NCBI RefSeq assembly: GCF_014695585.1
Contig: NZ_JACJON010000084.1
Coordinates: 1 to 64,000 of the forward strand
DNA from: Microcoleus sp. FACHB-831
GTDB taxonomy: Bacteria; Cyanobacteriota; Cyanobacteriia; Cyanobacteriales; FACHB-T130
Direction: 5' to 3'
Length of the DNA stretch: 64,000 nt
In this document: piece after piece, positions 1 through 64,000 of the stretch
How the letters are laid out: every line of letters starts with the position of its first letter
How positions within the stretch are numbered: the first letter of the stretch is position 1
Notes under the pieces: model-generated
Databases searched by the model: none
What the model was told of the DNA's origin: nothing
What the model saw: only the letters and a program-made list of their open reading frames with translations
Position numbers and translations under genes: made by a program

Positions 1-99
1 TTATGAACGCTTACCACAAACTTCAGAAACTTTTATTTATATTGCGATGATACGTCTTATGGTTCGACGACTTGCATGAGTTTTGACTCAGTTTGACTT

Positions 100-1176
100 T
101 TAAAACATCCTCTTAGCTGCGGACTCTATTACACTTGTCGCCCAGTCTGGCAAGCTCATCCCCTCCGCCCGTGCGACATCCTGAAGCTTGGGCAGCAAGT
201 GGGCTGGTAAGGTAAGGGTAATTGTTGAGTGGGTGGAATATCTGGTTTTTTGGTCGAATTTTTCAACCTGGCGATCGCGGTAAGTCCATAACTCACATTC
301 TTCACCCCGCGTAGCACCGTCTTTCTCCAGAAAACTCACTTTGCCCAAGTTGTAGCAGTAGAAACTTTCGTTCCCGATTGCTTCACCTTTATGTTGGCAG
401 TTCCAGCAACTCGGCAGTGGCGAAGCTTGCACCTTGTTAGTTGAATCCTTTGGTGTCGGGCGTTTGTTGCTCTTGCTGCTTGATTCCTTTTGTGTAGGAT
501 TTTTAATAACTGCCATCAGCTTAACGGCTGCATCTACACTTTGCTCGTTCAAGGTAGAACGCAGCGATCGCGCTACTTCTATATTTCCCAGCCAGGTTTG
601 TTCATCTATATATTCCACAACTTTAGCGGCTTTGGCATAATTGCGACCGCTGCCCAATCCGACCAGTTTAGCTAGGCGATCGCGTGTTGTCCCTCGTTCG
701 CCGAGCAGTTGTGGAAAATTTTCCATAACTGCTCTACCACTGTAGTTACTCTGAGCAGCTAGTTGCCTCCTACGCGCCGCCAAGTCTTCTATCTGTTTCC
801 ACGCCGCCGCTTCTCGTACTTTCTGTTCTACCGTTTTAGAACGGCTGGCATTTTCCAGCAGCAGCGCTTGCACTTGGGCTAGTTCTGAGGGAAATTCTCT
901 CACCTCTACAGGTATGCTCTGCCAACCCAGTTGCAGCAATGCTCTCCAGCGGCGGTGTCCGCTGATAATCGTTCGGTCATTGGTGACAACCAGCGGTTTA
1001 ACCCACCCGGAATCGCGAATGAGAGCCACCAGATCGCTTACATCTTCTTCTTCACCCCGATATATTGAGGTATTGCGAGGATGGGGTTTTAGTCTTTTAG
1101 GATCTATTTGAGAGAATACAGATGGTATGGGTTCAGCAGTTATAATTCCAGTTAATAAACCCTTAGAACTGTCCAT
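100..1176 (-). CDS. ParB-like nuclease-domain protein with Cys cluster and RHH-like tail
   Basis: A 358-residue protein. Residues about 20-115 form a ParB/Spo0J N-terminal domain, with the signature ISGHRRWRAL at 71-80. A helix-turn-helix-like region follows (about 160-215, LVGLGSGRNYAKAAKVV). A cysteine cluster (C257, C260, C274, C294) could bind zinc. The last 45 residues (TITLTLP, then two predicted helices) resemble a ribbon-helix-helix module. ParB-family proteins bind centromere-like DNA or act as CTP switches, and the many cyanobacterial relatives with this domain mostly have no known job. No ParA gene is visible, so classical partitioning is not supported here. The neighbouring RHH gene and iterons suggest a DNA-binding role. 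Codons for residues 149-158 contain a 32-bp near-perfect palindrome that also occurs downstream of the RHH gene. The start codon is supported only by frame and domain position. Confidence 0.8.
   Translation of the reverse strand: MDSSKGLLTGIITAEPIPSVFSQIDPKRLKPHPRNTSIYRGEEEDVSDLVALIRDSGWVKPLVVTNDRTIISGHRRWRALLQLGWQSIPVEVREFPSELAQVQALLLENASRSKTVEQKVREAAAWKQIEDLAARRRQLAAQSNYSGRAVMENFPQLLGERGTTRDRLAKLVGLGSGRNYAKAAKVVEYIDEQTWLGNIEVARSLRSTLNEQSVDAAVKLMAVIKNPTQKESSSKSNKRPTPKDSTNKVQASPLPSCWNCQHKGEAIGNESFYCYNLGKVSFLEKDGATRGEECELWTYRDRQVEKFDQKTRYSTHSTITLTLPAHLLPKLQDVARAEGMSLPDWATSVIESAAKRMF
703..734. repeat. 32-bp near-perfect palindrome inside the ParB-like gene
   Basis: The segment begins GAGCAGTT and ends AACTGCTC around the centre GGAAAATTTTCC, and 31 of 32 bases match the core of the perfect palindrome at 1876-1927. 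It lies within the reading frame of the ParB-like gene, coding for residues around VMENFPQLL. It could be a binding site or a small palindromic element captured in frame. Confidence 0.8.
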
Positions 1177-1536
1177 TACTATAGTCCCGGTTCCTAATTA
1201 GTTGGGTAATATCTTTTGCGCTTGATAACTACTCGTTATTTAGAGAGCGGACATGAAAGGGAGGTGGAGAGTGTTTAGTGCGATCGCGCATCGCGTAATA
1301 CTAAGACATAGCCCACAATCCACTACCTTCCCTGGCAGGCAAACCATTCCTGCTAGACGCTCTCTATTTCAGAACATGACAGTGCCGTGCAAAATTAGAT
1401 AATCTAGTCATTGCCTAGACTCCTTTTTCAAAATTGGGGTAACAGCAGCAGCCTATCGACCCTGCAAAGCTAGACTGGCATCTGCTACTTTTTCACAAGC
1501 AAACACTACTTGTTCCACGCCCTAGTAAAGTTAAGC
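1177..1536. other. Intergenic region between ParB-like and RHH genes
   Basis: No convincing coding region is seen. It is the shared upstream region of two divergent genes, the ParB-like gene to the left and the small RHH gene to the right. It contains one HIP1-type site near 1283 and should hold both promoters, although no clear -35/-10 pair could be chosen. The 12-bp iterons begin at its right end. Confidence 0.5.
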
Positions 1537-1584
1537 GTACCCTCTATAATACCCCCAAGAGTACCCTCTAACGTACCCAACTGA
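1537..1584 (+). promoter_or_regulatory. Four 12-bp iterons upstream of the RHH gene (putative operator)
   Basis: Four tandem units start at 1537, 1549, 1561 and 1573, exactly 12 bp apart: GTACCCTCTATA, ATACCCCCAAGA, GTACCCTCTAAC and GTACCCAACTGA. The invariant part is TACCC. The array ends 16 bp before the ATG of a ribbon-helix-helix-like gene. Repeats in helical register are typical binding sites for RHH repressors or RHH centromere-binding proteins. That this protein binds them is inference. Confidence 0.6.
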
Positions 1585-1600
1585 AAATTTTCCCAGAACC

Positions 1601-1777
1601 ATGCGAACAAAGTACGTCAAAGTCAGGCTAACGGAATCTGAATTTAGTCTTTTACAAGCTGAGGCTGAAAGCCAGAATATATCTATGGCAGAGGTTTTGA
1701 GAAAATACCTTTACCAACTAGGTTCCTCGTCCCATTCGCAAAAAATCGCAACTAACCAAAAAACAATTCCGGTCTAG
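1601..1777 (+). CDS. Small ribbon-helix-helix-like DNA-binding protein
   Basis: A 58-residue protein starting MRTKYVKVRLTESEFSLLQA. The pattern is a short beta strand (KYVKVRLT), a helix (ESEFSLLQAEAESQ), a turn (NISM) and a second helix (AEVLRKYLYQLG). This is the usual layout of CopG/MetJ/Arc-type RHH proteins or mobilisation-type antirepressor domains. RHH proteins act as dimers inserting their strands in the major groove, usually as autorepressors or plasmid partition/copy-control factors. No toxin gene follows, so an antitoxin role has no partner here. The iterons directly upstream suggest autoregulation. No strong Shine-Dalgarno is seen. The family assignment rests on secondary-structure pattern and could be wrong. 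Confidence 0.65.
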   Translation: MRTKYVKVRLTESEFSLLQAEAESQNISMAEVLRKYLYQLGSSSHSQKIATNQKTIPV

Positions 1778-1875
1778 TATCCTCTGCAATACTAAGTCTC
1801 GGCAGGTGCGGTGAGGGGAATAATAAGGCCAAAGTAGGCAGTAAGCATTTAGGGGCAACAGTGCGATCGCACTTT

Positions 1876-1927
1876 CACTTGCCAAGAGCAGTTATGGAAA
1901 ATTTTCCATAACTGCTCTTGGCAAGTG
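1876..1927. repeat. 52-bp perfect palindrome (no loop)
   Basis: Arms 1876-1901 and 1902-1927 are exact reverse complements, meeting at GGAAAATTTTCC. The 32-bp core (1886-1917) matches 31/32 bases within the ParB-like gene at 703-734. It lies just downstream of the permease stop codon at 1930 and 99 bp after the RHH gene, so it could also act as a bidirectional terminator, though no T-run follows. The exact match over 26 bp arms implies either recent origin or selection. Confidence 0.9.
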
Positions 1928-1929
1928 GT

Positions 1930-3561
1930 TCAGTGTAATACTCCGCCTCGATTTCCCTCGTCCAGGGTAGATTGGTGATCGCTCCCTGAATGGCGTGTCT
2001 GCCACGCCGCATAGAAAAACAGGATAGCCATCAATAAATAGCCAACCGCCCAAGCACTGCCAGCACCAAAGCCCAACTTAATGACTGTATCGGCAATTCC
2101 CCAGTTGTAGCTGTGCATCAAACCCACCCAAGACATTAAAGCGGCGGCTATCGACCAAAAAGCTGCCCCACGAAAATTTCGCTCAATAATGTAGACGGTG
2201 ATACCAGCCAGAAGCATCGAGCTAAAAATAAATCCCTGTTCGAGGGCAAAAGCTCCATCGATAAAGGTGTCGAAGGCTTTAAATTTATCAATCAACGCTG
2301 GTGTCAAAGGATTGGCTGGCGTACCCATTCCAGCCGCTTGTAGGGCTTGTTTGGCAATTAATGCCCCCCATGCGGCGATCGCTGGTAGCAACCCAACCAC
2401 AACAGCCGGGGCATGATGAGATGGTGTTGCTTCAAAGCTTTGGGCGACTATTACAATGCCAATCCACAAAACAATCGCCATCCCCGCATCAACGGGTACA
2501 AAGTAGGCTAACAATCCTACAGTGCCACTCAAACACAGCAAAGACATCACCACGCCGTTGAGGACAGAGTATCCCACTCGCGCCCCCATCGCTTTCCAAC
2601 CCGGATGACCGATGTAAATCGTGGTGGGGAAACAAGAACCGCAGACAGCAGCGACAATCGTGCCAATTCCATTAGCAGCAAGACAAGGTGTAGCGGGGTA
2701 ATTATCTCCCGCTGCTTCAGCACTTTCCAAGTTTTGAATGCTGCCGATTAGGTTAAATAGTCCCATTGGCAAGATAACGCTGAGATAATCTAATAACGTC
2801 CCACGTCCATTCCACAGTTCTCCTAGCCAGAAGCCCGGTAAATAAAGGCCAATCGGTTGTAAGGCGGTGGCAAAACGGGCGTTATCCCAACTCATTAACC
2901 CGGTTCCCCAAGCAAGGGCAATGCCTAACAGTACGGCTAGCAGTCCACCAGGAATCGCAAATTTTACTCCGCCAAAGTAAGTTAGCAGAATTACCCCTAA
3001 CGGCACTAAACCCACAACTGGATTGGCAAAGGTGCGGAAGAGGAAGCCGATGGCTATGAAGGTAAGGGCAATGCCGCCTAAAGTTGAGAGGAGTGCGGCG
3101 CGGGGTGCGATCCGTCGTAAGTTATTGCCAAACCAAGCACCACCCAATTCAATTAATCCGCTACCCAAGCAAGCGACTAAACCTGCTTGCCAAGCTAGTT
3201 CGGCTGCTTGTTCGGGTGAGACGCCTTTAGCGATCGCTGCCAGCTTAACTGGTAGCATAACTAAAAACACATAAGCAAACAGGCTGACTGTGTTGATGCC
3301 ATAGGGAAGTGCAGTAATGTCATCCCGATTCTCTCGTTGTCCCACTTGATAAGCAAGCCAACTGTAGTAGATGTTGCCAACTATTAAGGAGAGTGCCACT
3401 CCCGGCAGGATGCGTCCGTAAATCAAGGCAGGGGGGAAGCCGAGAACTCCCCCGCATAGATTCACGATCAGCAGAATTTGAATAAAATTGTCGAGTGCTA
3501 GCCCAAAGAATCCATCAATATCTCGGCGGACTAGCCAGCGTGGAGATGCGATCGCTTCCAT
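1930..3561 (-). CDS. NCS2-type purine/pyrimidine permease
   Basis: A 543-residue polytopic membrane protein with about 12 hydrophobic segments beginning near residue 20 (LDNFIQILLIVNLCGG) and ending near residue 520. The opening DIDGFFGLALDNFIQ, the DDITALPYGINT segment and the long Gly/Ala-rich helices are characteristic of cyanobacterial NCS2 (xanthine/uracil/adenine permease) proteins. Members import nucleobases with protons or sodium across the plasma membrane. The exact substrate cannot be read from sequence. The gene stands alone on its strand, with the 52-bp palindrome immediately after its stop. A ring of uncharged residues in the middle helices supports a transporter rather than a channel, but this is family knowledge rather than something specific seen here. 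Confidence 0.8.
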   Translation of the reverse strand: MEAIASPRWLVRRDIDGFFGLALDNFIQILLIVNLCGGVLGFPPALIYGRILPGVALSLIVGNIYYSWLAYQVGQRENRDDITALPYGINTVSLFAYVFLVMLPVKLAAIAKGVSPEQAAELAWQAGLVACLGSGLIELGGAWFGNNLRRIAPRAALLSTLGGIALTFIAIGFLFRTFANPVVGLVPLGVILLTYFGGVKFAIPGGLLAVLLGIALAWGTGLMSWDNARFATALQPIGLYLPGFWLGELWNGRGTLLDYLSVILPMGLFNLIGSIQNLESAEAAGDNYPATPCLAANGIGTIVAAVCGSCFPTTIYIGHPGWKAMGARVGYSVLNGVVMSLLCLSGTVGLLAYFVPVDAGMAIVLWIGIVIVAQSFEATPSHHAPAVVVGLLPAIAAWGALIAKQALQAAGMGTPANPLTPALIDKFKAFDTFIDGAFALEQGFIFSSMLLAGITVYIIERNFRGAAFWSIAAALMSWVGLMHSYNWGIADTVIKLGFGAGSAWAVGYLLMAILFFYAAWQTRHSGSDHQSTLDEGNRGGVLH

Positions 3562-4158
3562 ATATATGATTTAAACAACAGCTGTGGGTGAAACTATCTG
3601 GGATACGCCTATCTGAGGGGGCAGATCCAAACAAAGTGGAATTGCGATGCGATCGCGGATGAAGGTATGCACTCAACCTCCGAATCGCACACCCCGCCTG
3701 CAATATCTAAGCATATAGTTCCGATAATTAGTCTTTAGTTACAACAGCGACCAATCAATTTGTGACTTTTTGCCAGCCCAAAAGTGCGATCGCGGCTGTA
3801 AGCTTTAGTAACTTGCCAAACCTCAACACAGCTTGTAAATTTATGTTAATAGAATCGCGCTGAGAATACAGCTACAGCTGAATTTAACCTAGAGACGCGA
3901 TTAATTGCGGAGGTACAAGAGAAAGATAACCAACACAATCATTATTTGGAATAATGAATTAGGCTTTTTATCCAACCTAGCTATTGTTGGTTGGTGTAGA
4001 TTGTAGAAACAAGATTAATCGCGTTTATACAAGCGATCGCTTACCGAGTACCAGACCCAAATTAGCTAAATTTTGCCAATTCTAGGGTTGTTTTTTTAAC
4101 CCATTAGACCGAATCTAGAAAATAGTATCCTTCAAAGATGTACTAAATTTTAATTGAA
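3562..4158. other. Intergenic region, no gene seen
   Basis: About 600 bp upstream of two divergent genes (permease to the left, coiled-coil protein to the right). Only short open frames are present and none looks like a protein. Small inverted repeats occur, for example CATTATT-TGG-AATAATG near 3941-3957 and a Leu-codon-poor AT-rich run. HIP1 sites lie near 3650, 3788 and 4035. It presumably contains both promoters. Confidence 0.5.
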
Positions 4159-4623
4159 ATGCTACATCTGGCCTTAGTGCAAAAAAATGAGTTTTCAGAT
4201 GGGGTCGCCCTGCAATTGCTAGCCCGTCAACAAAGTGAGGATTCTTGGGTAGTCATGGCGAAGAAAGATGTTGTTTCCGTTGCCAAAGCTGACTCCTTAA
4301 ATGAAAATCTGTTAGTTCTGGTAGAGCTTGATAATACTAATCAGGTTCTAAGTATTAAAGATGCAAAAGATTGGGTTTTGGATTTAGTGCAGCAGTACCT
4401 AACTAGCGGCATAACCCCAGGATCTTTACAACAAGAAGCTGAAAGGGCAGAACAATGGCGGCAAGATCTGACTTTACAAAGTCAGGAATTAGCTCGTCGG
4501 ACAATGGAAATGGAAGCACGTCAAGAACAAATTCAAGCCTTAGAAGAAGACCTCAAACGGAAGGAGAAACAACTGGAAAAGAGAGAAGAAGAAGTGAATA
4601 GTCAAATGGCTAAAGATGCGTAA
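4159..4623 (+). CDS. Conserved cyanobacterial protein with C-terminal coiled coil
   Basis: A 154-residue protein of unknown function. The first 95 residues look globular (mixed strands, VVMAKKDVVSVAKADSL). From about residue 98 to the end it is a charged heptad-patterned helix rich in Glu, Gln, Lys and Arg (ERAEQWRQDLTLQSQELARR, LEEDLKRKEKQLEKREEE), predicted to form a coiled coil. There is no signal peptide or membrane segment, so it is probably cytoplasmic and may dimerise. It is a single gene, convergent with the antiporter gene and separated from it by a hairpin. No function is claimed. Confidence 0.75.
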   Translation: MLHLALVQKNEFSDGVALQLLARQQSEDSWVVMAKKDVVSVAKADSLNENLLVLVELDNTNQVLSIKDAKDWVLDLVQQYLTSGITPGSLQQEAERAEQWRQDLTLQSQELARRTMEMEARQEQIQALEEDLKRKEKQLEKREEEVNSQMAKDA

Positions 4624-4638
4624 GCTAGTGGTTAATAA

Positions 4639-4678
4639 TTTAAATTGATAATTTATGTTCATTAGCTATCAATTTAAA
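4639..4678. terminator. Bidirectional AT-rich hairpin
   Basis: The arms TTTAAATTGATA (4639-4650) and TATCAATTTAAA (4667-4678) are exact complements around a 16-nt loop, and GTTAAT/ATTAAC outside extends the stem. It sits between two convergent genes, as expected of a shared terminator. Confidence 0.55.
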
Positions 4679-4695
4679 CCATTAACTACTAACAA

Positions 4696-6804
4696 TTAAA
4701 TCGAAACATTGGAATCTACAAGGCTTGATGGCTGGTTGGGAACAGCAACAGTTGAGGGTCGCCTTGGTTCCCCCAGCATGAGTATAGAGCAGGTCAATTG
4801 CTGGATCAACTGGGTTGTAACATCGCTAATTTCTAAGCCACCAGCCGTGCGCTGCCGTATAGAGCGCAATACAATCAAATCAACCGACTTAGAAGCAGTA
4901 AGAATCGCTTGAGCCACGTTTTCATGTGGAAGGATCTGAATATCTGCTTTACAGTTAGGAGCAGATTTAGAAACTATTAAAGACAACTGCGATCGCATCC
5001 AGGCTATCTTACTAGGCTTGGTTTTGGTATTGCAGACGTGGAACAAGATTACCTCAGCCTGATTAGACGCTGCCAAGATTTCGGCAAACCGCACTGGCCG
5101 CACAGCCTGCTCTGTTAAGTTTTCTACAGGCACCAAGATGCGGCGAATTTCAGAAGGAGAACCAAGCAAGCGCGTTACCGCTACAGGACAGTGGGATGCC
5201 CACAAGACGCTATCAATAACATTGCCAAACAACCGCGCCCTCAAGCCCGTCCGGTTGCCCCAGCCCATAACAATTAAACTCGCTTTTTGTTCCCGGCTGG
5301 CACGGCTAATACCCTGAGCAATTTTGTCATCAAGGCGCACAAGCCCCTCTGCTGTCACGCCCAGCTTTAGACTTAAATCTTTGGCTCTCTCAATTAGCAT
5401 TTCACCGCGTTGGAATGCCATTTCTAACTGGGGAGCATCCATATGAGCATGAGCGTGAGCGATCGCTAAGGGCACGATCCGCCCACCTTCATGCCGCGCT
5501 AGTAATGCTGCCATTTCGATTAAATGTTGCTCAGTCTGAGGATTGGAAAGGGGGACAACAACTCTAAAGGGATGCTCTACTGAGGTAGATTCCCAATCAA
5601 CTAGCTTTATGTCATCCTCAATCCTAGTTTCCGGTACGCTCAACCCGACCGCTACCCGGCTCGTAATCACTGGCCCCAGGGTTGCCGTCACCAGCATCAA
5701 CACCAGGACGCTGTTTAACACCCCTTCTGTTAATAGCCCTACCCGATAGCCAACTAGAGTAGCCGCTAGCGTTGCCGCCACCTGGGGTAGCGACAGCGAC
5801 CACATAGCTAGCATTTCTTGCCAGGTGTAGCGGTATGTGAGCTTAGCAAAAAGAGCCGCTAAAAACTTACTCCCAATCAAACCCAACACAATCGCCAGCG
5901 TTAGCCAAACAGAGGAGAGAGTTTTAATAAAAGCTGGGATATCAATCAGCAGCCCCATATCCACAAAGAAAATTGGGATAAACAGGACGCTACCGACAAA
6001 AAGCACCTTCTCTTTAACTGGTCCTTCCCCAAGAACATCATTCACAGCCAGACCAGCAAGGAAGGCTCCGACAATTTTTTCTACCCCAATCAGCTCGGCT
6101 CCCAACGATGCTAGAAATAGCGCCAGCAGTACAAATAAAAATTGATTGCCCTCTTCGTTCCCAGAGCGTCGAAAAAATTCTTTACCTGCCCAATCCAAAC
6201 CAAACAATACCAGCGCAGAGTAGACAATCAACGAAGCCAACAAAGTAAACAGCTTGGCAGCGGTGAAGTCACCCTTATGAATCCCTACACAAACAGCCAA
6301 TACCAGTAAAGCGCCAATGTCGGTAAAGATAGTCGCTCCAATTGTTACGGTTATTGCTTCATTGGCCACAACGCCCAGGCGGCTAACAATCGGATAAGCC
6401 AAAAGCGTATGAGAGGCAAAGAGAGAGCCAATCAAAACTGAAGCATTCCAGTCAAACGCGAAGAGACGACCCACCGCCGTCCCTACAATCATGGGCACCA
6501 AAAAGGTATAAGTGCCGAACCCAATTGAGCGATGCTTGGTTTTGCGGAATTGTGCGATATCAACTTCTAAACCTGCAACAAACATCAGATACACTAACCC
6601 GATGTCTGAGAGCAACTGCATAGTCTTATCTTCGGTATCAAGCAGCCCTAAAGCGTTAGGGCCGAGAATTACCCCAGCAGCCAGCAAACCAACCAATCCT
6701 GGCACTCGCAGCCGCTCGAAGAGCATAGGTACGATCAAAATGACCGCCAGCAAAATCGCGAAAGGAACGATTGGTTGATGCAGGACGTGCAAAATAGATT
6801 CCAT
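4696..6804 (-). CDS. CPA2-family Na+(K+)/H+ antiporter with C-terminal universal-stress domains
   Basis: A 702-residue protein. Residues about 10-395 are a cation:proton antiporter-2 membrane domain with some 12 helices (GLVGLLAAGVILGPNALGLL early, FTDIGALLVLAVCVG near 160, FVDMGLLIDIPAF near 280). From about 410 onward there are two stretches resembling universal stress protein domains: FRVVVPLSNPQTEQHLIEMA to SHCPVAV, with the nucleotide-binding-like SLIVMGWGNRTGLRARLFGN, and RRILVPVENLTEQAVRPV to CSILMLGE. The CPA2 family exchanges monovalent cations for protons. The UspA domains could sense ATP/ADP or c-di-AMP, by analogy with other antiporter-Usp fusions. The gene is monocistronic by layout. 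The cation specificity is not determinable here. Confidence 0.85.
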   Translation of the reverse strand: MESILHVLHQPIVPFAILLAVILIVPMLFERLRVPGLVGLLAAGVILGPNALGLLDTEDKTMQLLSDIGLVYLMFVAGLEVDIAQFRKTKHRSIGFGTYTFLVPMIVGTAVGRLFAFDWNASVLIGSLFASHTLLAYPIVSRLGVVANEAITVTIGATIFTDIGALLVLAVCVGIHKGDFTAAKLFTLLASLIVYSALVLFGLDWAGKEFFRRSGNEEGNQFLFVLLALFLASLGAELIGVEKIVGAFLAGLAVNDVLGEGPVKEKVLFVGSVLFIPIFFVDMGLLIDIPAFIKTLSSVWLTLAIVLGLIGSKFLAALFAKLTYRYTWQEMLAMWSLSLPQVAATLAATLVGYRVGLLTEGVLNSVLVLMLVTATLGPVITSRVAVGLSVPETRIEDDIKLVDWESTSVEHPFRVVVPLSNPQTEQHLIEMAALLARHEGGRIVPLAIAHAHAHMDAPQLEMAFQRGEMLIERAKDLSLKLGVTAEGLVRLDDKIAQGISRASREQKASLIVMGWGNRTGLRARLFGNVIDSVLWASHCPVAVTRLLGSPSEIRRILVPVENLTEQAVRPVRFAEILAASNQAEVILFHVCNTKTKPSKIAWMRSQLSLIVSKSAPNCKADIQILPHENVAQAILTASKSVDLIVLRSIRQRTAGGLEISDVTTQLIQQLTCSILMLGEPRRPSTVAVPNQPSSLVDSNVSI

Positions 6805-6884
6805 AGGGAGCAGCGCCAGTCAGAAAGTTTAAATTAATAGCTACTTTCTTAACTCAACACTTAAAACTCCAAAATAAAAAGATT

Positions 6885-7553
6885 CTATGGGTGTATTTGG
6901 CTCAAAATATATCTCAAGCGATCGTAGTCGTCCTTAAGCAGGATACTTAGAGTCCGCCCAGCTTGAATTAACCATTCCCGATCTGCTTTGCGTAATTGAT
7001 AAATATCGCGGACGGCAGCTGCCGCCAGCGCCTCAACGGGCGCTCCTATTACCTGCAATAATGTTCTTAGAAAATCCAGTTGTTCGCTGAAGTGAATAAT
7101 TTCTGCTGGTTCGCAACAGTAAACTGCTTGATGGATTTGCGGCGGTCGGGGCGGCAAATATTGGTAAATAGCCCCGCTGGAACTTTTAGAACCATTTGCT
7201 CCCTGGTGGGGTGCTTCAAATCCAACGATAGCAGCTCGAAACTCGGTTTTAAGCATGGCAAAAATCTGGGGTTGCTGCTCTCGCAGTTCCTGCAATGACA
7301 GCCCTAAAGCTCTTGCCCGGTGAACTGTATCGATGGGGCTAGTTGTGGCATGGTAAACGACGGCAAATACTTGATTACCCGACTCTTCATCCACAGACTT
7401 GACCCAACTGCCAAAAGGAGGCATGACTGGAAAGCTCAAATCTTCAGGGTCGAGACACTGCGCTAGGAATTCCGTCGTGGCAGTTTCAATTACTTCTGCA
7501 ATATAGTTAGGATGGCGGTTTCCCGTTGTAAATTGTGGTAGAGGAAGACGCAT
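6885..7553 (-). CDS. Conserved cyanobacterial protein, possible HAS-barrel domain
   Basis: A 222-residue soluble protein with no signal or membrane segment. The N-terminal 110 residues (FGSWVKSVDEESGNQVFAVVYHATTSP, then a charged helical stretch) resemble the small beta-barrel HAS domain found at the start of HerA/ATP-synthase-type proteins. The rest is helical (FSEQLDFLRTLLQVIGAPVE, DREWLIQAGRTLSILLKDDYDR). There is no ATPase motif, so it would be a free-standing barrel plus helices. It lies 88 bp downstream of ndhS on the same strand with a strong hairpin between them. The function is unknown and the HAS assignment is tentative. Confidence 0.6.
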   Translation of the reverse strand: MRLPLPQFTTGNRHPNYIAEVIETATTEFLAQCLDPEDLSFPVMPPFGSWVKSVDEESGNQVFAVVYHATTSPIDTVHRARALGLSLQELREQQPQIFAMLKTEFRAAIVGFEAPHQGANGSKSSSGAIYQYLPPRPPQIHQAVYCCEPAEIIHFSEQLDFLRTLLQVIGAPVEALAAAAVRDIYQLRKADREWLIQAGRTLSILLKDDYDRLRYILSQIHP

Positions 7554-7576
7554 AATTAATTATTTATTATTCAAAA

Positions 7577-7628
7577 GTTCATTGTGCATTGTTCGAGAGC
7601 AAACTGCCGCGAACTATGCACAATGAAC
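7577..7628. terminator. Hairpin downstream of ndhS
   Basis: GTTCATTGTGCAT (7577-7589) and ATGCACAATGAAC (7616-7628) pair perfectly over 13 bp around a 26-nt loop, directly after the ndhS stop. There is no pronounced T-run, so it may be a processing or attenuating hairpin rather than an intrinsic terminator. Confidence 0.5.
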
Positions 7629-7641
7629 CATGAACGATTAA

Positions 7642-7839
7642 CTATTTTGCTTTTTTGCGGCCAGCGGATGTATCTACAAGTTCTATTTCTGAGAGTTGGA
7701 AGGTGATGAGCTTGTCCCAGTTGCCACCTTCAAATAGAACAGCAGCTTTGCCATCGCTAACTCGTTGGACAAGTCCTTTAAAGCCGTAGTAGGTATCTTC
7801 GGCATTCTTGACGCGAACAGGCGATCCGGGCAAAATCAT
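7642..7839 (-). CDS. ndhS: NAD(P)H-quinone oxidoreductase subunit S
   Basis: A 65-residue protein: [20 protein letters not shown] at the start and [20 protein letters not shown] in the middle. This is the compact SH3-like barrel of NdhS, a peripheral subunit of the cyanobacterial and chloroplast NDH-1 complex. It helps bind reduced ferredoxin, feeding cyclic electron flow around photosystem I and respiration at the thylakoid membrane. The length matches the family. The basic C-terminal tail (GRKKAK) is variable. It lies between rodA and an uncharacterised gene, with hairpins on both sides, which suggests a separate transcript. Identification is from remembered family sequence and seems secure. 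Confidence 0.85.
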
Positions 7840-7899
7840 AATTCTTTCATCAATAGGTTTGCATTTACTAGCTTAATAGGACTTAGGGAATAATTTTTA

Positions 7900-7947
7900 G
7901 TTATGAGTTATGAGTTTTGAATTAATTTAGACCTCATAACTCATAAC
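7900..7947. terminator. 15-bp-stem hairpin after rodA
   Basis: GTTATGAGTTATGAG (7900-7914) pairs exactly with CTCATAACTCATAAC (7933-7947). The arms are two tandem copies of a heptamer (TTATGAG), so this is also a member of the dispersed short-repeat families in this genome. It follows the rodA stop by two bases in the minus direction. Confidence 0.6.
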
Positions 7948-7949
7948 GC

Positions 7950-9215
7950 TTAAAACCTAAGTCGGTGTCGATACTTGGCGACAGACTCTACAAGCCCAAT
8001 AGCCAGAAAGTTGGTCAGCATGGCGGATCGCCCATAGCTGATCCAGGGTAGCGGAATACCAGTTACTGGCGCGAGGCCGATGGTCATGCCAATGTTGACA
8101 ATAACCTGAAACACAATCATGGACAAGACGCCAATGGCTAGAAGAGAGCCAAAATTATCTCTAGCATTTTGGGCAATCAGGACTAAACGCAGGCAGACCA
8201 ACCAGAAGACGAACAGCAGGCACAAGCCGCCAACAAAGCCCAGTTCCTCTCCTATGGCTGAGAAGATGAAGTCTGTATGTTGTTCGGGGATAAAGTTGAG
8301 TTGGGTTTGCGTTCCTTTGTTGAGTCCTTGTCCCCAAAATTCGCCTGCTCCAATGGCAATGCGAGATTGGATCAGGTGATAACCTCCGCCCAAGGGATCT
8401 TTTTCGGGGTTAAGAAATAAAATCACCCGCTGTTTTTGATAGTCTTTCAAAACTCCCCAAATGATATGTCCTACTTCACCTCCCACAAGGTTTCCCAGGA
8501 TGGCTCCAGCGGTACCAAATTTGGGCCAAGGAAGAGTGCGCCATGCAATGACCCCCATGAGCGCCGTCCAGATTAACCATGCAGGAATATGCACGTTAAA
8601 GAGGATGGCTGAGATAACCGGAGAAGTCAGCAGCACCAACCACCCTGGATTGGCATTACCCCAGTAGAGCATACCCAATACTATGGCTCCAAATACTAGG
8701 GAGGTTCCCAGGTCAGGCTGCAAGAATACTAATATCCAAGGAACTCCTGTAATTGCTAAGGCTCTTAAAACAGCTGGAATGGTTGATGCGGGCTTTGCGT
8801 GGAGCAGGGCAGCTAAGGTGATTATTACGCCTACTTTGGCAAATTCTGAAGGTTGAAGGTTGAAGCCGCCAATGGCGATCCAACGTTGCGCTCCTTTGGC
8901 ACTAGCTCCAATTGCCATTACTGCTATCAGGGATAGATTGGTAATGGCATAAATAATCCAGTGCCAGTGAATGAGTACTTCGTAACGCGATCGCGCGATA
9001 AATAAGGCGAGGGTCAAGCCAATGCCGCCAATCAGCCAGTGCCACCACCAGTCTGTCTCGGCAGCCCTTAGTTCCGCGCTGCGGATCATTATCCCCCCAA
9101 ATACGGTCAGGCCGACGGTTAATAGCAATAGCATCCAGTCCAGCTCTTGCCAGGATGCGATCGCGCTGCGCCATCGACTACCAATCACCGATCTTTTCAA
9201 CGACCTTTGCAACAT
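7950..9215 (-). CDS. rodA: Rod-shape-determining peptidoglycan glycosyltransferase RodA
   Basis: A 421-residue SEDS-family protein with about ten transmembrane helices. Recognisable stretches are NLQPSEFAKVGVIITLAALL (the PSE/FAK signature), FLQPDLGTSLVFGAIVLG, LNFIPEQHTDFIFSAIGEELG (the EQHTDFIF core) and GLAPVTGIPLPWISYGRSAM (the PLPxxSYG signature near the C terminus). RodA polymerises lipid II glycan strands for cell elongation with a class B penicillin-binding protein. FtsW is the main alternative, but the PEQHTDFIFS form and overall length favour RodA. No PBP2 or mre gene is nearby. Confidence 0.9.
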   Translation of the reverse strand: MLQRSLKRSVIGSRWRSAIASWQELDWMLLLLTVGLTVFGGIMIRSAELRAAETDWWWHWLIGGIGLTLALFIARSRYEVLIHWHWIIYAITNLSLIAVMAIGASAKGAQRWIAIGGFNLQPSEFAKVGVIITLAALLHAKPASTIPAVLRALAITGVPWILVFLQPDLGTSLVFGAIVLGMLYWGNANPGWLVLLTSPVISAILFNVHIPAWLIWTALMGVIAWRTLPWPKFGTAGAILGNLVGGEVGHIIWGVLKDYQKQRVILFLNPEKDPLGGGYHLIQSRIAIGAGEFWGQGLNKGTQTQLNFIPEQHTDFIFSAIGEELGFVGGLCLLFVFWLVCLRLVLIAQNARDNFGSLLAIGVLSMIVFQVIVNIGMTIGLAPVTGIPLPWISYGRSAMLTNFLAIGLVESVAKYRHRLRF

Positions 9216-9221
9216 TTCTTC

Positions 9222-9280
9222 ATAAGTAAAAAGTAAAAATTAAAAAGGCAAAAGAAAGAATTTTTACTTTTACCTTTTGC
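9222..9280. terminator. AT-rich hairpin upstream of rodA, downstream of mrp
   Basis: AAAGTAAAAATT and AATTTTTACTTT flank a loop containing AAAAAGGCAAAAGAA. The loop and right arm recur after the CHAT gene at 27331-27372, so this is a dispersed repeat used as a probable terminator of mrp. Confidence 0.5.
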
Positions 9281-9296
9281 ATGAGTGTATTTTGCC

Positions 9297-10361
9297 TTAA
9301 GTTAAAGCGGCGACGGAGACGGATGCGGCAATTTGAGACGCGATCGCTACGAGTGCTTTAGCTGAAGCAGACTCAGGAAAGCCTACAACAATGGGGATAC
9401 CGCGATCGCCGCCCTCCCGCAAAGGAATTTCTAACGGTATCCTACCCAACAATGGCACTCCTAATTCCTTCGCTGTCTTCTCACCACCACCTGATCCGAA
9501 GATGTCATAGTGTCTATCCGGAAGATCCGGTGGAATGAAATAGCTCATATTTTCTACTATCCCCAATACAGACACTCCCAGCTGCTGGAACATCTTCAAC
9601 CCCTTGCGCGAGTCCAACAAAGCAACCGTCTGCGGCGTCGTCACAATAACCACCCCAGCCATTGGCACAGCCTGGGCCATTGTCAGTTGGGCATCGCCCG
9701 TTCCTGGTGGCATATCCACAATCAAATAGTCCAGTTCGCCCCACTGCACCTGGTAGAGGAACTGGCGAATAATACCATTCAACATCGGCCCGCGCCATAT
9801 TACTGGCTGATCCTTGTCAATCAAAAACCCCATCGAAACCAACTTAACGCCGTAGTTAAAAGCTGGTTCAAGTTCTTCACCCTTAGCACCCTGCCGCACC
9901 ATTACCCCGGCGTCAGCCAATCCCAGCATCGTTGGGTCGTTGGGGCCATAAATATCCGCATCAATCAAGCCAACTTTAGCCCCTGCCTGCGCTAAAGCAA
10001 CCGCCACATTCACCGCAACCGTGCTTTTGCCAACCCCACCCTTACCGCTGGAAATGGCAATAATATTTTTGACACCTGCAATCCCAGTGCGATCCGGAAG
10101 TGACTTTTGGTGGGGCGTCTCAGCCGTCACTTCTACAACCACATCGGTTACTTCAGGTAACTGCTTCTTAAGCGTCTGTTCGCATTCTTCAACTATGAAC
10201 TGCCGCAGCGGACAGGCGGGAGTTGTCAGCACCAAAGTAAAACTGACTTTGCCTGCGTCAACGGACACATTGCGAATCATGTTCAATTCCACCAAACTCT
10301 TACGAAGTTCGGGGTCTTGAACGGGTCGCAGCACTTCTAAAACCGATCCAGCATCTAGCAT
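9297..10361 (-). CDS. mrp: Mrp/ApbC-type iron-sulfur cluster carrier ATPase
   Basis: A 354-residue protein. Residues 1-80 are a MIP18/DUF59-like domain (VLRPVQDPELRKSLVELNMI, TTPACPL). The rest is a ParA/MinD-fold ATPase with the deviant Walker A SGKGGVGKST at 105-114, the LIDADIYGPNDPTMLG loop and the downstream DMPPGTGDAQLT switch. Members carry and deliver Fe-S clusters to apoproteins in the cytoplasm. NMSYF is present but a clear CxxC is not seen after it, as in several cyanobacterial members. A hairpin of the AAAGTAAAAATT type follows the gene at the rodA side. Confidence 0.9.
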   Translation of the reverse strand: MLDAGSVLEVLRPVQDPELRKSLVELNMIRNVSVDAGKVSFTLVLTTPACPLRQFIVEECEQTLKKQLPEVTDVVVEVTAETPHQKSLPDRTGIAGVKNIIAISSGKGGVGKSTVAVNVAVALAQAGAKVGLIDADIYGPNDPTMLGLADAGVMVRQGAKGEELEPAFNYGVKLVSMGFLIDKDQPVIWRGPMLNGIIRQFLYQVQWGELDYLIVDMPPGTGDAQLTMAQAVPMAGVVIVTTPQTVALLDSRKGLKMFQQLGVSVLGIVENMSYFIPPDLPDRHYDIFGSGGGEKTAKELGVPLLGRIPLEIPLREGGDRGIPIVVGFPESASAKALVAIASQIAASVSVAALT

Positions 10362-10647
10362 ATGACAATTGCATTCCTTACCTCAGCTATTACAACTGGG
10401 GTAACTTTATCATGGGTTCTTAAAGCATCTTAACGGTTTGGTTGTCTCCATGAGGCTGGGGCTGGGGGCATATGCTTAGCTCACTAAAGTTTATCTTGGC
10501 ATTGCACCAAGGATAGATACCCGCTCAGAGAACTGGTGCAAGCGTAAATTAAGACACCCGACGAGATTAGATAACTGTGAAAGTGGGTTATTTTGCAGGC
10601 TGGAGCCTAAATCGCTCTTAAAACTGAACCGCGATCGCGATCGTTCT
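10362..10647. other. Short intergenic region, nothing recognised
   Basis: About 290 bp upstream of mrp and downstream of the SRPBCC gene, containing a HIP1-like site near 10630. No gene or RNA was recognised. Confidence 0.5.
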
Positions 10648-11127
10648 TTAAAGAACCACTTCCTCCGCGGCTTGGGCTAACTCGGCTGCCACCCTCGCCG
10701 CATAAGGGCGGATCATCCACCATAGCAAAGGTGATAACCAACCGCGCAAGGTGACTGAATAAGACACGTAAGTACCGCAAACAGTAGATTCAACTTGATA
10801 CGTTACCCGTTTTTCAACTCCAGGGAGTGCCAGAAATCGCACAGACAGTAACTCCATCGGGCTGACGCGCTCAACAAAAATTCTTACAGGAATGGGAATT
10901 AAGCGAGTTACTACCTGATAAATTAAGCCTGGTTTGGCAATCAATCCCAAGGGAGCATTGGTGCTACTCAGTAACGGATTCCACGAAACATCAGCTAAAT
11001 TGATTAATTTTTGCCATAGAACATCTATTGAGGCAGAACTCAGGACGCGATACGTCCTTAAGAGGGAAAACTCGCACCTAAGACTCTCTCGACCAGCGAT
11101 GAACTTGAAGGAAAAATTGAAAATCAC
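10648..11127 (-). CDS. SRPBCC-fold (START/polyketide-cyclase-like) protein
   Basis: A 159-residue protein with the SRPBCC pattern: a first strand (FSLLRTYRVLSSASIDVLWQ), two short helices with the WNPLL segment, a run of strands (GLIYQVVTRLIPIPVRIFVE, ELLSVRFLALPGVEKRVTYQ, GTYVSYSVTLRGWL) and a long closing helix (YAARVAAELAQAAEEVV). Such folds bind hydrophobic ligands in a deep pocket, and no ligand can be named. The start is a GTG preceded by GGAAG six bases upstream, which fits a ribosome binding site. It is divergent from hemF. Confidence 0.65.
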   Translation of the reverse strand: MIFNFSFKFIAGRESLRCEFSLLRTYRVLSSASIDVLWQKLINLADVSWNPLLSSTNAPLGLIAKPGLIYQVVTRLIPIPVRIFVERVSPMELLSVRFLALPGVEKRVTYQVESTVCGTYVSYSVTLRGWLSPLLWWMIRPYAARVAAELAQAAEEVVL

Positions 11128-11357
11128 GACACGCTTCCAGCGCCAGCCCTACAAAGTATTAATATTATGCAAAGGACTTGAGCTTATAACCCCCCTCTAG
11201 CATACTTTGTAACTAGCGCAACATATCAGGGTCTGGACTCCAATGCTTAGCGATTAAATAACAACCAATTATTAGTCCAAAATGTCATTTAAAACTGGCG
11301 CGATCCAAGGTAGTCTAGAAGTCAAGTACCGGGATGGGTAGCCAGAAAAATTTGTTT

Positions 11358-12401
11358 ATGACAGCGACTTCTTCAACCGAAACCACAACTTCTAATTTTC
11401 TGCCCCCCTCGTCATCGAGAGAGAGGGTGAGCGAGTTTATGCGATCGCTGCAAGATGAAATCTGCGAAGCCTTGCAGGCGGCAGATGGCGCTGGCACATT
11501 TAAAGAAGATGCTTGGGAGCGAGAAGAAGGCGGCGGCGGTCGTTCCCGCGTCATCCGCGACGGAGCGGTCTTTGAACAGGGAGGGGTTAACTTTTCTGAG
11601 GTTTGGGGGGAACATCTACCACCATCCATTCTGACGCAACGCCCAGAGGCAGAAGGTCATCGATTTTACGCGACGGGCACTTCGATGGTACTGCATCCGC
11701 GCAATCCTTACATCCCAACCGTTCACCTCAATTACCGCTACTTTGAGGCAGGGCCAGTATGGTGGTTTGGCGGTGGCATCGATCTGACGCCCTACTACCC
11801 CTTTGCCGAAGATGTTGCCCACTTCCACCGCACCCTCAAACAAGCCTGCGATCGCCACCACCCCCAATACTACCCAGCATTTAAACTCTGGTGCGATGAA
11901 TATTTTTATCTCAAGCACAGACAAGAGACGCGGGGCGTCGGTGGCATCTTTTTTGACTATCAAGATGGTCAGGGTACTCTTTACCGGGGGCCGAATCCTT
12001 CAGGGCCAGCAGAGGCTTATAGTGCTGAAGTAGGCACTCTAGAGGCTCGCAATTGGGAAGATTTATTTGCCTTTGTCCAAGAATGCGGTAAAGCATTTTT
12101 ACCAGCTTACCTGCCTATAGTAGAGCGACGGCAAGCAATGGAGTATGGCGATCGCCAACGTAACTTCCAACTGTATCGCCGAGGCAGGTACGTCGAATTT
12201 AACTTAGTCTATGACCGGGGCACAATTTTTGGTCTTCAAACCAACGGGCGCACCGAGTCAATTCTCATGTCTTTACCACCCCTCGTGCGCTGGGAATACG
12301 GCTATCAACCGGAACCCAACACCCCAGAAGCAGAGTTGTATGAAATATTCTTGAAGCCTGGGGATTGGGCAAACTGGACTCCTGCTACCAAGAATATCTG
12401 A
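11358..12401 (+). CDS. hemF: Oxygen-dependent coproporphyrinogen III oxidase
   Basis: A 347-residue enzyme that uses O2 to convert coproporphyrinogen III to protoporphyrinogen IX, a cytosolic step toward heme and chlorophyll. Visible family blocks are [96 protein letters not shown] and [12 protein letters not shown]. The start at 11358 ([13 protein letters not shown]) is preferred because homologues begin with such a Thr/Ser-rich leader. An in-frame ATG at 11334 would add eight residues, and neither has a strong ribosome site. It is followed by the STAS gene on the same strand. Confidence 0.95.
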
Positions 12402-12493
12402 GTTAAAGTTAGACTACTGAAGATTTCATTTACAACAGCAATAGTAGCCAAATGCGGCTCCCCTTTAGATATAAAGAAGGTAGCCGCCGCCGC

Positions 12494-12500
12494 AAGGAGG
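12494..12500 (+). promoter_or_regulatory. Strong Shine-Dalgarno that fixes the STAS gene start
   Basis: AAGGAGG at 12494-12500 lies five bases before a GTG codon at 12506. It shows the gene begins there and not at the upstream in-frame ATG at 12452. Confidence 0.8.
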
Positions 12501-12505
12501 TATCA

Positions 12506-12874
12506 GTGATTCACATAGATCAGAGAACGCACACGACCCAAGATGGCACCACAGTCATCGTCTTAGCGCCCAGCGGGCGTCTAGATATCACTACTGCTTG
12601 GCAATTTCGTCTGAAATTGCAAGAGTGTATTTCCAAACTTAGCAGCCATGTAGTCGTTAATCTTGGTCAGGTTAATTTTATCGACAGTTCTGGATTGACC
12701 TCCCTAGTGGCTGGAATGCGCGACGCTGATAAAGTCAAAGGCAGCTTCCGCATTTGTAATGTCCATCCAGAAGCCAAGCTAGTGTTTGAAGTCACGATGA
12801 TGGATTCGGTTTTCGAGATTTTTGAAACCGAGGAAGAAGCTCTCGAAGGTGTCCCCCGGAGTATAGCTAGCTGA
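12506..12874 (+). CDS. STAS-domain anti-sigma factor antagonist
   Basis: A 122-residue protein with a GTG start chosen because a perfect AAGGAGG precedes it at five bases; upstream in-frame codons look untranslated. One STAS domain covers almost the whole protein: APSGRLDITTAWQFRLKLQE, VVVNLGQVNFIDSSGLTSLV (the DSSG serine being the usual phosphorylation site) and a C-terminal helix. Such proteins release sigma factors or partner-switching regulators when their serine is dephosphorylated. No anti-sigma kinase or phosphatase is adjacent, so its partner is unknown. It could equally serve a cyanobacterial partner-switch unrelated to sigma factors. Confidence 0.85.
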   Translation: MIHIDQRTHTTQDGTTVIVLAPSGRLDITTAWQFRLKLQECISKLSSHVVVNLGQVNFIDSSGLTSLVAGMRDADKVKGSFRICNVHPEAKLVFEVTMMDSVFEIFETEEEALEGVPRSIAS

Positions 12875-12876
12875 GA

Positions 12877-12935
12877 AAGATTTTAGATTTTAGATTTTGG
12901 TTGTTCCCTTAAATAAATTCCTAATCTAAAATCTT
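12877..12935. terminator. Heptamer-repeat hairpin between STAS gene and cpcT
   Basis: AAGATTTTAGATT (12877-12889) pairs with AATCTAAAATCTT (12923-12935) between two convergent genes. The arms are built of the TTTTAGA heptamer that recurs in rnpB and elsewhere, so it is both a short tandem repeat and a plausible shared terminator. Confidence 0.6.
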
Positions 12936-12938
12936 GGG

Positions 12939-13553
12939 TCAGACAGCTAATTCGGCAGAAAAATCTTGCCGTTTACTATAGCGAAAGGGGCCAAGTAGTG
13001 CCCCCCAAATGGCCTGTCCGGTTTGGGGGTCAATACCTTTGTCATAGGTCAAAAATTCTTCCTGTGTTGCCTCAAATCCCAAGGCGACATAGTAGGTTTG
13101 GTCTTGATAACTAAAGCAGCATCTCTCCGCCGTTGCGGGTGATGTAGAAAAATGATAATTGTTTGAGTCTAAGCGTCGCTGATTGACGTTCAGGGTGCAA
13201 CTCGGTAGGAACTCCATTTGTTCTGGAGTTAGTGCCTCGATTAAAGCTGGATTCCGACCGCCACCCCTAACAGCATTAGGGTCTTTCAGCATATAGTAAT
13301 TCACCTGCAAAAGTGCGGGGTCGGTATCGCTCTGACGCAGCCGCACGATCCGGGGACGATAGGGGTTGTCTAGCTTGAGGATATTAGCTTGCTCGGCAAA
13401 AAGCGTGATGCTGTCTTCCGCAAACAGATGGACTGGTCGCTGCCAGAGGCGGATGTGTACATACCAGGCAGGATCGGCTACAGCCTGTTCCCCATTATCA
13501 AATTCACCAGCCATGTACTTTGCCAGGGCAATTAGTTCAAGAGAAAAAGTCAT
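12939..13553 (-). CDS. cpcT: Phycobiliprotein chromophore lyase CpcT/CpeT
   Basis: A 204-residue protein of the CpcT/CpeT family: LELIALAKYMAGEFDNGEQA at the start, PAWYVHIRLWQRPVHLF, LFAEQANILKLDNPYRPRIV, then LPSCTLNV, CCFSY, LGFEATQEEFLTYDKGIDPQTG and a GPFRYSKRQDFS end. CpcT attaches phycocyanobilin to the beta-subunit cysteine near position 153/155 of phycocyanin. CpeT does the same type of job for phycoerythrin. The length matches the family. No phycobiliprotein gene is adjacent, so cpcT versus cpeT is a choice from general resemblance, with CpcT the more likely. Confidence 0.85.
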   Translation of the reverse strand: MTFSLELIALAKYMAGEFDNGEQAVADPAWYVHIRLWQRPVHLFAEDSITLFAEQANILKLDNPYRPRIVRLRQSDTDPALLQVNYYMLKDPNAVRGGGRNPALIEALTPEQMEFLPSCTLNVNQRRLDSNNYHFSTSPATAERCCFSYQDQTYYVALGFEATQEEFLTYDKGIDPQTGQAIWGALLGPFRYSKRQDFSAELAV

Positions 13554-13812
13554 AAGTTATACATTTTAGATTTTAGATTTTGGGAGCCTCGCCAGTAGGT
13601 AGTTTCAGAACTTCAACCCCACAATCCTAAACTAGATGGTATGAAAGCGTTGTGTCGGTGTCTAGAGTGCTGAGTGGCACTGGGATCGGCATTTTTTGCC
13701 TGCGCGGGGAGATACCGAATTTTAGACCACAAAGAGAGCAAGTGCGATCGCCCCGCTTGGCAAACGTGTCTTTAAGCGAGACAATAGGGTTACGTTGCCA
13801 TAAATGTTTTAC

Positions 13813-14550
13813 GTGAATAACGTCCGCACTGTCTCGGATACCAAGCGAGATTTCTATAACACTCACACCCGTCCCATTAACTCCATCTACCGGCGGGTGG
13901 TAGAAGAGTTGATGGTGGAAATGCATTTGCTTTCAGTAAATGTTGATTTCAGCTACGACCCAATCTATGCGCTGGGCGTGGTGACATCCTTTGAAAGGTT
14001 TATGCAAGCATATCGGCCCGAACGGGATAAAGACTCTATTTTTGAGGCTCTCTGTCAGGCAGTGCAGGCAGATCCCAAGAAGTACCAACACGATGCCCAA
14101 CAGCTACAAGCACTAGCTAGCCGTCTTTCTGCACAAGAATTAATTGCCTGGTTTACCCCAGATTCTCCCCCTCGGGAAGCTGCTGAGTTGCAGGATGCTG
14201 TTAGGGCGATCGCTAACAATCCTAAATTTAAGTACAGTCGTTTGTTTGCTATTGGTCTATATAGCCTCCTGGAACTAGCAGATCCTGACCTGGTTAAAGA
14301 CGAAAAACAACGGACTGACGCACTTAAGCAAATCTGTAACATCTTGCACGTGGCGGACGACAAGTTACAAAAAGACTTAGATCTGTATCGTGGCAATTTG
14401 GAAAAAATGGCTCAGGTGCAGGTAGTCCTAGAAGATGTCCTGAAAGCAGACCGCAAAAAACGCGAGCAACGAGCCGAAGATAAGGGGATGGTGGCTACAC
14501 CCCCCCCATCCGCAGGCACTCCTAAAGACGACGTACCTTCCGGCTCTTAA
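13813..14550 (+). CDS. thf1: Thylakoid formation protein Thf1/Psb29
   Basis: A 245-residue protein: NNVRTVSDTKRDFYNTHTRP at the start, IYRRVVEELMVEMHLLSVNV, FSYDPIYALGVVTSFERFM, a helical middle, and a C-terminal coiled stretch (LEDVLKADRKKREQRAEDKG). Thf1 associates with photosystem II assembly and with the FtsH protease complex at the thylakoid. A GTG start at 13813 is preferred because family members begin MNNVRTVSDTKR; an ATG three codons earlier would add only MFY. Neither has a clear ribosome site. The acidic Pro-rich tail is variable. It is convergent with the pentapeptide gene across a strong hairpin. Confidence 0.9.
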   Translation: MNNVRTVSDTKRDFYNTHTRPINSIYRRVVEELMVEMHLLSVNVDFSYDPIYALGVVTSFERFMQAYRPERDKDSIFEALCQAVQADPKKYQHDAQQLQALASRLSAQELIAWFTPDSPPREAAELQDAVRAIANNPKFKYSRLFAIGLYSLLELADPDLVKDEKQRTDALKQICNILHVADDKLQKDLDLYRGNLEKMAQVQVVLEDVLKADRKKREQRAEDKGMVATPPPSAGTPKDDVPSGS

Positions 14551-14592
14551 AGTAAACTTTTTACTTTTGAAAGCTTTGAGGCAAACTGCAAG

Positions 14593-14618
14593 AGAGGCGC
14601 GGATATATCCGCGTCTCT
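14593..14618. terminator. Bidirectional hairpin between thf1 and pentapeptide gene
   Basis: AGAGGCGCGGATA (14593-14605) and TATCCGCGTCTCT (14606-14618) pair with one G-T wobble, followed by AAAATTTTATTT. The convergent position and GC-rich stem fit a shared intrinsic terminator. Confidence 0.7.
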
Positions 14619-14628
14619 AAAATTTTAT

Positions 14629-15333
14629 TTAGCGGCGAACCTTGCCATCTGGCATGATGGTACGTTCCATCTTGACATTGGTCAGGTCAACTTTGCTGAC
14701 ATCGACGCCCCTAAGATTAGCACGGCTCAAATTGGCAGGTAGGGCAGATCCGGTACTTTTGTTAATTGTCAGGTTTGTAGGCACTTGTTGTTGATCCAGA
14801 CCAATTGCCGGGTTCATATTCGCACCCCGCAAGTCCGCACCATCAAGATCTGCACCAGCCATTTGAGCGCCGCTTAGGTCAGCATTCCTCAAGTCTGCCC
14901 GAATAAAGAAAGAACTTAGGTGGGCAAGTGTTAGTTTGGCATTCCGGAGATTGGCCTGACTTAGATTGGCGTTAATCAAGTTGGCTCTTGTGAGGTTGGC
15001 ATCTCTGAGGTTGGCTTTAGTCAAGTCGGCACACTTCTGCTTGTTGTTAGGCTGGTCAATACAAGTCAGGAGGGCACCTTCGAGATTAGCGCCAGTTAGA
15101 TCGGCTCCAGTTAGGTCGGCTCCACCGAGGTCGGCAAGCGATAGGTCGGCTCCACTCAGGTTAGCTCCCCTGAGATTGGCTCCCCTCAAGTCAGCGTTGG
15201 GGAGGATACATCCTATACATTGTTTGGTGGTTAGCAACCTGTTGACGATTACGGGATCTGCGGCGTTGGCTGAGTTGGCGGATGCGATCGCGCTCAATAG
15301 CACTGCACCAGTGGCTAGAATTTGTAGTTTCAT
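14629..15333 (-). CDS. Secreted pentapeptide-repeat protein
   Basis: A 234-residue protein with a signal peptide (LLSAIASANSANA before ADPVIVN). The body is about 100 residues of pentapeptide repeats of the A(D/N)LxX form (ADLRGANLRGANLSGADLSL, ADLTGADLTGANLEGALL), followed by a short Cys-containing interruption and more repeats ending RANLRGVDVSKVDL. Such repeats fold as right-handed quadrilateral beta-helices. In cyanobacteria many such proteins are secreted to the periplasm or lumen with no known function. The gene stands alone on its strand. Confidence 0.85.
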   Translation of the reverse strand: MKLQILATGAVLLSAIASANSANAADPVIVNRLLTTKQCIGCILPNADLRGANLRGANLSGADLSLADLGGADLTGADLTGANLEGALLTCIDQPNNKQKCADLTKANLRDANLTRANLINANLSQANLRNAKLTLAHLSSFFIRADLRNADLSGAQMAGADLDGADLRGANMNPAIGLDQQQVPTNLTINKSTGSALPANLSRANLRGVDVSKVDLTNVKMERTIMPDGKVRR

Positions 15334-15635
15334 GGTTTTTTTAATCCCCTAGCTAACGTGTTGGTGAATTATCATCTCTGGTTAGAGCTATTGGGATGAT
15401 AGGCTCAAGGCTGGGGGAATAGCAAAAATTATTTTTTTTACCAAATTTTTGCGCCTACTCTGCCGATAATCCCTGATTTTCTAGAATTCTAGCTGGAGAG
15501 ACAAGACAAAGATTTTTCAGCAAAAAAGCGATCGCCACTAGGCTTATTATCGGGTAAAGCCTTCGAGCGATCGCCTGTATTCTTCGTTTCATTCTAACTT
15601 CAGCGGCCATCCGCAAAGGTTTTTATGGTCTAGTC
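15334..15635. other. Intergenic region, small hairpins only
   Basis: About 300 bp with HIP1 sites near 15530 and 15568 and a short AGGCTT/AAGCCT arm pair. A small GTCTAG/CTAGAC stem overlaps the trxA stop at 15628-15641. No gene was recognised. Confidence 0.5.
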
Positions 15636-15953
15636 CTAGACTAAAGTTTTTAAATGCTGGATCAGCTTATCGGCTGGCACCACACCCTCAATGCGCTCTA
15701 CTGGCTGGCCATTTTTAAACAGTACCAGCGTCGGTAGGGCGTGAATTTGATAATTAGTAGCCAAATCTGGATAATTATCCGTATCAATTTTTACAACCAT
15801 GAGGCGATCGTTCATCTGGGTATTGACCTGCTCTAGAATTGGAGCCATCATCTGACAGGGGCCGCACCAGGTAGCGTAAAAATCGACCAAAACGGGCACG
15901 TCGGCACCAGAGAGTAAATCCTCAAAACTGTTGAACTGTTTTTTAACTGCCAT
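15636..15953 (-). CDS. trxA: Thioredoxin
   Basis: A 105-residue thioredoxin with the active site WCGPC at residues 29-33, the preceding VLVDFYATWC and the cis-proline segment IHALPTLVLFKNG. It reduces disulfides in target proteins in the cytoplasm using electrons from ferredoxin- or NADPH-thioredoxin reductase. The length matches the family. Cyanobacteria carry several thioredoxin types and the m-like type fits best by general resemblance. The gene lies 45 bp downstream of an unrelated secreted-protein gene. Confidence 0.95.
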   Translation of the reverse strand: MAVKKQFNSFEDLLSGADVPVLVDFYATWCGPCQMMAPILEQVNTQMNDRLMVVKIDTDNYPDLATNYQIHALPTLVLFKNGQPVERIEGVVPADKLIQHLKTLV

Positions 15954-15998
15954 AGGAGCAAAGGGCTTTTAGTCTTATGGCATAATTCTAGTGCAAAA

Positions 15999-16646
15999 TT
16001 ATGGAAAGACAGCGCCTTGAGTCGCGCCGTGTCTAGTTGTCCGGTCGTAGCGTATATTTCGCTCGTTATATTCTTTAATAATTTTTTGACCCGTAGCATT
16101 TGCTAGATCTCCGAGAGAGTTGCATTTAGGAGAATCTGGCAAATCTTTTAGAGCATCCAATATCTTATTACTAGCCTCAATAATGTAATTTTTATGACCA
16201 TCCTCATGAAGTTTCAACGCAGTTATAAATCTAGACCAGTTTCTTATTAGTTGTGGAGAAACATTAGCAGGGATATTCCATTTAGGAAAGGTAACTATCA
16301 CAGATGAATTTACTTTGGCTGAACTAATTTGACATCTAGTACCAAAAATTGAATAACCGTAACCAAAACGTATAGAGGCTGTCGTATTGGCATAAAAACG
16401 CTTACCAAAGCGGGGATCTTCTGGCCCCATTTGATTCATTTGAGAGCGTAATTGCTCGGCTGTAAAGCCAAATATTTCATAGTAGACTGTTTGGATAGTA
16501 ACTTTAGGGATAAATGACTGCTCAACGGTTACAGGTAGATTTGGTGCAGACATTTGGGCTTTTATTGAAGGAGTGAAATATGTAGCAGCTAGCAGTATGA
16601 GGATTGGTGTAAATATTGCTGTAACGGTAAAAGTTTTGAGGTTCAT
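15999..16646 (-). CDS. Predicted secreted zinc-protease-like protein with HEDGH motif (DUF922-like)
   Basis: A 215-residue protein read from the ATG at 16646 (MNLKTFTVTAIFTPILILLA), chosen because it opens a good signal peptide ending near SIKAQ; an in-frame ATG 57 bp upstream would bury it. The mature part has strands typical of DUF922-like proteins (SVIVTFPKWNIPANVSPQLI) and the motif LHEDGHKN, an HExxH-type zinc site, with a later helix containing DLANATGQKIIKEYNE. A third zinc ligand cannot be assigned with certainty. It is probably an exported hydrolase with unknown substrate. Confidence 0.65.
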   Translation of the reverse strand: MNLKTFTVTAIFTPILILLAATYFTPSIKAQMSAPNLPVTVEQSFIPKVTIQTVYYEIFGFTAEQLRSQMNQMGPEDPRFGKRFYANTTASIRFGYGYSIFGTRCQISSAKVNSSVIVTFPKWNIPANVSPQLIRNWSRFITALKLHEDGHKNYIIEASNKILDALKDLPDSPKCNSLGDLANATGQKIIKEYNERNIRYDRTTRHGATQGAVFP

Positions 16647-16723
16647 GTTGAATGCTTCGCGGATATTGTCTAAATAATATTTCCCCGTACAAATTGGCCG
16701 CAAATCGCCCTAATATAATCTAG

Positions 16724-17518
<795 letters not shown>

Positions 17519-17538
17519 AAACTAGAAAGTAAAAAGCA

Positions 17539-17560
17539 TTCCCAGGCTCATGCCTGGGAA
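17539..17560. repeat. Dispersed 9-bp-stem hairpin repeat after fabG
   Basis: TTCCCAGGC (17539-17547) pairs exactly with GCCTGGGAA (17552-17560) around TCAT, followed by CGAG. This CCCAGGCTCATGCCTGGG element is a familiar dispersed palindrome in cyanobacteria. It may serve as the end of the fabG transcript. Confidence 0.6.
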
Positions 17561-17804
17561 CGAGGGCAGAAAAAAGAATTTTCTTTTGCTCCCTTCCCAC
17601 TAGAAGAATTCCTATTAACGAACAGCGAAGAAAGAAACAAGAAGAAATAGGTAATCTTGTAGTCAGAAGGGAGTAGTCTTGCTTTTGCTTTTAGGCGAGC
17701 GGATATGCTATCAGCTTGGGAAACAAACCTTCTTGGCTGGCTAGGTGGTCAAAATTACCTTTAAGCAAGTAGTAAGGTGGGGATTACCCACCTTAATTTA
17801 GTCT

Positions 17805-18599
17805 TTATGCAGCTTCTAGACTTTTAGCAGTGCTATGCTCATTTAAATCAGCGATTTCAGGTTTTTCATCAGACATTTCTGGCGATACGCCATCCTGAAC
17901 TAATGACTGAGTTTGCCCACCTTTCTGGATGAGATTGCTGACCATTGCTAGTAGAGCATTCGTCTTGCGTACCCGCCAATCGTCTGTAACTTGCACCACA
18001 GCCGCAGCCGGGAGACGACGCTCTAGAGCCTCGTAAAGATAAGCAGCATGGCGGGTTTCGTCTTGTCCAACGCTTAGAAGTGCTTTTTTGAGGCTGGCGC
18101 TATTTGGCTCATCTTCTGGCAAGACGTTAGCCATACGCACGAAGTCTTTGCTGGCGTCGAGTTCCAGAATGTATGTGCTGGCAAAAAATACAATCCAGTC
18201 AATGTTTTCTGGTTTGAAACTTTCTGGCGAGTAACCTTCAAAATAGGCTTGAAAGAAAGGGCTGCGGCGGTTAGCTTGAGTTTTTTCCTTTGGCTGGTTT
18301 TCCGCAAGCTTTTTGAAGTCTATGACTTGCTTGTTTAGTCGCTTGAGAGCTTGAGCAAAAATTTGACCGTGACGGCGTTCGTCGGCTGCATGGCGGTCGA
18401 GTTTCTCGGCTAACCAAGTATCGCCTTCTTTGGCTGCGCGATCGCGCAGTGTTTCTAGAAAGGGAACTGAACCCGATTCTGCTAGTTGAAATCCTGCAAG
18501 GAGGTTTGGTCGTGTCAAAGGGTCCCGTATTTGCCTAGCGGTGAGGTAAGCGCCAGCACCTGAGCCAGCTAGGTGCAACAGGTATGTAAAGAAGTTCAT
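17805..18599 (-). CDS. Ferritin-like di-iron protein
   Basis: A 264-residue protein of long helices with the carboxylate/histidine pattern of a di-iron four-helix bundle: LAGFQLAESGSVPFLE, then AADERRHGQIFAQALK (an ExxH pair), and on the second half FFASTYILELDASKDFVRMA and VGQDETRHAAYLYEALERR (again ExxH). Such proteins store iron, scavenge oxygen species or catalyse oxygenation; the substrate cannot be deduced. The C-terminal 40 residues are low complexity. It is a single gene, and the ferritin-like superfamily assignment seems firm. Confidence 0.75.
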   Translation of the reverse strand: MNFFTYLLHLAGSGAGAYLTARQIRDPLTRPNLLAGFQLAESGSVPFLETLRDRAAKEGDTWLAEKLDRHAADERRHGQIFAQALKRLNKQVIDFKKLAENQPKEKTQANRRSPFFQAYFEGYSPESFKPENIDWIVFFASTYILELDASKDFVRMANVLPEDEPNSASLKKALLSVGQDETRHAAYLYEALERRLPAAAVVQVTDDWRVRKTNALLAMVSNLIQKGGQTQSLVQDGVSPEMSDEKPEIADLNEHSTAKSLEAA

Positions 18600-18861
18600 A
18601 AATAGATTTGCTGTCAGTTTGGGTTAGCCATTCTCGGCTGCTATTCTAACGCTCTTTTTTTGTAAAGGGCTTGTGGGTTGAATGACAGAAGGCGTGTATT
18701 AGCCACATTTCCTCCTAAAGGTGAGGAGTTAGTTTATACCTTATGGAAGATACTGGTGCCATGCAATCAACTTGGCTTTCTTTGGTGTCAAGTATATATA
18801 AAAATAATATTGAGCCAAAGAGCGATCGCTCTACATATTTATAAAAATCAGGAACTCTACC
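18600..18861. other. Intergenic, no gene
   Basis: About 260 bp before the small acidic gene. A short open frame across this stretch (18678-18881) overlaps that gene's start and has no recognisable protein character. Confidence 0.5.
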
Positions 18862-19065
18862 ATGCTGCCAGAAAAAGATAATACAGCTCAGCCGAATCCA
18901 GCCATTGCGGAAGATAATCAGCCATCAACATCACCTGCATCCGCGCCAGAACTTCCCCCTCAACAGGAAAAAGAACTAATAGCGAAGGCTGAAAGGTTGC
19001 TTAAGGAGTTTAACGATCGACATAAGGATGAAGATGATTCGATGGACATTATTCAAAAAATTTGA
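18862..19065 (+). CDS. Small acidic protein of unknown function
   Basis: A 67-residue protein. The first 30 residues are Pro/Asn/Ser-rich and probably disordered (NPAIAEDNQPSTSPASAPEL). The rest is a charged helix (EKELIAKAERLLKEFNDRHK) with an acidic end. AGGAA lies 10 bp before the ATG and supports translation. No domain is recognised. It could be an adaptor or regulator, but nothing in the sequence says so. Confidence 0.55.
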   Translation: MLPEKDNTAQPNPAIAEDNQPSTSPASAPELPPQQEKELIAKAERLLKEFNDRHKDEDDSMDIIQKI

Positions 19066-19104
19066 TTGGTAGTAAATAAAGGGGTTACACCGCTGCATCT
19101 ACTA

Positions 19105-20121
19105 TTAATTTTGCCTTTTTTCCTTCCACCAACGCGCAAAAATTTCCAATCCTTGCTCGACACTAATACGGGGTTGATAACCTAATTCTTCTCTCGCCGC
19201 CGTTATATCTAGCGTTTGATTTTTAGCCAACAATTCCACTGTAAAACGAGTTATTAGTGGTTCTCTACCCAAGAAAATTGTTTGCGATGCCAGTTCCATT
19301 GCTGCTGCTATCCAATAGGCAAGGTTATATGGAATATGTCTAATTTTAAAAGGATATTCAAGTTTAGTGAACAGCATTTTAAAGAAGGTAGCCACATAGA
19401 TCGGCTCCCCGTTCGTGATGTTAAATGTTCTGCCAAGCAGATTATCTGGGGCGTTTTGGCACAGCAGCAAAGCATCAACTACATTGTCGATATAAGTGAC
19501 ATCAACAAACGCTTTCCCCTCATTAATTAGCGGGATGCTAGCGTGTTTGTTCAGTCCACCGACAGCAACGCTTGCTCGGAGCATTCTAGGCAGAAGATTT
19601 GTGTCACCAGGGCCAAAAATGGCTCGCGGTCTGATAGCGATCGCAGGTAAACCGAGTCTGTAGGCGGCGTTTATTTCTTTTTCGGCTAGTTGTTTAGTTT
19701 TAGCGTAAGCGTTGGCTGGCTTTGAGGGGAATGGCGTATTTTCTGAAATATTCAGACGATGGCAAAAATCAAAATAAACGCTAGAACTTGAAACGTGAAT
19801 TAGCCGTTTTACTTTATGAGTTTGACAGCCTTGGATGATGTTGCGCGTTCCCAATACATTGGCATTATAAAAATCTTGATATTTACCCCAAGGAGATAAT
19901 AAACCGCCACAATGAAATACATAATCTTTTCCCTTGCAAGCTTCAATTATGGCACTGGAATCTTTTAAATCAATTGGTAAGAATTGTAATCCTTTAGATT
20001 CGAGTTTTTGACCGATGATGCGATTTCTTCCTAATACGGTGACATCATATTCCAATGCTTTCAGCCTCAAGGCTAAGTGCTTCCCTAAAAATCCCGTGCC
20101 ACCTGTAACTATAATTTTCAT
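19105..20121 (-). CDS. NAD-dependent epimerase/dehydratase (extended SDR)
   Basis: A 338-residue extended short-chain dehydrogenase: the Rossmann motif GGTGFLG at 7-13, VFHCGGLLSPWG, a catalytic serine in HVSSSSVYFD, the YxxxK pair in ANAYAKTKQLAE, and downstream IRPRAIFGPGDTNLLPR and DVTYIDNVVDALLL. Such enzymes act on sugar nucleotides or steroid-like alcohols (this resembles 3-beta-HSD-type members). The substrate is not assignable. It is separated from the giant CHAT gene by a 430-bp gap. Confidence 0.8.
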   Translation of the reverse strand: MKIIVTGGTGFLGKHLALRLKALEYDVTVLGRNRIIGQKLESKGLQFLPIDLKDSSAIIEACKGKDYVFHCGGLLSPWGKYQDFYNANVLGTRNIIQGCQTHKVKRLIHVSSSSVYFDFCHRLNISENTPFPSKPANAYAKTKQLAEKEINAAYRLGLPAIAIRPRAIFGPGDTNLLPRMLRASVAVGGLNKHASIPLINEGKAFVDVTYIDNVVDALLLCQNAPDNLLGRTFNITNGEPIYVATFFKMLFTKLEYPFKIRHIPYNLAYWIAAAMELASQTIFLGREPLITRFTVELLAKNQTLDITAAREELGYQPRISVEQGLEIFARWWKEKRQN

Positions 20122-20549
20122 TCTTGATGTTTCATTTTATTTAAAGTAATTATAAAACTTGAACTTTATTTGTTGTTAAAGATGTTTTTATAAAAATTAT
20201 CAAAATAAGGTATTTTCTCTAAGATTAATGTGAATCAACTTATTTTTTAATAAGGCAAAAAGTGGCTGTTTGTTCCTATATCATAAAGTTAATAGCGCAC
20301 GATATTAAGCCTAAACAATGGCAAATTAGATGTGTAATAGCCTGTAATCTTAAGTATTTTATGGGTGTGAAATTCGCTTTAACGTGTAGAAAATAACTTT
20401 TAAAGTTAGATTGTAGCTTATATCACACTAGCTAGCGGGAGAATATATCATATAAACGTGCCGAACGCTAGACGTTTTGGAAGCGATCGCGTAATTTGAG
20501 ATAGCGTTGTAAAATTCAGTGTTTATACAGGGAATTAACGCATCTACCC
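20122..20549. other. AT-rich upstream region of the CHAT gene
   Basis: About 430 bp, very AT-rich, with a HIP1 site near 20484. It is shared by the divergent SDR gene and the giant exoprotein gene and probably has promoters for both. No strong inverted repeat or gene was recognised. Confidence 0.5.
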
Positions 20550-23500
20550 ATGAAAGCTGCATCAAAACGCCAAAGTTTCTACAAAGTCATACTTCCTGCA
20601 ACAGGCGCAATTTATTGCTTAAGCAACGCTTACAGCACAACGCCCGCAGTTGCTCAATCAATTATCGCAGCACCTGACGGCACTGCCACCCTTGTCACCC
20701 CTAATGGCAACCGCATCGATATCAGTGGGGGAACACTTTCCGGAAACGGGGGAAATCTGTTTCACAGCTTTGGGCAGTTTGGCTTAAAAGAAGGTGAAAT
20801 TGCTAATTTTCTCTCTAATCCTGCAATTCAAAATATCTTAGCGCGGGTCGTTAATGGTCATCCCTGCATTATTAATGGCTTAATTCAAGTAACTGGAGGT
20901 AACTCCAACTTATTCCTAGCCAACCCAGCGGGAATCGTCTTTGGTGGTGGCGCTAGGCTGAACGTACCCGCCGCTTTTACCGCCACCACAGCTAATGGCA
21001 TTGGCATTGGCACAGGTTGGTTTAATGCTTCTGGCAACAATAATTATGCTGCACTTGTAGGAACGCCTAGCGCCTTTGCCTTCACAATGAATCAGCCAGG
21101 GGCAATTATCAACAGCGGCGATTTAGCAGTAAAAGAAGGACAAAGCTTAGTCTTATTAGGCGGAACCGTAGTAAATAGCGGCAAACTTTCTGCACCTGGG
21201 GGTCAACTATTAGTTTCTGCAATGCCAGGCGAAAGCGTGTTACGCATTTCTCAACCGGGACATTTGTTGAGTTTAGAAGTAGAAAAACCCAATTCCTGGA
21301 CATTGCCAATATTATCCTTACCGCAACTGCTAACAGGCGGGGGTGCGACTAATGCAAACACCCTACAAGCAAACAGCGACGGCACGGTTCAGCTAATAGG
21401 TTCGGGCATAAAAGTAGAAGCCGGAGATGCAGTAATTGTTAACAGTTCATCCCACGCTGGCACAGCAACCATTACAGCTGTCCGCAATTTGGCATTAGTA
21501 GAAAGCCAGGTTTCTACCACCGGGGATATGAACTTGGTTGCAGCGAATACTGTGCAAATTCGCGATAGTGTCGCGCAGCCATTTTCAGCTACATCGGGGG
21601 GAAATCTCTACGTTCAGGGCAATCAGGCGATTGATATTCTAGCGCTAAATCATCTAGCTAAAGGCACGCCGTTTCAGAGTGGTGGCGCTATGACATTTGT
21701 CAGCAATGGCAATATCTCAGGAGATTCGCACTTTGCCAGCGTTGGGCCATTCTCAATGCTTAATTTAGCAGGCGGGCCGGGTAATTTTATCAGTTGGTAT
21801 GACCCGATTATCAGTTCTGAGAGCGATGTGTCCTTGGGAGATTACACCGGGGCATCTTTGAAAATAGAAACGCTAGGCAGCATTACTGCTGGGAATATTA
21901 CTATCACTACGCCAGATACAACGCTGAGCGGTACCGACCCAGATATTGCTATTTTGACTAGCAGCCCCGCCTTAATTTTGCGGGCGGGAGTGGCTAAGTT
22001 GGTAAATCCAGTTTCTACGCCGATTGTCAATGCTGGGGGAACGGATATTAAGACACTTACCTACAACGCCACGAACCTCGGTGTGCTTAATGGAACCACT
22101 AACAGCAAAGCCACAAGCATCAATGATTCTGGTCAGGTGGTTGGTGCATCATATAATACTAACCTCGACCGCCAGGCTTTCCTCTACAGTAATGGCACGA
22201 TGAACGGCATCGGCACTTTGCCTGGGGATACTTACAGCCAAGCCACAGCCATCAATAGCAATAGTGCTGGCCAGATACAGATAGCTGGTTATTCTGGTGG
22301 CAAAGTCGAACGCGCTTTCCTTTACAGTGACGGCGCGATGACCAACCTGGGCACGCTGGTTGGGGGTACTGGTGGTTACAGCCAAGCTTATGGCCTAAAT
22401 AGTGTCGGCCAGGTGGTTGGTGAATCAACTGGCACTGGGCCTAATAGCCCCCGCGCATTTATCTACAGCGGCGGGACGATGAAAGACTTGGGGGCTTTGC
22501 CTGGGGGCACTTATAGCAGAGCCTATGGCATCAATGATTCCGGTCAAATTGTCGGTCGATCGAGTAGTCCTGGAGGCGATCGCGCTTATATCTATAGCAA
22601 TGGCACAATGCAAGACTTGGGGACTTTGCCTGGGGGCACTTTCAGCTTTGCCTATGCCATAAATAAGTCGGGTCAAGCGGCTGGGATTTCAGGCAGCACG
22701 GGGGGCGATCGCGCTGTCCTCTACAGTAACGGTACGATAACTAACCTGGGCGTCTTACCTGGAGACGTTAAGAGCGGTGCTTCAGGCCTCAATAATCTTG
22801 GTGAAGTAGTTGGCGAATCGCGTGACGCCAGCGGCAACCCCGGTCGTGCTGTCCTCTACAGCAACGGCACGATAACCGACCTCAACTTGTTAGTTAAGCC
22901 AGGATCGGGGTTGGATAAGTTGACCAACGCACAAGTTATCAACGATCAACACCAAATCGCCGGAACTGCAATGATAGGGGGTCAATTTAGAGCCTTCCGC
23001 GCTGACCGCGTTACGACGCCGGGAGGTGGCATTACTGTCGGCAATATCTCAACCGCTGGCGGGCCAGTAATTCTGCAAGCACCAAAAATTAACGTCATTG
23101 GCTCATCAATTGCGTCGAATGGGGGTGCGATTAACATTGATGGCCCACTGTTACTCAATAGCACTACGGGTGCTGTCAACGTTAACTCTGGGGGTGGGAG
23201 CATCGCCTTCAATCAGTCGGTGAATGGCGCTCAAAATTTGAGTGTAGATGCTGGAACGGGGAATATCGACTTTAAGGGTGCGGTAGGCGATACTGCTGCT
23301 TTAGCCAGTTTGAATATTAACAGCGGTAAAGAGATTAATGTAGGAAGCATCAATGCAACTGGCGCGGTGGGTATAAAAATCAGTGGCAACATTCAGACGG
23401 GCGATGTTAGAAGTAATGGCCTCAGTCTCTCCAGCAGCGGGGGTACGGTTACTATCCCCGGCAATATTACCAGTACTGGGGGAGCGCTACTTTTTCAAGG

Positions 23501-26500
23501 GCTTCAGATTAATATTACTAGCTCATCGATTGTCTCCAATGGAGGTGCAATAACTTTCGATGGCGCAACACAGCTAGCGAGCAGCACGGGTGCTGTCAAT
23601 ATTAATTCAGGCGATGGTGATATCAGCTTCAAAAGCACTCTAGATGGCAAACAAGATTTGACCTTAAGCTCTGGTAAAGGCAATATCACCTTTAATGGGG
23701 CGGTAGGTAGTATCAATCCTTTAGACGACTTTATTGTTAGCGAGTCTAAGGACTTCTTTGCAGGAATATTTAATGCAACTGGCACGGTAGGCGTAAAAGC
23801 GAGCGGCAATATTCAGGCGGGCGATATTAGCAGCGATGGCCTTATTTTTGCCAGCAGCGGTGGTGAAATTAATCTCCCTGGCAATATTTTCAGCTTAGGC
23901 GGGCCGTTACTTTTTCAAGGTACGAAGATTAATATTAATACCTCATCGATTGTCTCGAATGGAGGCGCGATCGCTTTCGATGGCCCGACTTTTCTCAATA
24001 GCAGTTCTGGTGCTGTCAACATCAGTTCAGGAGATGGTGATATTGCTTTCAAAAATACATTAGATGGCAATCAAGATTTAAGTTTAAGTGCTGGTACTGG
24101 GAATATCGCTTTTCAAGGAGTAGTTGGTAGCACCAAGGCTTTAGATAACTTGACTGTTAGCAGCGCTAAAGATGTTGGTGCAGCAGACATAACTACTGCT
24201 GGAAAGGTAGAAATCAAAGACAGCGGCAATATTAATACTGGGAATATCTCCGCCAATCTAGGAATTAGTCTTACCAGCACTGATGGCAATATTAATACCG
24301 TCAAGTTAAGTTCTAGCTCCAATCAAGATAGCGCGATCGCACTTTCTAGTCAAAAAGGAAGTGTCAGCAGTGGCGATATTACTTCGGCTGGAAAGGTAGA
24401 AATCACAGACGGGGGCAATATTAATACGGGGAATATATCCGCCAGTCTAGGGATTAGTATGACGAGTGCTGGAGGAAATATTAATACCCGCAACCTAAAC
24501 TCTAGCTCCGGTTCAGATAGCGCGATCGCACTTTCTAGTCAAAAAGGAACTGTGACTGGCGATATCAATTCGGCTGGTAAGGTACAAATAACAGATAGCG
24601 GCAACATTAATACGGGGAATATCTCCGCCAATGAGGAGATTAATCTTAAAAGTACTGGCGGCAGTATTAGTACCATCAACTTAACCTCTAATTCCAATCT
24701 AGATAGCGCGATCGCACTTTCTAGTCAAAAAGGAACTGTGACTGGCGATATCAATTCGGCTGGGAAGGTGGAAATAACAGACATTGGCAATATTAATACG
24801 GGCAATATATCCGCCAGTCTAGGGATTAGTCTTACCAGCACTGAGGGGAATATTAATACCATCAACCTCAAATCTAGCTCCGGTTCAGATAGCGCGATCG
24901 CACTTTCTAGTCAAAAAGGAACTGTGACTGGCGATATCAATTCGGCTGGGAAGGTGGAAATAACAGACATTGGCAATATTAATAGCGGTAATATTGCCGC
25001 AAATGGGGGGATTAATCTTAAAAGTACTGACGGCAATATCAATACCCGCAACCTCAACTCTAGCTCCAGTCAGGATAGTGGAGCAGCGATCGCACTTTCT
25101 AGTGAAAAAGGAAGTGTCACCAGTGGCGATATTACTTCAACGGGAAACTTATCAGGCGGGGATATAAATGTTATTGGTAAGCTGGGAATTACAACAGGAC
25201 AGATCGACTCAAGCCAGACGGGTGTCGCGCCTGCTGATGCCGAAGGTAAAGCAGGTAATGTTACTCTCAAATCGGACAAAAATATTGTAGTTGGCTACAT
25301 TAATGCCCAAGGTGGAAGTGTTGGCACTGGAGGTAAAGTTGACATTACAACGGCGGAATTTTTCCAGGCTAACTCCACGTTAACAGACCAAAATGGAGTA
25401 GAAGCAAGCATTTCTACCGCCGGGGGTAAGGAAGGCGGCGAGATTTTTATTCGACATGGAGGTAAAGGAACTACTCCATTCCAAGTGCAAATGAGCGATC
25501 GCTCAACTACCCCACCTAACGGTACTGTTGGTGCTATTACCAGCGGTAGTGAGAGAAAAATCTCGAATCAATCATTCGAGCATAGCTATACTCTGGGCAA
25601 TATTCACATCATTACTGAATCCACACCAACGCCGTCACCAACGCCGTCACCAACGCCGTCACCGTCACCAACGCCGTCACCGTCACCAACGCCGAATGGA
25701 GCTTTACCCCCGTCCGCACGACCGATCGTACAGCCTACAGCACAGCCGTTGCCAACTGTAACCGTTCGACTGTCGGACGATCCCATCTTAAAGGTGGAGA
25801 AAGATATGTCTGATAGCGATCGCAGCCCAGAAGCAGAACAGTCCGACGCACCTTCAGAGGATAATCGCTCCTTTAGCGCTAACGCACCTACAGCACTACA
25901 GCCGCGATCGCTACCGCCTAATTCCAGTAAAACATCTGTCACCTTACCTGACGCAGAATTAGACTCCCTAGTAGCTGCAATGGAGGAGCCGCTTACCCGT
26001 CAGTTTGAGCAACACGCTGGTAAAACTCCTAGTACTCGCATTGCTACTCTGGCAACAGTTCAATCTAGCTTGAGCAGAATTCAAACAGTAACGGAAATAA
26101 AACCAGCGATCGTCTATATAGTTTTTGCTCCTGCAACGACCGCATCGAGATCGGCTTCTAAGAGTTTAATGAGATCTGCTTTGCCTAACACTGTTTCTTC
26201 TATGTTTGGCGAAGAAGCAAATTTTCCAGAACTAGCATCGAATCAGAGAGCGATCGCGCAATCCACAATCAAAGCGAAGCGTCCAAATAGAGACAACGAA
26301 AACCTGGAATTAGTAATAGTAACTTCGAGTGGCAGACCGATTCGCAAACAGGTGCCAGTCACGCGCCAGGAAGTCCTTAAAGCCGCTAACCAATTACGCA
26401 GTGAAATAACCAAAATCAGCAGAAAAGACAACTACCTCACGAGTTCTCGAAAACTCTATAAATGGCTCATAGAACCGATAGAAGCTGATTTAAACAGCCT

Positions 26501-27332
26501 CAATATCCAGAATCTTGTTTTTGTTATGGACAGCGGCTTGCGTTCTCTTCCCATCGCGGCTCTCCACGACGGTCAAAAGTTCTTAGTAGAGAAATATAGC
26601 GTCGGTTTGATGCCCAGCCTGAGCTTAACCGATACAACTTATGTCGATATTAAGAAGGCTGCTGTTCTGGCTATGGGAGCTAGTGTATTTCCAGCAGCGC
26701 AACGCCAAAAACCCTTACCCGCCGTTCCCATCGAGTTAGCAACTATTACCGAGGAACTGCGGCAAGGTAAATTCTTCCTCAACGAAGCTTTCACCTTGGA
26801 AAATTTAAAGGCGCAACGCCAGCAAAAACCAGCCCAGATCGTCCATTTAGCTACTCACGGTGAATTTAATTCAGGGGCGATTAGCCAATCTTACATACAA
26901 CTATGGGATACCAAGCTGCGATTAGACCAAATCCGCCAGCTTGGTTTGCACAACCCCCCTGTAGAGTTATTGGTGTTGAGTGCGTGTCGCTCGGCTTTGG
27001 GTAATGAAGATGCAGAGTTGGGCTTTGCTGGTTTGGCTGTACAGGCGGGGGTAAAGTCGGCGATCGCTAGTTTGTGGTACGTCAGCGATGAAGGTACTTT
27101 TGGCCTAATGACAGATTTTTACCAAAAATTGCAGAAAGCTCCCATTAAAGCAGAGGCGTTACGACAAGCCCAAGTGGCGATGCTCAAAGGAGAGGTACGT
27201 CTGCAAAAAGGCTATCTTGTCACCTCTAGCGGCAATGTGCTACTCTCACCGGAACTAGCGAAGTTAGGCAACAAAGATCTGTCGCATCCTTACTATTGGG
27301 CGGCTTTCACGATGATTGGCAATCCTTGGTAA
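20550..27332 (+). CDS. Giant TPS-type exoprotein with HAF repeats and C-terminal CHAT protease domain
   Basis: A 2260-residue exported protein. Residues 1-36 are a signal peptide ending near VAQS. About 40-180 is the filamentous-haemagglutinin-type secretion (TPS) domain (LFHSFGQFGLKEGEIANFLS, LFLANPAGIVFGGGARLNVP). About 500-815 holds repeated HAF units of the form DLGTLPGGTFSFAYAIN. About 837-1205 has three 140-residue beta-helix units (starting near 837, 976, 1117). About 1213-1530 has five tight 62-residue units. A Pro/Thr/Ser linker (PTPSPTP) follows at about 1690-1716. The end is a CHAT caspase-like domain with H2103 (HLATHG) and C2146 (SACRSALG). TPS proteins are secreted by an outer-membrane TpsB; none is in the window. 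The cleavage target is unknown. HAF units between head and CHAT tail look unusual. Confidence 0.8.
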   Translation: MKAASKRQSFYKVILPATGAIYCLSNAYSTTPAVAQSIIAAPDGTATLVTPNGNRIDISGGTLSGNGGNLFHSFGQFGLKEGEIANFLSNPAIQNILARVVNGHPCIINGLIQVTGGNSNLFLANPAGIVFGGGARLNVPAAFTATTANGIGIGTGWFNASGNNNYAALVGTPSAFAFTMNQPGAIINSGDLAVKEGQSLVLLGGTVVNSGKLSAPGGQLLVSAMPGESVLRISQPGHLLSLEVEKPNSWTLPILSLPQLLTGGGATNANTLQANSDGTVQLIGSGIKVEAGDAVIVNSSSHAGTATITAVRNLALVESQVSTTGDMNLVAANTVQIRDSVAQPFSATSGGNLYVQGNQAIDILALNHLAKGTPFQSGGAMTFVSNGNISGDSHFASVGPFSMLNLAGGPGNFISWYDPIISSESDVSLGDYTGASLKIETLGSITAGNITITTPDTTLSGTDPDIAILTSSPALILRAGVAKLVNPVSTPIVNAGGTDIKTLTYNATNLGVLNGTTNSKATSINDSGQVVGASYNTNLDRQAFLYSNGTMNGIGTLPGDTYSQATAINSNSAGQIQIAGYSGGKVERAFLYSDGAMTNLGTLVGGTGGYSQAYGLNSVGQVVGESTGTGPNSPRAFIYSGGTMKDLGALPGGTYSRAYGINDSGQIVGRSSSPGGDRAYIYSNGTMQDLGTLPGGTFSFAYAINKSGQAAGISGSTGGDRAVLYSNGTITNLGVLPGDVKSGASGLNNLGEVVGESRDASGNPGRAVLYSNGTITDLNLLVKPGSGLDKLTNAQVINDQHQIAGTAMIGGQFRAFRADRVTTPGGGITVGNISTAGGPVILQAPKINVIGSSIASNGGAINIDGPLLLNSTTGAVNVNSGGGSIAFNQSVNGAQNLSVDAGTGNIDFKGAVGDTAALASLNINSGKEINVGSINATGAVGIKISGNIQTGDVRSNGLSLSSSGGTVTIPGNITSTGGALLFQGLQINITSSSIVSNGGAITFDGATQLASSTGAVNINSGDGDISFKSTLDGKQDLTLSSGKGNITFNGAVGSINPLDDFIVSESKDFFAGIFNATGTVGVKASGNIQAGDISSDGLIFASSGGEINLPGNIFSLGGPLLFQGTKININTSSIVSNGGAIAFDGPTFLNSSSGAVNISSGDGDIAFKNTLDGNQDLSLSAGTGNIAFQGVVGSTKALDNLTVSSAKDVGAADITTAGKVEIKDSGNINTGNISANLGISLTSTDGNINTVKLSSSSNQDSAIALSSQKGSVSSGDITSAGKVEITDGGNINTGNISASLGISMTSAGGNINTRNLNSSSGSDSAIALSSQKGTVTGDINSAGKVQITDSGNINTGNISANEEINLKSTGGSISTINLTSNSNLDSAIALSSQKGTVTGDINSAGKVEITDIGNINTGNISASLGISLTSTEGNINTINLKSSSGSDSAIALSSQKGTVTGDINSAGKVEITDIGNINSGNIAANGGINLKSTDGNINTRNLNSSSSQDSGAAIALSSEKGSVTSGDITSTGNLSGGDINVIGKLGITTGQIDSSQTGVAPADAEGKAGNVTLKSDKNIVVGYINAQGGSVGTGGKVDITTAEFFQANSTLTDQNGVEASISTAGGKEGGEIFIRHGGKGTTPFQVQMSDRSTTPPNGTVGAITSGSERKISNQSFEHSYTLGNIHIITESTPTPSPTPSPTPSPSPTPSPSPTPNGALPPSARPIVQPTAQPLPTVTVRLSDDPILKVEKDMSDSDRSPEAEQSDAPSEDNRSFSANAPTALQPRSLPPNSSKTSVTLPDAELDSLVAAMEEPLTRQFEQHAGKTPSTRIATLATVQSSLSRIQTVTEIKPAIVYIVFAPATTASRSASKSLMRSALPNTVSSMFGEEANFPELASNQRAIAQSTIKAKRPNRDNENLELVIVTSSGRPIRKQVPVTRQEVLKAANQLRSEITKISRKDNYLTSSRKLYKWLIEPIEADLNSLNIQNLVFVMDSGLRSLPIAALHDGQKFLVEKYSVGLMPSLSLTDTTYVDIKKAAVLAMGASVFPAAQRQKPLPAVPIELATITEELRQGKFFLNEAFTLENLKAQRQQKPAQIVHLATHGEFNSGAISQSYIQLWDTKLRLDQIRQLGLHNPPVELLVLSACRSALGNEDAELGFAGLAVQAGVKSAIASLWYVSDEGTFGLMTDFYQKLQKAPIKAEALRQAQVAMLKGEVRLQKGYLVTSSGNVLLSPELAKLGNKDLSHPYYWAAFTMIGNPW
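24190..25150 (+). repeat. 186-189-bp direct repeats inside the giant exoprotein gene
   Basis: The block GATAGCGCGATCGCACTTTC starts at 24327, 24516, 24702 and 24888, and a variant (GATAGTGGAGCAGCGATCGC) at 25074, so spacing is 189, 186, 186, 186 bp, with the nearby text nearly identical. Each carries a HIP1-type octamer. It encodes the 62-residue repeats and indicates recent duplication by slippage or recombination. Confidence 0.85.
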
Positions 27333-27372
27333 AAGTAAAAAGGCAAAAGAAGGAATTTTTTCTTTTTACTTG
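27331..27372. terminator. AT-rich hairpin after the CHAT gene
   Basis: AAAAGTAAAAAGG on the left pairs loosely with CTTTTTACTT on the right around GCAAAAGAAGGAATTTTTT. It shares the AAAAAGGCAAAAGAA-GAATTTTT text with the hairpin at 9222-9280. Confidence 0.45.
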
Positions 27373-27535
27373 AAGGTATTTGACTTACAAAGGTCAAACC
27401 TTAACTTTTCTGGAGCTTATTTGGTTTTTGGGGAGCGATCGCCCAAACTAAGCGATCGCTGCGAAATTATATCCAACTCGCGAAATCACCCAAGCCTCTC
27501 TTGCTCAAATCGGGCGGAAATCCCCCATTTTAGCC

Positions 27536-29276
<1,741 letters not shown>

Positions 29277-29353
29277 TTTGTTGTCCGTTGGGTGTTGCTG
29301 AATGCGATCGCCTAACGAGAGCTTATCGCCGTCTCTACAATAAAAATTGATTA

Positions 29354-29386
29354 AAGCGGCTTGTCCAAAGGGCAGGCTGCTTTTTT
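29354..29386 (+). terminator. Intrinsic terminator of groEL2
   Basis: AAGCGGCTTGTCC (29354-29366) and GGGCAGGCTGCTT (29370-29382) form a 13-bp stem with wobbles around AAA, followed by TTTTTT. The position, 78 bp after the stop, and the T-run make this the strongest terminator in the window. Confidence 0.85.
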
Positions 29387-29470
29387 AGTAGCGATCGCTG
29401 GCTACCTTCATTGCCTTAGCCTTGTCCTAAGATTAGGATTGCAAATATCACCCACCGTTTATAGAACCTT

Positions 29471-30637
29471 ATGTCAGAAAGACGCCCTCAGCCTAACGAT
29501 GTATTTACCAAAGCCCATGAGGAAGATGATGAGGATGAGTTGTTTGGTTACTCTTACGACCAACCGGGTAGCATACCGGGCACTATAAGGCTTCCTGACG
29601 ATGCCCCACCGCCCAAAATTATCTTAATTGACTACAACGAAACCAACCGCACTATGGTGGAACTGGAGTCGCCAGCCGCCTGTGCCCCTCATTTGGATAC
29701 CGAGTCTGTTTCTTGGGTGGATGTGCTTGGTTTAGGCAATAAAAAGACTTGGGGGCAGATGAGTAAGGTTTTTAAGTTGCATCCTCTCGTTGTTGAAGAT
29801 GTCGTTAATGTGCCCCAAAGACCTAAAGTTGAGGACTACGAAGAACATCTGGTAATTATTGCCAAGATGGTGATGCCAAAAGAAGGGGGAGATGGGTTTT
29901 ACTCCGAGCAAGTTAGTTTTGTTTTGGGGAAACATTACTTGCTTACCGTCCAGGAGGAACCCGACCGAGATTGTTTTCAACCAGTGCGCGATCGCATTCG
30001 CAATAAAAAAGGCATTATCCGCACTCAAGGCGCCGATTATTTAGCCTACGCGCTGTTAGATGCTATCGTTGACGGATTCTTCCCAGTCCTGGAAGACTAC
30101 GGCGAACGACTTGAGGCGTTAGAAGATGAAGTTGTATCCGCGCCAACTCGCAGCACTCTAGACAAAATTTATCAAATCAAGCGGGAATTGCTAGTATTGC
30201 GCCGCGCTATTTGGCCGCAACGCGATGCGATTAATAGTCTGATTAGAGATGGTAGCAATCTCATCAGTAAGGAAGTGCTAGTTTATATGCGAGACTGTTA
30301 CGATCATGCGGTTCAAATACTCGATATGGTGGAAACTTACCGCGAACTAGCTTCAGGATTAATGGATGTTTATCTATCTTCTGTCGGTAACAGAATGAAT
30401 GAAGTTATGAAGCTGCTGACGGTAATATCTTCAATTTTTATTCCCCTCACCTTTATAGCTGGTATATATGGGATGAACTTCGACACAGAAAAATCGCCAA
30501 TGAATATGCCAGAACTAAATTGGTATTGGGGTTATCCCTTTTGCTTGATGTTGATGATTGTGGTCGCAACGGGCCTTATCTACTTCTTCTGGCGGCGCGG
30601 CTGGTTTGACAATGTTTCAACTATTAAGGATAAATAA
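29471..30637 (+). CDS. corA: CorA-type Mg2+/Co2+ transporter
   Basis: A 388-residue protein of the CorA family. A large soluble N-terminal part (residues about 1-320) precedes two C-terminal transmembrane helices (LLTVISSIFIPLTFIAGIYG and YPFCLMLMIVVATGLIYFF). The signature YGMNF lies at the start of the periplasmic loop (GIYGMNFDTEKSPMNMPELN). The family forms pentamers that let Mg2+ in across the plasma membrane. The acidic N-terminal tail (EEDDEDELFG) is unusual but not diagnostic. The start is an ATG at 29471. No regulator is visible. Confidence 0.9.
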   Translation: MSERRPQPNDVFTKAHEEDDEDELFGYSYDQPGSIPGTIRLPDDAPPPKIILIDYNETNRTMVELESPAACAPHLDTESVSWVDVLGLGNKKTWGQMSKVFKLHPLVVEDVVNVPQRPKVEDYEEHLVIIAKMVMPKEGGDGFYSEQVSFVLGKHYLLTVQEEPDRDCFQPVRDRIRNKKGIIRTQGADYLAYALLDAIVDGFFPVLEDYGERLEALEDEVVSAPTRSTLDKIYQIKRELLVLRRAIWPQRDAINSLIRDGSNLISKEVLVYMRDCYDHAVQILDMVETYRELASGLMDVYLSSVGNRMNEVMKLLTVISSIFIPLTFIAGIYGMNFDTEKSPMNMPELNWYWGYPFCLMLMIVVATGLIYFFWRRGWFDNVSTIKDK

Positions 30638-30708
30638 TAGCGGTGGGTGGATTAGTATTTATCGATTATACGTTTCCCTTCGTCTATATAAAAATCAAAT
30701 AATGAACG

Positions 30709-31428
30709 ATGAACGAAGAAATAATAATCGATAAAATAAAATCCATACTAACGGATCGCAATGTACTCATTTTAAGTTTTTACATCATTGTAGTTTCTTA
30801 TGTCATTTATCGCGCCCTCAACTCTCTAAAGAATGAATCTACTATCCAAATCAATCAGGAATCTTTAGATGCACAACTAAGAGAGCAAAACCTTCAAGAT
30901 CGCCTCGCTCTAAAATTTGGCGTGCCTGACGAGTGTCTAATTGACCAAGTGCGCGAGATAAAAATCAATATCGAGAACAAATCTCAGAGAGACACGCTTT
31001 ACGTCTACTGGGATCAGAGTTCGATGACGGATTTGTACGGGCGATCGCGCCGCATTATCCGTATAATTCCCGGCATGACTCTAGATTTATTCCAATCCCA
31101 GGTGGATAGCGTTATTGCTGCTGGGAAAACCCTGAAAGAAAGCATTACAGCTGAGGACGTACTCAGCCGTCAAGGAGAAGATGGATCGTTAAAAATCCAT
31201 GCTCCTTTATTCGATCTATCCAAGCTTAAAAAAGGTTCTGCTGCTGATAAGAAGCAATACGCTGAATTTTTGAACCAGAGCATAACTTTCCAATTTTCTA
31301 TCAGGTTAGTTCTGCGCGTCTTCGATCCTGCAACTCAGATGGGTAGCGCAGTTCCTTATAGTGTGAGTTGTGACTTTACTATCAAAAAACAGCCTTGGAC
31401 GGAGGCTTTGCGTTGGAAAGCTAAATAG
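30709..31428 (+). CDS. Membrane-anchored protein of unknown function
   Basis: A 239-residue protein. One hydrophobic helix near residues 18-38 (NVLILSFYIIVVSYVIYRAL) anchors it, followed by a soluble part with alternating strands and helices (VREIKINIENKSQRDTLYVY, SRRIIRIIPGMTLDLFQSQV, AEFLNQSITFQFSIRLVLRV, SVSCDFTIKKQPWTEALRWK). No known domain was recognised. The orientation across the plasma membrane is not determinable from the charges alone. It is followed by rnpB, and nothing in its context suggests a role. Confidence 0.6.
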   Translation: MNEEIIIDKIKSILTDRNVLILSFYIIVVSYVIYRALNSLKNESTIQINQESLDAQLREQNLQDRLALKFGVPDECLIDQVREIKINIENKSQRDTLYVYWDQSSMTDLYGRSRRIIRIIPGMTLDLFQSQVDSVIAAGKTLKESITAEDVLSRQGEDGSLKIHAPLFDLSKLKKGSAADKKQYAEFLNQSITFQFSIRLVLRVFDPATQMGSAVPYSVSCDFTIKKQPWTEALRWKAK

Positions 31429-31539
31429 TAAGGCAATGGATATAGCTACGAATTTTGTATTAAGAATTTATACTTATGACTCTTAAATCCTAACTTTCTT
31501 CTGCTCAAGGTCAAATCAACGATTAAACTGGATCGTGGA

Positions 31540-31961
31540 AAGAGTAGGCGAGGTGGTTGCGGATTCAGCTACGGCTGAGTCTGAGGAAAGTCCGGCCTCC
31601 CGAAAGACCAAACTTGCTGGGTAACGCCCAGTGCGAGCGATCGTGAGGATAGTGCCACAGAAAAATACCGCCCCTCGATTTTAGATTTTAGACTTTGGAT
31701 TCAATCTAAAATCTAAAATCCAAAATCCAAAGTTGTAGGGGGTAAGGGTGCAAAGGTGCGGTAAGAGCGCACCAGCAGCATCGAGAGGTGCTGGCTCGGT
31801 AAACCCCGGTTGGGAGCAAGGAAGGAGCTACGGTTGGTCTTTTACCAGTTCCGACGAAAACCCGCTAGAGGCGTTTGGTAACAAACGTCCCAGATAGATA
31901 ACCGCCGTTTTGGTTGGTTCGCCGCCAAGATAACAGAACCCGGCTTATGACCGACTCTTTC
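31540..31961 (+). ncRNA. rnpB: RNase P RNA (bacterial type A)
   Basis: The RNA component of RNase P, which removes 5' leaders from pre-tRNAs. Recognised conserved blocks are GAGGAAAGTCCGG near 31592, GTGCCACAGAAA near 31653, GGTAAGGGTGCAAAGGTGCG near 31741, GTAAGAGCGCACCAGC, GGTAAACCCCGGTTGGGAGC and the 3' AGATAGATAACCGCC and GGCTTATGACCGACTCTTT near the end, pairing with AGAGT at the start. The exact ends are approximate. A heptamer-repeat block of about 55 bp is inserted at the P12 position (about 31678-31733). Confidence 0.93.
31678..31733 (+). repeat. Heptamer-repeat (STRR-like) insertion in rnpB P12
   Basis: TTTTAGATTTTAGACTTTGG is followed by its near-complement (AATCTAAAATCTAAAATCC, then AAAATCC again), giving a long stem made of 7-bp units. 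It sits where P12 would be in cyanobacterial RNase P RNA, a place known to accept such insertions. The flanking CCGCCCC and GTAGGGGG still pair. Confidence 0.8.
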
Positions 31962-32414
31962 CCTTTCTTTTATAAATAGTTAAATGTCGCGATCGCTGGC
32001 TATTACTTAGTAGCCCTCTTTACCTGACGCAATAGTGCGATCGCTTCGTTTTAAGGGCTACATTTTAGCCACGCTTTGTAGTGCAAGCGATCGCCCAAAA
32101 GGTGCCGCCCCAAAATTGTAAGTTTTATATTGATTAAAATATTCCTTATGCCAGAGGCAAAAACGCTGGTATCATACTAACCTATCGAGGGATATTTAAT
32201 TTTCAACGTAGGTAAATAGTCAACTGGTTTGCCTGCTCTTAACAAAGCCTTAAAACAGAGCAGGTGAATGTGTAGATTAACTAAAGGTAGTCGCCTTAGA
32301 CTATTAATTAGATTTAATTTACTGTATTGACATATTAAGAATAAGATCGGCAGTCAGCTAGAGAGCATACTAATAGCTGAAAATTTACTATAGAGTTGCC
32401 CGGGGTGAAGGTTT
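31962..32414. other. Intergenic region, no gene recognised
   Basis: About 450 bp between rnpB and the DICT/GAF gene, with several HIP1 sites near 31989, 32037 and 32086 and an inverted pair CCTGCTCT/AGAGCAGG near 32235-32266. It probably contains the promoter of the DICT gene. Confidence 0.5.
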
Positions 32415-33824
32415 GTGGACATATCATTGTTTCGCTCGATTGCCAGCCAGTATCAAGACTTGCGGAGCGTTCACAGCCTCGCAACGATGAACGTTATCAG
32501 CCATTTGATAGAAGATCAAATACTAAATCACAAACTTACCGTAGATCTTTACGCTGGCTTTCAGCGTTTCTCTGATTTCTCCGAGCAACTGCCACGATAT
32601 ATGCGCTTAGGGGACTTGTGTCGGCGGGTATTCGTATTTGGTGTTGCCGACATTCAGCCGCCCTCAATTCCCGGTATAGAATTTATTGAGCTGTCACCGA
32701 CTTCAGCTCTAGGACGCGAAAGGTTTTTGCTAGTTAATACCTCTGATTTCTGGGCTGCTCTATTGGCTCAAGAAATAGAAGGAAGCAAGACAAATACGGG
32801 AGCAAAGCCCTTTGATGGGGTGTGGTTCTTCGACGAGCAAGTGATAGAACGGGTTTCGTTGCTGATCTCCCAAGTAATGGGGACATTTTACCAACCGATA
32901 CTAACGCGGAACTACGCTACTCAAAGCGCTCACATTGCCGAACTGAACAGACGAATGTTGGGGCAACTGGAAGAAGCGGAACTTAGTAGCCATCGCCGTT
33001 CAATGCAGCTTTCCACGTTGCATCAATTTTCTGCTGTTCTGTTACAGTATCAACCGTTGCCCTGCATATTACGAGATGCAGTGCAAATTTTATCGATGAT
33101 TTTTGGGGCGACCGATGCCGTTATTGCCCTTAACCTGCAAGGCGATCAGTTCATGCTTGTTTCAGCAACCGGGAACGTCAGCACAGGCAAGCCGATGTCG
33201 TGTTTAGGTCAGGGAGCTAGCGGTCAAGCTTTTACTCAGGGCAAAGTGATTGCGATTGCGGATGTGCAATCTTCCGGTCAGATCGAGCCTCTGATGCCCA
33301 CAGCTAAAACACTGCTAGCTGGGCCGATAAAAGGCCGTCGGCGTATTCACGGTGTTGTCACCGTTGGGGGTAGCGAACCGAACCAGTGGAATAAAGAGGA
33401 TGGTCAGACGGTGATAGCGATCGCCAGCATGCTAGCTGTTATCATCGAACAAAAAGCTCAGATCAGTGGTGATGTCGTGTTGCAGCTTCGTCGTGCTAGG
33501 CATCTAGAGCAAACAATCGGCAAGCTGCGTAAACCAATGACGCGCTTACTTAGTCTGCATACAAAATTGATGGATGAAGTCCACCTGTTACCAGTTCAAA
33601 GAGAACTGATGGCTCAGGTTGAAAACCTCTACAGCGAATTAGCCGATAACCTTGGGGTTCCTAGAACAGTAAAAAAAGCACTTGATTCTAAAGTTCCCCC
33701 ACTGGCAAAACCACCTTTGGAGTTTGGCGGAAAACTTCCGGCTCCTGAAGCAGAAATCGATGCAATGATTTCTCCTAGACGTGGGAATGAAACAGGCTAC
33801 CGTCTAGGAGCGGGTGAAATATAA
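32415..33824 (+). CDS. DICT- and GAF-domain sensory protein
   Basis: A 469-residue protein starting at a GTG preceded by GTGAAGG. Residues about 1-175 form a DICT-type sensor (ISLFRSIASQYQDLRSVHSL, YAGFQRFSDFSEQLPRYMRL, VFVFGVADIQPPSIPGIEFI, VWFFDEQ). A helical linker (about 175-205) leads to a GAF domain (about 215-345: LSTLHQFSAVLLQYQPLPCI, ATDAVIALNLQGDQFMLVSA, GQGASGQAFTQGKVIAIADV, RRIHGVVTVGGSEPNQWNKE). The last 100 residues are charged helices with no output domain. DICT domains are found in cyanobacterial light- or diguanylate-linked sensors. Without kinase, GGDEF or HTH it must act through a partner. Confidence 0.75.
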   Translation: MDISLFRSIASQYQDLRSVHSLATMNVISHLIEDQILNHKLTVDLYAGFQRFSDFSEQLPRYMRLGDLCRRVFVFGVADIQPPSIPGIEFIELSPTSALGRERFLLVNTSDFWAALLAQEIEGSKTNTGAKPFDGVWFFDEQVIERVSLLISQVMGTFYQPILTRNYATQSAHIAELNRRMLGQLEEAELSSHRRSMQLSTLHQFSAVLLQYQPLPCILRDAVQILSMIFGATDAVIALNLQGDQFMLVSATGNVSTGKPMSCLGQGASGQAFTQGKVIAIADVQSSGQIEPLMPTAKTLLAGPIKGRRRIHGVVTVGGSEPNQWNKEDGQTVIAIASMLAVIIEQKAQISGDVVLQLRRARHLEQTIGKLRKPMTRLLSLHTKLMDEVHLLPVQRELMAQVENLYSELADNLGVPRTVKKALDSKVPPLAKPPLEFGGKLPAPEAEIDAMISPRRGNETGYRLGAGEI

Positions 33825-34226
33825 AAAAATAAAAAGGCAACGATTAAACATTAAAAACCAGCGATGTTTGTTAGTGGTTTAATTTTGAGTTTTTAGCAGT
33901 TACAGTTTTAGCAGCATTTTTTGCTTATCTAGATAGGCAGATTTATTATGGTTAATAAAGGAGAAACGGTTACAAAAAAATACAATAATGGAAGCAAGTA
34001 TAAAACGCGATCGCTTTAGCTTATACGGGGTTGGAATAATCTAAAGATTACATTTTTTAAAAAGTTGTACAAAAAAGCGGCGATTTTAATGAGTACAAGC
34101 TTGCTTTCAGGTTAATAAAAGGTTTCTCGATTAGTTAAGTTGCCTTGATTAGAATAGTTAGCTAGGGCGGCCTATCCATGAACTACCCGGCTGCTGCTAT
34201 AGTAGACATTCGTAGCAGGATGTCAG
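33825..34226. other. Intergenic region, no gene recognised
   Basis: About 400 bp of mostly AT-rich DNA between the DICT gene and rnc. Only short open frames and a HIP1 site near 34007 are seen, with no clear hairpin. Confidence 0.5.
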
Positions 34227-34946
34227 ATGATGAGCATCAGTTATCCGCCCCGCAAAAAACAACTACAAAAATTAATTGAAAAACTAGGGCTGCCAGAGAC
34301 AGCGCCCGTAAAGTGGCAGCTACTCGACCTAGCGCTAACACATCCGACAGTTTCATCAACAGCTAACTACGAGCAGTTAGAGTTTTTGGGGGATGCTGTA
34401 GTCAGGTTGGCAGCATCGGAGTTTTTGATGGAAACCTATCCGGAGAGTTCAGTAGGTGAATTTTCAGCGATTCGTAAGGTAATTGTGAGCGATCGCACCC
34501 TCGCATCTTTGGCTGATAGCTATGGATTGGATCGCTACCTACTAATTTCTGACAGCGCTGCTGGCGATAAAGCAGGTCTTGAATCGCGACTGGCAGACGC
34601 CTTTGAAGCCGTCTTAGGTGCGCTCTATTTGAGTACGCACACCTTGGAACTCGTGCGACCTTGGCTGGACTTACACTTCAAACATCTGGCTGCGGAAATT
34701 CGCCTAGATCCAGCTCTTCAGAATTATAAAGATGCCCTCCAGGAATGGACTCAAGCCCACTATAAGGTTCTGCCCATTTATCGAGTCAGGGAAACGGTTC
34801 GCAGTACGGGTTCTCACGAACGTTTCACAGCCGAAGTCTGGCTGCAAGATCGGCAACTGGGTGTAGGATTAGGACACTCTAAAAAAGCTGCCGAACAAGC
34901 CGCTGCCAAACAGGCTTTTTTAGGGATATTGGGTGATGGGAAATAG
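34227..34946 (+). CDS. rnc: Ribonuclease III
   Basis: A 239-residue protein. The RNase III domain (residues about 10-150) has the signature NYEQLEFLGDAVV at 47-59 and the second acidic pair in LADAFEAVLGALYL. A double-stranded RNA-binding domain follows (about 160-236: NYKDALQEWTQAHYKVLPIY, FTAEVWLQDRQLGVGLGHSK, KAAEQAAAKQAFL). It cleaves double-stranded RNA in rRNA and mRNA processing. Cyanobacteria have two full forms plus a mini-III; which one this is cannot be told here. A second ATG directly after the first is also possible. Confidence 0.92.
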   Translation: MMSISYPPRKKQLQKLIEKLGLPETAPVKWQLLDLALTHPTVSSTANYEQLEFLGDAVVRLAASEFLMETYPESSVGEFSAIRKVIVSDRTLASLADSYGLDRYLLISDSAAGDKAGLESRLADAFEAVLGALYLSTHTLELVRPWLDLHFKHLAAEIRLDPALQNYKDALQEWTQAHYKVLPIYRVRETVRSTGSHERFTAEVWLQDRQLGVGLGHSKKAAEQAAAKQAFLGILGDGK

Positions 34947-35050
34947 AGATTGGGTTTTGAGTTTAATCTCCCTCATCCCCAACCCTTTTCCCCAGACTCC
35001 GGACTCCGGCCTGCGGACGTTTGACTCAATTACAAATTACCAACAACTAG

Positions 35051-36187
35051 ATGAAGACGGGAATTGCAGTATTGGGAGCTGGGCGTTGGGGAGTACATCT
35101 AATTCGCAACTTTCTTGCCCTACCCCAAGCGCGTGTGGTGGCGGTAGTAGATCCCCATCCAGAGCGATTGGCGGCTTGTAGAGAGCGCCTGGGACTAGAT
35201 GAGAGCGTATATTTAGCAACTGATTGGGAGTCGGCGATCCAGATGGCGGATGTTGAAGCGGTGGCGATCGCTACCCCTGCTGCTACCCATTACACCCTGA
35301 TTGCCGCCGCCCTCCAGCAGGGGCTGCACGTCCTTGCAGAAAAACCCTTGACCCTAGACGCCGCCGAAGCCTTAGAACTGTGCAGGCTCGCAGAACAACA
35401 ACAGCGACAGCTAATGGTGGATCACACGTACTTATTCCACCCAGCCGTAGCTCGCGGTAAAGAGGTTATTCAGTCAGGGATTCTGGGAAACTTGCGTTAT
35501 GGCTATGCCTCACGCACCCATCTCGGCCCGGTGCGCTCTGATGTTGACGCATTATGGGATTTAGCAGTCCACGATATCAACATTTTCAACACCTGGCTGG
35601 GGCAAATGCCGTTTCAAGTGCAAGCAACGGGAAGAGTTTGGCTACAGGGAGAGAGTGGGAGTCCGGAGTTCGGAGTCCAAAGTCCGCAGTCAGGGGAGAG
35701 TGGGAGAGGAGAAGGAGGGGAAACTTTACAATCCAAAATCCAAAATCCAAAATCCAAAATCGAACAATCCCCAATTTCTGACTTAGTAATGATTACTCTT
35801 ACTTACCCGGATGGTTTTCAAGCGTTTATTCACCTTTGCTGGCTTAATCCTGACAAACAGCGACGGTTAAGCGTTGTGGGGAATAAGGGAACCTTGATTT
35901 TTGACGAATTACAACCAACACCCTTAACCATACAGAAAGGGTACTTTGAGTTAGGCAGCGCAGGTGATTACACGCCAACGGGTTTAAGCCGTGAAGTGAT
36001 AGAACTGAAATCTCAAGAACCATTAGCACAAGTGTGCGATCGCTTTCTTAGTAGCGTCCGCCAAAATACCCCAGACCAAATTTCTTCTGGCTGGGTAGGC
36101 GCGACTTTAGTACAAATACTCTGCTGCTGTCAACAATCCCTACAACAGGGAGGAATTCCCGTTAAAATTCCACCAGCAACAACTTAA
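35051..36187 (+). CDS. Gfo/Idh/MocA-family oxidoreductase with repeat insertion
   Basis: A 378-residue NAD(P)-dependent oxidoreductase. The Rossmann motif is GAGRWG at 9-14, with VAVVDPHPERL after it and the EKP lysine in LAEKPLTLD near 97. The C-terminal half is the open beta-sheet domain (DLAVHDINIFNTWLGQMPFQ). At about residues 197-241 the family alignment is interrupted by low-complexity residues coded by GTCCGGAGT-like and TCCAAAA heptamers, ending just before DLVMITLTYP. The family acts on sugars, inositol or bile-type alcohols; the substrate is unknown. The insertion keeps the frame, so the protein may still function. Confidence 0.85.
   Translation: MKTGIAVLGAGRWGVHLIRNFLALPQARVVAVVDPHPERLAACRERLGLDESVYLATDWESAIQMADVEAVAIATPAATHYTLIAAALQQGLHVLAEKPLTLDAAEALELCRLAEQQQRQLMVDHTYLFHPAVARGKEVIQSGILGNLRYGYASRTHLGPVRSDVDALWDLAVHDINIFNTWLGQMPFQVQATGRVWLQGESGSPEFGVQSPQSGESGRGEGGETLQSKIQNPKSKIEQSPISDLVMITLTYPDGFQAFIHLCWLNPDKQRRLSVVGNKGTLIFDELQPTPLTIQKGYFELGSAGDYTPTGLSREVIELKSQEPLAQVCDRFLSSVRQNTPDQISSGWVGATLVQILCCCQQSLQQGGIPVKIPPATT
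35655..35762 (+). repeat. Short-tandem-repeat block inside a coding region
   Basis: GTCCGGAGTTCGGAGTCC-type units at 35660-35690, then TCCAAAA heptamers about four times at 35731-35762. Related units occur near 34997, in rnpB and at 61747-61788. Here the block lies in frame inside the oxidoreductase. Confidence 0.8.
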
Positions 36188-36219
36188 AAATCATCAAGGA
36201 AAAATGTAAAAAAAGAATT

Positions 36220-38241
36220 TTAATTTTTCATTTTTCCATCGCTAACCTCAGCAGTGCCGTTCAACTGCGTTGGTTCAATGCGTACCAACAGCGACGGCTC
36301 AATCATAGGCAAAGAAATTTCAACCATAGTCCCCTTACCTTCTCCATCGCTGGAAAGGGTAATAGTACCGTCCATCAGTTCCATTAAATTGCGAGACAGA
36401 GCAAGACCCAAACCTGTGCCACCAAACCTCCGCGTGGTTGTGCCATCAATCATCACAAAGGGGCGAAAGAGTTTGTGCTGTTGAGCCGGGTCGATGCCGA
36501 TCCCCGTATCCTTAACCGTCACTATCACACGGGAGTGGCTGCGGCCTTTCTCTAGATGCGTTCCACTGCCATTCAAAGACTCTGGGGGCTTAGCCTCTAC
36601 CCGGACGCTAACGGTGATGCTGCCCTTTTCTGTAAATTTAGTGGCATTACCAAGCACATTTATTAGCACCTGCCTGAGTTTAGCGGGATCTGCACGGACA
36701 GCGATCGGCTGGCTTAGGTCGGGTGCATATAACTGTATACCTTTCTGTTGACTCGGAACAGATTGTAGATCGATCGCATCCTTGAGCAACTTTCTTAAGT
36801 CGATTGGCTCCATTACGACAGTCAGCTTGCCCGCTTCAATTTTGGCAATGTCTAAAACGTCATTGATAATTCCCAGCAGGTGAATCGCCGCATCGTCAGC
36901 CCGCTGTAAAAAATCTAGTTCTTCTTCCCGGTCGTCGCAGCAGTCATCTCGTACCAGGCGAATGCAGCCGATAATAGCATTCAGCGGAGTTCTCAACTCG
37001 TGGGAAGTAGTAGCCAAAAATTCATTTTTCGACTTATTAGCAGCTTGCGCTTCTTTCCAAGCGTTTTCTAGTTCTTCCGCCCAAGCTTTCAATCGCTCAA
37101 CCATACTATCGAGTGCTTCTGAGAGTTGGTTGAATTCGCGAATTTGGAAATTGTGAGGAACCCTAGCGACCGAGTGCAAGTGACCTGTTTTGAGCGCATA
37201 GTCTGTCAACTTCTCCAATGGTCGAGCTAGAACGCGCGATATATACAGTGTTGCCATTATGCTGGCTGCAATCAAGCCAAACGTCAGAATAACTAGAACG
37301 GTGCGTATTTCTCTAAGGTCAGAAAGGGCATTATCCCGCCGAGTAACTGCCAAAATAATCCATTTGTGATTTGGTTGGCTAGAAATTGGGCTGTCAATCG
37401 CGGTGTATCCAGCTAGAAATTCCACACCGTTTCTTTCTAAAGAAAATAGGTGCAGAAAATTTTGTTTGCCGCCTATCGCGTTTCTCATCACGCTTTTGAG
37501 CCGATCTCCATCTGCCTCTGAGTCAATTTTGCGTCCCAGTCGGCTGGCTATAGGATGGGCTAAAATCGTTCCCTCTTGGTCAATCACTACAGTCGATCCA
37601 GCCAGGGAACCTCGTTTGGGAGGCTCTTGCTGTAAGACACCAGACTCTACGCTCAAGGCATAACGGAGTTTAGAGTCTTTATCATAAACTGGCGCACTTA
37701 AGGCTAATCTGAGTTGTGTTTGTGAATTATTTCCCTCTGTTTCGTTCTGTTGCTCCTCTTCAGGTAAGTCTGAGACTGGTGGTAGCAGAGCCGTTATATG
37801 AACAACAGAGCGATCTAACAGCAATTGGGCAGGCTTTTGCGACCATATATTTGCAGGAATCGCACTAATGACCCGATTTCCGCAAGTACTGGCGGGAATT
37901 TTCCCAGTTTGCAACTCAATCAATTGAACGCACTGAATTTGCGTAGGCAATTGCTTTGCCAGTTGGGTTAAAAAGTTTTGCGCGGCTTCTGGGGAACCAG
38001 ACTGTAGCACAGCAGTTTCACTGGCTGTGACTAGGTTGGTGGAAAGCGCTGTAATTGACTCGCTAATCCTTTCACCTTTTCTTACGGCGCTTTCGGTGAG
38101 ATTTTGCCTCGCCGTTTCCTGAATGCTAGAGTGAGCTTTCCTGTAGGTAACAATCACCCCCATCAGTAAAATCGGCACGCTCAGAAGCAAAATGCGCGAC
38201 AGCAGGATGCTGCGAAAGGATGATTGACCTGGCTTAGCCAT
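36220..38241 (-). CDS. Sensor histidine kinase with extracytoplasmic Cache-type region
   Basis: A 673-residue protein. One transmembrane helix near residues 12-30, an extracytoplasmic region (to about 310) resembling a dCache sensor with DSDLRYALSVESGVLQ and VVIDQEGTILAHPIASRLG, a second helix near 315-335, HAMP, then HisKA with the phospho-accepting His near residue 414 in TTSHELRTPLNAIIG. The ATPase has N box VLINVLGNATKFTEKG, G1 VKDTGIGIDPAQQHKLF and G2 GGTGLGLALSRNLMELM. It senses an unknown extracytoplasmic signal and phosphorylates a response regulator that is not adjacent. Confidence 0.85.
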   Translation of the reverse strand: MAKPGQSSFRSILLSRILLLSVPILLMGVIVTYRKAHSSIQETARQNLTESAVRKGERISESITALSTNLVTASETAVLQSGSPEAAQNFLTQLAKQLPTQIQCVQLIELQTGKIPASTCGNRVISAIPANIWSQKPAQLLLDRSVVHITALLPPVSDLPEEEQQNETEGNNSQTQLRLALSAPVYDKDSKLRYALSVESGVLQQEPPKRGSLAGSTVVIDQEGTILAHPIASRLGRKIDSEADGDRLKSVMRNAIGGKQNFLHLFSLERNGVEFLAGYTAIDSPISSQPNHKWIILAVTRRDNALSDLREIRTVLVILTFGLIAASIMATLYISRVLARPLEKLTDYALKTGHLHSVARVPHNFQIREFNQLSEALDSMVERLKAWAEELENAWKEAQAANKSKNEFLATTSHELRTPLNAIIGCIRLVRDDCCDDREEELDFLQRADDAAIHLLGIINDVLDIAKIEAGKLTVVMEPIDLRKLLKDAIDLQSVPSQQKGIQLYAPDLSQPIAVRADPAKLRQVLINVLGNATKFTEKGSITVSVRVEAKPPESLNGSGTHLEKGRSHSRVIVTVKDTGIGIDPAQQHKLFRPFVMIDGTTTRRFGGTGLGLALSRNLMELMDGTITLSSDGEGKGTMVEISLPMIEPSLLVRIEPTQLNGTAEVSDGKMKN

Positions 38242-38606
38242 AAAACGTCTCTAAAAAGGAAGTTTAAACCCCAAGAGCGATCGCTGAACAATTAGTCTGC
38301 CTTAAGGGGGATAATCATTAGCCTACTTTCTTTTAGTGGTAATCGGCAGCTAAAAGCGGATACTACTACACAAGATGTTTTGTTTAGCCTCAATTTACCA
38401 AACGCTTGAGGTGGTCTGGTAGTTGTATGCCTACTTCATAAAGGTTCATATCAATTTTGGATTATAAGTAAATTGCCCAAACTAACCTTGAACGCAGTTT
38501 CAGCATTTATAGGAGCCTGAAACTAACGAGCTACGCTTGAGGTGTACTTGATATCATTTCCATCTTAGAAGATTCAACATCCACAATTGTTGGGCGATCG
38601 CCACCC
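38242..38606. other. Intergenic region, no gene recognised
   Basis: About 365 bp between divergent genes (kinase to the left, RibD-C protein to the right), with a HIP1-like site at 38277. No hairpin or gene is convincing. It probably holds two promoters. Confidence 0.5.
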
Positions 38607-39302
38607 ATGAGCGCCAATTTTCCCTTGACTCGACCGCACGCGACTGTTGTTCTGGCAATGACCGCCGATGGCAAGATTGCCGATGCTACGTCATCACCCG
38701 CACGCTTCTCTTCCCCAAATGATAAATCACACTTGGAAAAACAGATCGCAAATGCTGATGCAGTTTTATTCGGTGCTGGTACGCTACGCGCCTACGGTAC
38801 CACGCTAAGCGTTTCTAACCCGACTCTACTCCAAACGCGCCAAAACCAAGGCAAACCACCCCAGCCAGTGCAGATTGTTTGTTCGCGCTTGGCAAATATC
38901 GATCCCCAATTGCGCTTCTTTAGTCAATCCGTTCCCCGTTGGTTGATCGCAGGGGCAAGCGGTGCTAAAAACTGGGAAGGACAACAGGAATTCGAGCGAA
39001 TTATTGTTGCCGAAACACCCAAAGGCGAAATTAATTGGACGGATGCTTATTCTCAACTGGCAACGCTGGGTTTGCGTAATTTAGCTATCCTCGGGGGGGG
39101 GAAATTAGTTGCATCTCTACTCGTAGAAAATTTGATTGACGAATTTTGGCTAACAATTTGCCCGCTGATTTTGGGCGGCGCCGCAGCAACAACACCAGTC
39201 GAAGGTGGTGGTTTTTTACCCCAATTGGCTCCAAGGCTCGAATTATTGTCCGTCGAGACTATTGAGCAAGAAGTCTTTCTCCACTACCGCCTGCAACATT
39301 AA
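38607..39302 (+). CDS. RibD C-terminal-domain pyrimidine reductase-like protein
   Basis: A 231-residue protein of the RibD-C/dihydrofolate-reductase-like fold: RPHATVVLAMTADGKIADAT, ADAVLFGAGTLRAYGTTLSV, LRNLAILGGGKLVASLLVEN and LTICPLILGGAAATTPVEGG. The GG-x-L/GGG loop binds NADPH. It lacks the deaminase half of RibD, so it resembles free-standing RibD-C (or RibG reductase) proteins that reduce pyrimidine intermediates in riboflavin synthesis or related substrates. Which substrate is unclear. Confidence 0.8.
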   Translation: MSANFPLTRPHATVVLAMTADGKIADATSSPARFSSPNDKSHLEKQIANADAVLFGAGTLRAYGTTLSVSNPTLLQTRQNQGKPPQPVQIVCSRLANIDPQLRFFSQSVPRWLIAGASGAKNWEGQQEFERIIVAETPKGEINWTDAYSQLATLGLRNLAILGGGKLVASLLVENLIDEFWLTICPLILGGAAATTPVEGGGFLPQLAPRLELLSVETIEQEVFLHYRLQH

Positions 39303-39355
39303 GAAATTTCGATTAACCTAAATTAAGTTTGCAGGTCTACCCCAATATTGCCGCA

Positions 39356-40558
39356 ATGGTGGAACAACTGAAGCCTCGTTACTCGGTCGCGTGGGTCAAC
39401 AATATCAACGAAATTCACCAATCTCAGTGGGATGCCCTCGCTGTGCCACTAAAGACGCCATTTCTGGAATGGGCGTGGCTTAGCAATATGGAAACTTCTG
39501 GCAGTGTAGGGGCTAAGGCAGGGTGGCTGCCGAACCATCTGACGGTATGGCGAGACAGAAACTTGATTGCTGCTGCGCCACTATATCTCAAAGGCCATAG
39601 TTATGGCGAATTTGTGTTCGATCATCAGTGGGCAGATTTGGCTCATCGATTGGGAGTGCAGTATTACCCGAAACTGCTGGGGATGTCACCAATGACGCCT
39701 GCTGAGGGCTATCGTTTCTTGATTGCTCCGGGTGAAGATGAGGATGAGATAACAGAATTAATGGTGGGGGCGATTGACCATTTCTGCGATCGCCACCACA
39801 TTTCTGGCGCTCACTTCCTCTATGTTGACCCAGATTGGCAACCAGTCCTAGAACGTCACGGCTTCATCAAATGGCTGCACCACAGTTATATTTGGCAAAA
39901 CGATGATTTTAGTACTTTTGACGATTATTTAGCAGCTTTTAACGCTAATCAGCGTAGAAATATCAAACGCGAACGCAAAGCTGTAGAAAAAGCTGGTTTG
40001 CAGATAAAAACACTAACGGGTGAAGAAATTCCCAAGTCGCTGTTTCCTTTGATGTATAGCTTCTACAGCGATACCTGCGATAAATTTGGCTGGTGGGGTA
40101 GCAAGTATTTAACTAAGCGCTTTTTTGAACAACTGCACCCAAATTATGCCCATCGGGTTTTATTTGTGGCAGCCTACCACGAGCAGAATGACCGACAACC
40201 AATAGGGATGTCTTTTTGTCTAAATAAGGGCGATCGCTTGTACGGTCGTTATTGGGGATCGATGCAAGAAATTGACAGCTTGCATTTTGATGCTTGTTAC
40301 TATACGCCAATTGAGTGGGCGATCCAGAACAAGATTAAAATGTTCGATCCTGGTGCTGGCGGGCGTCACAAAAAACGTCGCGGCTTCCCAGCTACTCCCA
40401 ACCACAGCATGCATCGGTTTTACAATCCGCGCCTGCGCCAGATTCTTTGCAATCATATCGAGCGAATAAACGATATGGAGCAGGAAGAAATCGACGCGAT
40501 TAATCAGGATTTACCTTTTAAACAGCAAGATTGCGACAAAGAAATTGCCATTGATTAA
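39356..40558 (+). CDS. FemAB-like/peptidoglycan-type GNAT-fold protein (PF04339-like)
   Basis: A 400-residue protein read from the ATG at 39356; a TTG in frame 27 bp upstream would extend it but has no ribosome site. The body resembles the COG3146-type family of predicted N-acyltransferases (WGSKYLTKRFFEQLHPNYAH, HRVLFVAAYHEQNDRQPIGM, LYGRYWGSMQEIDSLHFDAC, MFDPGAGGRHKKRRGFPATP). Such proteins fold as doubled GNAT domains and may transfer amino-acyl groups to peptidoglycan-like acceptors. The acceptor is unknown. It is not part of an obvious operon. Confidence 0.75.
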   Translation: MVEQLKPRYSVAWVNNINEIHQSQWDALAVPLKTPFLEWAWLSNMETSGSVGAKAGWLPNHLTVWRDRNLIAAAPLYLKGHSYGEFVFDHQWADLAHRLGVQYYPKLLGMSPMTPAEGYRFLIAPGEDEDEITELMVGAIDHFCDRHHISGAHFLYVDPDWQPVLERHGFIKWLHHSYIWQNDDFSTFDDYLAAFNANQRRNIKRERKAVEKAGLQIKTLTGEEIPKSLFPLMYSFYSDTCDKFGWWGSKYLTKRFFEQLHPNYAHRVLFVAAYHEQNDRQPIGMSFCLNKGDRLYGRYWGSMQEIDSLHFDACYYTPIEWAIQNKIKMFDPGAGGRHKKRRGFPATPNHSMHRFYNPRLRQILCNHIERINDMEQEEIDAINQDLPFKQQDCDKEIAID

Positions 40559-41005
40559 TCGCAGGCGATCGCTCTACGCCTCACTACAGTTGATTAGGCA
40601 TCTTACTAAAAGCATAAATTTCGGTCTTAGGAAGGGGGAAAGGGAAAAATATTCTTTTCCCCCTTCCTATTTCCCTTTATTCGCATCTTGCAGCAAGCTT
40701 AGCGAATAAAATTCGCGGCTATATAAACAAAGTCCGCCAGCACGAACCAAGGTGAAATCAAGGGTTTTGTATGTCTGAACGCGGTTTAAACCGCCCAGTT
40801 GATAATGGTGCAAGATAGGAGTTTGCCCTACTTATCCAAAAAGTCTATTTGTTTGCCCTAGAATTGCCTACCCGGCTTTTTTAATTTGCTAAACGAGAGC
40901 AAAAAATTAATCTTCTAGTGGGATAAGGTGCATTAAATTTACATTTGTCTGCTATCTTCAATTGAGCAACAGTATCATTAATATTGTGGAATTAAATAAT
41001 TCAAG
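40559..41005. other. Intergenic region with one hairpin
   Basis: About 450 bp. AGGAAGGGGGAAA (40629-40641) pairs perfectly with TTTCCCCCTTCCT (40656-40668), a 13-bp stem that may end the upstream transcript. A HIP1-like site sits near 40567. No gene was recognised. Confidence 0.55.
40629..40668 (+). terminator. GC-rich hairpin downstream of the FemAB-like gene
   Basis: The 13-bp stem described at 40629-40641 and 40656-40668 has a 14-nt loop and lies 71 bp after the stop codon. A T-rich run follows only partly, so it is a probable rather than certain terminator. Confidence 0.5.
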
Positions 41006-41389
41006 ATGACTCAAACTGCTGAAAGCCTAGCGACACTTGATGAGAGACTTTCTAGGCGTGATATTAAACTCGATCCAGGTGGCTATTTCATTATTTATCT
41101 GGATCGGGAGGCTGAGTTGATTTGCGCCAAGCACTTCACCAATGTAATTGACGATCGCGGTTTAGCTGTAGACCCGGAAACTGGGAAGGTAATTCCTGCA
41201 CGGGGCAAAGTTCAGCGCGATCTCTCCACTTTGTTTACAGGGAGAACGGCTAAACAACTTTGCGTGAATATTTTTGAGGAAACTCAGCCTTGTCCCGTAA
41301 CATTGCTAGATCATGCAGCTTATCTAGGGCGGGAGTTTCTACGGGCTGAAATTGCTTTAATTAATGGCTTAGAGTACGTTCAAGACTAA
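41006..41389 (+). CDS. Conserved cyanobacterial protein (DUF4346-like)
   Basis: A 127-residue soluble protein. The recognisable block is LDPGGYFIIYLDREAELICA, then VIDDRGLAVDPETGKVIPAR and DHAAYLGREFLRAEIALING. It resembles the DUF4346 family, related in sequence to part of a methyltransferase subunit found in archaea, but no catalytic role is known in cyanobacteria. It is convergent with psb32 across a hairpin repeat. The assignment is from memory and moderately sure. Confidence 0.6.
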   Translation: MTQTAESLATLDERLSRRDIKLDPGGYFIIYLDREAELICAKHFTNVIDDRGLAVDPETGKVIPARGKVQRDLSTLFTGRTAKQLCVNIFEETQPCPVTLLDHAAYLGREFLRAEIALINGLEYVQD

Positions 41390-41422
41390 GCTGCCATAGC
41401 ATTTAAAGCCGAATTTGGCGGA

Positions 41423-41441
41423 CACAGGCAAGATGCCTGTG
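41423..41441. repeat. Dispersed CACAGGCA-type hairpin
   Basis: CACAGGCA (41423-41430) and TGCCTGTG (41434-41441) pair around AGA. This small palindrome is widespread in cyanobacterial genomes; here it lies between convergent genes and may help end both transcripts. Confidence 0.6.
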
Positions 41442-41520
41442 CCACCGATACCGAAACGACAAAAATCTTCTATCTTGAAGCGATTGTTGTTAAATGATTG
41501 TCAGCTTGGCAGGCAAATAG

Positions 41521-42237
41521 TTACTTCACATACCAGAAATAGGTAGCCATTGGAATGACCGTTGCGGCAATTAACAAGACAATCACCCAGATAGTGGCGT
41601 TTCCTGTATCGGTTTCTTCTGCGGATTTATAGGTGCTGGCGACATTAACTTTGTCAACGACTTTAGGTGCGCCTGGATCGGGTTGACCGGATAATACAGC
41701 GATCAGGCGATCGCTAGCATCCGAGAAGGCTTGATTGTATTTGTTACCGTCGCGCAACGGTACTTGTACGGTTTCGTTAGCAATGCTTGAGGCAATTTCA
41801 TCAGGTAGGATAGATTTCACTTTGTCGCCAGTAAAGATGGCGGTGTTGTTGGTGACGGTATCGATTACCAGCAAGGTTTCATTAGCGGCGGCTTCTTCTG
41901 TGGGGAACCATTTTTGAAACAACTGCTTGGCGAAGCTTTCCACTGTTTCACCGTAGTCTAGTCGGCGCAGCGTGACCATCCTCACCTCGTTGCCAGTTTT
42001 TTTGGCTAAATTGTCTAAAGCGTTGCTAATAGTGCCTTCATTGAGGCGGCTGAGGACTTCGCCTTTATCGAAAACCCAAGTGCGATCGCCCAAGGCTAAT
42101 TTTGGGATTTCATAAACACCAGTGGCGTTAGCGGGGGAAGCAACTACCGTGCTTGCTAGAAACATTAAGGCGACGGAGATAATTAAGCGCTGGATGTGCT
42201 TTTTCCAGCTAGAAAGTTTGTTGACAGATGTAGTCAT
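41521..42237 (-). CDS. psb32: Photosystem II repair protein Psb32
   Basis: A 238-residue protein with the ATG at 42237 chosen because it is preceded by TAGGGT and opens a good signal peptide (RLIISVALMFLASTVVASPA, cut after ANA). The mature N-terminal part is a TPM domain (KLALGDRTWVFDKGEVLSRL, GNEVRMVTLRRLDYGETVES, SDASDRLIAVLSGQP). A C-terminal transmembrane helix (TIWVIVLLIAATVIPMATYF) anchors it. Psb32 protects and repairs photosystem II under light stress. The domain order and length fit the family. Confidence 0.9.
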   Translation of the reverse strand: MTTSVNKLSSWKKHIQRLIISVALMFLASTVVASPANATGVYEIPKLALGDRTWVFDKGEVLSRLNEGTISNALDNLAKKTGNEVRMVTLRRLDYGETVESFAKQLFQKWFPTEEAAANETLLVIDTVTNNTAIFTGDKVKSILPDEIASSIANETVQVPLRDGNKYNQAFSDASDRLIAVLSGQPDPGAPKVVDKVNVASTYKSAEETDTGNATIWVIVLLIAATVIPMATYFWYVK

Positions 42238-42348
42238 AATTGACCCTAAAATGGCTTTTAAAAAAACATACCTTAAAAATCCCCCTAGCAGTGGTAGACG
42301 TGCTAGGGTCAAAGATAAAGTTGTCTGAGGGGCTTGGACGGTAGAGCT

Positions 42349-42591
42349 ATGAGTTCACCAGAAATATATAAGGGTTGGCTCATTGAAGCAAGGCCAGTGT
42401 TCTGCGTTCAGGTTTGGAACGCAGGTGGCGAATGCGTTATTCCCGTCCACAACGCCAAGACAGAGGAAGAAGCGCTACTGCTGGCGAGGGGTTGGATAGA
42501 TATGCAAATGGATTTGGAAAGCCCGAACCAGCCAGGGGATGATGATAACTTTTTCCAGGATGACGACGGCTACGACGATATTCCCTTTTGA
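42349..42591 (+). CDS. Small conserved cyanobacterial protein with acidic tail
   Basis: An 80-residue protein starting MSSPEIYKGWLIEARPVF. A compact beta/alpha core (FCVQVWNAGGECVIPVHNAK, EEEALLLARGWIDMQM) precedes an acidic disordered tail (PGDDDNFFQDDDGYDD). The ATG at 42349 is preferred over a TTG 15 bp upstream. It lies next to psb32 in the divergent direction. Function is unknown. Confidence 0.6.
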   Translation: MSSPEIYKGWLIEARPVFCVQVWNAGGECVIPVHNAKTEEEALLLARGWIDMQMDLESPNQPGDDDNFFQDDDGYDDIPF

Positions 42592-43062
42592 GGGGGAGCG
42601 ATCGCGCTATCGCACCGCTTTTGAATAGAAGCGATCGCTCTTAATATTGGGTTTACTAGATATGTATCAGTATTTGTCAATAGACTAAAAAAATGGGCAG
42701 CGTGCGATCGCGTCTCCTCAGCCCTCTGAAAACAAATCCCACGCATTCAGACTGTAACTATCTTCAAAACTGCATCTCAATGGTTTTGGGCGACTTCTAG
42801 CAACTTGCCTTCTATATCCAAACCCACATCTGCCGATTATCGCTACATATTTGGGCGCGTTGCGCTCTCAAGCCGTCGCGATCGCACTTTCTGGCGATGA
42901 CGAGACGAGGCGCGACGGCTGCTGCATACCGCCCCATGACCAAAGAACGCTTTGACGTGCGCCGCCACTACGGCGCGATTCTTGCTCTGATGAAAAGTAT
43001 CATAAACGTGAAAGACGAATCATATTAGCTGGTTTTCGAGAGGCAAGGGCGACAAAAGGCTT
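42592..43062. other. Intergenic region with dispersed repeat
   Basis: About 470 bp. GCTTTTGAATAGAAGCGATC at 42617-42636 recurs at 59227-59246, and both are preceded by GCGATCGCGCTAT. No gene was recognised; HIP1 sites near 42706 and 42880 are isolated. Confidence 0.55.
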
Positions 43063-45279
43063 TCAGCGACCCACCGCGCGCCGCTGGGTGGAATCTGAAG
43101 CAGCCTGCCCCTGGGTGCCGTCTGGAGTTCCGTAGTAAATCCCCCTCCCATTGGTGCCAATGAAGACCAACCCAAACTGCTGCCAACTCGCCTCCATCAC
43201 ATTTGGCTCACCACCGATAGGATTCTGGGGAGAGCCAATGCTCGCCCAAGTTTGCCCTCTGTCAAGAGAACGAAAAATTCCCTCGCCCATACCAGCAACT
43301 TTGCCATAGAGATAAAGGGCTGGTGTGGTGCTGCCATCCGGCGGTTTGCCGAAGGCAAACAAATGCGCCCTCTCTACTGAAGGCAACTTAGTCATAGTCT
43401 GGCCACCGTCTGTTGAACGGTACAAACCATTCCAATCCAGACTAAGCCACACCTCATCTTTCACACCTGGAACTGTTTTCAGCCTGCACCACAAATCTGC
43501 CCAATACTCGCTTTTAATCGATGAGTTGACAACGCCAAACGATGCACCTCTATCAGTACTGCGATAAACTTTGCCTTCGCTGTAGTAGTAAAACGTGTTG
43601 CCATCTACTTTATCTGCGACCAACGGCTCACCCCAATACCAGGGGCCTTTAGCCCCATTAGGTAGCCCTGACACTGCACTCCATGAAGCGCCGCCATCAG
43701 TTGTTTGCAAAGGCTGAGCCTCGCTGAGAGTTATGACAAAATTACTGGGGTTGTTTGCCGATACAGCCACTCGCAACGGCATCGCCTTTGCTGGAAACGA
43801 CCCAAACTTTTTCCAAGTTAATCCGCCGTCTGTAGAAGTTGTTCCGCCATTGTGAATTGGTTCCCACTCCACACCACCAACCCGCACCACGTTCAAGGGG
43901 TTGCTTTCGGAGTAGGCAATACCGTAAGTATGCTGAGGCCAAGGGCCTATACCGCCCATCCTTTTCAATGGATAAGAATTAAGTCCATTGTTGTGATTGA
44001 AACCGTCTACATCAGCTACGCCACTCAATAACACAGCACCTTTTGGAGGTGCAGCTAGGGCGAAAGCGACTATCTCTTCTTGTCCTTGCTGATAATTATT
44101 CCAAGTAACTGGATTGGCGTTGATATTGTCTGTTTGCCAAATTCCAGAACCATTAGTCAACCAAACTTTTCCTGGCACTTTTGGGTCGAATTCAATGGCT
44201 GAAACCCATGATTCAAACATGGCATCATGCCACCAAGAAACAGTGTGGTTTATATTTGCCTGTTTCTCTGTCCAATTAGCTCCCCCATCTAAGGAACTAT
44301 AGAGGATTTTGCTAGTTGTTTGACCTAAAGCTACTACTAAATGATTGGGATTAGTTGGGTTAACACCCAAGGCATTGAAAAACACAGACTTGCCACCTGG
44401 AGTGATATTACTCCATTCGTTAGCATATTTGCTAATCCCAGCCATGTGCGTTACATAGAGAACGCCGTTGTTAGCAACAGCCATTCGCTGCGCCTGTGTC
44501 GGACTTCCCTGGATTTTACTCCAAGTAACACCCGTGTCAGTAGATTTATATATTCCATCTCCATAGACATTAGCGTAGACTAAACCGGGCGATCGCTTGT
44601 CAAATTCGATGCCTAAAATTCCAATCCCCTTTGCCAGCTTTGGGGAAAAAGACGCAACCCTAGCCCATGTCGCCCCCGCGTCCGACGACTTCCACAACCC
44701 ATCGTGCCGCGAACCAAAAAAGATTACTTTAGAGTTAGATGGATCGACAGCTAACCTTTCTCCTGCCCATCGCTGTTCGGAGTTGCTGTCCATCCCTAAG
44801 TCTATCTTTAACTTAGTCCAAGTTTTGCCTCGATCTGTAGACTTAAAAATTGACCCTTTCGGCTCCCACTCGGAGTATTTACCTGCCGCCATGTAGACAA
44901 TATTCGCATCATTTGGATCGACGGCTAGTGCTTCTCCCCCGTAATAAGTTTTTTGGGCAAGTGGAAAGCTGTCATTTAAAGGAATCCAACTTTTATCTGC
45001 TGCATTCCAGCGATAAAAACCACCAACGTCAGTTCTGATATAAACAAGATCCTTTTCTAAAGGATGGGGGTAGACACCCGTAACAAACCCGCCTCCACCT
45101 ATAGAAACGTTAGCCCAGCGATATCCATTTCCCCCAATCGAGTAGATTGGCGCTGCGGCTACAGATGCTATGCCAAGGCTTTTGTTTGCTTCTAGTTGTT
45201 GGTTGCTGGTGGCACACCCAGCAATAATTCCCACTAAAACAGGCAACCCTGTCAAAGCGATAAATTTTGGTATTTTCAT
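43063..45279 (-). CDS. GH74-like beta-propeller lipoprotein, possible xyloglucanase or polymer-processing glycosidase
   Basis: A 738-residue lipoprotein read from the ATG at 45279. The signal (MKIPKFIALTGLPVLVGIIA) ends at the lipobox IAGC, with C22 as the likely lipidated cysteine. The body matches GH74 enzymes: GGGGFVTGVYPHPLEKDLVY, VYIRTDVGGFYRW (catalytic Asp near 84), several GxTW repeats (SSDAGATWARVA, STDTGVTWSKI) and GVADVDGF near 423 followed by GIAYSESNPLNVVRVGG. GH74 enzymes cut xyloglucan and related glucans, but the Asp spacing here is shorter than in the fungal type. It ends the exopolysaccharide series, so it may trim the polymer instead. Confidence 0.7.
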   Translation of the reverse strand: MKIPKFIALTGLPVLVGIIAGCATSNQQLEANKSLGIASVAAAPIYSIGGNGYRWANVSIGGGGFVTGVYPHPLEKDLVYIRTDVGGFYRWNAADKSWIPLNDSFPLAQKTYYGGEALAVDPNDANIVYMAAGKYSEWEPKGSIFKSTDRGKTWTKLKIDLGMDSNSEQRWAGERLAVDPSNSKVIFFGSRHDGLWKSSDAGATWARVASFSPKLAKGIGILGIEFDKRSPGLVYANVYGDGIYKSTDTGVTWSKIQGSPTQAQRMAVANNGVLYVTHMAGISKYANEWSNITPGGKSVFFNALGVNPTNPNHLVVALGQTTSKILYSSLDGGANWTEKQANINHTVSWWHDAMFESWVSAIEFDPKVPGKVWLTNGSGIWQTDNINANPVTWNNYQQGQEEIVAFALAAPPKGAVLLSGVADVDGFNHNNGLNSYPLKRMGGIGPWPQHTYGIAYSESNPLNVVRVGGVEWEPIHNGGTTSTDGGLTWKKFGSFPAKAMPLRVAVSANNPSNFVITLSEAQPLQTTDGGASWSAVSGLPNGAKGPWYWGEPLVADKVDGNTFYYYSEGKVYRSTDRGASFGVVNSSIKSEYWADLWCRLKTVPGVKDEVWLSLDWNGLYRSTDGGQTMTKLPSVERAHLFAFGKPPDGSTTPALYLYGKVAGMGEGIFRSLDRGQTWASIGSPQNPIGGEPNVMEASWQQFGLVFIGTNGRGIYYGTPDGTQGQAASDSTQRRAVGR

Positions 45280-45398
45280 AATTTTTAACCAAAGAGCAAC
45301 GCTGATGAATCCCAATAAATTATTTGTGTAAGTCTCTGTTCATCCCCTATTTACTTTCCAGCAAAGTGATGGGGCGCGAGAAGTTATATTGCCTAATT

Positions 45399-46349
45399 TT
45401 AATATTTAGGGTTTTTTACAAAATTATATAAAGCTCTAATATAGATTTTTAGTTTATCTATCTGTTTTCGAGTAGATAAATGAGTTTTAACAAGTTTTTC
45501 AAACTCCGCATCCATTCTTCCATTACGCAGATACACGCCCATTCCTGTCGCTATCATGTGGTTAGAAAACTCATAAAATGATGGAAATTTGACTCCTATC
45601 CAATAGCCTAAAAGGATGTTAATTTTGGCTGTTCTTTGCTGGTAGGCCTTTGATTTTCCCTTAGATTCTTTCCCAATAGCATTGGCGTTCTTACCATGTA
45701 CCCGATAAAGACTTAATTCCCGATCCAAGACAATACCTTTATTCAGCCCTAACGAGCTATAGATTAAAAAAGCATCATTGAGCAAAGTGCTTCCTGCTTT
45801 ATCGGGCATTGGCAAGATTTGTTGTAAAAGCGAGCGTTTTAAACAAAGACCGGATGTAGAGGGGTAGGGGAAGTTTTTGTAGAATCTACCACTTTTAGTT
45901 AGCTCTCTCAAATCGTACTCGCGGAATAAATCGGGATCGCTTTTAGTAGATTCTTTAGTATTTATTTCTACTAGCTTTTCGTCCACAAATTTAAGAGGAT
46001 GAAAACACCAACCTAAATCTGAGCGATCGCCTAATGCATCTACTACTCTTGCAGCTTTCTCAGAAACAAAAGTATCGTCGGCATCCAAAAAACAAACAAT
46101 ATCCCCTGTACTCGCAGCAAAGCCTGCATTAAAAGCCGAAGCCTGTCCGCCATTTTCCTTTAGCACAGCGATAATTTTATCGCCATAACTGGCAAGAACT
46201 TCTCGTGAATTATCAGTAGAACCATCATCCACCACAATTACCTCGACGTGGGGATAATTTTGGTTTAGGGCGCTATCAATTGCCTCTGGAAGGAAACGAG
46301 CATAATTGTAGTTATTAATGGCGATGCTAACTTTAGGATTGCTGTTCAT
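45399..46349 (-). CDS. Family 2 glycosyltransferase
   Basis: A 316-residue GT2: ISIAINNYNYARFLPEAIDS, VIVVDDGSTDNSREVLASYG (the VDDGS loop), DIVCFLDADDTFVSEKAARV (the DXD-like metal site) and the C-terminal LYNFVKNPK. It transfers a sugar from a nucleotide donor at the cytoplasmic face. The acceptor in this cluster is not deducible. It lies 77 bp downstream of the GT4 gene on the same strand, in the exopolysaccharide series. Confidence 0.85.
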   Translation of the reverse strand: MNSNPKVSIAINNYNYARFLPEAIDSALNQNYPHVEVIVVDDGSTDNSREVLASYGDKIIAVLKENGGQASAFNAGFAASTGDIVCFLDADDTFVSEKAARVVDALGDRSDLGWCFHPLKFVDEKLVEINTKESTKSDPDLFREYDLRELTKSGRFYKNFPYPSTSGLCLKRSLLQQILPMPDKAGSTLLNDAFLIYSSLGLNKGIVLDRELSLYRVHGKNANAIGKESKGKSKAYQQRTAKINILLGYWIGVKFPSFYEFSNHMIATGMGVYLRNGRMDAEFEKLVKTHLSTRKQIDKLKIYIRALYNFVKNPKY

Positions 46350-46426
46350 GCTTTTAATGTTGTTATGAGCGTTTGGTTTGAGCAGATCCAGTTATAGCAG
46401 TAAGCTTCGGAAGAACACGATTAGTA

Positions 46427-47521
46427 TTAATCCACACGCAATACTTGCCGATACTGTGCTACAGACTTTTCCAAGGAGAACTCATCAGCTCTGAGCCGCT
46501 GTGCTTCCAAGTCAACAGGCTCATCTAAGGTACTAGCGATCGCTTCTGCTAAAGCCTTGGCATTGCCTACAGGCACTAGCTTACCGTACTGCCCGTTTGC
46601 TAAAATTTCTGCGGGTCCGCTAGGGCAGTCGCAAGAAACTACCTTGGTTCCCGCAGCGATCGCCTCAATTAGTACAGTAGGCAATCCTTCATATAAAGAA
46701 GATAGGACGAATACTGCTGAAGATGCCATATAAGCATAGGGATTTGCCACAAACCCAGGTAAAGCCACATTCGATGCTATACCCAATTCCTGCACCAAGG
46801 CCTCAAGCTGGGATCGCTCCGTCCCTTCCCCTAAAATCATCAGTCGCGCCGGACGCTGTTGCTGCACTTGAGCAAAGGCGCGAATTAAAGTAGGAAAGTC
46901 TTTTTGCTTTTCTAGGCGTCCCACTCCCAAAATCACTGGAGGCTGTCCCGGCTCAAACCAAGGATGTTCGACAAGTTCAGTGGCTTTTTTGAACAGATCC
47001 GGGGTAACAACTGGGTTGTAAATAACTTTGATTTGCTCTTTTGGTAATCCCAGATGCACCAAATCATCAGCCGCCCCTTGAGACACGGTAACAACTGCAT
47101 CAGCCCAAGGGTAAAACGAGCGTACCAAGTAAGGTGAAATTCGCCTTTTGATCTGCTTAGAGTTTTGCGACTCCTGCGACAGAGTGTTATGTACGCTCAC
47201 TACCACTCTTGTAGATACACCAGCCAGCTTTCGACCCCACAAAGCTACTATATTCGTATCTTCCAAAGCCGAAAGCAAAGCTGTAGGTTTATTTTCTTTC
47301 AGATAGCGTACTAAGGCGGGGAGACTTGATAACAACCGCTTACCTTTCAAGTCCACAATTCTCACCTCTGGCGGTACTAGAGACAGGTAAGGTCCTTCCA
47401 CCGTAACTAAAACTAAGTCTACGCTTAAGCCTTGCTCGACAAAACCACGCGCCAAATTAACCAGAACTTTCTCAGCGCCACCGCCAGATAGGGACGTGAG
47501 GAAAATTGTTAGACTAGACAT
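46427..47521 (-). CDS. Family 4 glycosyltransferase
   Basis: A 364-residue GT4/GT-B protein: MSSLTIFLTSLSGGGAEKVL with the N-terminal GGGAE loop, VVSVHNTLSQESQNSKQIKR, VILGVGRLEKQKDFPTLIRA, MILGEGTERSQLEALVQELG and the C-terminal SSLYEGLPTVLIEAIAAGTK that carries the E-x7-E glutamate pair. It retains the donor configuration of the transferred sugar. The donor cannot be assigned. It is part of the minus-strand exopolysaccharide series. Confidence 0.88.
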   Translation of the reverse strand: MSSLTIFLTSLSGGGAEKVLVNLARGFVEQGLSVDLVLVTVEGPYLSLVPPEVRIVDLKGKRLLSSLPALVRYLKENKPTALLSALEDTNIVALWGRKLAGVSTRVVVSVHNTLSQESQNSKQIKRRISPYLVRSFYPWADAVVTVSQGAADDLVHLGLPKEQIKVIYNPVVTPDLFKKATELVEHPWFEPGQPPVILGVGRLEKQKDFPTLIRAFAQVQQQRPARLMILGEGTERSQLEALVQELGIASNVALPGFVANPYAYMASSAVFVLSSLYEGLPTVLIEAIAAGTKVVSCDCPSGPAEILANGQYGKLVPVGNAKALAEAIASTLDEPVDLEAQRLRADEFSLEKSVAQYRQVLRVD

Positions 47522-47558
47522 TTTTTTATTTGAGGTTGAAGATACTGCTATTCCCCCG

Positions 47559-47578
47559 TTCCCCCTATCTGGGGGGAA
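47559..47578. terminator. GC-rich hairpin between Wzy and GT4 genes
   Basis: TTCCCCC and GGGGGGAA flank TATCT at 47559-47578, between two same-strand genes. It could be an attenuator or processing site within the series. Confidence 0.4.
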
Positions 47579-47629
47579 TTAGGATAGGGGTTGATTGAAA
47601 AAAAATTGGTAAATTCATTGCTAACTTTA

Positions 47630-48922
47630 CTAGGTTGATTCAACTAATCCTTCGTTTCTTACCTCTTCCTCAAATGGCCTAGCATTCGACATTGGGAGGT
47701 GCTTCAATGATAAAGTTGCTGATACATATAATATCCAAAACAGAGAGTGCGGTTCTACAATTGTGCTTTCGGTATAGTTATACATTAGTAAAAACGTCAC
47801 GTAGGCTATGGGCCATAAATCTTCTGTTTCTTTAGTAGACCTCACCCATTTTATGGCTCTAAAGTAGGTGAAAAGAATACTAAGCGTAAAGAAAAACAGC
47901 CCTACAAAGCCGAGATCAACCGTCAAGTTTATAAAGCCATTGTGAGCGTGGTATACCTTATAGCGAATTGCACGCCAAACAAATTCTGCCTCCCCTCCCT
48001 CTAGCCAAAATCCCTGATAACCATAGCCTAACCAAGGGCGCTCCCAAATTTTCTCTATCACAGCATCCCAAATGTCTGTACGACCGCTGAGGGTAGGATC
48101 TTTCCCTAAACTGAATAACAAATTATCCCAACTTGCCACGCCCCATGTAGCTATACTTCCACCTATTAATATCAATGTAATGAAGAAGGGAATAGCCAAG
48201 TTGTCGCTCCACCTTAAAGCCCTATAGAAAGGCAAGAGAACTATTAAAGTTAGGAAAATAATTAAAGCAGTTTTTGAAGTTGTAAGTACAATCACGCCAA
48301 CGCTAATACCACAGACAGCCCATACCAAGTAACGATTTGTGCGAACGTTCAGAGCCACAAGTAAAGTAGACAATGCCGGTAGTAGCATGAAGCGAGCCAA
48401 GAGGTTTTTGTGTAACAAAGGTCCCCGCCAAGCTCCTGCATGAGTTCCACTTTCTATTCCGCCTCCCCGGAAAGCTAGGGTGTACATTAAGGTAATTACT
48501 GCTCCTATACCCAGCGCCCACGCTATTATGCGTACTTGCTCTTTCAAGGTATAGCGCGAAGCCAAATACAGTCCAAACAAGGTTGTTTGTAGCACATTGG
48601 TGCCAGCTTTTCTAGAAATAGACGGGAAATCCGACCAAAAAAATGAGATTAGGATCGTTGCGACTAAACCCCATAAGAAAAAGTCTCTCAAAGCTGGACG
48701 AACAACAGTTTTGAACCGAGCAATAATTAGAAAAATTGTACCTGCATAGACTCCTAACTGTAACAGCGATACTATCCGGTCAAACACGGAAGGAATATAA
48801 ACACCGTAACCGCCTGTTCCCTCCGATGCATTATTTAAGCTAGCAAAGTTTAATAATCCTGAAAACACTAGCAACGCAAGAACCGAAAATCTCTTTTCAG
48901 CAAAATTTAGGAGTGGATTCAC
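47630..48922 (-). CDS. O-antigen ligase/Wzy-type polymerase
   Basis: A 430-residue polytopic protein with about 12 helices, of the O-antigen ligase/polymerase superfamily (FFLWGLVATILISFFWSDFP, then the long periplasmic loop containing RPWLGYGYQGFWLEGGEAEF and AHNGFINLTVDLGFVGLFFF). Conserved HNxxL-like and RP-rich motifs around HAHNGF fit the family's periplasmic active loop. In a Wzx/Wzy system it would join lipid-linked repeat units in the periplasm. A WaaL ligase is the alternative; the exopolysaccharide neighbours favour Wzy. Confidence 0.8.
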   Translation of the reverse strand: MNPLLNFAEKRFSVLALLVFSGLLNFASLNNASEGTGGYGVYIPSVFDRIVSLLQLGVYAGTIFLIIARFKTVVRPALRDFFLWGLVATILISFFWSDFPSISRKAGTNVLQTTLFGLYLASRYTLKEQVRIIAWALGIGAVITLMYTLAFRGGGIESGTHAGAWRGPLLHKNLLARFMLLPALSTLLVALNVRTNRYLVWAVCGISVGVIVLTTSKTALIIFLTLIVLLPFYRALRWSDNLAIPFFITLILIGGSIATWGVASWDNLLFSLGKDPTLSGRTDIWDAVIEKIWERPWLGYGYQGFWLEGGEAEFVWRAIRYKVYHAHNGFINLTVDLGFVGLFFFTLSILFTYFRAIKWVRSTKETEDLWPIAYVTFLLMYNYTESTIVEPHSLFWILYVSATLSLKHLPMSNARPFEEEVRNEGLVEST

Positions 48923-49046
48923 GACTTTAGTGGTTGGTAAAAGTATCTAGAATTAATCTCAAGTCTATGTCTTTTCAGTGGGATGAGGGGTGAAAAAGGA
49001 CTCTTGACAAGTTTCTAGTATTATGAAGTTTTTGTTGATGATGGCG

Positions 49047-50447
49047 TTAAGCTTCGGATGATTTTTCCTGCTTTACTCCTTTGATACTTTTAATATAATC
49101 TCTCAGCTTCAGCCGAGTACTGGGCAAAAATGCCACCACTACTAAGCCCAAAACTACCCACCATCCTAACTGGTAAGCAAACAAAGCTATTCCACAGGTG
49201 GCACACCACAAGCCAGCCAGCCGATAGTCAGGACTGCCAATGTCCCGCACTAGATAGAAGTGGATGACAATATAACTCGCCAGAGTGGCCATCTCAGCCC
49301 AGCCGTACCCCACTAATTCCAAACGGGGTAACAGCACTAATGCTGCTCCTACAAAAAGAGCCATATACACGACGTGAAAAGCTGTAACTTCCCAGTTTCG
49401 CCGCAAAACGTAGAGGGTTGAGGAGTGCATATTAAACATGGAGTTGATCAGATTGCTCAAGGCGATATAAGGATAGACCGCCACTACAGGAAGCCAGCGA
49501 TCGCCAAATACCAAAGGAATAAGCACAGGCAAAGCCCAGCTGACTACTACTAGCAGGGGCCCTACAGCTAATATTTGAAGACCCATGCCCTCAGTGACAG
49601 CCCTTTGTAACCGCTCTCGATCTCCCTGCAAGCGTCCCAAGGTGGCAATCGAAATCCGCCAGGTTGCGGTTTTTACGAAACTGAGAATGTCGATGATGCG
49701 GATGGCTAAGGCTACATATCCCACTGCCTCGGCACCAGCGTACCTACCTACTAGCAGGGGGTTGATCAGGGTACGCAGTTGCCACACCCAGACTGAGGTA
49801 GAAAATCCTAGACTGTATCCCAGCATATGCTTAACTAAAACCCAATCCCAAGCAAAACGGGGACGATACTTCGTACTCCAATAGAGTAGTGCTAGAGACT
49901 GGAGTTGTTGTAACCACCATCCAGCCACCAGCGCCCAGACTCCGGCTCCCTGAAAAGCCATTGGGAAAGCAATCACGTAGTAAAATAATTGCCCGAGAAG
50001 TTCAATTAAAGCTACCCGCTTATAGTCCAGGTTCCGCTCAAGCTGAGCCATCGGTACTTGACTTAACAGAACGACGGGAAGCCCCAGAAACAAGACTTGC
50101 GCCACTGGGCGAAACCCTTCCAGACGCACCCAGCTTTCTATTAAGGGAAGCGCCAAAAAAGCTAAAAGCATTCCTGCTGCTGCTTGCAGCAGCAGCAGGG
50201 TGAAAGCTTGGTGATATACTCCTAGTTCCTCTTCCCCTTCCCGCCGCACCAAATAAACCTCAATTCCCAACTGGCTGAGCATCTGAACATACAAAAATAT
50301 ACTGATGGTGGCAGCATATAGTCCGTATTTCTCTGGTCCGATGACCTTGGTAACTAGCATCACTCCTGCCAGACTGATGAATACTCCCAGTCCCTGACGC
50401 AGTACTAGGTAGACACCGCCACGCATGACTTGTGTTTTCAGGCTCAT
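49047..50447 (-). CDS. Oligosaccharide flippase (Wzx-type, MOP superfamily)
   Basis: A 466-residue protein with 12-14 helices. The ATG at 50447 is preferred because GAGGAAC precedes it; a TTG 21 bp upstream also opens the frame. The start MSLKTQVMRGGVYLVLRQGL, LVTKVIGPEKYGLYAATISI and the paired C-terminal helices match MOP/PST flippases. It would move undecaprenyl-linked repeat units to the outer face. The position between export and polymerase genes supports Wzx. Confidence 0.85.
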   Translation of the reverse strand: MSLKTQVMRGGVYLVLRQGLGVFISLAGVMLVTKVIGPEKYGLYAATISIFLYVQMLSQLGIEVYLVRREGEEELGVYHQAFTLLLLQAAAGMLLAFLALPLIESWVRLEGFRPVAQVLFLGLPVVLLSQVPMAQLERNLDYKRVALIELLGQLFYYVIAFPMAFQGAGVWALVAGWWLQQLQSLALLYWSTKYRPRFAWDWVLVKHMLGYSLGFSTSVWVWQLRTLINPLLVGRYAGAEAVGYVALAIRIIDILSFVKTATWRISIATLGRLQGDRERLQRAVTEGMGLQILAVGPLLVVVSWALPVLIPLVFGDRWLPVVAVYPYIALSNLINSMFNMHSSTLYVLRRNWEVTAFHVVYMALFVGAALVLLPRLELVGYGWAEMATLASYIVIHFYLVRDIGSPDYRLAGLWCATCGIALFAYQLGWWVVLGLVVVAFLPSTRLKLRDYIKSIKGVKQEKSSEA

Positions 50448-50768
50448 GCTTGTTCCTCGAAGTAGCAAATATTAGGGATAAAACCTTCCTGCTCTATAAC
50501 TGAGACTTCTAGAAAAATGGCTTTTTGGTTAAGAAAATATTCAGCGAGCTAGCTGTGGAGGTCTTTAGGGGCAGAGGAGTACAGCCAACGGGTAAATATA
50601 CTCCTGAATTCTTTTAGGAGGTAGAGCCGAGCCAGCATATTTTAAAGAAATCTTTTTCTAAAAAGCTGTAAAACCACATTAAAGCAATCTTTATTTTATA
50701 CATCATTGCAAGGCATCCTTAGCGCTTTAAGACTTACAAAAAATCTATAAATTCCCTTTGATACTTTA
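50448..50768. other. Intergenic gap within the exopolysaccharide series
   Basis: About 320 bp between the flippase and the Wza-type gene, with no gene recognised. It is AT-rich and could hold a secondary promoter for the genes downstream. Confidence 0.5.
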
Positions 50769-51827
50769 TCATCTGAAGATATTGAGCAAAACACCCAAAG
50801 GTCCCCCCAAATTGCCCATGAAATCCAAGGCTGTAGATGTCTTACTTTTAGGCACTATAAGCACATCTCCTTGCTGTATTTGGTAGTTATCATTCAAATT
50901 GCTGAGATTTATGGTTTGCTCGTTAATACGGCCATCATCATTCAAACGGACAAATATCACTTGGCTAAGTTTAGCTTTATCTGTAGGCCCGCCAGCGATC
51001 GCTACCGCACTTGAAAGAGAACTATTCGGCGGTACATCCACCTCTCCCGGCTTTTTAACTTCTCCAACTACCCGGACTCGCACAGTTCTGGGCGCAAATG
51101 TAGACCGTGCTACCAGTCGGCGGTCAAGAGCATCACCCGGTCGTACCTTAGGAACAAAAATCGAGTCCCCATCTTGCAAGATTAGGTCGCGTGGTGCATT
51201 TTCAGAAAAGATAGCGTTCCATAGATTAATAGTGATAGTAGGAGAATTCCCCGTAGGACTATAACGTTTAAGAACAACTCTACGAATGTCTGCATTCCGG
51301 CTTACTCCTCCCGCTTCCAATAACGCCGAACTCACAGTAGGTGCTTGAAGAGAGTTAACCCCAGCATTAGTAGCGGTAGGATTGGTAAAATTGCTAGCAA
51401 AATTGGTAACGCTGCGTAACTGAATAGTTCCAGGCCGTTGCACTTCACCTCCTACATTAATAATTATTGGTCGGAGGTTAACAAGGCTGATGTTAACAAC
51501 AGGGTCTACTAGATAGCGCCGCAGACGTAGTGTCAGTTCTTTAGTCAGCTGACCCGGCGTGCGATTTGCTGCTATGACCGTGCCAATAAGTGGCAAAGTG
51601 ATTGTTCCATCCGATAAAACTAGCTGCTGCCCGGTATACTCTTCATATCCGAACACTGCGATCTGGATTTGGTCACCCGGACCTATGTAATAGTTAGGAG
51701 CCGTAACCTTATTAACTGAAGCAGGCGGTTTTCTTGCAAAAGTAGGGGGCTGGAGCATCATCGAGCCAACCATCAGCACCATAGTAGCTGATAGATGATT
51801 TTTCCAAATACTACGTCGCTTCAGCAT
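50769..51827 (-). CDS. Polysaccharide export protein (Wza/BexD type)
   Basis: A 352-residue protein from the ATG at 51827, chosen because it opens a signal sequence (MLKRRSIWKNHLSATMVLMV, end near TFARK) and avoids overlap with wzc. The body is a Poly_export domain (NYYIGPGDQIQIAVFGYEEY, LVLSDGTITLPLIGTVIAAN) followed by SLBB-like units (VGGEVQRPGTIQLRS, VVGEVKKPGEVDVPPNSSLS). Wza-type proteins form the outer-membrane and periplasmic channel for capsule-like polymer. No lipobox is obvious, unlike enterobacterial Wza. Confidence 0.85.
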   Translation of the reverse strand: MLKRRSIWKNHLSATMVLMVGSMMLQPPTFARKPPASVNKVTAPNYYIGPGDQIQIAVFGYEEYTGQQLVLSDGTITLPLIGTVIAANRTPGQLTKELTLRLRRYLVDPVVNISLVNLRPIIINVGGEVQRPGTIQLRSVTNFASNFTNPTATNAGVNSLQAPTVSSALLEAGGVSRNADIRRVVLKRYSPTGNSPTITINLWNAIFSENAPRDLILQDGDSIFVPKVRPGDALDRRLVARSTFAPRTVRVRVVGEVKKPGEVDVPPNSSLSSAVAIAGGPTDKAKLSQVIFVRLNDDGRINEQTINLSNLNDNYQIQQGDVLIVPKSKTSTALDFMGNLGGPLGVLLNIFR

Positions 51828-51849
51828 ACAATTCTGCACCCAAGCTCGT

Positions 51850-54060
51850 TTAAGAACGGTTAGAAAATTTTTCACTTTTAGATCTAGCCACTTTCGCAGT
51901 TGCAGAACCCTGGTAGTATGCCTTTGCATGGTGGAAGTAACTATCAGGTTCGTTTTCAACAATTACACCATTGACTACTATACCCAAAACCTTCTGACCT
52001 GATTGCTTCAAAAATGCTTTAGAAGCAGCTGCGCTAACTGTATCAACCACGCCTGGTCTGGCTACCAATAAAATACCATCAGTTATCTTCCCTACACTAA
52101 GAGCATCAGCCACAAGTACAAGAGGGGGCGTATCTACAATTACAAAATCATAGCTCTTAGAAAAATCATCAATTAATGATGCCATCCGCTGGGAGTCTAG
52201 AAGAGCAAGGGGATTGGGAGGTATTACCCCAGATGGAAGAACATCTAGGTTATCCATAACTTCTCTCACAGCCATCTTGAACTCAGCTTGATTAACGATA
52301 ACATCGCTCAATCCAACTGCATTGGTTAAGTCCCATATATGGTGTTGCAACGGCTGGTGTAGATCTCCATCTACTAACAATACCCGGCGTCCCAATTGAG
52401 ACATAGCTATAGCCAAATTAGCCGAAACTGTAGACTTGCCCTCTTTAGGAACAGAACTTGTCACCACAATAACTTTCAATTCTCGATCTGGGCTGAGAAA
52501 TTTTAGGTTAGCCTGAAGCATCCGGTATGCTTCACTGATAACGGCATGAGGAGTGTCTCGAACAGGCAGTTGCGGAACAAATGACTGTAATTTTCTCCGG
52601 CGAGGGGTGACTTTTTTCCTCAACGAAGGGATCATTCCTAACACAGTATAGTTAAATAGCTGCCTTAGATCTTTGGCAGTTTTGATGGATGGGTCTCTAA
52701 GGTCTACAAGGAAAGCAGCCACTATATAAAGCAGTGCGCCAGCCGCAACTCCCCCGCCTATTATTAAATTCTTTCCAGGTCCAACAGGTTTTCCTGGAAC
52801 CAGAGCAGATGCAATCACGCGGGCGTTGCCCACATTTTGATTTTCTGCAATTTGTACTTCTTGGAGATTTTTTAAAAGAATTTGGTAAGTAGATTGCGCT
52901 GCTTCCACTTGACGATCTAGATCCCGCTGACCCTGTTGCAATCTGGGTAGGATATTAGCCCGTTTTTTGTAGGCGGACTGGGTGCGATATAGATAAGCTA
53001 CTTGATTAGCCAAACCTAAGCGTTCAACCTCCGCACCGACAAGATCTCCCGTCAGTTTTTGTTGCAGCTCCCCAATCTGCAAATTGTTGTCAGGAACTTG
53101 CTGCTTAGTGCCAAGAACTTGATCTACCCGCTCCTGTAGTAGCGCCTTTAAAGCTGTTTCTTTACGTTTCAGGTTAACAACTACGGGGTGTTCTTCCTGG
53201 TAGCGGGTTCGCTGGACAGCCAACTGGTCTTCTACTTGTTGAAATTCTTTAAGCGCCTGTTGAACCGCAGGAGACTGGCTGAGGGAATTAAGGGCTATGG
53301 CTTGCTGCGAATTTAGACCTATCTTGTTCTGGAGTTCCTTGCCCCGAGCAATTGCATCCTCAAGCTTCGCCTGAGTTTGAGCCATTGTGCTGTCTAGCTG
53401 TGCAATAGCACTTACAGCCGATTTTGCTTCCTCTTCTAGTGCTACAACGTTATTCTGTTCTTTAAAACTGCGTAAAGCTGCTTCTGCTTTACGCACCCTG
53501 TCCTGGATTTGAGGTAGCTCCTTGCTAATAAATTCCCTCGCCGCCGCAGCCTCAGCTCGGTTGGCGAGTATATTGTTCTCGATATAGAGACTCATTAGCT
53601 GGTTGACTACCGCCGCCGCTTCATTAGGATCCTTGCTTTTATAGGAAATCTGCAAAACATCTGTTCCTTTAAGAGGTTTCAGAGTCAGCTGGTTTAAGAA
53701 AGCCTCAGGCGGTAAAAGGGTATCAGTTTTTTTGTCTTTTAGTTTTAGTGCAGCTATGGTCTTTTGGATGAGCGGGATAGAACGGACTACTTCTGCCTCT
53801 GTATCCAGAGGAGTATTCATCATATTTAGGGTATCCAGCTCACCTATTTTTTCTCCAGCTTGCGTCAGGGAAGAAGTTACATTTTTCTTTTTAAACAGAA
53901 GCCTTCCTTGTGCTTCATAGGTGGGTTTTTTCACAAACGCGACGGCAGTTGCAAGTATAACAGTAAGCAAAAAAATACTTGATGCGGGTAGCCAGCGCCG
54001 TTTTAGAATAAGCCAGTATTTTTTAAAATCTATATCTTCCGTGTTTTCTTTAGGTTCCAT
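51850..54060 (-). CDS. Wzc-type chain-length/BY-kinase protein
   Basis: A 736-residue protein from the ATG at 54060, which has GGAGA seven bases upstream. The Wzz domain spans residues about 1-440 with helices near 25-45 and 420-445 and a long coiled coil between (REFISKELPQIQDRVRKAEA, QQKLTGDLVGAEVERLGLA). The kinase has Walker A VVTSSVPKEGKSTVSANLAI near 540, Walker A' LLVDGDLHQP and Walker B VIVDTPPLVL. The tail has only a few tyrosines (SYFHHAKAYYQG) that could be autophosphorylated. It controls polymer length and export. Confidence 0.9.
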   Translation of the reverse strand: MEPKENTEDIDFKKYWLILKRRWLPASSIFLLTVILATAVAFVKKPTYEAQGRLLFKKKNVTSSLTQAGEKIGELDTLNMMNTPLDTEAEVVRSIPLIQKTIAALKLKDKKTDTLLPPEAFLNQLTLKPLKGTDVLQISYKSKDPNEAAAVVNQLMSLYIENNILANRAEAAAAREFISKELPQIQDRVRKAEAALRSFKEQNNVVALEEEAKSAVSAIAQLDSTMAQTQAKLEDAIARGKELQNKIGLNSQQAIALNSLSQSPAVQQALKEFQQVEDQLAVQRTRYQEEHPVVVNLKRKETALKALLQERVDQVLGTKQQVPDNNLQIGELQQKLTGDLVGAEVERLGLANQVAYLYRTQSAYKKRANILPRLQQGQRDLDRQVEAAQSTYQILLKNLQEVQIAENQNVGNARVIASALVPGKPVGPGKNLIIGGGVAAGALLYIVAAFLVDLRDPSIKTAKDLRQLFNYTVLGMIPSLRKKVTPRRRKLQSFVPQLPVRDTPHAVISEAYRMLQANLKFLSPDRELKVIVVTSSVPKEGKSTVSANLAIAMSQLGRRVLLVDGDLHQPLQHHIWDLTNAVGLSDVIVNQAEFKMAVREVMDNLDVLPSGVIPPNPLALLDSQRMASLIDDFSKSYDFVIVDTPPLVLVADALSVGKITDGILLVARPGVVDTVSAAASKAFLKQSGQKVLGIVVNGVIVENEPDSYFHHAKAYYQGSATAKVARSKSEKFSNRS

Positions 54061-55611
54061 ATAAGTCTCCAAAAGGGAATTTTCGCTATACCAGCGCTGG
54101 GTTGGCGGGATAAGGAATTTTAGAGAAATTCAAGCAATGAGCATCGAACTCTTTGAATTTCCCGTCTTAGCTTTGAGTTTGCGGATAAGCTATCTAAAAA
54201 CATCAGTTTTGCGCCTTCCGTGTTTTTTTTACGAAGCCTTAAAGCTTTCTAACTCCCGTTGAGCTTTCTAACTCCCGTCGAAACAGTCTGATAGCTAGCT
54301 TGTGGTCTTAGGGTTTTGTGTATTTGGCCTTTGGCGCTATTTTACAGCTTTTACTTTTAATGGTACATTCTTATTCAATCAGACTTTATTAATGGAGCCT
54401 GTGCGATGGGCTTACTCTGCCTATAGAGTGTAGTTGCTCATTTTATGGGCGGCAATGCGGTGACACCTCGGACTGTGTAAGAAACAAAGTATACACCACA
54501 CAATCGAGTCACTTGCATCCTGCTTGTTTGCGTCGCCCTAATAGCGAATATCAGGAATCTGTTGCTCTAGATGTATCATCCGGCTTATGGTGGCGGTTGT
54601 TAGTATAGCTAATTTCCTCTAGCTGCAAGCTACTAGCCTAATACAAACGAACGGAAAATTTACAAAGCTAAAGCAAGTTGATAGTTTGCTCAACAGCACG
54701 CGCTTGGGCGAGTCGTGGAACTAGAATGCTTGTATTGTAGTATCAATTGTATTTATTAGATACTTTTCCCAGAAGTCATAAGTTTTGAATATTGCCAGGG
54801 GTTGCATCTAGGAATAATTTCCGAGATTTCACATAACACTTTACCGCGATCGCCACAGATGTGGGATTAAAAATAAACAGCCGTTTGTCTACTTCCGGGA
54901 CAGACTTCCCAAGGGAAGTAAAGGATTTAAGAAAAAACCTGCTCTTTAATCAGAGCAAAGGGAAAAAATTGGCGCTAATCAGGTTATATAGCGCTGATTG
55001 ACACTTAACCCTCAGTATTGTTCCCCAATACCGTTAGCATGAACATGGTCTTAGATGGACAGTCTTGCCGATGGCACGGACGTGGGAGGCAGGGTTTGGA
55101 AATAGGCGAAGGCTTAAAAATATGTTACCCCTCTAATTCACAGATAGTCGTAATCGTCTACCCGCCATAAGTCTTGGTTGCTGCTTAATATAGTATGCTA
55201 AGTGAGCAATAAAGCCAACAACGATGCTTGGGCTGGTACGAGCGCACCCTCAATAGCGATGCAGCATAACAGGGATCGGGCCATCGCATCGACCACATCT
55301 ACCCAGCAAACTCAGATCCAAGCTAAGGAGCTGGTGGTCTAGTTCACTTAAATATAAATAGAATTACTCAGGTTTCCGCTATGCTTCACTAAAAATTCAA
55401 AAAAATGCATCTAAGCTTCATCAAATTTTTATAGGTTTACCAAAAATATTCCGTATTATTGCTAATTATACAAATATGATTTGAAGATAACGATTCAGGG
55501 TGAGGACTTTACAAAGGCCAATTTTTCCCTCATTAAGCTGCATAAGTTCGGCGGTATCCACCTCTTAGCTTGACCGAAATGCTCTTTGCTAAATAAAATT
55601 ACACATTTTTT
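54061..55611. other. 1.55-kb noncoding region between two halves of the polysaccharide locus
   Basis: No convincing gene on either strand. Found: a 19-bp tandem pair AGCTTTCTAACTCCCGTTG/AGCTTTCTAACTCCCGTCG (54243-54261, 54262-54280), a small ACTTCCC-AA-GGGAAGT hairpin near 54908, and several short inverted pairs. It separates wzc (leftward) from GT4 genes (rightward) and therefore holds two divergent promoters at least. Confidence 0.6.
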
Positions 55612-56862
55612 ATGCGTAAGCCTGTTTTGACTATCTTCTACCAGTTTAACCCTTGGCGCAGTAGCATTGGGGGAATTCAAACAGTCATCCGCACCTTTGT
55701 CAAATATGCTCCGGATGAGTTTGAGTTGCGATTGGTAGGGACAGGAAACGATCCGCAGATGCCTATAGGTGCATGGCAAGAAGCTGAATTTGCGGGTCGA
55801 GCCATTCGCTTTATGCCTCTATTCGTGTTAGAAAACGATAATGTTAGAAGGCTGGTACCCACCACACTTAAATATACTGCTTCCCTGTTGGGTCGTTCCC
55901 TCGCCTCTGACTTCATGCACTTTCACAGGCTTGAACCAGCTCTGGCAACCATGAACTGGCCTGGAGAGAAGACTCTTTTTATTCACAATGATATTCACAA
56001 GCAGATGAACGCCGCTGGCAATAAAAATGCGATCCTGTGGCGGCGTTTCCCAGCAGCGTATTATGCTGTCGAACGCTTGCTAGTTAGCCAGTTTGACCAA
56101 ATCTTCTCGTGCAACACCGAATCGGCTCAGCTTTACAAACAGCGTTACCCAGCGCTTGCGGAGCGCGTTTCCTACGTCAGAAACACAGTAGACAACGAAA
56201 TTTGCTACCCCTTAACTTTAGACAAACGCGAGGAGGGTAGGCGCATCCTTGCACAACAGATGGGTTTGGCAGAGGATACACGTTTTGTTCTATTTGCGGG
56301 TCGTCTGCATTTACAGAAAGACCCCATCCTGCTGCTCCGCTCCATCGCCGCTCTAAACGATCCAAAAGTTCACCTCATAATAGCGGGAGATGGAGATTTA
56401 AGGGATGAGATACGTTCTGAGATTGGCCGCCTTGGCCTGTCCGAACAGGTAACGATGCTTGGGCCGGTAGCCCAGGCGGAACTGGCACAGTTGCAGCGCG
56501 TTTGCAGTGTCTTCGTACTAACCAGCGCCTATGAGGGTCTCCCTTTAGTCGTTCTTGAAGCACTGGCCTGCGGTACACCAGTAGTAACGACCCGATGCGG
56601 TGAAACGCCAAACTTACTGTCTGCTGAGAGTGGGGTGGTCTGTCAGGAGCGCACGCCAGTTGCAGTTGCAGATGCCCTGCAAAAGGTACTGCTGAATCCC
56701 AGCGATTATCCAATCGAGGCATGCGTTAAGGCAGCCGAACCTTTTAGTGCCCGCACTGTAGTGGGTGCTATTTACAACGATATGCTAGACCGCTGGCAGC
56801 AGCGGAACTCTTTATCTATTAGCCAAATTGGTTCTAAAACTTTTACAGGTGTATCACCATGA
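55612..56862 (+). CDS. Family 4 glycosyltransferase
   Basis: A 416-residue GT-B protein beginning MRKPVLTIFYQFNPWRSSIG with the N-terminal GG loop GGIQTVIRTFV. Later LFAGRLHLQKDPILLLRSIA, LIIAGDGDLRDEIRSEIGRL and the C-terminal TSAYEGLPLVVLEALACGTP carry the E-x7-E pair. It transfers a sugar with retention. Its stop overlaps the start of the next gene by ATGA (56859-56862), so the two are translated as a pair. Confidence 0.88.
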   Translation: MRKPVLTIFYQFNPWRSSIGGIQTVIRTFVKYAPDEFELRLVGTGNDPQMPIGAWQEAEFAGRAIRFMPLFVLENDNVRRLVPTTLKYTASLLGRSLASDFMHFHRLEPALATMNWPGEKTLFIHNDIHKQMNAAGNKNAILWRRFPAAYYAVERLLVSQFDQIFSCNTESAQLYKQRYPALAERVSYVRNTVDNEICYPLTLDKREEGRRILAQQMGLAEDTRFVLFAGRLHLQKDPILLLRSIAALNDPKVHLIIAGDGDLRDEIRSEIGRLGLSEQVTMLGPVAQAELAQLQRVCSVFVLTSAYEGLPLVVLEALACGTPVVTTRCGETPNLLSAESGVVCQERTPVAVADALQKVLLNPSDYPIEACVKAAEPFSARTVVGAIYNDMLDRWQQRNSLSISQIGSKTFTGVSP

Positions 56863-58076
56863 AAATTGCTGTAATTGGTGCGAAGGGGTTGCCCGCAAAA
56901 CAAGGCGGTATCGAACACCACTGTGAAGAAATTTACTCCCGTATAGTTGAACAGGGCCATTCTGTGGATTTGTTTGCTCGTTCCTCGTATACAGACTCTA
57001 TTGCACTCCATCATTATGACGTTAAGGGCGTTCGCGTTGTCTCTCTGCCTTGCTTGAATCTAAAGGGGATGGATGCTCTGCTGAGTTCCGCACTCGGAGC
57101 GATCGCATCGAGTGGCACACGTTATGACATAATTCATTTTCATGCTATTGGTCCGGCTCTGTTTAGCTGGCTACCAAGAATTACCACCAAGGCAAAAATT
57201 GTTGTTACCTGTCATGGCCTAGACTGGCAACGTGCCAAATGGAGCAAAGCTTCTAGCTACCTAATACGTCTAGGTGAACGCGCGGCAGTACGCTTTGCTG
57301 ATGAAATAATAGTCGTTTCAGAGGATCTGCGCTCCTACTTTAAGCAAACCTATGGCAGAGAGACGCTCTACATTCCTAACGCCCCGTCTAGCCTGGGTGA
57401 GTCAGAGCCCAAATTTTCGACGGGCACGTCGCTAGGCTTGAACCAAGGGCGCTACATAGTATTCCTCGGCAGATTGGTGCCCGAAAAGTGTCCGGATCTA
57501 CTCATTAAAGCTTTCCAAAAACTCCAGCCCCAGGGATGGAAACTCGCCCTTGTCGGTGGCAACAGCGATACTGCTCAGTTCACTTCGCAGCTAACCGACA
57601 TGGCGGCAAACAATAAAGACATAGTATTCACTGGCGAACTCCGAGGAGCGCGTCTGGCAGAAATCATCCGAGGAGCGGGATTATTTGTACTTCCTTCTGA
57701 GTTGGAAGGATTGCCTCTGGCGCTCCTCGAAGCTATGCAGGAGGGTATCCCAGTGCTAGCGAGCGACATTCCTGTACATAAGCAACTGATAACTAAGGAA
57801 CGAGGGATGCTCTTTCGAGTTGGAGATGTAGACTCCTGTGTCCGCAGTCTCGATTGGGCAATCCATCATCCGAAGGAATTGGCGGTAATGGCTGGGAATG
57901 CACAAGAGTATGTTCACGCTTATTATAATTGGGACGAGATTACTACCAAAACTTTGAAACTGTACGCGACACTCTGCACCTCGGCTAACACACAAGAGCC
58001 AATCGTTCAAGATTTCATACAAAACACTCAAGGCTTAACGTTAGATGCAGCTAAGGTGCCAGCCCTGCCCAAGTGA
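56859..58076 (+). CDS. Family 4 glycosyltransferase
   Basis: A 405-residue GT4 translated from the ATG that overlaps the preceding stop (ATGA). Signatures: AVIGAKGLPAKQGGIEHHCE, IIHFHAIGPALFSWLPRITT, VVTCHGLDWQRAKWSKASSY, VFLGRLVPEKCPDLLIKAFQ, LPSELEGLPLALLEAMQEGI. It resembles cyanobacterial GTs used in exopolysaccharide repeats. The donor is unknown. Confidence 0.88.
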   Translation: MKIAVIGAKGLPAKQGGIEHHCEEIYSRIVEQGHSVDLFARSSYTDSIALHHYDVKGVRVVSLPCLNLKGMDALLSSALGAIASSGTRYDIIHFHAIGPALFSWLPRITTKAKIVVTCHGLDWQRAKWSKASSYLIRLGERAAVRFADEIIVVSEDLRSYFKQTYGRETLYIPNAPSSLGESEPKFSTGTSLGLNQGRYIVFLGRLVPEKCPDLLIKAFQKLQPQGWKLALVGGNSDTAQFTSQLTDMAANNKDIVFTGELRGARLAEIIRGAGLFVLPSELEGLPLALLEAMQEGIPVLASDIPVHKQLITKERGMLFRVGDVDSCVRSLDWAIHHPKELAVMAGNAQEYVHAYYNWDEITTKTLKLYATLCTSANTQEPIVQDFIQNTQGLTLDAAKVPALPK

Positions 58077-58275
58077 TGGCAAGTTCTGAAGAAACCATGG
58101 CGCGTTTTGAGTATATAGGAAGATACCTGCTTGTAGTAGTCAGTAAGGCATAATTGATTCTGTCCTAATTTGTAGCCTTTTCTACGTACCTCGTACAGCA
58201 GAATACGGGATACGCACTCCGTAAAAGGTATAAATTTAGAGCATTTACGGATGACATAACTATATGCCCTCGGAC

Positions 58276-58316
58276 ATCCTGTAAAGGTAAAGCTACTTTA
58301 AGTCAGGTATCTCCCC
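58276..58316 (+). promoter_or_regulatory. Conserved leader of first small membrane protein
   Basis: ATCCTGTAA, then TAAAG-CTA-CTTTA (inverted repeat) and AAGTCAGG lead to the ATG at 58317. The same text with three differences in 39 bases recurs at 58539-58579, exactly 263 bp later. Confidence 0.6.
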
Positions 58317-58514
58317 ATGAAAGCAGCCATAAAGCAACTAGCTTCTATATCCTTAATGTTGATTTTCACCTTTTCTGGCTTCGTGGTTTTGGTAGTTTCG
58401 ATAGCCTTGATGGTAGCCGAATCAGTGGTCGGGGCGGTATTGACACAAGTAACTGCACTAAAAAAGGTAAGCTCACAAGAATGTGCTAAGGCGGAGTATA
58501 TTACTTCCGACTGA
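58317..58514 (+). CDS. Small single-helix membrane protein, first tandem copy
   Basis: A 65-residue protein beginning MKAAIKQLASISLMLIFTFS with one hydrophobic helix to about residue 37, a short TQVTALKK segment and a variable polar tail. 38 of the first 50 residues match the second copy at 58580. No known domain was recognised. It lies 240 bp after the GT4 pair. Confidence 0.55.
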   Translation: MKAAIKQLASISLMLIFTFSGFVVLVVSIALMVAESVVGAVLTQVTALKKVSSQECAKAEYITSD

Positions 58515-58538
58515 TGAAAAAAACAGGCTATCTTGGGG

Positions 58539-58579
58539 ATCCTGTAAGCGTAAAGCTACTTTAAGTCAGGGATCTCCAT
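58539..58579 (+). promoter_or_regulatory. Conserved leader of second small membrane protein
   Basis: The second copy of the leader (ATCCTGTAAGCG, TAAAGCTACTTTA, AAGTCAGGGATCTCC) before the ATG at 58580. Its presence with each gene shows a 263-bp unit duplicated as a whole. Confidence 0.6.
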
Positions 58580-58777
58580 ATGAAAGCAGCCATAAAGAAC
58601 CTAACTTCTATATTCTTAATGTTAATTTTCACCCTTTCTGGGTTCGTGGTCTTGGGAGTTTCGATAGTCTTGGTGGTAGCCGAATCACTTGCCTCAACGG
58701 TATTGACACAAGCAACAGCACTAAAAAAGGGCAATTCAAAAGAAAGCCCTATTGGGAATTACAGTAGTTGCGACTGA
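58580..58777 (+). CDS. Small single-helix membrane protein, second tandem copy
   Basis: A 65-residue protein beginning MKAAIKNLTSIFLMLIFTLS with the same layout as the first copy and a different tail ending in NYSSCD. Identity is high in the helix and low after residue 51. The shared leader suggests shared regulation. Role unknown; a structural, regulatory or toxin-like peptide are possible. Confidence 0.55.
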   Translation: MKAAIKNLTSIFLMLIFTLSGFVVLGVSIVLVVAESLASTVLTQATALKKGNSKESPIGNYSSCD

Positions 58778-58937
58778 AATTGCAGAGTTTTACACAAGAT
58801 TATAAAAAATTACTCTGTAAGTAGTTGTCGTTAGTTTGGCGATGCATATGTTATCCTCTCAAAGTTGGATGGCAGCTCAAACTCAGCAACCTTATCGCGC
58901 CCTTCCTAGGGAATAATCTTTAAACCTGTATTTAACA

Positions 58938-58971
58938 TAAAATAACTGCTTTTATTATCGCAGTTATTTTA
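58938..58971. terminator. AT-rich hairpin downstream of the tandem small genes
   Basis: TAAAATAACTGC (58938-58949) and GCAGTTATTTTA (58960-58971) pair exactly over 12 bp around TTTTATTATC, with T-rich DNA after. Confidence 0.55.
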
Positions 58972-58983
58972 TATTACCATATT

Positions 58984-59152
58984 ATGACTAGCCGTATCCA
59001 ACGTATTGCGATCGCATCCCTAAGAAGCAAAACGATTTATTGGTATTGAATACGGACAACTTTTAGCTTTAGCGGCTCTAGCCGAAAATAAGCATTTACA
59101 CAGAGCGATCGCTGGTTATTTGCCCTGCAAAGATGCCTCACAACAAGTTTAG
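58984..59152 (+). pseudogene. Possible decayed small ORF (frameshifted)
   Basis: MTSRIQRIAIASL runs from an ATG at 58984 to a stop at 59047. In the next frame, IGIEYGQLLALAALAENKHL continues from 59033 to a stop at 59150. One base shift would join them into a 55-residue protein. No family was recognised, so this is tentative. Confidence 0.25.
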
Positions 59153-59454
59153 GAGAAAGCGCGATCGGATTACTTACAAGTAAGTTATTTATGACAGTGC
59201 GATCGCGCTATTGTAATACCCGCACAGCTTTTGAATAGAAGCGATCGCATCCTGTAGCTTGCTTAGTAAATCCCTGCTTGTTAGGGCTAATCGCATTTAA
59301 CGTAATCTGCGCGATCGCTGCTATCGATTTCAAATAATTCCACTACTATCGTTTTAACTGCTTATCACTTAACTGGAGTAGCTTCTCGATTTGCAGATCT
59401 GCTGGAAAATCGGTATTGTCAGTTGCGTCCATACCAGCAAACCCAGGACAATTT

Positions 59455-60132
59455 ATGACCTTGATTTTAACCAACGACGACGGAATAGGCGCTCCAGGCA
59501 TCTTAGCACTGCATAAAGCAGTCAACGGCAAAGGCATAATAGTCGCCCCCAAAGATCATCTCTCAGGCTGCGGTCATCAAGTCACCACTACTCTTCCGAT
59601 TCACATCCACCGCCGTTCAGACACAGAATTCGCTGTTGGCGGTACTCCCGCAGATTGCACCCGCCTCGCGCTAACCCATCTCTGTCCAGATGTAAAAGCC
59701 GTCCTCTCTGGTATCAACGCTGGGGGCAATTTGGGAGTTGACGCTTACATCTCAGGAACCGTCGCCGCCGTGCGCGAAGCTGCAATGCACGGGATTTGCG
59801 GAATCGCCGTTTCCCACTATCGCAAGGGGAAACTAAATGTTGATTGGGATGTGGCGGCGCGGTGGACTGCTGGTGTCCTGGATGATTTGCTCAACCGCCC
59901 TTATAAACCGGGAACCTACTGGAACGTAAATTTGCCGCACTTACTACCAGGAGATCCCGATCCCGATGTGGTATTTTGCCAACCCTGTACGCAACCGCTT
60001 CCGGTAAATTACCGCATTGAAGGTGATAACTATTACTACGCGGGAGACTATCAAAAACGCGATCGCACTCCTGGTTCTGATGTTGATGTCTGCTTCTCAG
60101 GTAAAATTGCCGTCACCCAACTACACCTCTAA
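59455..60132 (+). CDS. surE: 5'/3'-nucleotidase SurE
   Basis: A 225-residue protein from the ATG at 59455 with AGGA seven bases upstream; an in-frame ATG 39 bp earlier is less likely. TLILTNDDGIGAPGI gives the metal-binding NDD at 7-9 and the next blocks are APKDHLSGCGHQVTT, VGGTPADCTRLALTHLCPD and VLSGINAGGNLGVDAYISGT. SurE removes 5' and 3' phosphates from nucleotides. The length fits the family. It is followed 92 bp later by a CSP41-like SDR on the same strand. Confidence 0.92.
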   Translation: MTLILTNDDGIGAPGILALHKAVNGKGIIVAPKDHLSGCGHQVTTTLPIHIHRRSDTEFAVGGTPADCTRLALTHLCPDVKAVLSGINAGGNLGVDAYISGTVAAVREAAMHGICGIAVSHYRKGKLNVDWDVAARWTAGVLDDLLNRPYKPGTYWNVNLPHLLPGDPDPDVVFCQPCTQPLPVNYRIEGDNYYYAGDYQKRDRTPGSDVDVCFSGKIAVTQLHL

Positions 60133-60224
60133 AAACTCAACTGGCCTTAGAGAAACAGCGATCGCCCCCTCCTGTACAATTGCTAAATGGCGTTGAGAAC
60201 TATAAACAATCGGGAGGCAACAAA

Positions 60225-61166
60225 ATGCGAATTTTAATCATGGGCGGGACTCGTTTTATCGGGGTTTATCTAACTAAAATTCTGGTAGAACAAGGCCATG
60301 AAGTTGTACTATTCAATCGCGGCAATAAACCAGCACCAGTTGAAGGGGTAAAACAAATTCACGGCGATCGCACTGACGCCGCCCAATTAAAAGCAAAATT
60401 ATCCCCAGAAGACTTTGACGCTATCTTTGATAACAACGGTCGCGAATTAAGTGACACCCAACCTTTAGTAGAAATTTTTAAAGATAGAGTACAGCACTTC
60501 ATATATATGAGTTCTGCTGGTGTTTATCTAAAATCCGACCAAATGCCTCATGTAGAAGGCGATGCTGTAGATCCAAAAAGCCGCCATTTAGGTAAATATG
60601 AAACCGAATCTTTCCTTGAAAAACAAGGAATGCCTTTTACTTCTATTCGCCCTACTTATATTTATGGCCCCCAGAATTATAACGAGCTAGAAGGCTGGTT
60701 TTTTGACCGCATAGTGCGCGATCGCCCCATTCCCATTCCTGGTAATGGATTACACATCACTCAATTAGGACATTGTAAAGACTTAGCGAATGCAATGGCT
60801 GCCGTATTGGGTAAATCTCAAGCAATCGGACAGATTTATAATGTGTCAGGCGATCGCTATGTAACTTTCGATGGTTTAGCCCGCGCCTGCGCTGAAGCAC
60901 TCGGAAAAGCGCCGGAATCTCTAAAGATTGTCCATTACGACGCCAAAAAGTTCGACTTCGGCAAGCGCAAAGCTTTTCCCCTCAGAACCCAACACTTCTT
61001 CGCCTCAGTTAATAAAGCGATTACCGAACTAAATTGGCGTCCAGAATATGACCTAATCTCTGGTTTAAAAGACTCGTTCCAAAATGATTATCTCGCTTCT
61101 GGTCGCGATAAAGCTGAAGTCGATTTGTCTGTAGACGACGAAATTCTTAGTGCTGCAAATCATTAA
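60225..61166 (+). CDS. CSP41-like NAD-dependent epimerase (extended SDR)
   Basis: A 313-residue protein from the ATG at 60225, preceded by GGGAGG at eight bases. MRILIMGGTRFIGVYLTKIL gives the Rossmann loop. MSSAGVYLKSDQMPHVEGDA and SIRPTYIYGPQNYNELEGWF follow. The family includes the chloroplast stem-loop RNA-binding protein CSP41 and its cyanobacterial relatives, which are atypical SDRs. The catalytic Tyr/Lys in the usual YxxxK position is not obvious, as in CSP41. Whether it binds RNA here is unknown. Confidence 0.8.
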   Translation: MRILIMGGTRFIGVYLTKILVEQGHEVVLFNRGNKPAPVEGVKQIHGDRTDAAQLKAKLSPEDFDAIFDNNGRELSDTQPLVEIFKDRVQHFIYMSSAGVYLKSDQMPHVEGDAVDPKSRHLGKYETESFLEKQGMPFTSIRPTYIYGPQNYNELEGWFFDRIVRDRPIPIPGNGLHITQLGHCKDLANAMAAVLGKSQAIGQIYNVSGDRYVTFDGLARACAEALGKAPESLKIVHYDAKKFDFGKRKAFPLRTQHFFASVNKAITELNWRPEYDLISGLKDSFQNDYLASGRDKAEVDLSVDDEILSAANH

Positions 61167-61200
61167 CTTCAGATGAACGCAGATTGTTAAATATCTGCGT

Positions 61201-61740
61201 TTATTTGCCTGCATCGGCAGTTAAATTCATATCTTTATTACTTGTAGGCAACAAGTAAATAACGCCAGACATCAAAGTGAGGGCAACGGAAATCCAGAAT
61301 GCGACCAGAGAGGGGATTTGCCAAGAGTCAGGAAGGGGAGCAATGAGGAGCGCGATCGCCACAATCTGACTAACAGTTTTAACCTTACCCCAGATATTAG
61401 CTCCGGAAATTGTCGATTGGTTAACGCGCCAACCAGCGATCGCCAACTCCCGTCCCAAAATTAGGAAAACTCCCCATGCAGGCACTTTACCTATTTCAAT
61501 AAGCGCCAACAGGGGAGCTAATACCAGCAACTTATCAACCAGTGGGTCAAGAAACTTGCCCAAATCTGTAATCTGGTTAAGTTTTCGAGCTAGGTAGCCA
61601 TCCAACCAATCTGTTCCGGCGGCTACCAAAAATATTGTTAAACACGCCCAACGTGCCGACTCTGTGGGGTAGTAAAGGCCAACTAGCAAAAACGGCAACG
61701 CCAGCAAACGCGAGAAGGTGATCCAGTTTGGTAAATTCAT
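61201..61740 (-). CDS. pgsA: CDP-diacylglycerol-glycerol-3-phosphate 3-phosphatidyltransferase
   Basis: A 179-residue membrane enzyme with the full CDP-alcohol phosphotransferase motif DGYLAR, eight residues, G, three, D, three, D within TDWLDGYLARKLNQITDLGK and FLDPLVDKL. Several hydrophobic helices surround it. It makes phosphatidylglycerol-phosphate from CDP-diacylglycerol and glycerol-3-phosphate. Phosphatidylglycerol is needed in thylakoid membranes. The neighbour upstream on the same strand is a sugar transferase. Confidence 0.9.
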   Translation of the reverse strand: MNLPNWITFSRLLALPFLLVGLYYPTESARWACLTIFLVAAGTDWLDGYLARKLNQITDLGKFLDPLVDKLLVLAPLLALIEIGKVPAWGVFLILGRELAIAGWRVNQSTISGANIWGKVKTVSQIVAIALLIAPLPDSWQIPSLVAFWISVALTLMSGVIYLLPTSNKDMNLTADAGK

Positions 61741-61746
61741 ACAACG

Positions 61747-61788
61747 ATTTTAGATTTAGTACCAATCTAAAATCTACAATCCAAAATT
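61747..61788. repeat. Heptamer repeats between pgsA and the sugar transferase
   Basis: TTTTAGATTTAG near 61749, then AATCTAAAATC and ACAATCCAAAATTG to about 61788. Members of the same heptamer family occur at 12877-12935, 13560-13583, 31678-31733 and 35731-35762. Confidence 0.65.
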
Positions 61789-61790
61789 GA

Positions 61791-62489
61791 TTAGCAAGCG
61801 CCACTCTTATTGAAAACAACCTGCACGGTTTTCAGAATTAAGCTGATGTCGTATATAACAGACCACTTGATTTGGTAGTCCACGTCCATCCGTACAATGT
61901 CTTCAAAGTCCTTGACAGTTGAGCGTCCGTGAGCTTGCCACTGGCCAGTCATTCCAGGCTTCACATTCAACCGTTCCCAATGGTGGGTTTCATACTGCCT
62001 CACTTCATCAACAGTCGGGGGACGAGTTCCCACCAGACTCATATCCCCAATCAACACGTTCCAGAATTGGGGGAATTCGTCTAAGCTAGTGCGACGCAGG
62101 AACTTGCCAACGCGCGTGATGCGGGGGTCATTTTCGTTTTTAAAGATATGCCCTTTGGCTTGGTTATCGACCAGATGCTTGAGATGCTCTGCGCCTACGA
62201 CCATAGAGCGGAATTTCCAGATGCGAAACTGGCGTCCGTGAAGACCGCAGCGAATCTGGCTGTAAAAGATTGGGCCTGGATTATCGAGTTGCATCGCGAT
62301 CGCGATGGGAATTGCGATTATTGCAAGTACCATCAGACCCACTATTGCTCCCAAGATGTCAATTAGCCGTTTGGCTTTGCTCTGGGCAGAGGGATGTACC
62401 CGCTGCTCGAAAATATGCACCTCGGTGGGACAATCGAGAACCAGCGAATCTACCGAAAGGGAGACGGGCAATTGCGTAGTGGTAATCAC
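61791..62489 (-). CDS. Polyprenyl-phosphate sugar-1-phosphate transferase (initiating enzyme)
   Basis: A 232-residue bacterial sugar transferase. KRLIDILGAIVGLMVLAIIA is the single membrane helix, then QLDNPGPIFYSQIRCGLHGR, FRIWKFRSM, RTSLDEFPQFWNVLIGDMSL and VGTRPPTVDEV, the catalytic block of the WbaP/WcaJ type. It puts the first sugar on undecaprenyl phosphate. It would start the repeat unit that the Wzx/Wzy genes at 47-50 kb handle, but is about 10 kb away and thus only plausibly linked. Confidence 0.88.
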   Translation of the reverse strand: MITTTQLPVSLSVDSLVLDCPTEVHIFEQRVHPSAQSKAKRLIDILGAIVGLMVLAIIAIPIAIAMQLDNPGPIFYSQIRCGLHGRQFRIWKFRSMVVGAEHLKHLVDNQAKGHIFKNENDPRITRVGKFLRRTSLDEFPQFWNVLIGDMSLVGTRPPTVDEVRQYETHHWERLNVKPGMTGQWQAHGRSTVKDFEDIVRMDVDYQIKWSVIYDISLILKTVQVVFNKSGAC

Positions 62490-62768
62490 GGCTTGCAGTC
62501 GGTTTCTACAGGAGAGTTAGTCTTTCCGCTAATATAAGTAGTTTCACGGGGGTCTGACTATGAAAAGTCCGTAGGTTTACTTAATCTTTTAAATACTCTA
62601 CCCTTTTGTAAAGCTTTTATAATTTTTCTTCGAGCTAGACATAATAATTCCGCCATATGGCCTACCTATTGCCTAACTTATAGCCCTATCAAACATTTTA
62701 TTAATGATTGTTAATCTGTAATTAAAAGCATAGATAAAGAACTGAGGGAGGGCAAGGCAAAGTAGCGA
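62490..62768. other. Intergenic region, no gene recognised
   Basis: About 280 bp upstream of the sugar transferase gene and downstream of the Hsp70-like gene, AT-rich with no clear hairpin. It probably carries the sugar transferase promoter. Confidence 0.5.
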
Positions 62769-63998
62769 TTAAGCGAGAAGATTCTCAGCTGGGATACCCC
62801 AATCAATAATCAACGGATCATCTAATTTTTGGTGAGTACCAGACAGAACGATACTAAAGAAAGTAAGCAAACGGCGACACTGCAATTGATTGGGGCGATA
62901 GAGGCGATCGCCCTCTTTATAGAACAACGGTTCGGCAGCAATCGTCTGGTAGTCAAGATTTTCCCGGCCTTCCTCGGTAAGCAAACTTTTTTCTGGCGAG
63001 GAAGGTATCAGACCCGGAGGTAACTGACCGTCCAGAATTGCTATTAAGCGAGAAAGGCAAGTCCGCGTATTAAGACCGCGACGCTCTAATAACTGAATAA
63101 TTTCCCCAGCTTCGTAGCGGGAGTTACGAGGGGTTTCAGAGAAAACGCGCAAGAGTTCTAATAGCAGAAAATAATCGCTGTACTGCTGCTGAGATCGCTC
63201 TAAAACTTGGGGAACTAAAGGTAAACTAGCTAAACCATAAGCCACTTTTGAAGGCTGAAACTCATCAATTATTAAATTAGCGTTGGGAAACTTTTGTCTG
63301 AGCAACTCCCGCACCTGAACTATTGCAGACGTACCGCCGCTACATATCACCTGAGAAATTGCTTGTGAAGATATTGCAGTCTGGCTCAACAGAGCATTTA
63401 GGGATAAATTCAGACGGTGAACAAAAGGTAGAATAATTCGTTTTTCTAGATCTGCGCGAGTACAAGACAACTGTCGATCGCCTAGCATTAAAGTGAATTC
63501 ATTTTGATGTTGGAGAATCCGCTTCAAATAGGCAGCAGCTTCCACAAGCGCTTGTCCTAAAGGAGAACTTTGTAACTCGCAAGTAAAGCGATAACGATTT
63601 TCCAAGTCTGGTTCGCCGCTTGCAGGAAAACCAGAAGAGGTAAAAGGCAAAACAGAAGACGAAGAATCTGTTTTTCCCTCTAAAAGCATCTGGCAGATAA
63701 TGTCTTGATCTATAGCAGTACCGCCATATGAAAAACTGCTTCGTAGAAAGTTGCTGTGGTTTAAGTCTTGCAAATTTTCCGGCAAATCAACTAAAGCAGT
63801 TTCTGTTGCACTCGCCCCAGCATTAATAACTATAGTACCGCCGCGAATTTTAGATTTTGACTGCTTATTATCCGCCAGCACTCCCAGCAAAATAGCGATC
63901 GCATCCTCTAAGAAGAAAATTTGCTCCGGACGGCTTACCAGTCGCGCACCCAAAACAGCTTCCCGGAGGTTAAAGCGGTAGGTATCGCTCCAATCCAT
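62769..63998 (-). CDS. Hsp70-like protein, C-terminal part of a gene cut by the window edge
   Basis: 409 residues are visible. An actin-like ATPase core shows GGTIVINAGASATETALVDL (phosphate-binding-type loop), SYGGTAIDQDIICQMLLEGK and VICSGGTSAIVQVRELLRQK (the adenosine-type loop). The C-terminal 150 residues have no substrate-binding domain of DnaK and end in LIIDWGIPAENLLA. It resembles cyanobacterial Hsp70-like proteins with short C termini. The 5' end lies beyond the window; the ATG seen at the edge may be internal. Partner and role are unknown. Confidence 0.65.
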   Translation of the reverse strand: MDWSDTYRFNLREAVLGARLVSRPEQIFFLEDAIAILLGVLADNKQSKSKIRGGTIVINAGASATETALVDLPENLQDLNHSNFLRSSFSYGGTAIDQDIICQMLLEGKTDSSSSVLPFTSSGFPASGEPDLENRYRFTCELQSSPLGQALVEAAAYLKRILQHQNEFTLMLGDRQLSCTRADLEKRIILPFVHRLNLSLNALLSQTAISSQAISQVICSGGTSAIVQVRELLRQKFPNANLIIDEFQPSKVAYGLASLPLVPQVLERSQQQYSDYFLLLELLRVFSETPRNSRYEAGEIIQLLERRGLNTRTCLSRLIAILDGQLPPGLIPSSPEKSLLTEEGRENLDYQTIAAEPLFYKEGDRLYRPNQLQCRRLLTFFSIVLSGTHQKLDDPLIIDWGIPAENLLA

Positions 63999-64000
63999 CG

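What the first reader, a model, noticed from the sequence alone, without database searches (positions are those of the whole stretch)
20550..27332. Exported giant joining TPS secretion, HAF repeats, beta-helix repeats and a CHAT protease tail
Order seen directly: signal, TPS domain, HAF block (about 500-815), 3 x 140 then 5 x 62 residue repeats, Pro linker, CHAT with H2103 and C2146. TPS-CHAT combinations occur in cyanobacteria, but insertion of a HAF array in the stalk seems unusual. A surface-tethered caspase-like protease could act between cells, in filament cell death or in kin recognition.
Basis: partly seen in the sequence, partly recalled or inferred. Interest (0 to 1): 0.7.

Follow-up and report, generated by a model that had tools for sequence, protein, structure and literature searches.

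The report
Exported protease with plug-in propeller head
A cyanobacterium encodes a giant protein, apparently exported, that ends in a caspase-like protease and carries a propeller-shaped domain, probably a binding head, set into one loop of its stalk; the exported-protease design is common in its relatives, but this head is rare and sits where a few relatives carry a lectin or another domain.

Summary
In detail: one 2,260-residue frame has a signal-like start, TPS domain, HAF array, 3 x 140 and 5 x 62 residue repeats, Pro linker and CHAT with H2103 and C2146. TPS-CHAT proteins are ordinary here: 9 in this genome, 77 distinct ones read. The HAF version is rare: 3 of 100 genomes searched, the own one included, and 1 of 52 named loci with the same stalk, Trichocoleus FACHB-40. 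HAF is not stalk: it is modelled as a seven-bladed propeller set between two rungs. There, two TPS relatives carry another, unnamed domain and one, a strand further on, a legume lectin; none of these three has fused CHAT. The tail's model matches Csx29/TPR-CHAT and separase; 75 of 77 TPS-CHATs, the window's included, keep His and Cys. Best reading: an exported caspase-like protease on a stalk with an exchangeable recognition head. Export, ligand, substrate and activity are untested. No TpsB lies on the window's contig; two ShlB-type ones lie elsewhere.

The parts
20550..27332 (+). ORF of the TPS-HAF-CHAT protein, 2,260 aa
20550..20657 (+). signal-peptide-like start (aa 1-36, ends AVAQ), read by eye
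   Evidence: sequence; no signal-peptide program was run
20676..21260 (+). TPS secretion domain, aa 43-237, with NPAGI motif
   Evidence: PF05860 7.5e-38; TIGR01901 1.8e-21
21327..21989 (+). conserved stalk segment (called MID here), aa 260-480, ending in the rung ALILRAG
   Evidence: 119 distinct proteins, the window's included, match its profile at 75 bits or more; 52 loci in genome contigs
22062..23009 (+). HAF array = predicted seven-bladed beta-propeller, aa about 505-820
   Evidence: TIGR02913 1.3e-53; AlphaFold model, ten-residue means of pLDDT 73-95 there; PDB matches
21969..23054 (+). insertion site: rung ALILRAG (aa 474-480) - insert - rung GGGITVGNIST (aa 825-835)
23022..24194 (+). 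3 x 140-residue repeats, aa about 825-1215
24198..25132 (+). 5 x 62-residue repeats
25624..25694 (+). Pro/Ser/Thr linker
25950..27329 (+). CHAT domain with its N-terminal helical and strand part, aa about 1801-2260
   Evidence: AlphaFold model mean pLDDT 85.2, pTM 0.84; residues corresponding to aa 1864-1910 are under 50; PF12770
26856..26858 (+). codon of His2103
26985..26987 (+). codon of Cys2146

Best explanation
An exported recognition-and-cleavage protein. Shown by sequence or model: signal-like start, TPS domain, repeat stalk, one propeller set between two rungs of the stalk, Pro-rich linker, C-terminal caspase-like CHAT domain with an intact His/Cys dyad. Inferred: it crosses the outer membrane through a shared TpsB encoded elsewhere; the repeats fold into a beta-helix outside; the propeller sticks out sideways and binds a ligand (glycan or protein) on the own filament, a neighbour or a phage; the CHAT domain, on a flexible linker, cleaves a protein close to the bound ligand. 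HAF would be one of several heads that can be exchanged at this site, so that one export-plus-protease frame serves with different recognition domains.
For: Domain calls (3, 4). Propeller model and matches: CylK Z 30.0, 289 residues, 3.1 A. Insertion between two rungs that are kept in relatives without HAF. Other domains at this site in TPS relatives: an unnamed domain in L117 and L152, related to each other (34% over 304 columns, 1e-33), and, one strand further on, a legume lectin (PF00139 1.4e-37) in L102. A C-type-lectin-like stretch deeper in the stalk of the TPS-CHAT protein L124 (21.6 bits, Pfam cut-off 22.6). CHAT model: TPR-CHAT/Csx29 Z 28.1, separase 24.8, gingipain 18.7. Dyad kept in 75 of 77 TPS-CHATs, the window's included; median number of cysteines 0 between TPS and CHAT and 1 in the CHAT part, exactly 1 in 61 of 77. 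Purifying selection between G001 and G004: dN/dS 0.20 in HAF, 0.08 in CHAT.
Against: No ligand, substrate or activity is known, and export is inferred. No TpsB on the gene's contig. No surface anchor was sought. Propellers have many roles, and I found no tested function for HAF (one paper of the library holds 'HAF repeat'). The three TPS relatives with another domain at this site (L102, L117, L152) have no fused CHAT, so exchange of heads within TPS-CHAT itself rests on HAF and on the sub-threshold match in L124. The model of the propeller rests on two sequences, and its flanks are of low confidence, so the beta-helix and the direction of the propeller are inferred. A sole cysteine near the C-terminus is also seen in two other CHAT proteins of this genome (L072, L084), so it is no proof of export.
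Confidence: 0.43

Rival explanations
1. The CHAT domain is a maturation protease: it cuts its own stalk or other TPS proteins so that the adhesin part is released or trimmed, and the propeller is part of the released adhesin.
For: Caspase-like domains as processing peptidases of large exported proteins are described (PMC3482391, passages). 48 of the 125 TPS proteins read lack CHAT (some are cut by contig or region ends), and TPS and CHAT can be neighbouring genes (L102; L072). Stalk lengths vary greatly.
Against: CHAT is the last domain, with nothing behind it to release; processing caspases are said to sit just upstream of a toxin domain. No cleavage site was identified or sought.
Confidence: 0.25
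2. A contact-dependent toxin: the tail is delivered into neighbours and kills by proteolysis.
For: Toxins with a TPS-type leader and caspase-like domains as C-terminal toxins are described (PMC3482391, passages).
Against: Between the window's protein and its Trichocoleus-type relatives the N-terminal part and the tail are both about 54% identical while the 140- and 62-residue repeats find no match: a conserved tail with a variable stalk, the reverse of polymorphic toxins. The next gene encodes a Cpn60 chaperonin, not a small immunity protein. The row for type V toxin systems in PMC3482391 does not list cyanobacteria.
Confidence: 0.12
3. A phage-related surface protein: a receptor, or a decoy or sensor that cleaves phage proteins.
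For: A phage-resistant Nostoc 7120 substrain (RD5) has a mutation in a 'filamentous hemagglutinin N-terminal domain-containing protein', and another (RD2) in a CHAT protein (PMC10811720, passages).
Against: The passages do not say that the RD5 protein has CHAT or HAF; RD2 carries two mutations, and the authors tie its CHAT gene to heterocyst control. Nothing links the window's protein to phage.
Confidence: 0.08
4. An adhesin in which HAF and CHAT are only passengers.
For: Stalk repeats differ between relatives; one sister in the same genome has R and S at the two catalytic places.
Against: 75 of 77 keep the dyad; low dN/dS in HAF and CHAT.
Confidence: 0.12

Closest known systems
Cyanobacterial TPS-CHAT proteins (PF05860 + PF12770)
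   Same: TPS domain, stalk and CHAT with His/Cys in one frame; 9 in this genome, 77 distinct read.
   Different: Among those read, only the window's protein and the Trichocoleus-type ones (G001, G004; L095 is the latter again) carry a HAF array.
HAF-repeat proteins (TIGR02913)
   Same: Same repeat; one of 398 aa is in this genome at contig C25 (L071), 34% identical over 372 columns.
   Different: The other HAF frames found are mostly of 315-694 aa, without TPS or CHAT in those examined.
Csx29 / TPR-CHAT (Craspase protease) and separase
   Same: Fold of the tail: Z 28.1 and 24.8; a His/Cys dyad (that of Csx29 and separase recalled).
   Different: Those work inside the cell and have helical repeats upstream (recalled); sequence search of the PDB finds no significant match. 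Here the domain is on a TPS stalk.
TpsA adhesins and CdiA-type toxins of the two-partner system
   Same: TPS domain and repeat stalk.
   Different: Conserved protease tail; no toxin pre-domain in the Pfam scan and no immunity-like gene behind it; TpsB not on the contig.

Membership tests
Two-partner secretion exoprotein (TpsA) | N-terminal TPS domain with NPxG-type motif | tested here: met
Two-partner secretion exoprotein (TpsA) | Sec signal peptide | tested here: inconclusive
   36-residue start ending AVAQ seen by eye; no predictor was available
Two-partner secretion exoprotein (TpsA) | a TpsB (ShlB/FhaC) in the genome | tested here: met
   ShlB at C13 (3.4e-27) and C52 (1.9e-28); none on the window's contig
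Two-partner secretion exoprotein (TpsA) | right-handed beta-helix stalk | tested here: inconclusive
   repeats and short strands in the flanks of the propeller, of low confidence; the 140/62 repeats were not modelled
Two-partner secretion exoprotein (TpsA) | export across the outer membrane | not testable with these tools
   needs fractionation
CHAT protease (clan CD) | CHAT domain above curated cut-off | tested here: met
   249.2 bits, cut-off 24
CHAT protease (clan CD) | catalytic His and Cys | tested here: met
   H2103, C2146; kept in 75 of 77 TPS-CHATs, the window's included; one cut off, one R/S
CHAT protease (clan CD) | caspase/separase-like fold | tested here: met
   predicted model
CHAT protease (clan CD) | proteolytic activity | not testable with these tools
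   needs an assay
HAF repeat family (TIGR02913) | repeats above cut-off | tested here: met
   178.6 bits, cut-off 22.65, six stretches
Beta-propeller | four-stranded blades in a closed ring | tested here: met
   predicted only: strands group into seven blades, the first strand (aa 505-511) taken by me to complete the last; matches
Polymorphic (CDI-type) toxin | variable C-terminal toxin with an immunity gene directly behind | tested here: not met
   tail conserved; next gene is Cpn60
Orthocaspase / metacaspase (Peptidase_C14 p20) | p20 domain | tested here: not met
   Pfam scan at E up to 1 lists CHAT and no Peptidase_C14

The most novel reading that the evidence does not exclude
TPS-CHAT proteins are a modular, outward-facing counterpart of the cell's inner sensor-protease systems: one conserved export-plus-protease frame with a fixed plug-in site in the stalk that accepts different recognition heads (HAF propeller; in TPS relatives a legume lectin and an unnamed domain; a C-type-lectin-like stretch further along), so that a cyanobacterium carries a set of differently aimed extracellular caspase-like proteases, with at least one double-dead member (R/S) that may act as a decoy or regulator.
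Probability: 0.33. Interest if true: 0.78.

Novelty: new variant of a known kind. Interest (0 to 1): 0.55.

Why it matters
CHAT proteases are known mainly from inside the cell (Csx29 of Craspase, separase relatives, HetF; recalled, with entry titles and passages on HetF). Here a whole family looks built for export, keeps its catalytic pair in 75 of 77 members read, and in a few cases has extra domains set into the stalk. If such heads direct cleavage, cyanobacteria would have a way to cut proteins on their own surface, on neighbours or on phage, and HAF repeats, for which I found no tested role, would gain one that can be tested directly.

Tried and rejected
Stalk-only reading of HAF: rejected, since the array is modelled as a ring of blades and both neighbouring rungs are kept in relatives without it.

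A linked TpsB or operon: not found. The neighbours are an epimerase (other strand) and Cpn60. The Trichocoleus-type gene has other neighbours: no other frame of at least 150 aa of L088 or L089 matched a frame of the window (one search names some of them).

Two separate insertions of HAF: a quick TPS+MID tree of 80 rows set the window's protein apart from the Trichocoleus-type ones, but holding them together gave a log-likelihood 16 higher, missed by the quick search (p 0.71). In the HAF tree one clade is not rejected (p 0.45). So one insertion is possible and is not shown. In one search I meant to leave out the most divergent arrays, but other copies of the same arrays stayed in, so the set was close to that.

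Loop lengths by regular expression: one search handled 60 rows; 20 could not be measured. Of the 36 measured without HAF, 25 gave 23-46 residues; the other 11 gave 51-261, in part because the pattern missed the next rung (in L117 it stopped inside the insert). A second pattern (91 of 93 rows, median 28) gave false values too, for example 106 for the Trichocoleus-type proteins. The site was therefore judged by reading the stretches printed and, for six proteins, by the distance from the rung ALILRAG to GGPVIL (356 in the window's, 340 in both Trichocoleus-type ones, 309 in L117, 265 in L102; no such motif in L152). Inserts may have been missed; L141 has an aromatic-rich stretch there that Pfam does not name and I did not count it.

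Solved relatives by sequence: none significant for the CHAT tail or the HAF array (best E 0.1). Plasmids: 17 records match the HAF part with its flank; of the 15 listed I saw none annotated as TPS or CHAT, and I did not open them. Pfam names nothing in the HAF stalk proteins L078 and L077. Papers: no paper holds 'CHAT domain' with 'filamentous hemagglutinin' and 'cyanobacteria', or with 'two-partner secretion'; the listings showed me none on TPS-CHAT proteins. The library holds open-licence papers only.

Coverage limits: one search scored all candidates but in G092 (66 of 92); one search scored at most 5 and at most 7 a genome, so both undercount (G000 has 12 matches and 3). One search listed 80 rows; I fetched 60, leaving out the 17 weakest of other genomes and the 3 of the own genome; a notebook entry says 79 wrongly. 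The scan finds only loci that hold one of two short peptide patterns, and says that records of the window's own genome may be left out. L125 is cut by its contig end; L070 and L074 begin off their contigs.

Full report
What is there. The frame 20550-27332 encodes 2,260 residues. Pfam finds TPS at 43-237 and CHAT at 1965-2258; NCBIfam finds six HAF stretches and the NPXG adhesin domain. DNA repeats give three 140-residue and five 62-residue units. Over 300 nt, three copies of the 62-residue repeat are 63, 81 and 87% identical to the reference copy, and the pair of 140-residue repeats 68%. The only cysteines are C23, C106 and C2146.

The family. The genome has 37 CHAT, 15 TPS and 4 POTRA_2 matches. 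Nine frames, the window's included, hold TPS and CHAT together; two more CHAT frames (L070, L074) start at contig ends. Of the nine, only the window's has HAF. A scan of genome contigs (84,980 species by its description) with the stalk-plus-HAF alignment gave 52 loci, all in records that bear cyanobacterial names; HAF lies in one, Trichocoleus sp. FACHB-40. Its contig has the length of G004:C95 (105,861), so the two are taken as the same. With further genomes I read 125 distinct TPS proteins, 77 with CHAT (distinct means that the TPS stretches are not letter for letter the same, and near-copies count apart). My searches listed no paper on TPS-CHAT proteins.

How rare is the HAF version. Of 100 genomes (own one included; all candidates scored but in G092), 25 have HAF; frames over 700 aa occur in five: G000, G001, G004, G070, G087. 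G001 and G004 have TPS-MID-HAF-linker-CHAT at 1,485 and 1,477 aa, 53-54% identical to the window's protein in the two parts that align, with no match to its 140/62 repeats. So 3 of the 6 genomes of this family have the order. G070 and G087 (another family) have HAF followed by 140-type repeats, with no TPS or CHAT found; for G070 the match to the window's protein runs from the stalk through HAF into the repeats (E 2e-47), for G087 from within HAF into the repeats (E 5e-31). In 386 genomes spread over the phylum, 28 have a HAF array, and no frame but the window's is over 700 aa (at most 5 candidates scored a genome).

What HAF is. AlphaFold on residues 395-870 with one relative gives mean pLDDT 75.2 and ten-residue means of 73-95 over the array; its strands group into seven four-stranded blades if the first strand (aa 505-511) completes the last blade (my reading). 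The 50 rows listed in each are, as far as I recognise the names, proteins with propellers; CylK leads with Z 30.0 over 289 residues. A shared fold shows no function. The array sits between the rungs ALILRAG and GGITVGNIST; relatives without HAF mostly have a short loop there (25 of 36 measured gave 23-46 residues; flanks). Of 119 distinct proteins that match the stalk segment at 75 bits or more, the window's included, I saw a foreign domain there in six: HAF in the window's protein, L075 and L076; an unnamed domain in L117 and L152, related to each other; and, one strand further on, between GSITVGNIS and GGPVIM, a legume lectin in L102. L117, L152 and L102 have no fused CHAT, but L102 is followed by a CHAT frame that overlaps its end. 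L124, a TPS-CHAT of Coleofasciculus, has a C-type-lectin-like stretch deeper in the stalk (21.6 bits, Pfam cut-off 22.6), and L202, a TPS protein without CHAT, a laminin-G-like domain. This is my ground for calling the HAF propeller a head; it is an analogy, not a test.

The tail. The model (mean pLDDT 85.2, pTM 0.84, 30 sequences) matches TPR-CHAT/Csx29 (Z 28.1, 327 residues), separase (24.8), gingipain (18.7) and caspases (about 13). Of 77 TPS-CHATs, 75 keep H and C, one is cut off (L125) and one (L066, 3,285 aa, beside an intact 1,919-aa sister) has R and S. The median number of cysteines is 0 between TPS and CHAT and 1 in the CHAT part; 61 of 77 have exactly one there. That the cysteine kept is the catalytic one argues for activity; that cysteines are few suits an exported protein (recalled rule). 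As a caution, two other CHAT proteins of this genome also have one cysteine in the last 320 residues. dN/dS between G001 and G004 is 0.20 in HAF, 0.22 in TPS, 0.08 in CHAT and 0.15 overall (counts are small: 19 synonymous and 13 other changes in HAF).

History. One insertion of HAF common to the window's protein and the Trichocoleus-type ones is not rejected, nor is it shown. The gene's surroundings differ.

Leads from papers (passages only). A phage-resistant Nostoc 7120 substrain has a mutation in a filamentous-hemagglutinin N-terminal protein and another one in a CHAT protein among two mutations (PMC10811720). A peptide SLSLLGGTVV assigned to a Nostoc CHAT protein was listed for a water extract with a last figure of 0.012, which I take for its expectation (PMC9895726); it resembles SLVLLGGTVV in the TPS part here, so that protein may be a TPS-CHAT: weak. 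PMC3482391 describes caspase-like domains as processing peptidases or C-terminal toxins.

Conclusion. The architecture is real, and rare in its HAF part; the TPS-CHAT frame is ordinary for these cyanobacteria. The most useful new point is that the HAF array is probably a propeller set at a site of the stalk that takes other domains in a few TPS relatives. Function remains inferred.

Noticed in passing
L066 (G000:C67:182500-202000), frames 1428-7187 and 7604-17461: Tandem TPS-CHAT genes: one with an intact His/Cys dyad, the next with R and S at both places. Of nine CHAT stretches fetched from G001, G003, G004 and G005, eight show both His and Cys; in the ninth (L213) His is seen and my Cys pattern found nothing.
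   Followed up: partly
L072 (G000:C13), minus strand: TpsB (651 aa, ShlB), then TPR-CHAT (862 aa), then a TPS frame (917 aa within the locus, 1,010 aa) in a row: a split version of the same set.
   Followed up: partly
L069 (G000:C21) and L181, L186, L094: TPS-CHAT proteins with TPR-like repeats before CHAT; TPR confirmed by Pfam in L069, seen by eye in the others.
   Followed up: partly
L078 2213-6301 and L077 540-3611 (G070, G087): HAF plus 140-type repeats in proteins without TPS or CHAT; the C-termini share an AEVKT-like stretch that looks nuclease-like to me, but Pfam names nothing.
   Followed up: partly
L079, L080, L081, L082: HAF arrays behind RTX-type calcium repeats (Pfam HemolysinCabind in L079; the others by eye).
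   Followed up: no
L085, L086, L087 (G005, G003, G002): TPS+MID proteins of 888, 884 and 836 aa without CHAT, in genomes of the same family; L085 and L086 have a Pro-rich part near the end.
   Followed up: no
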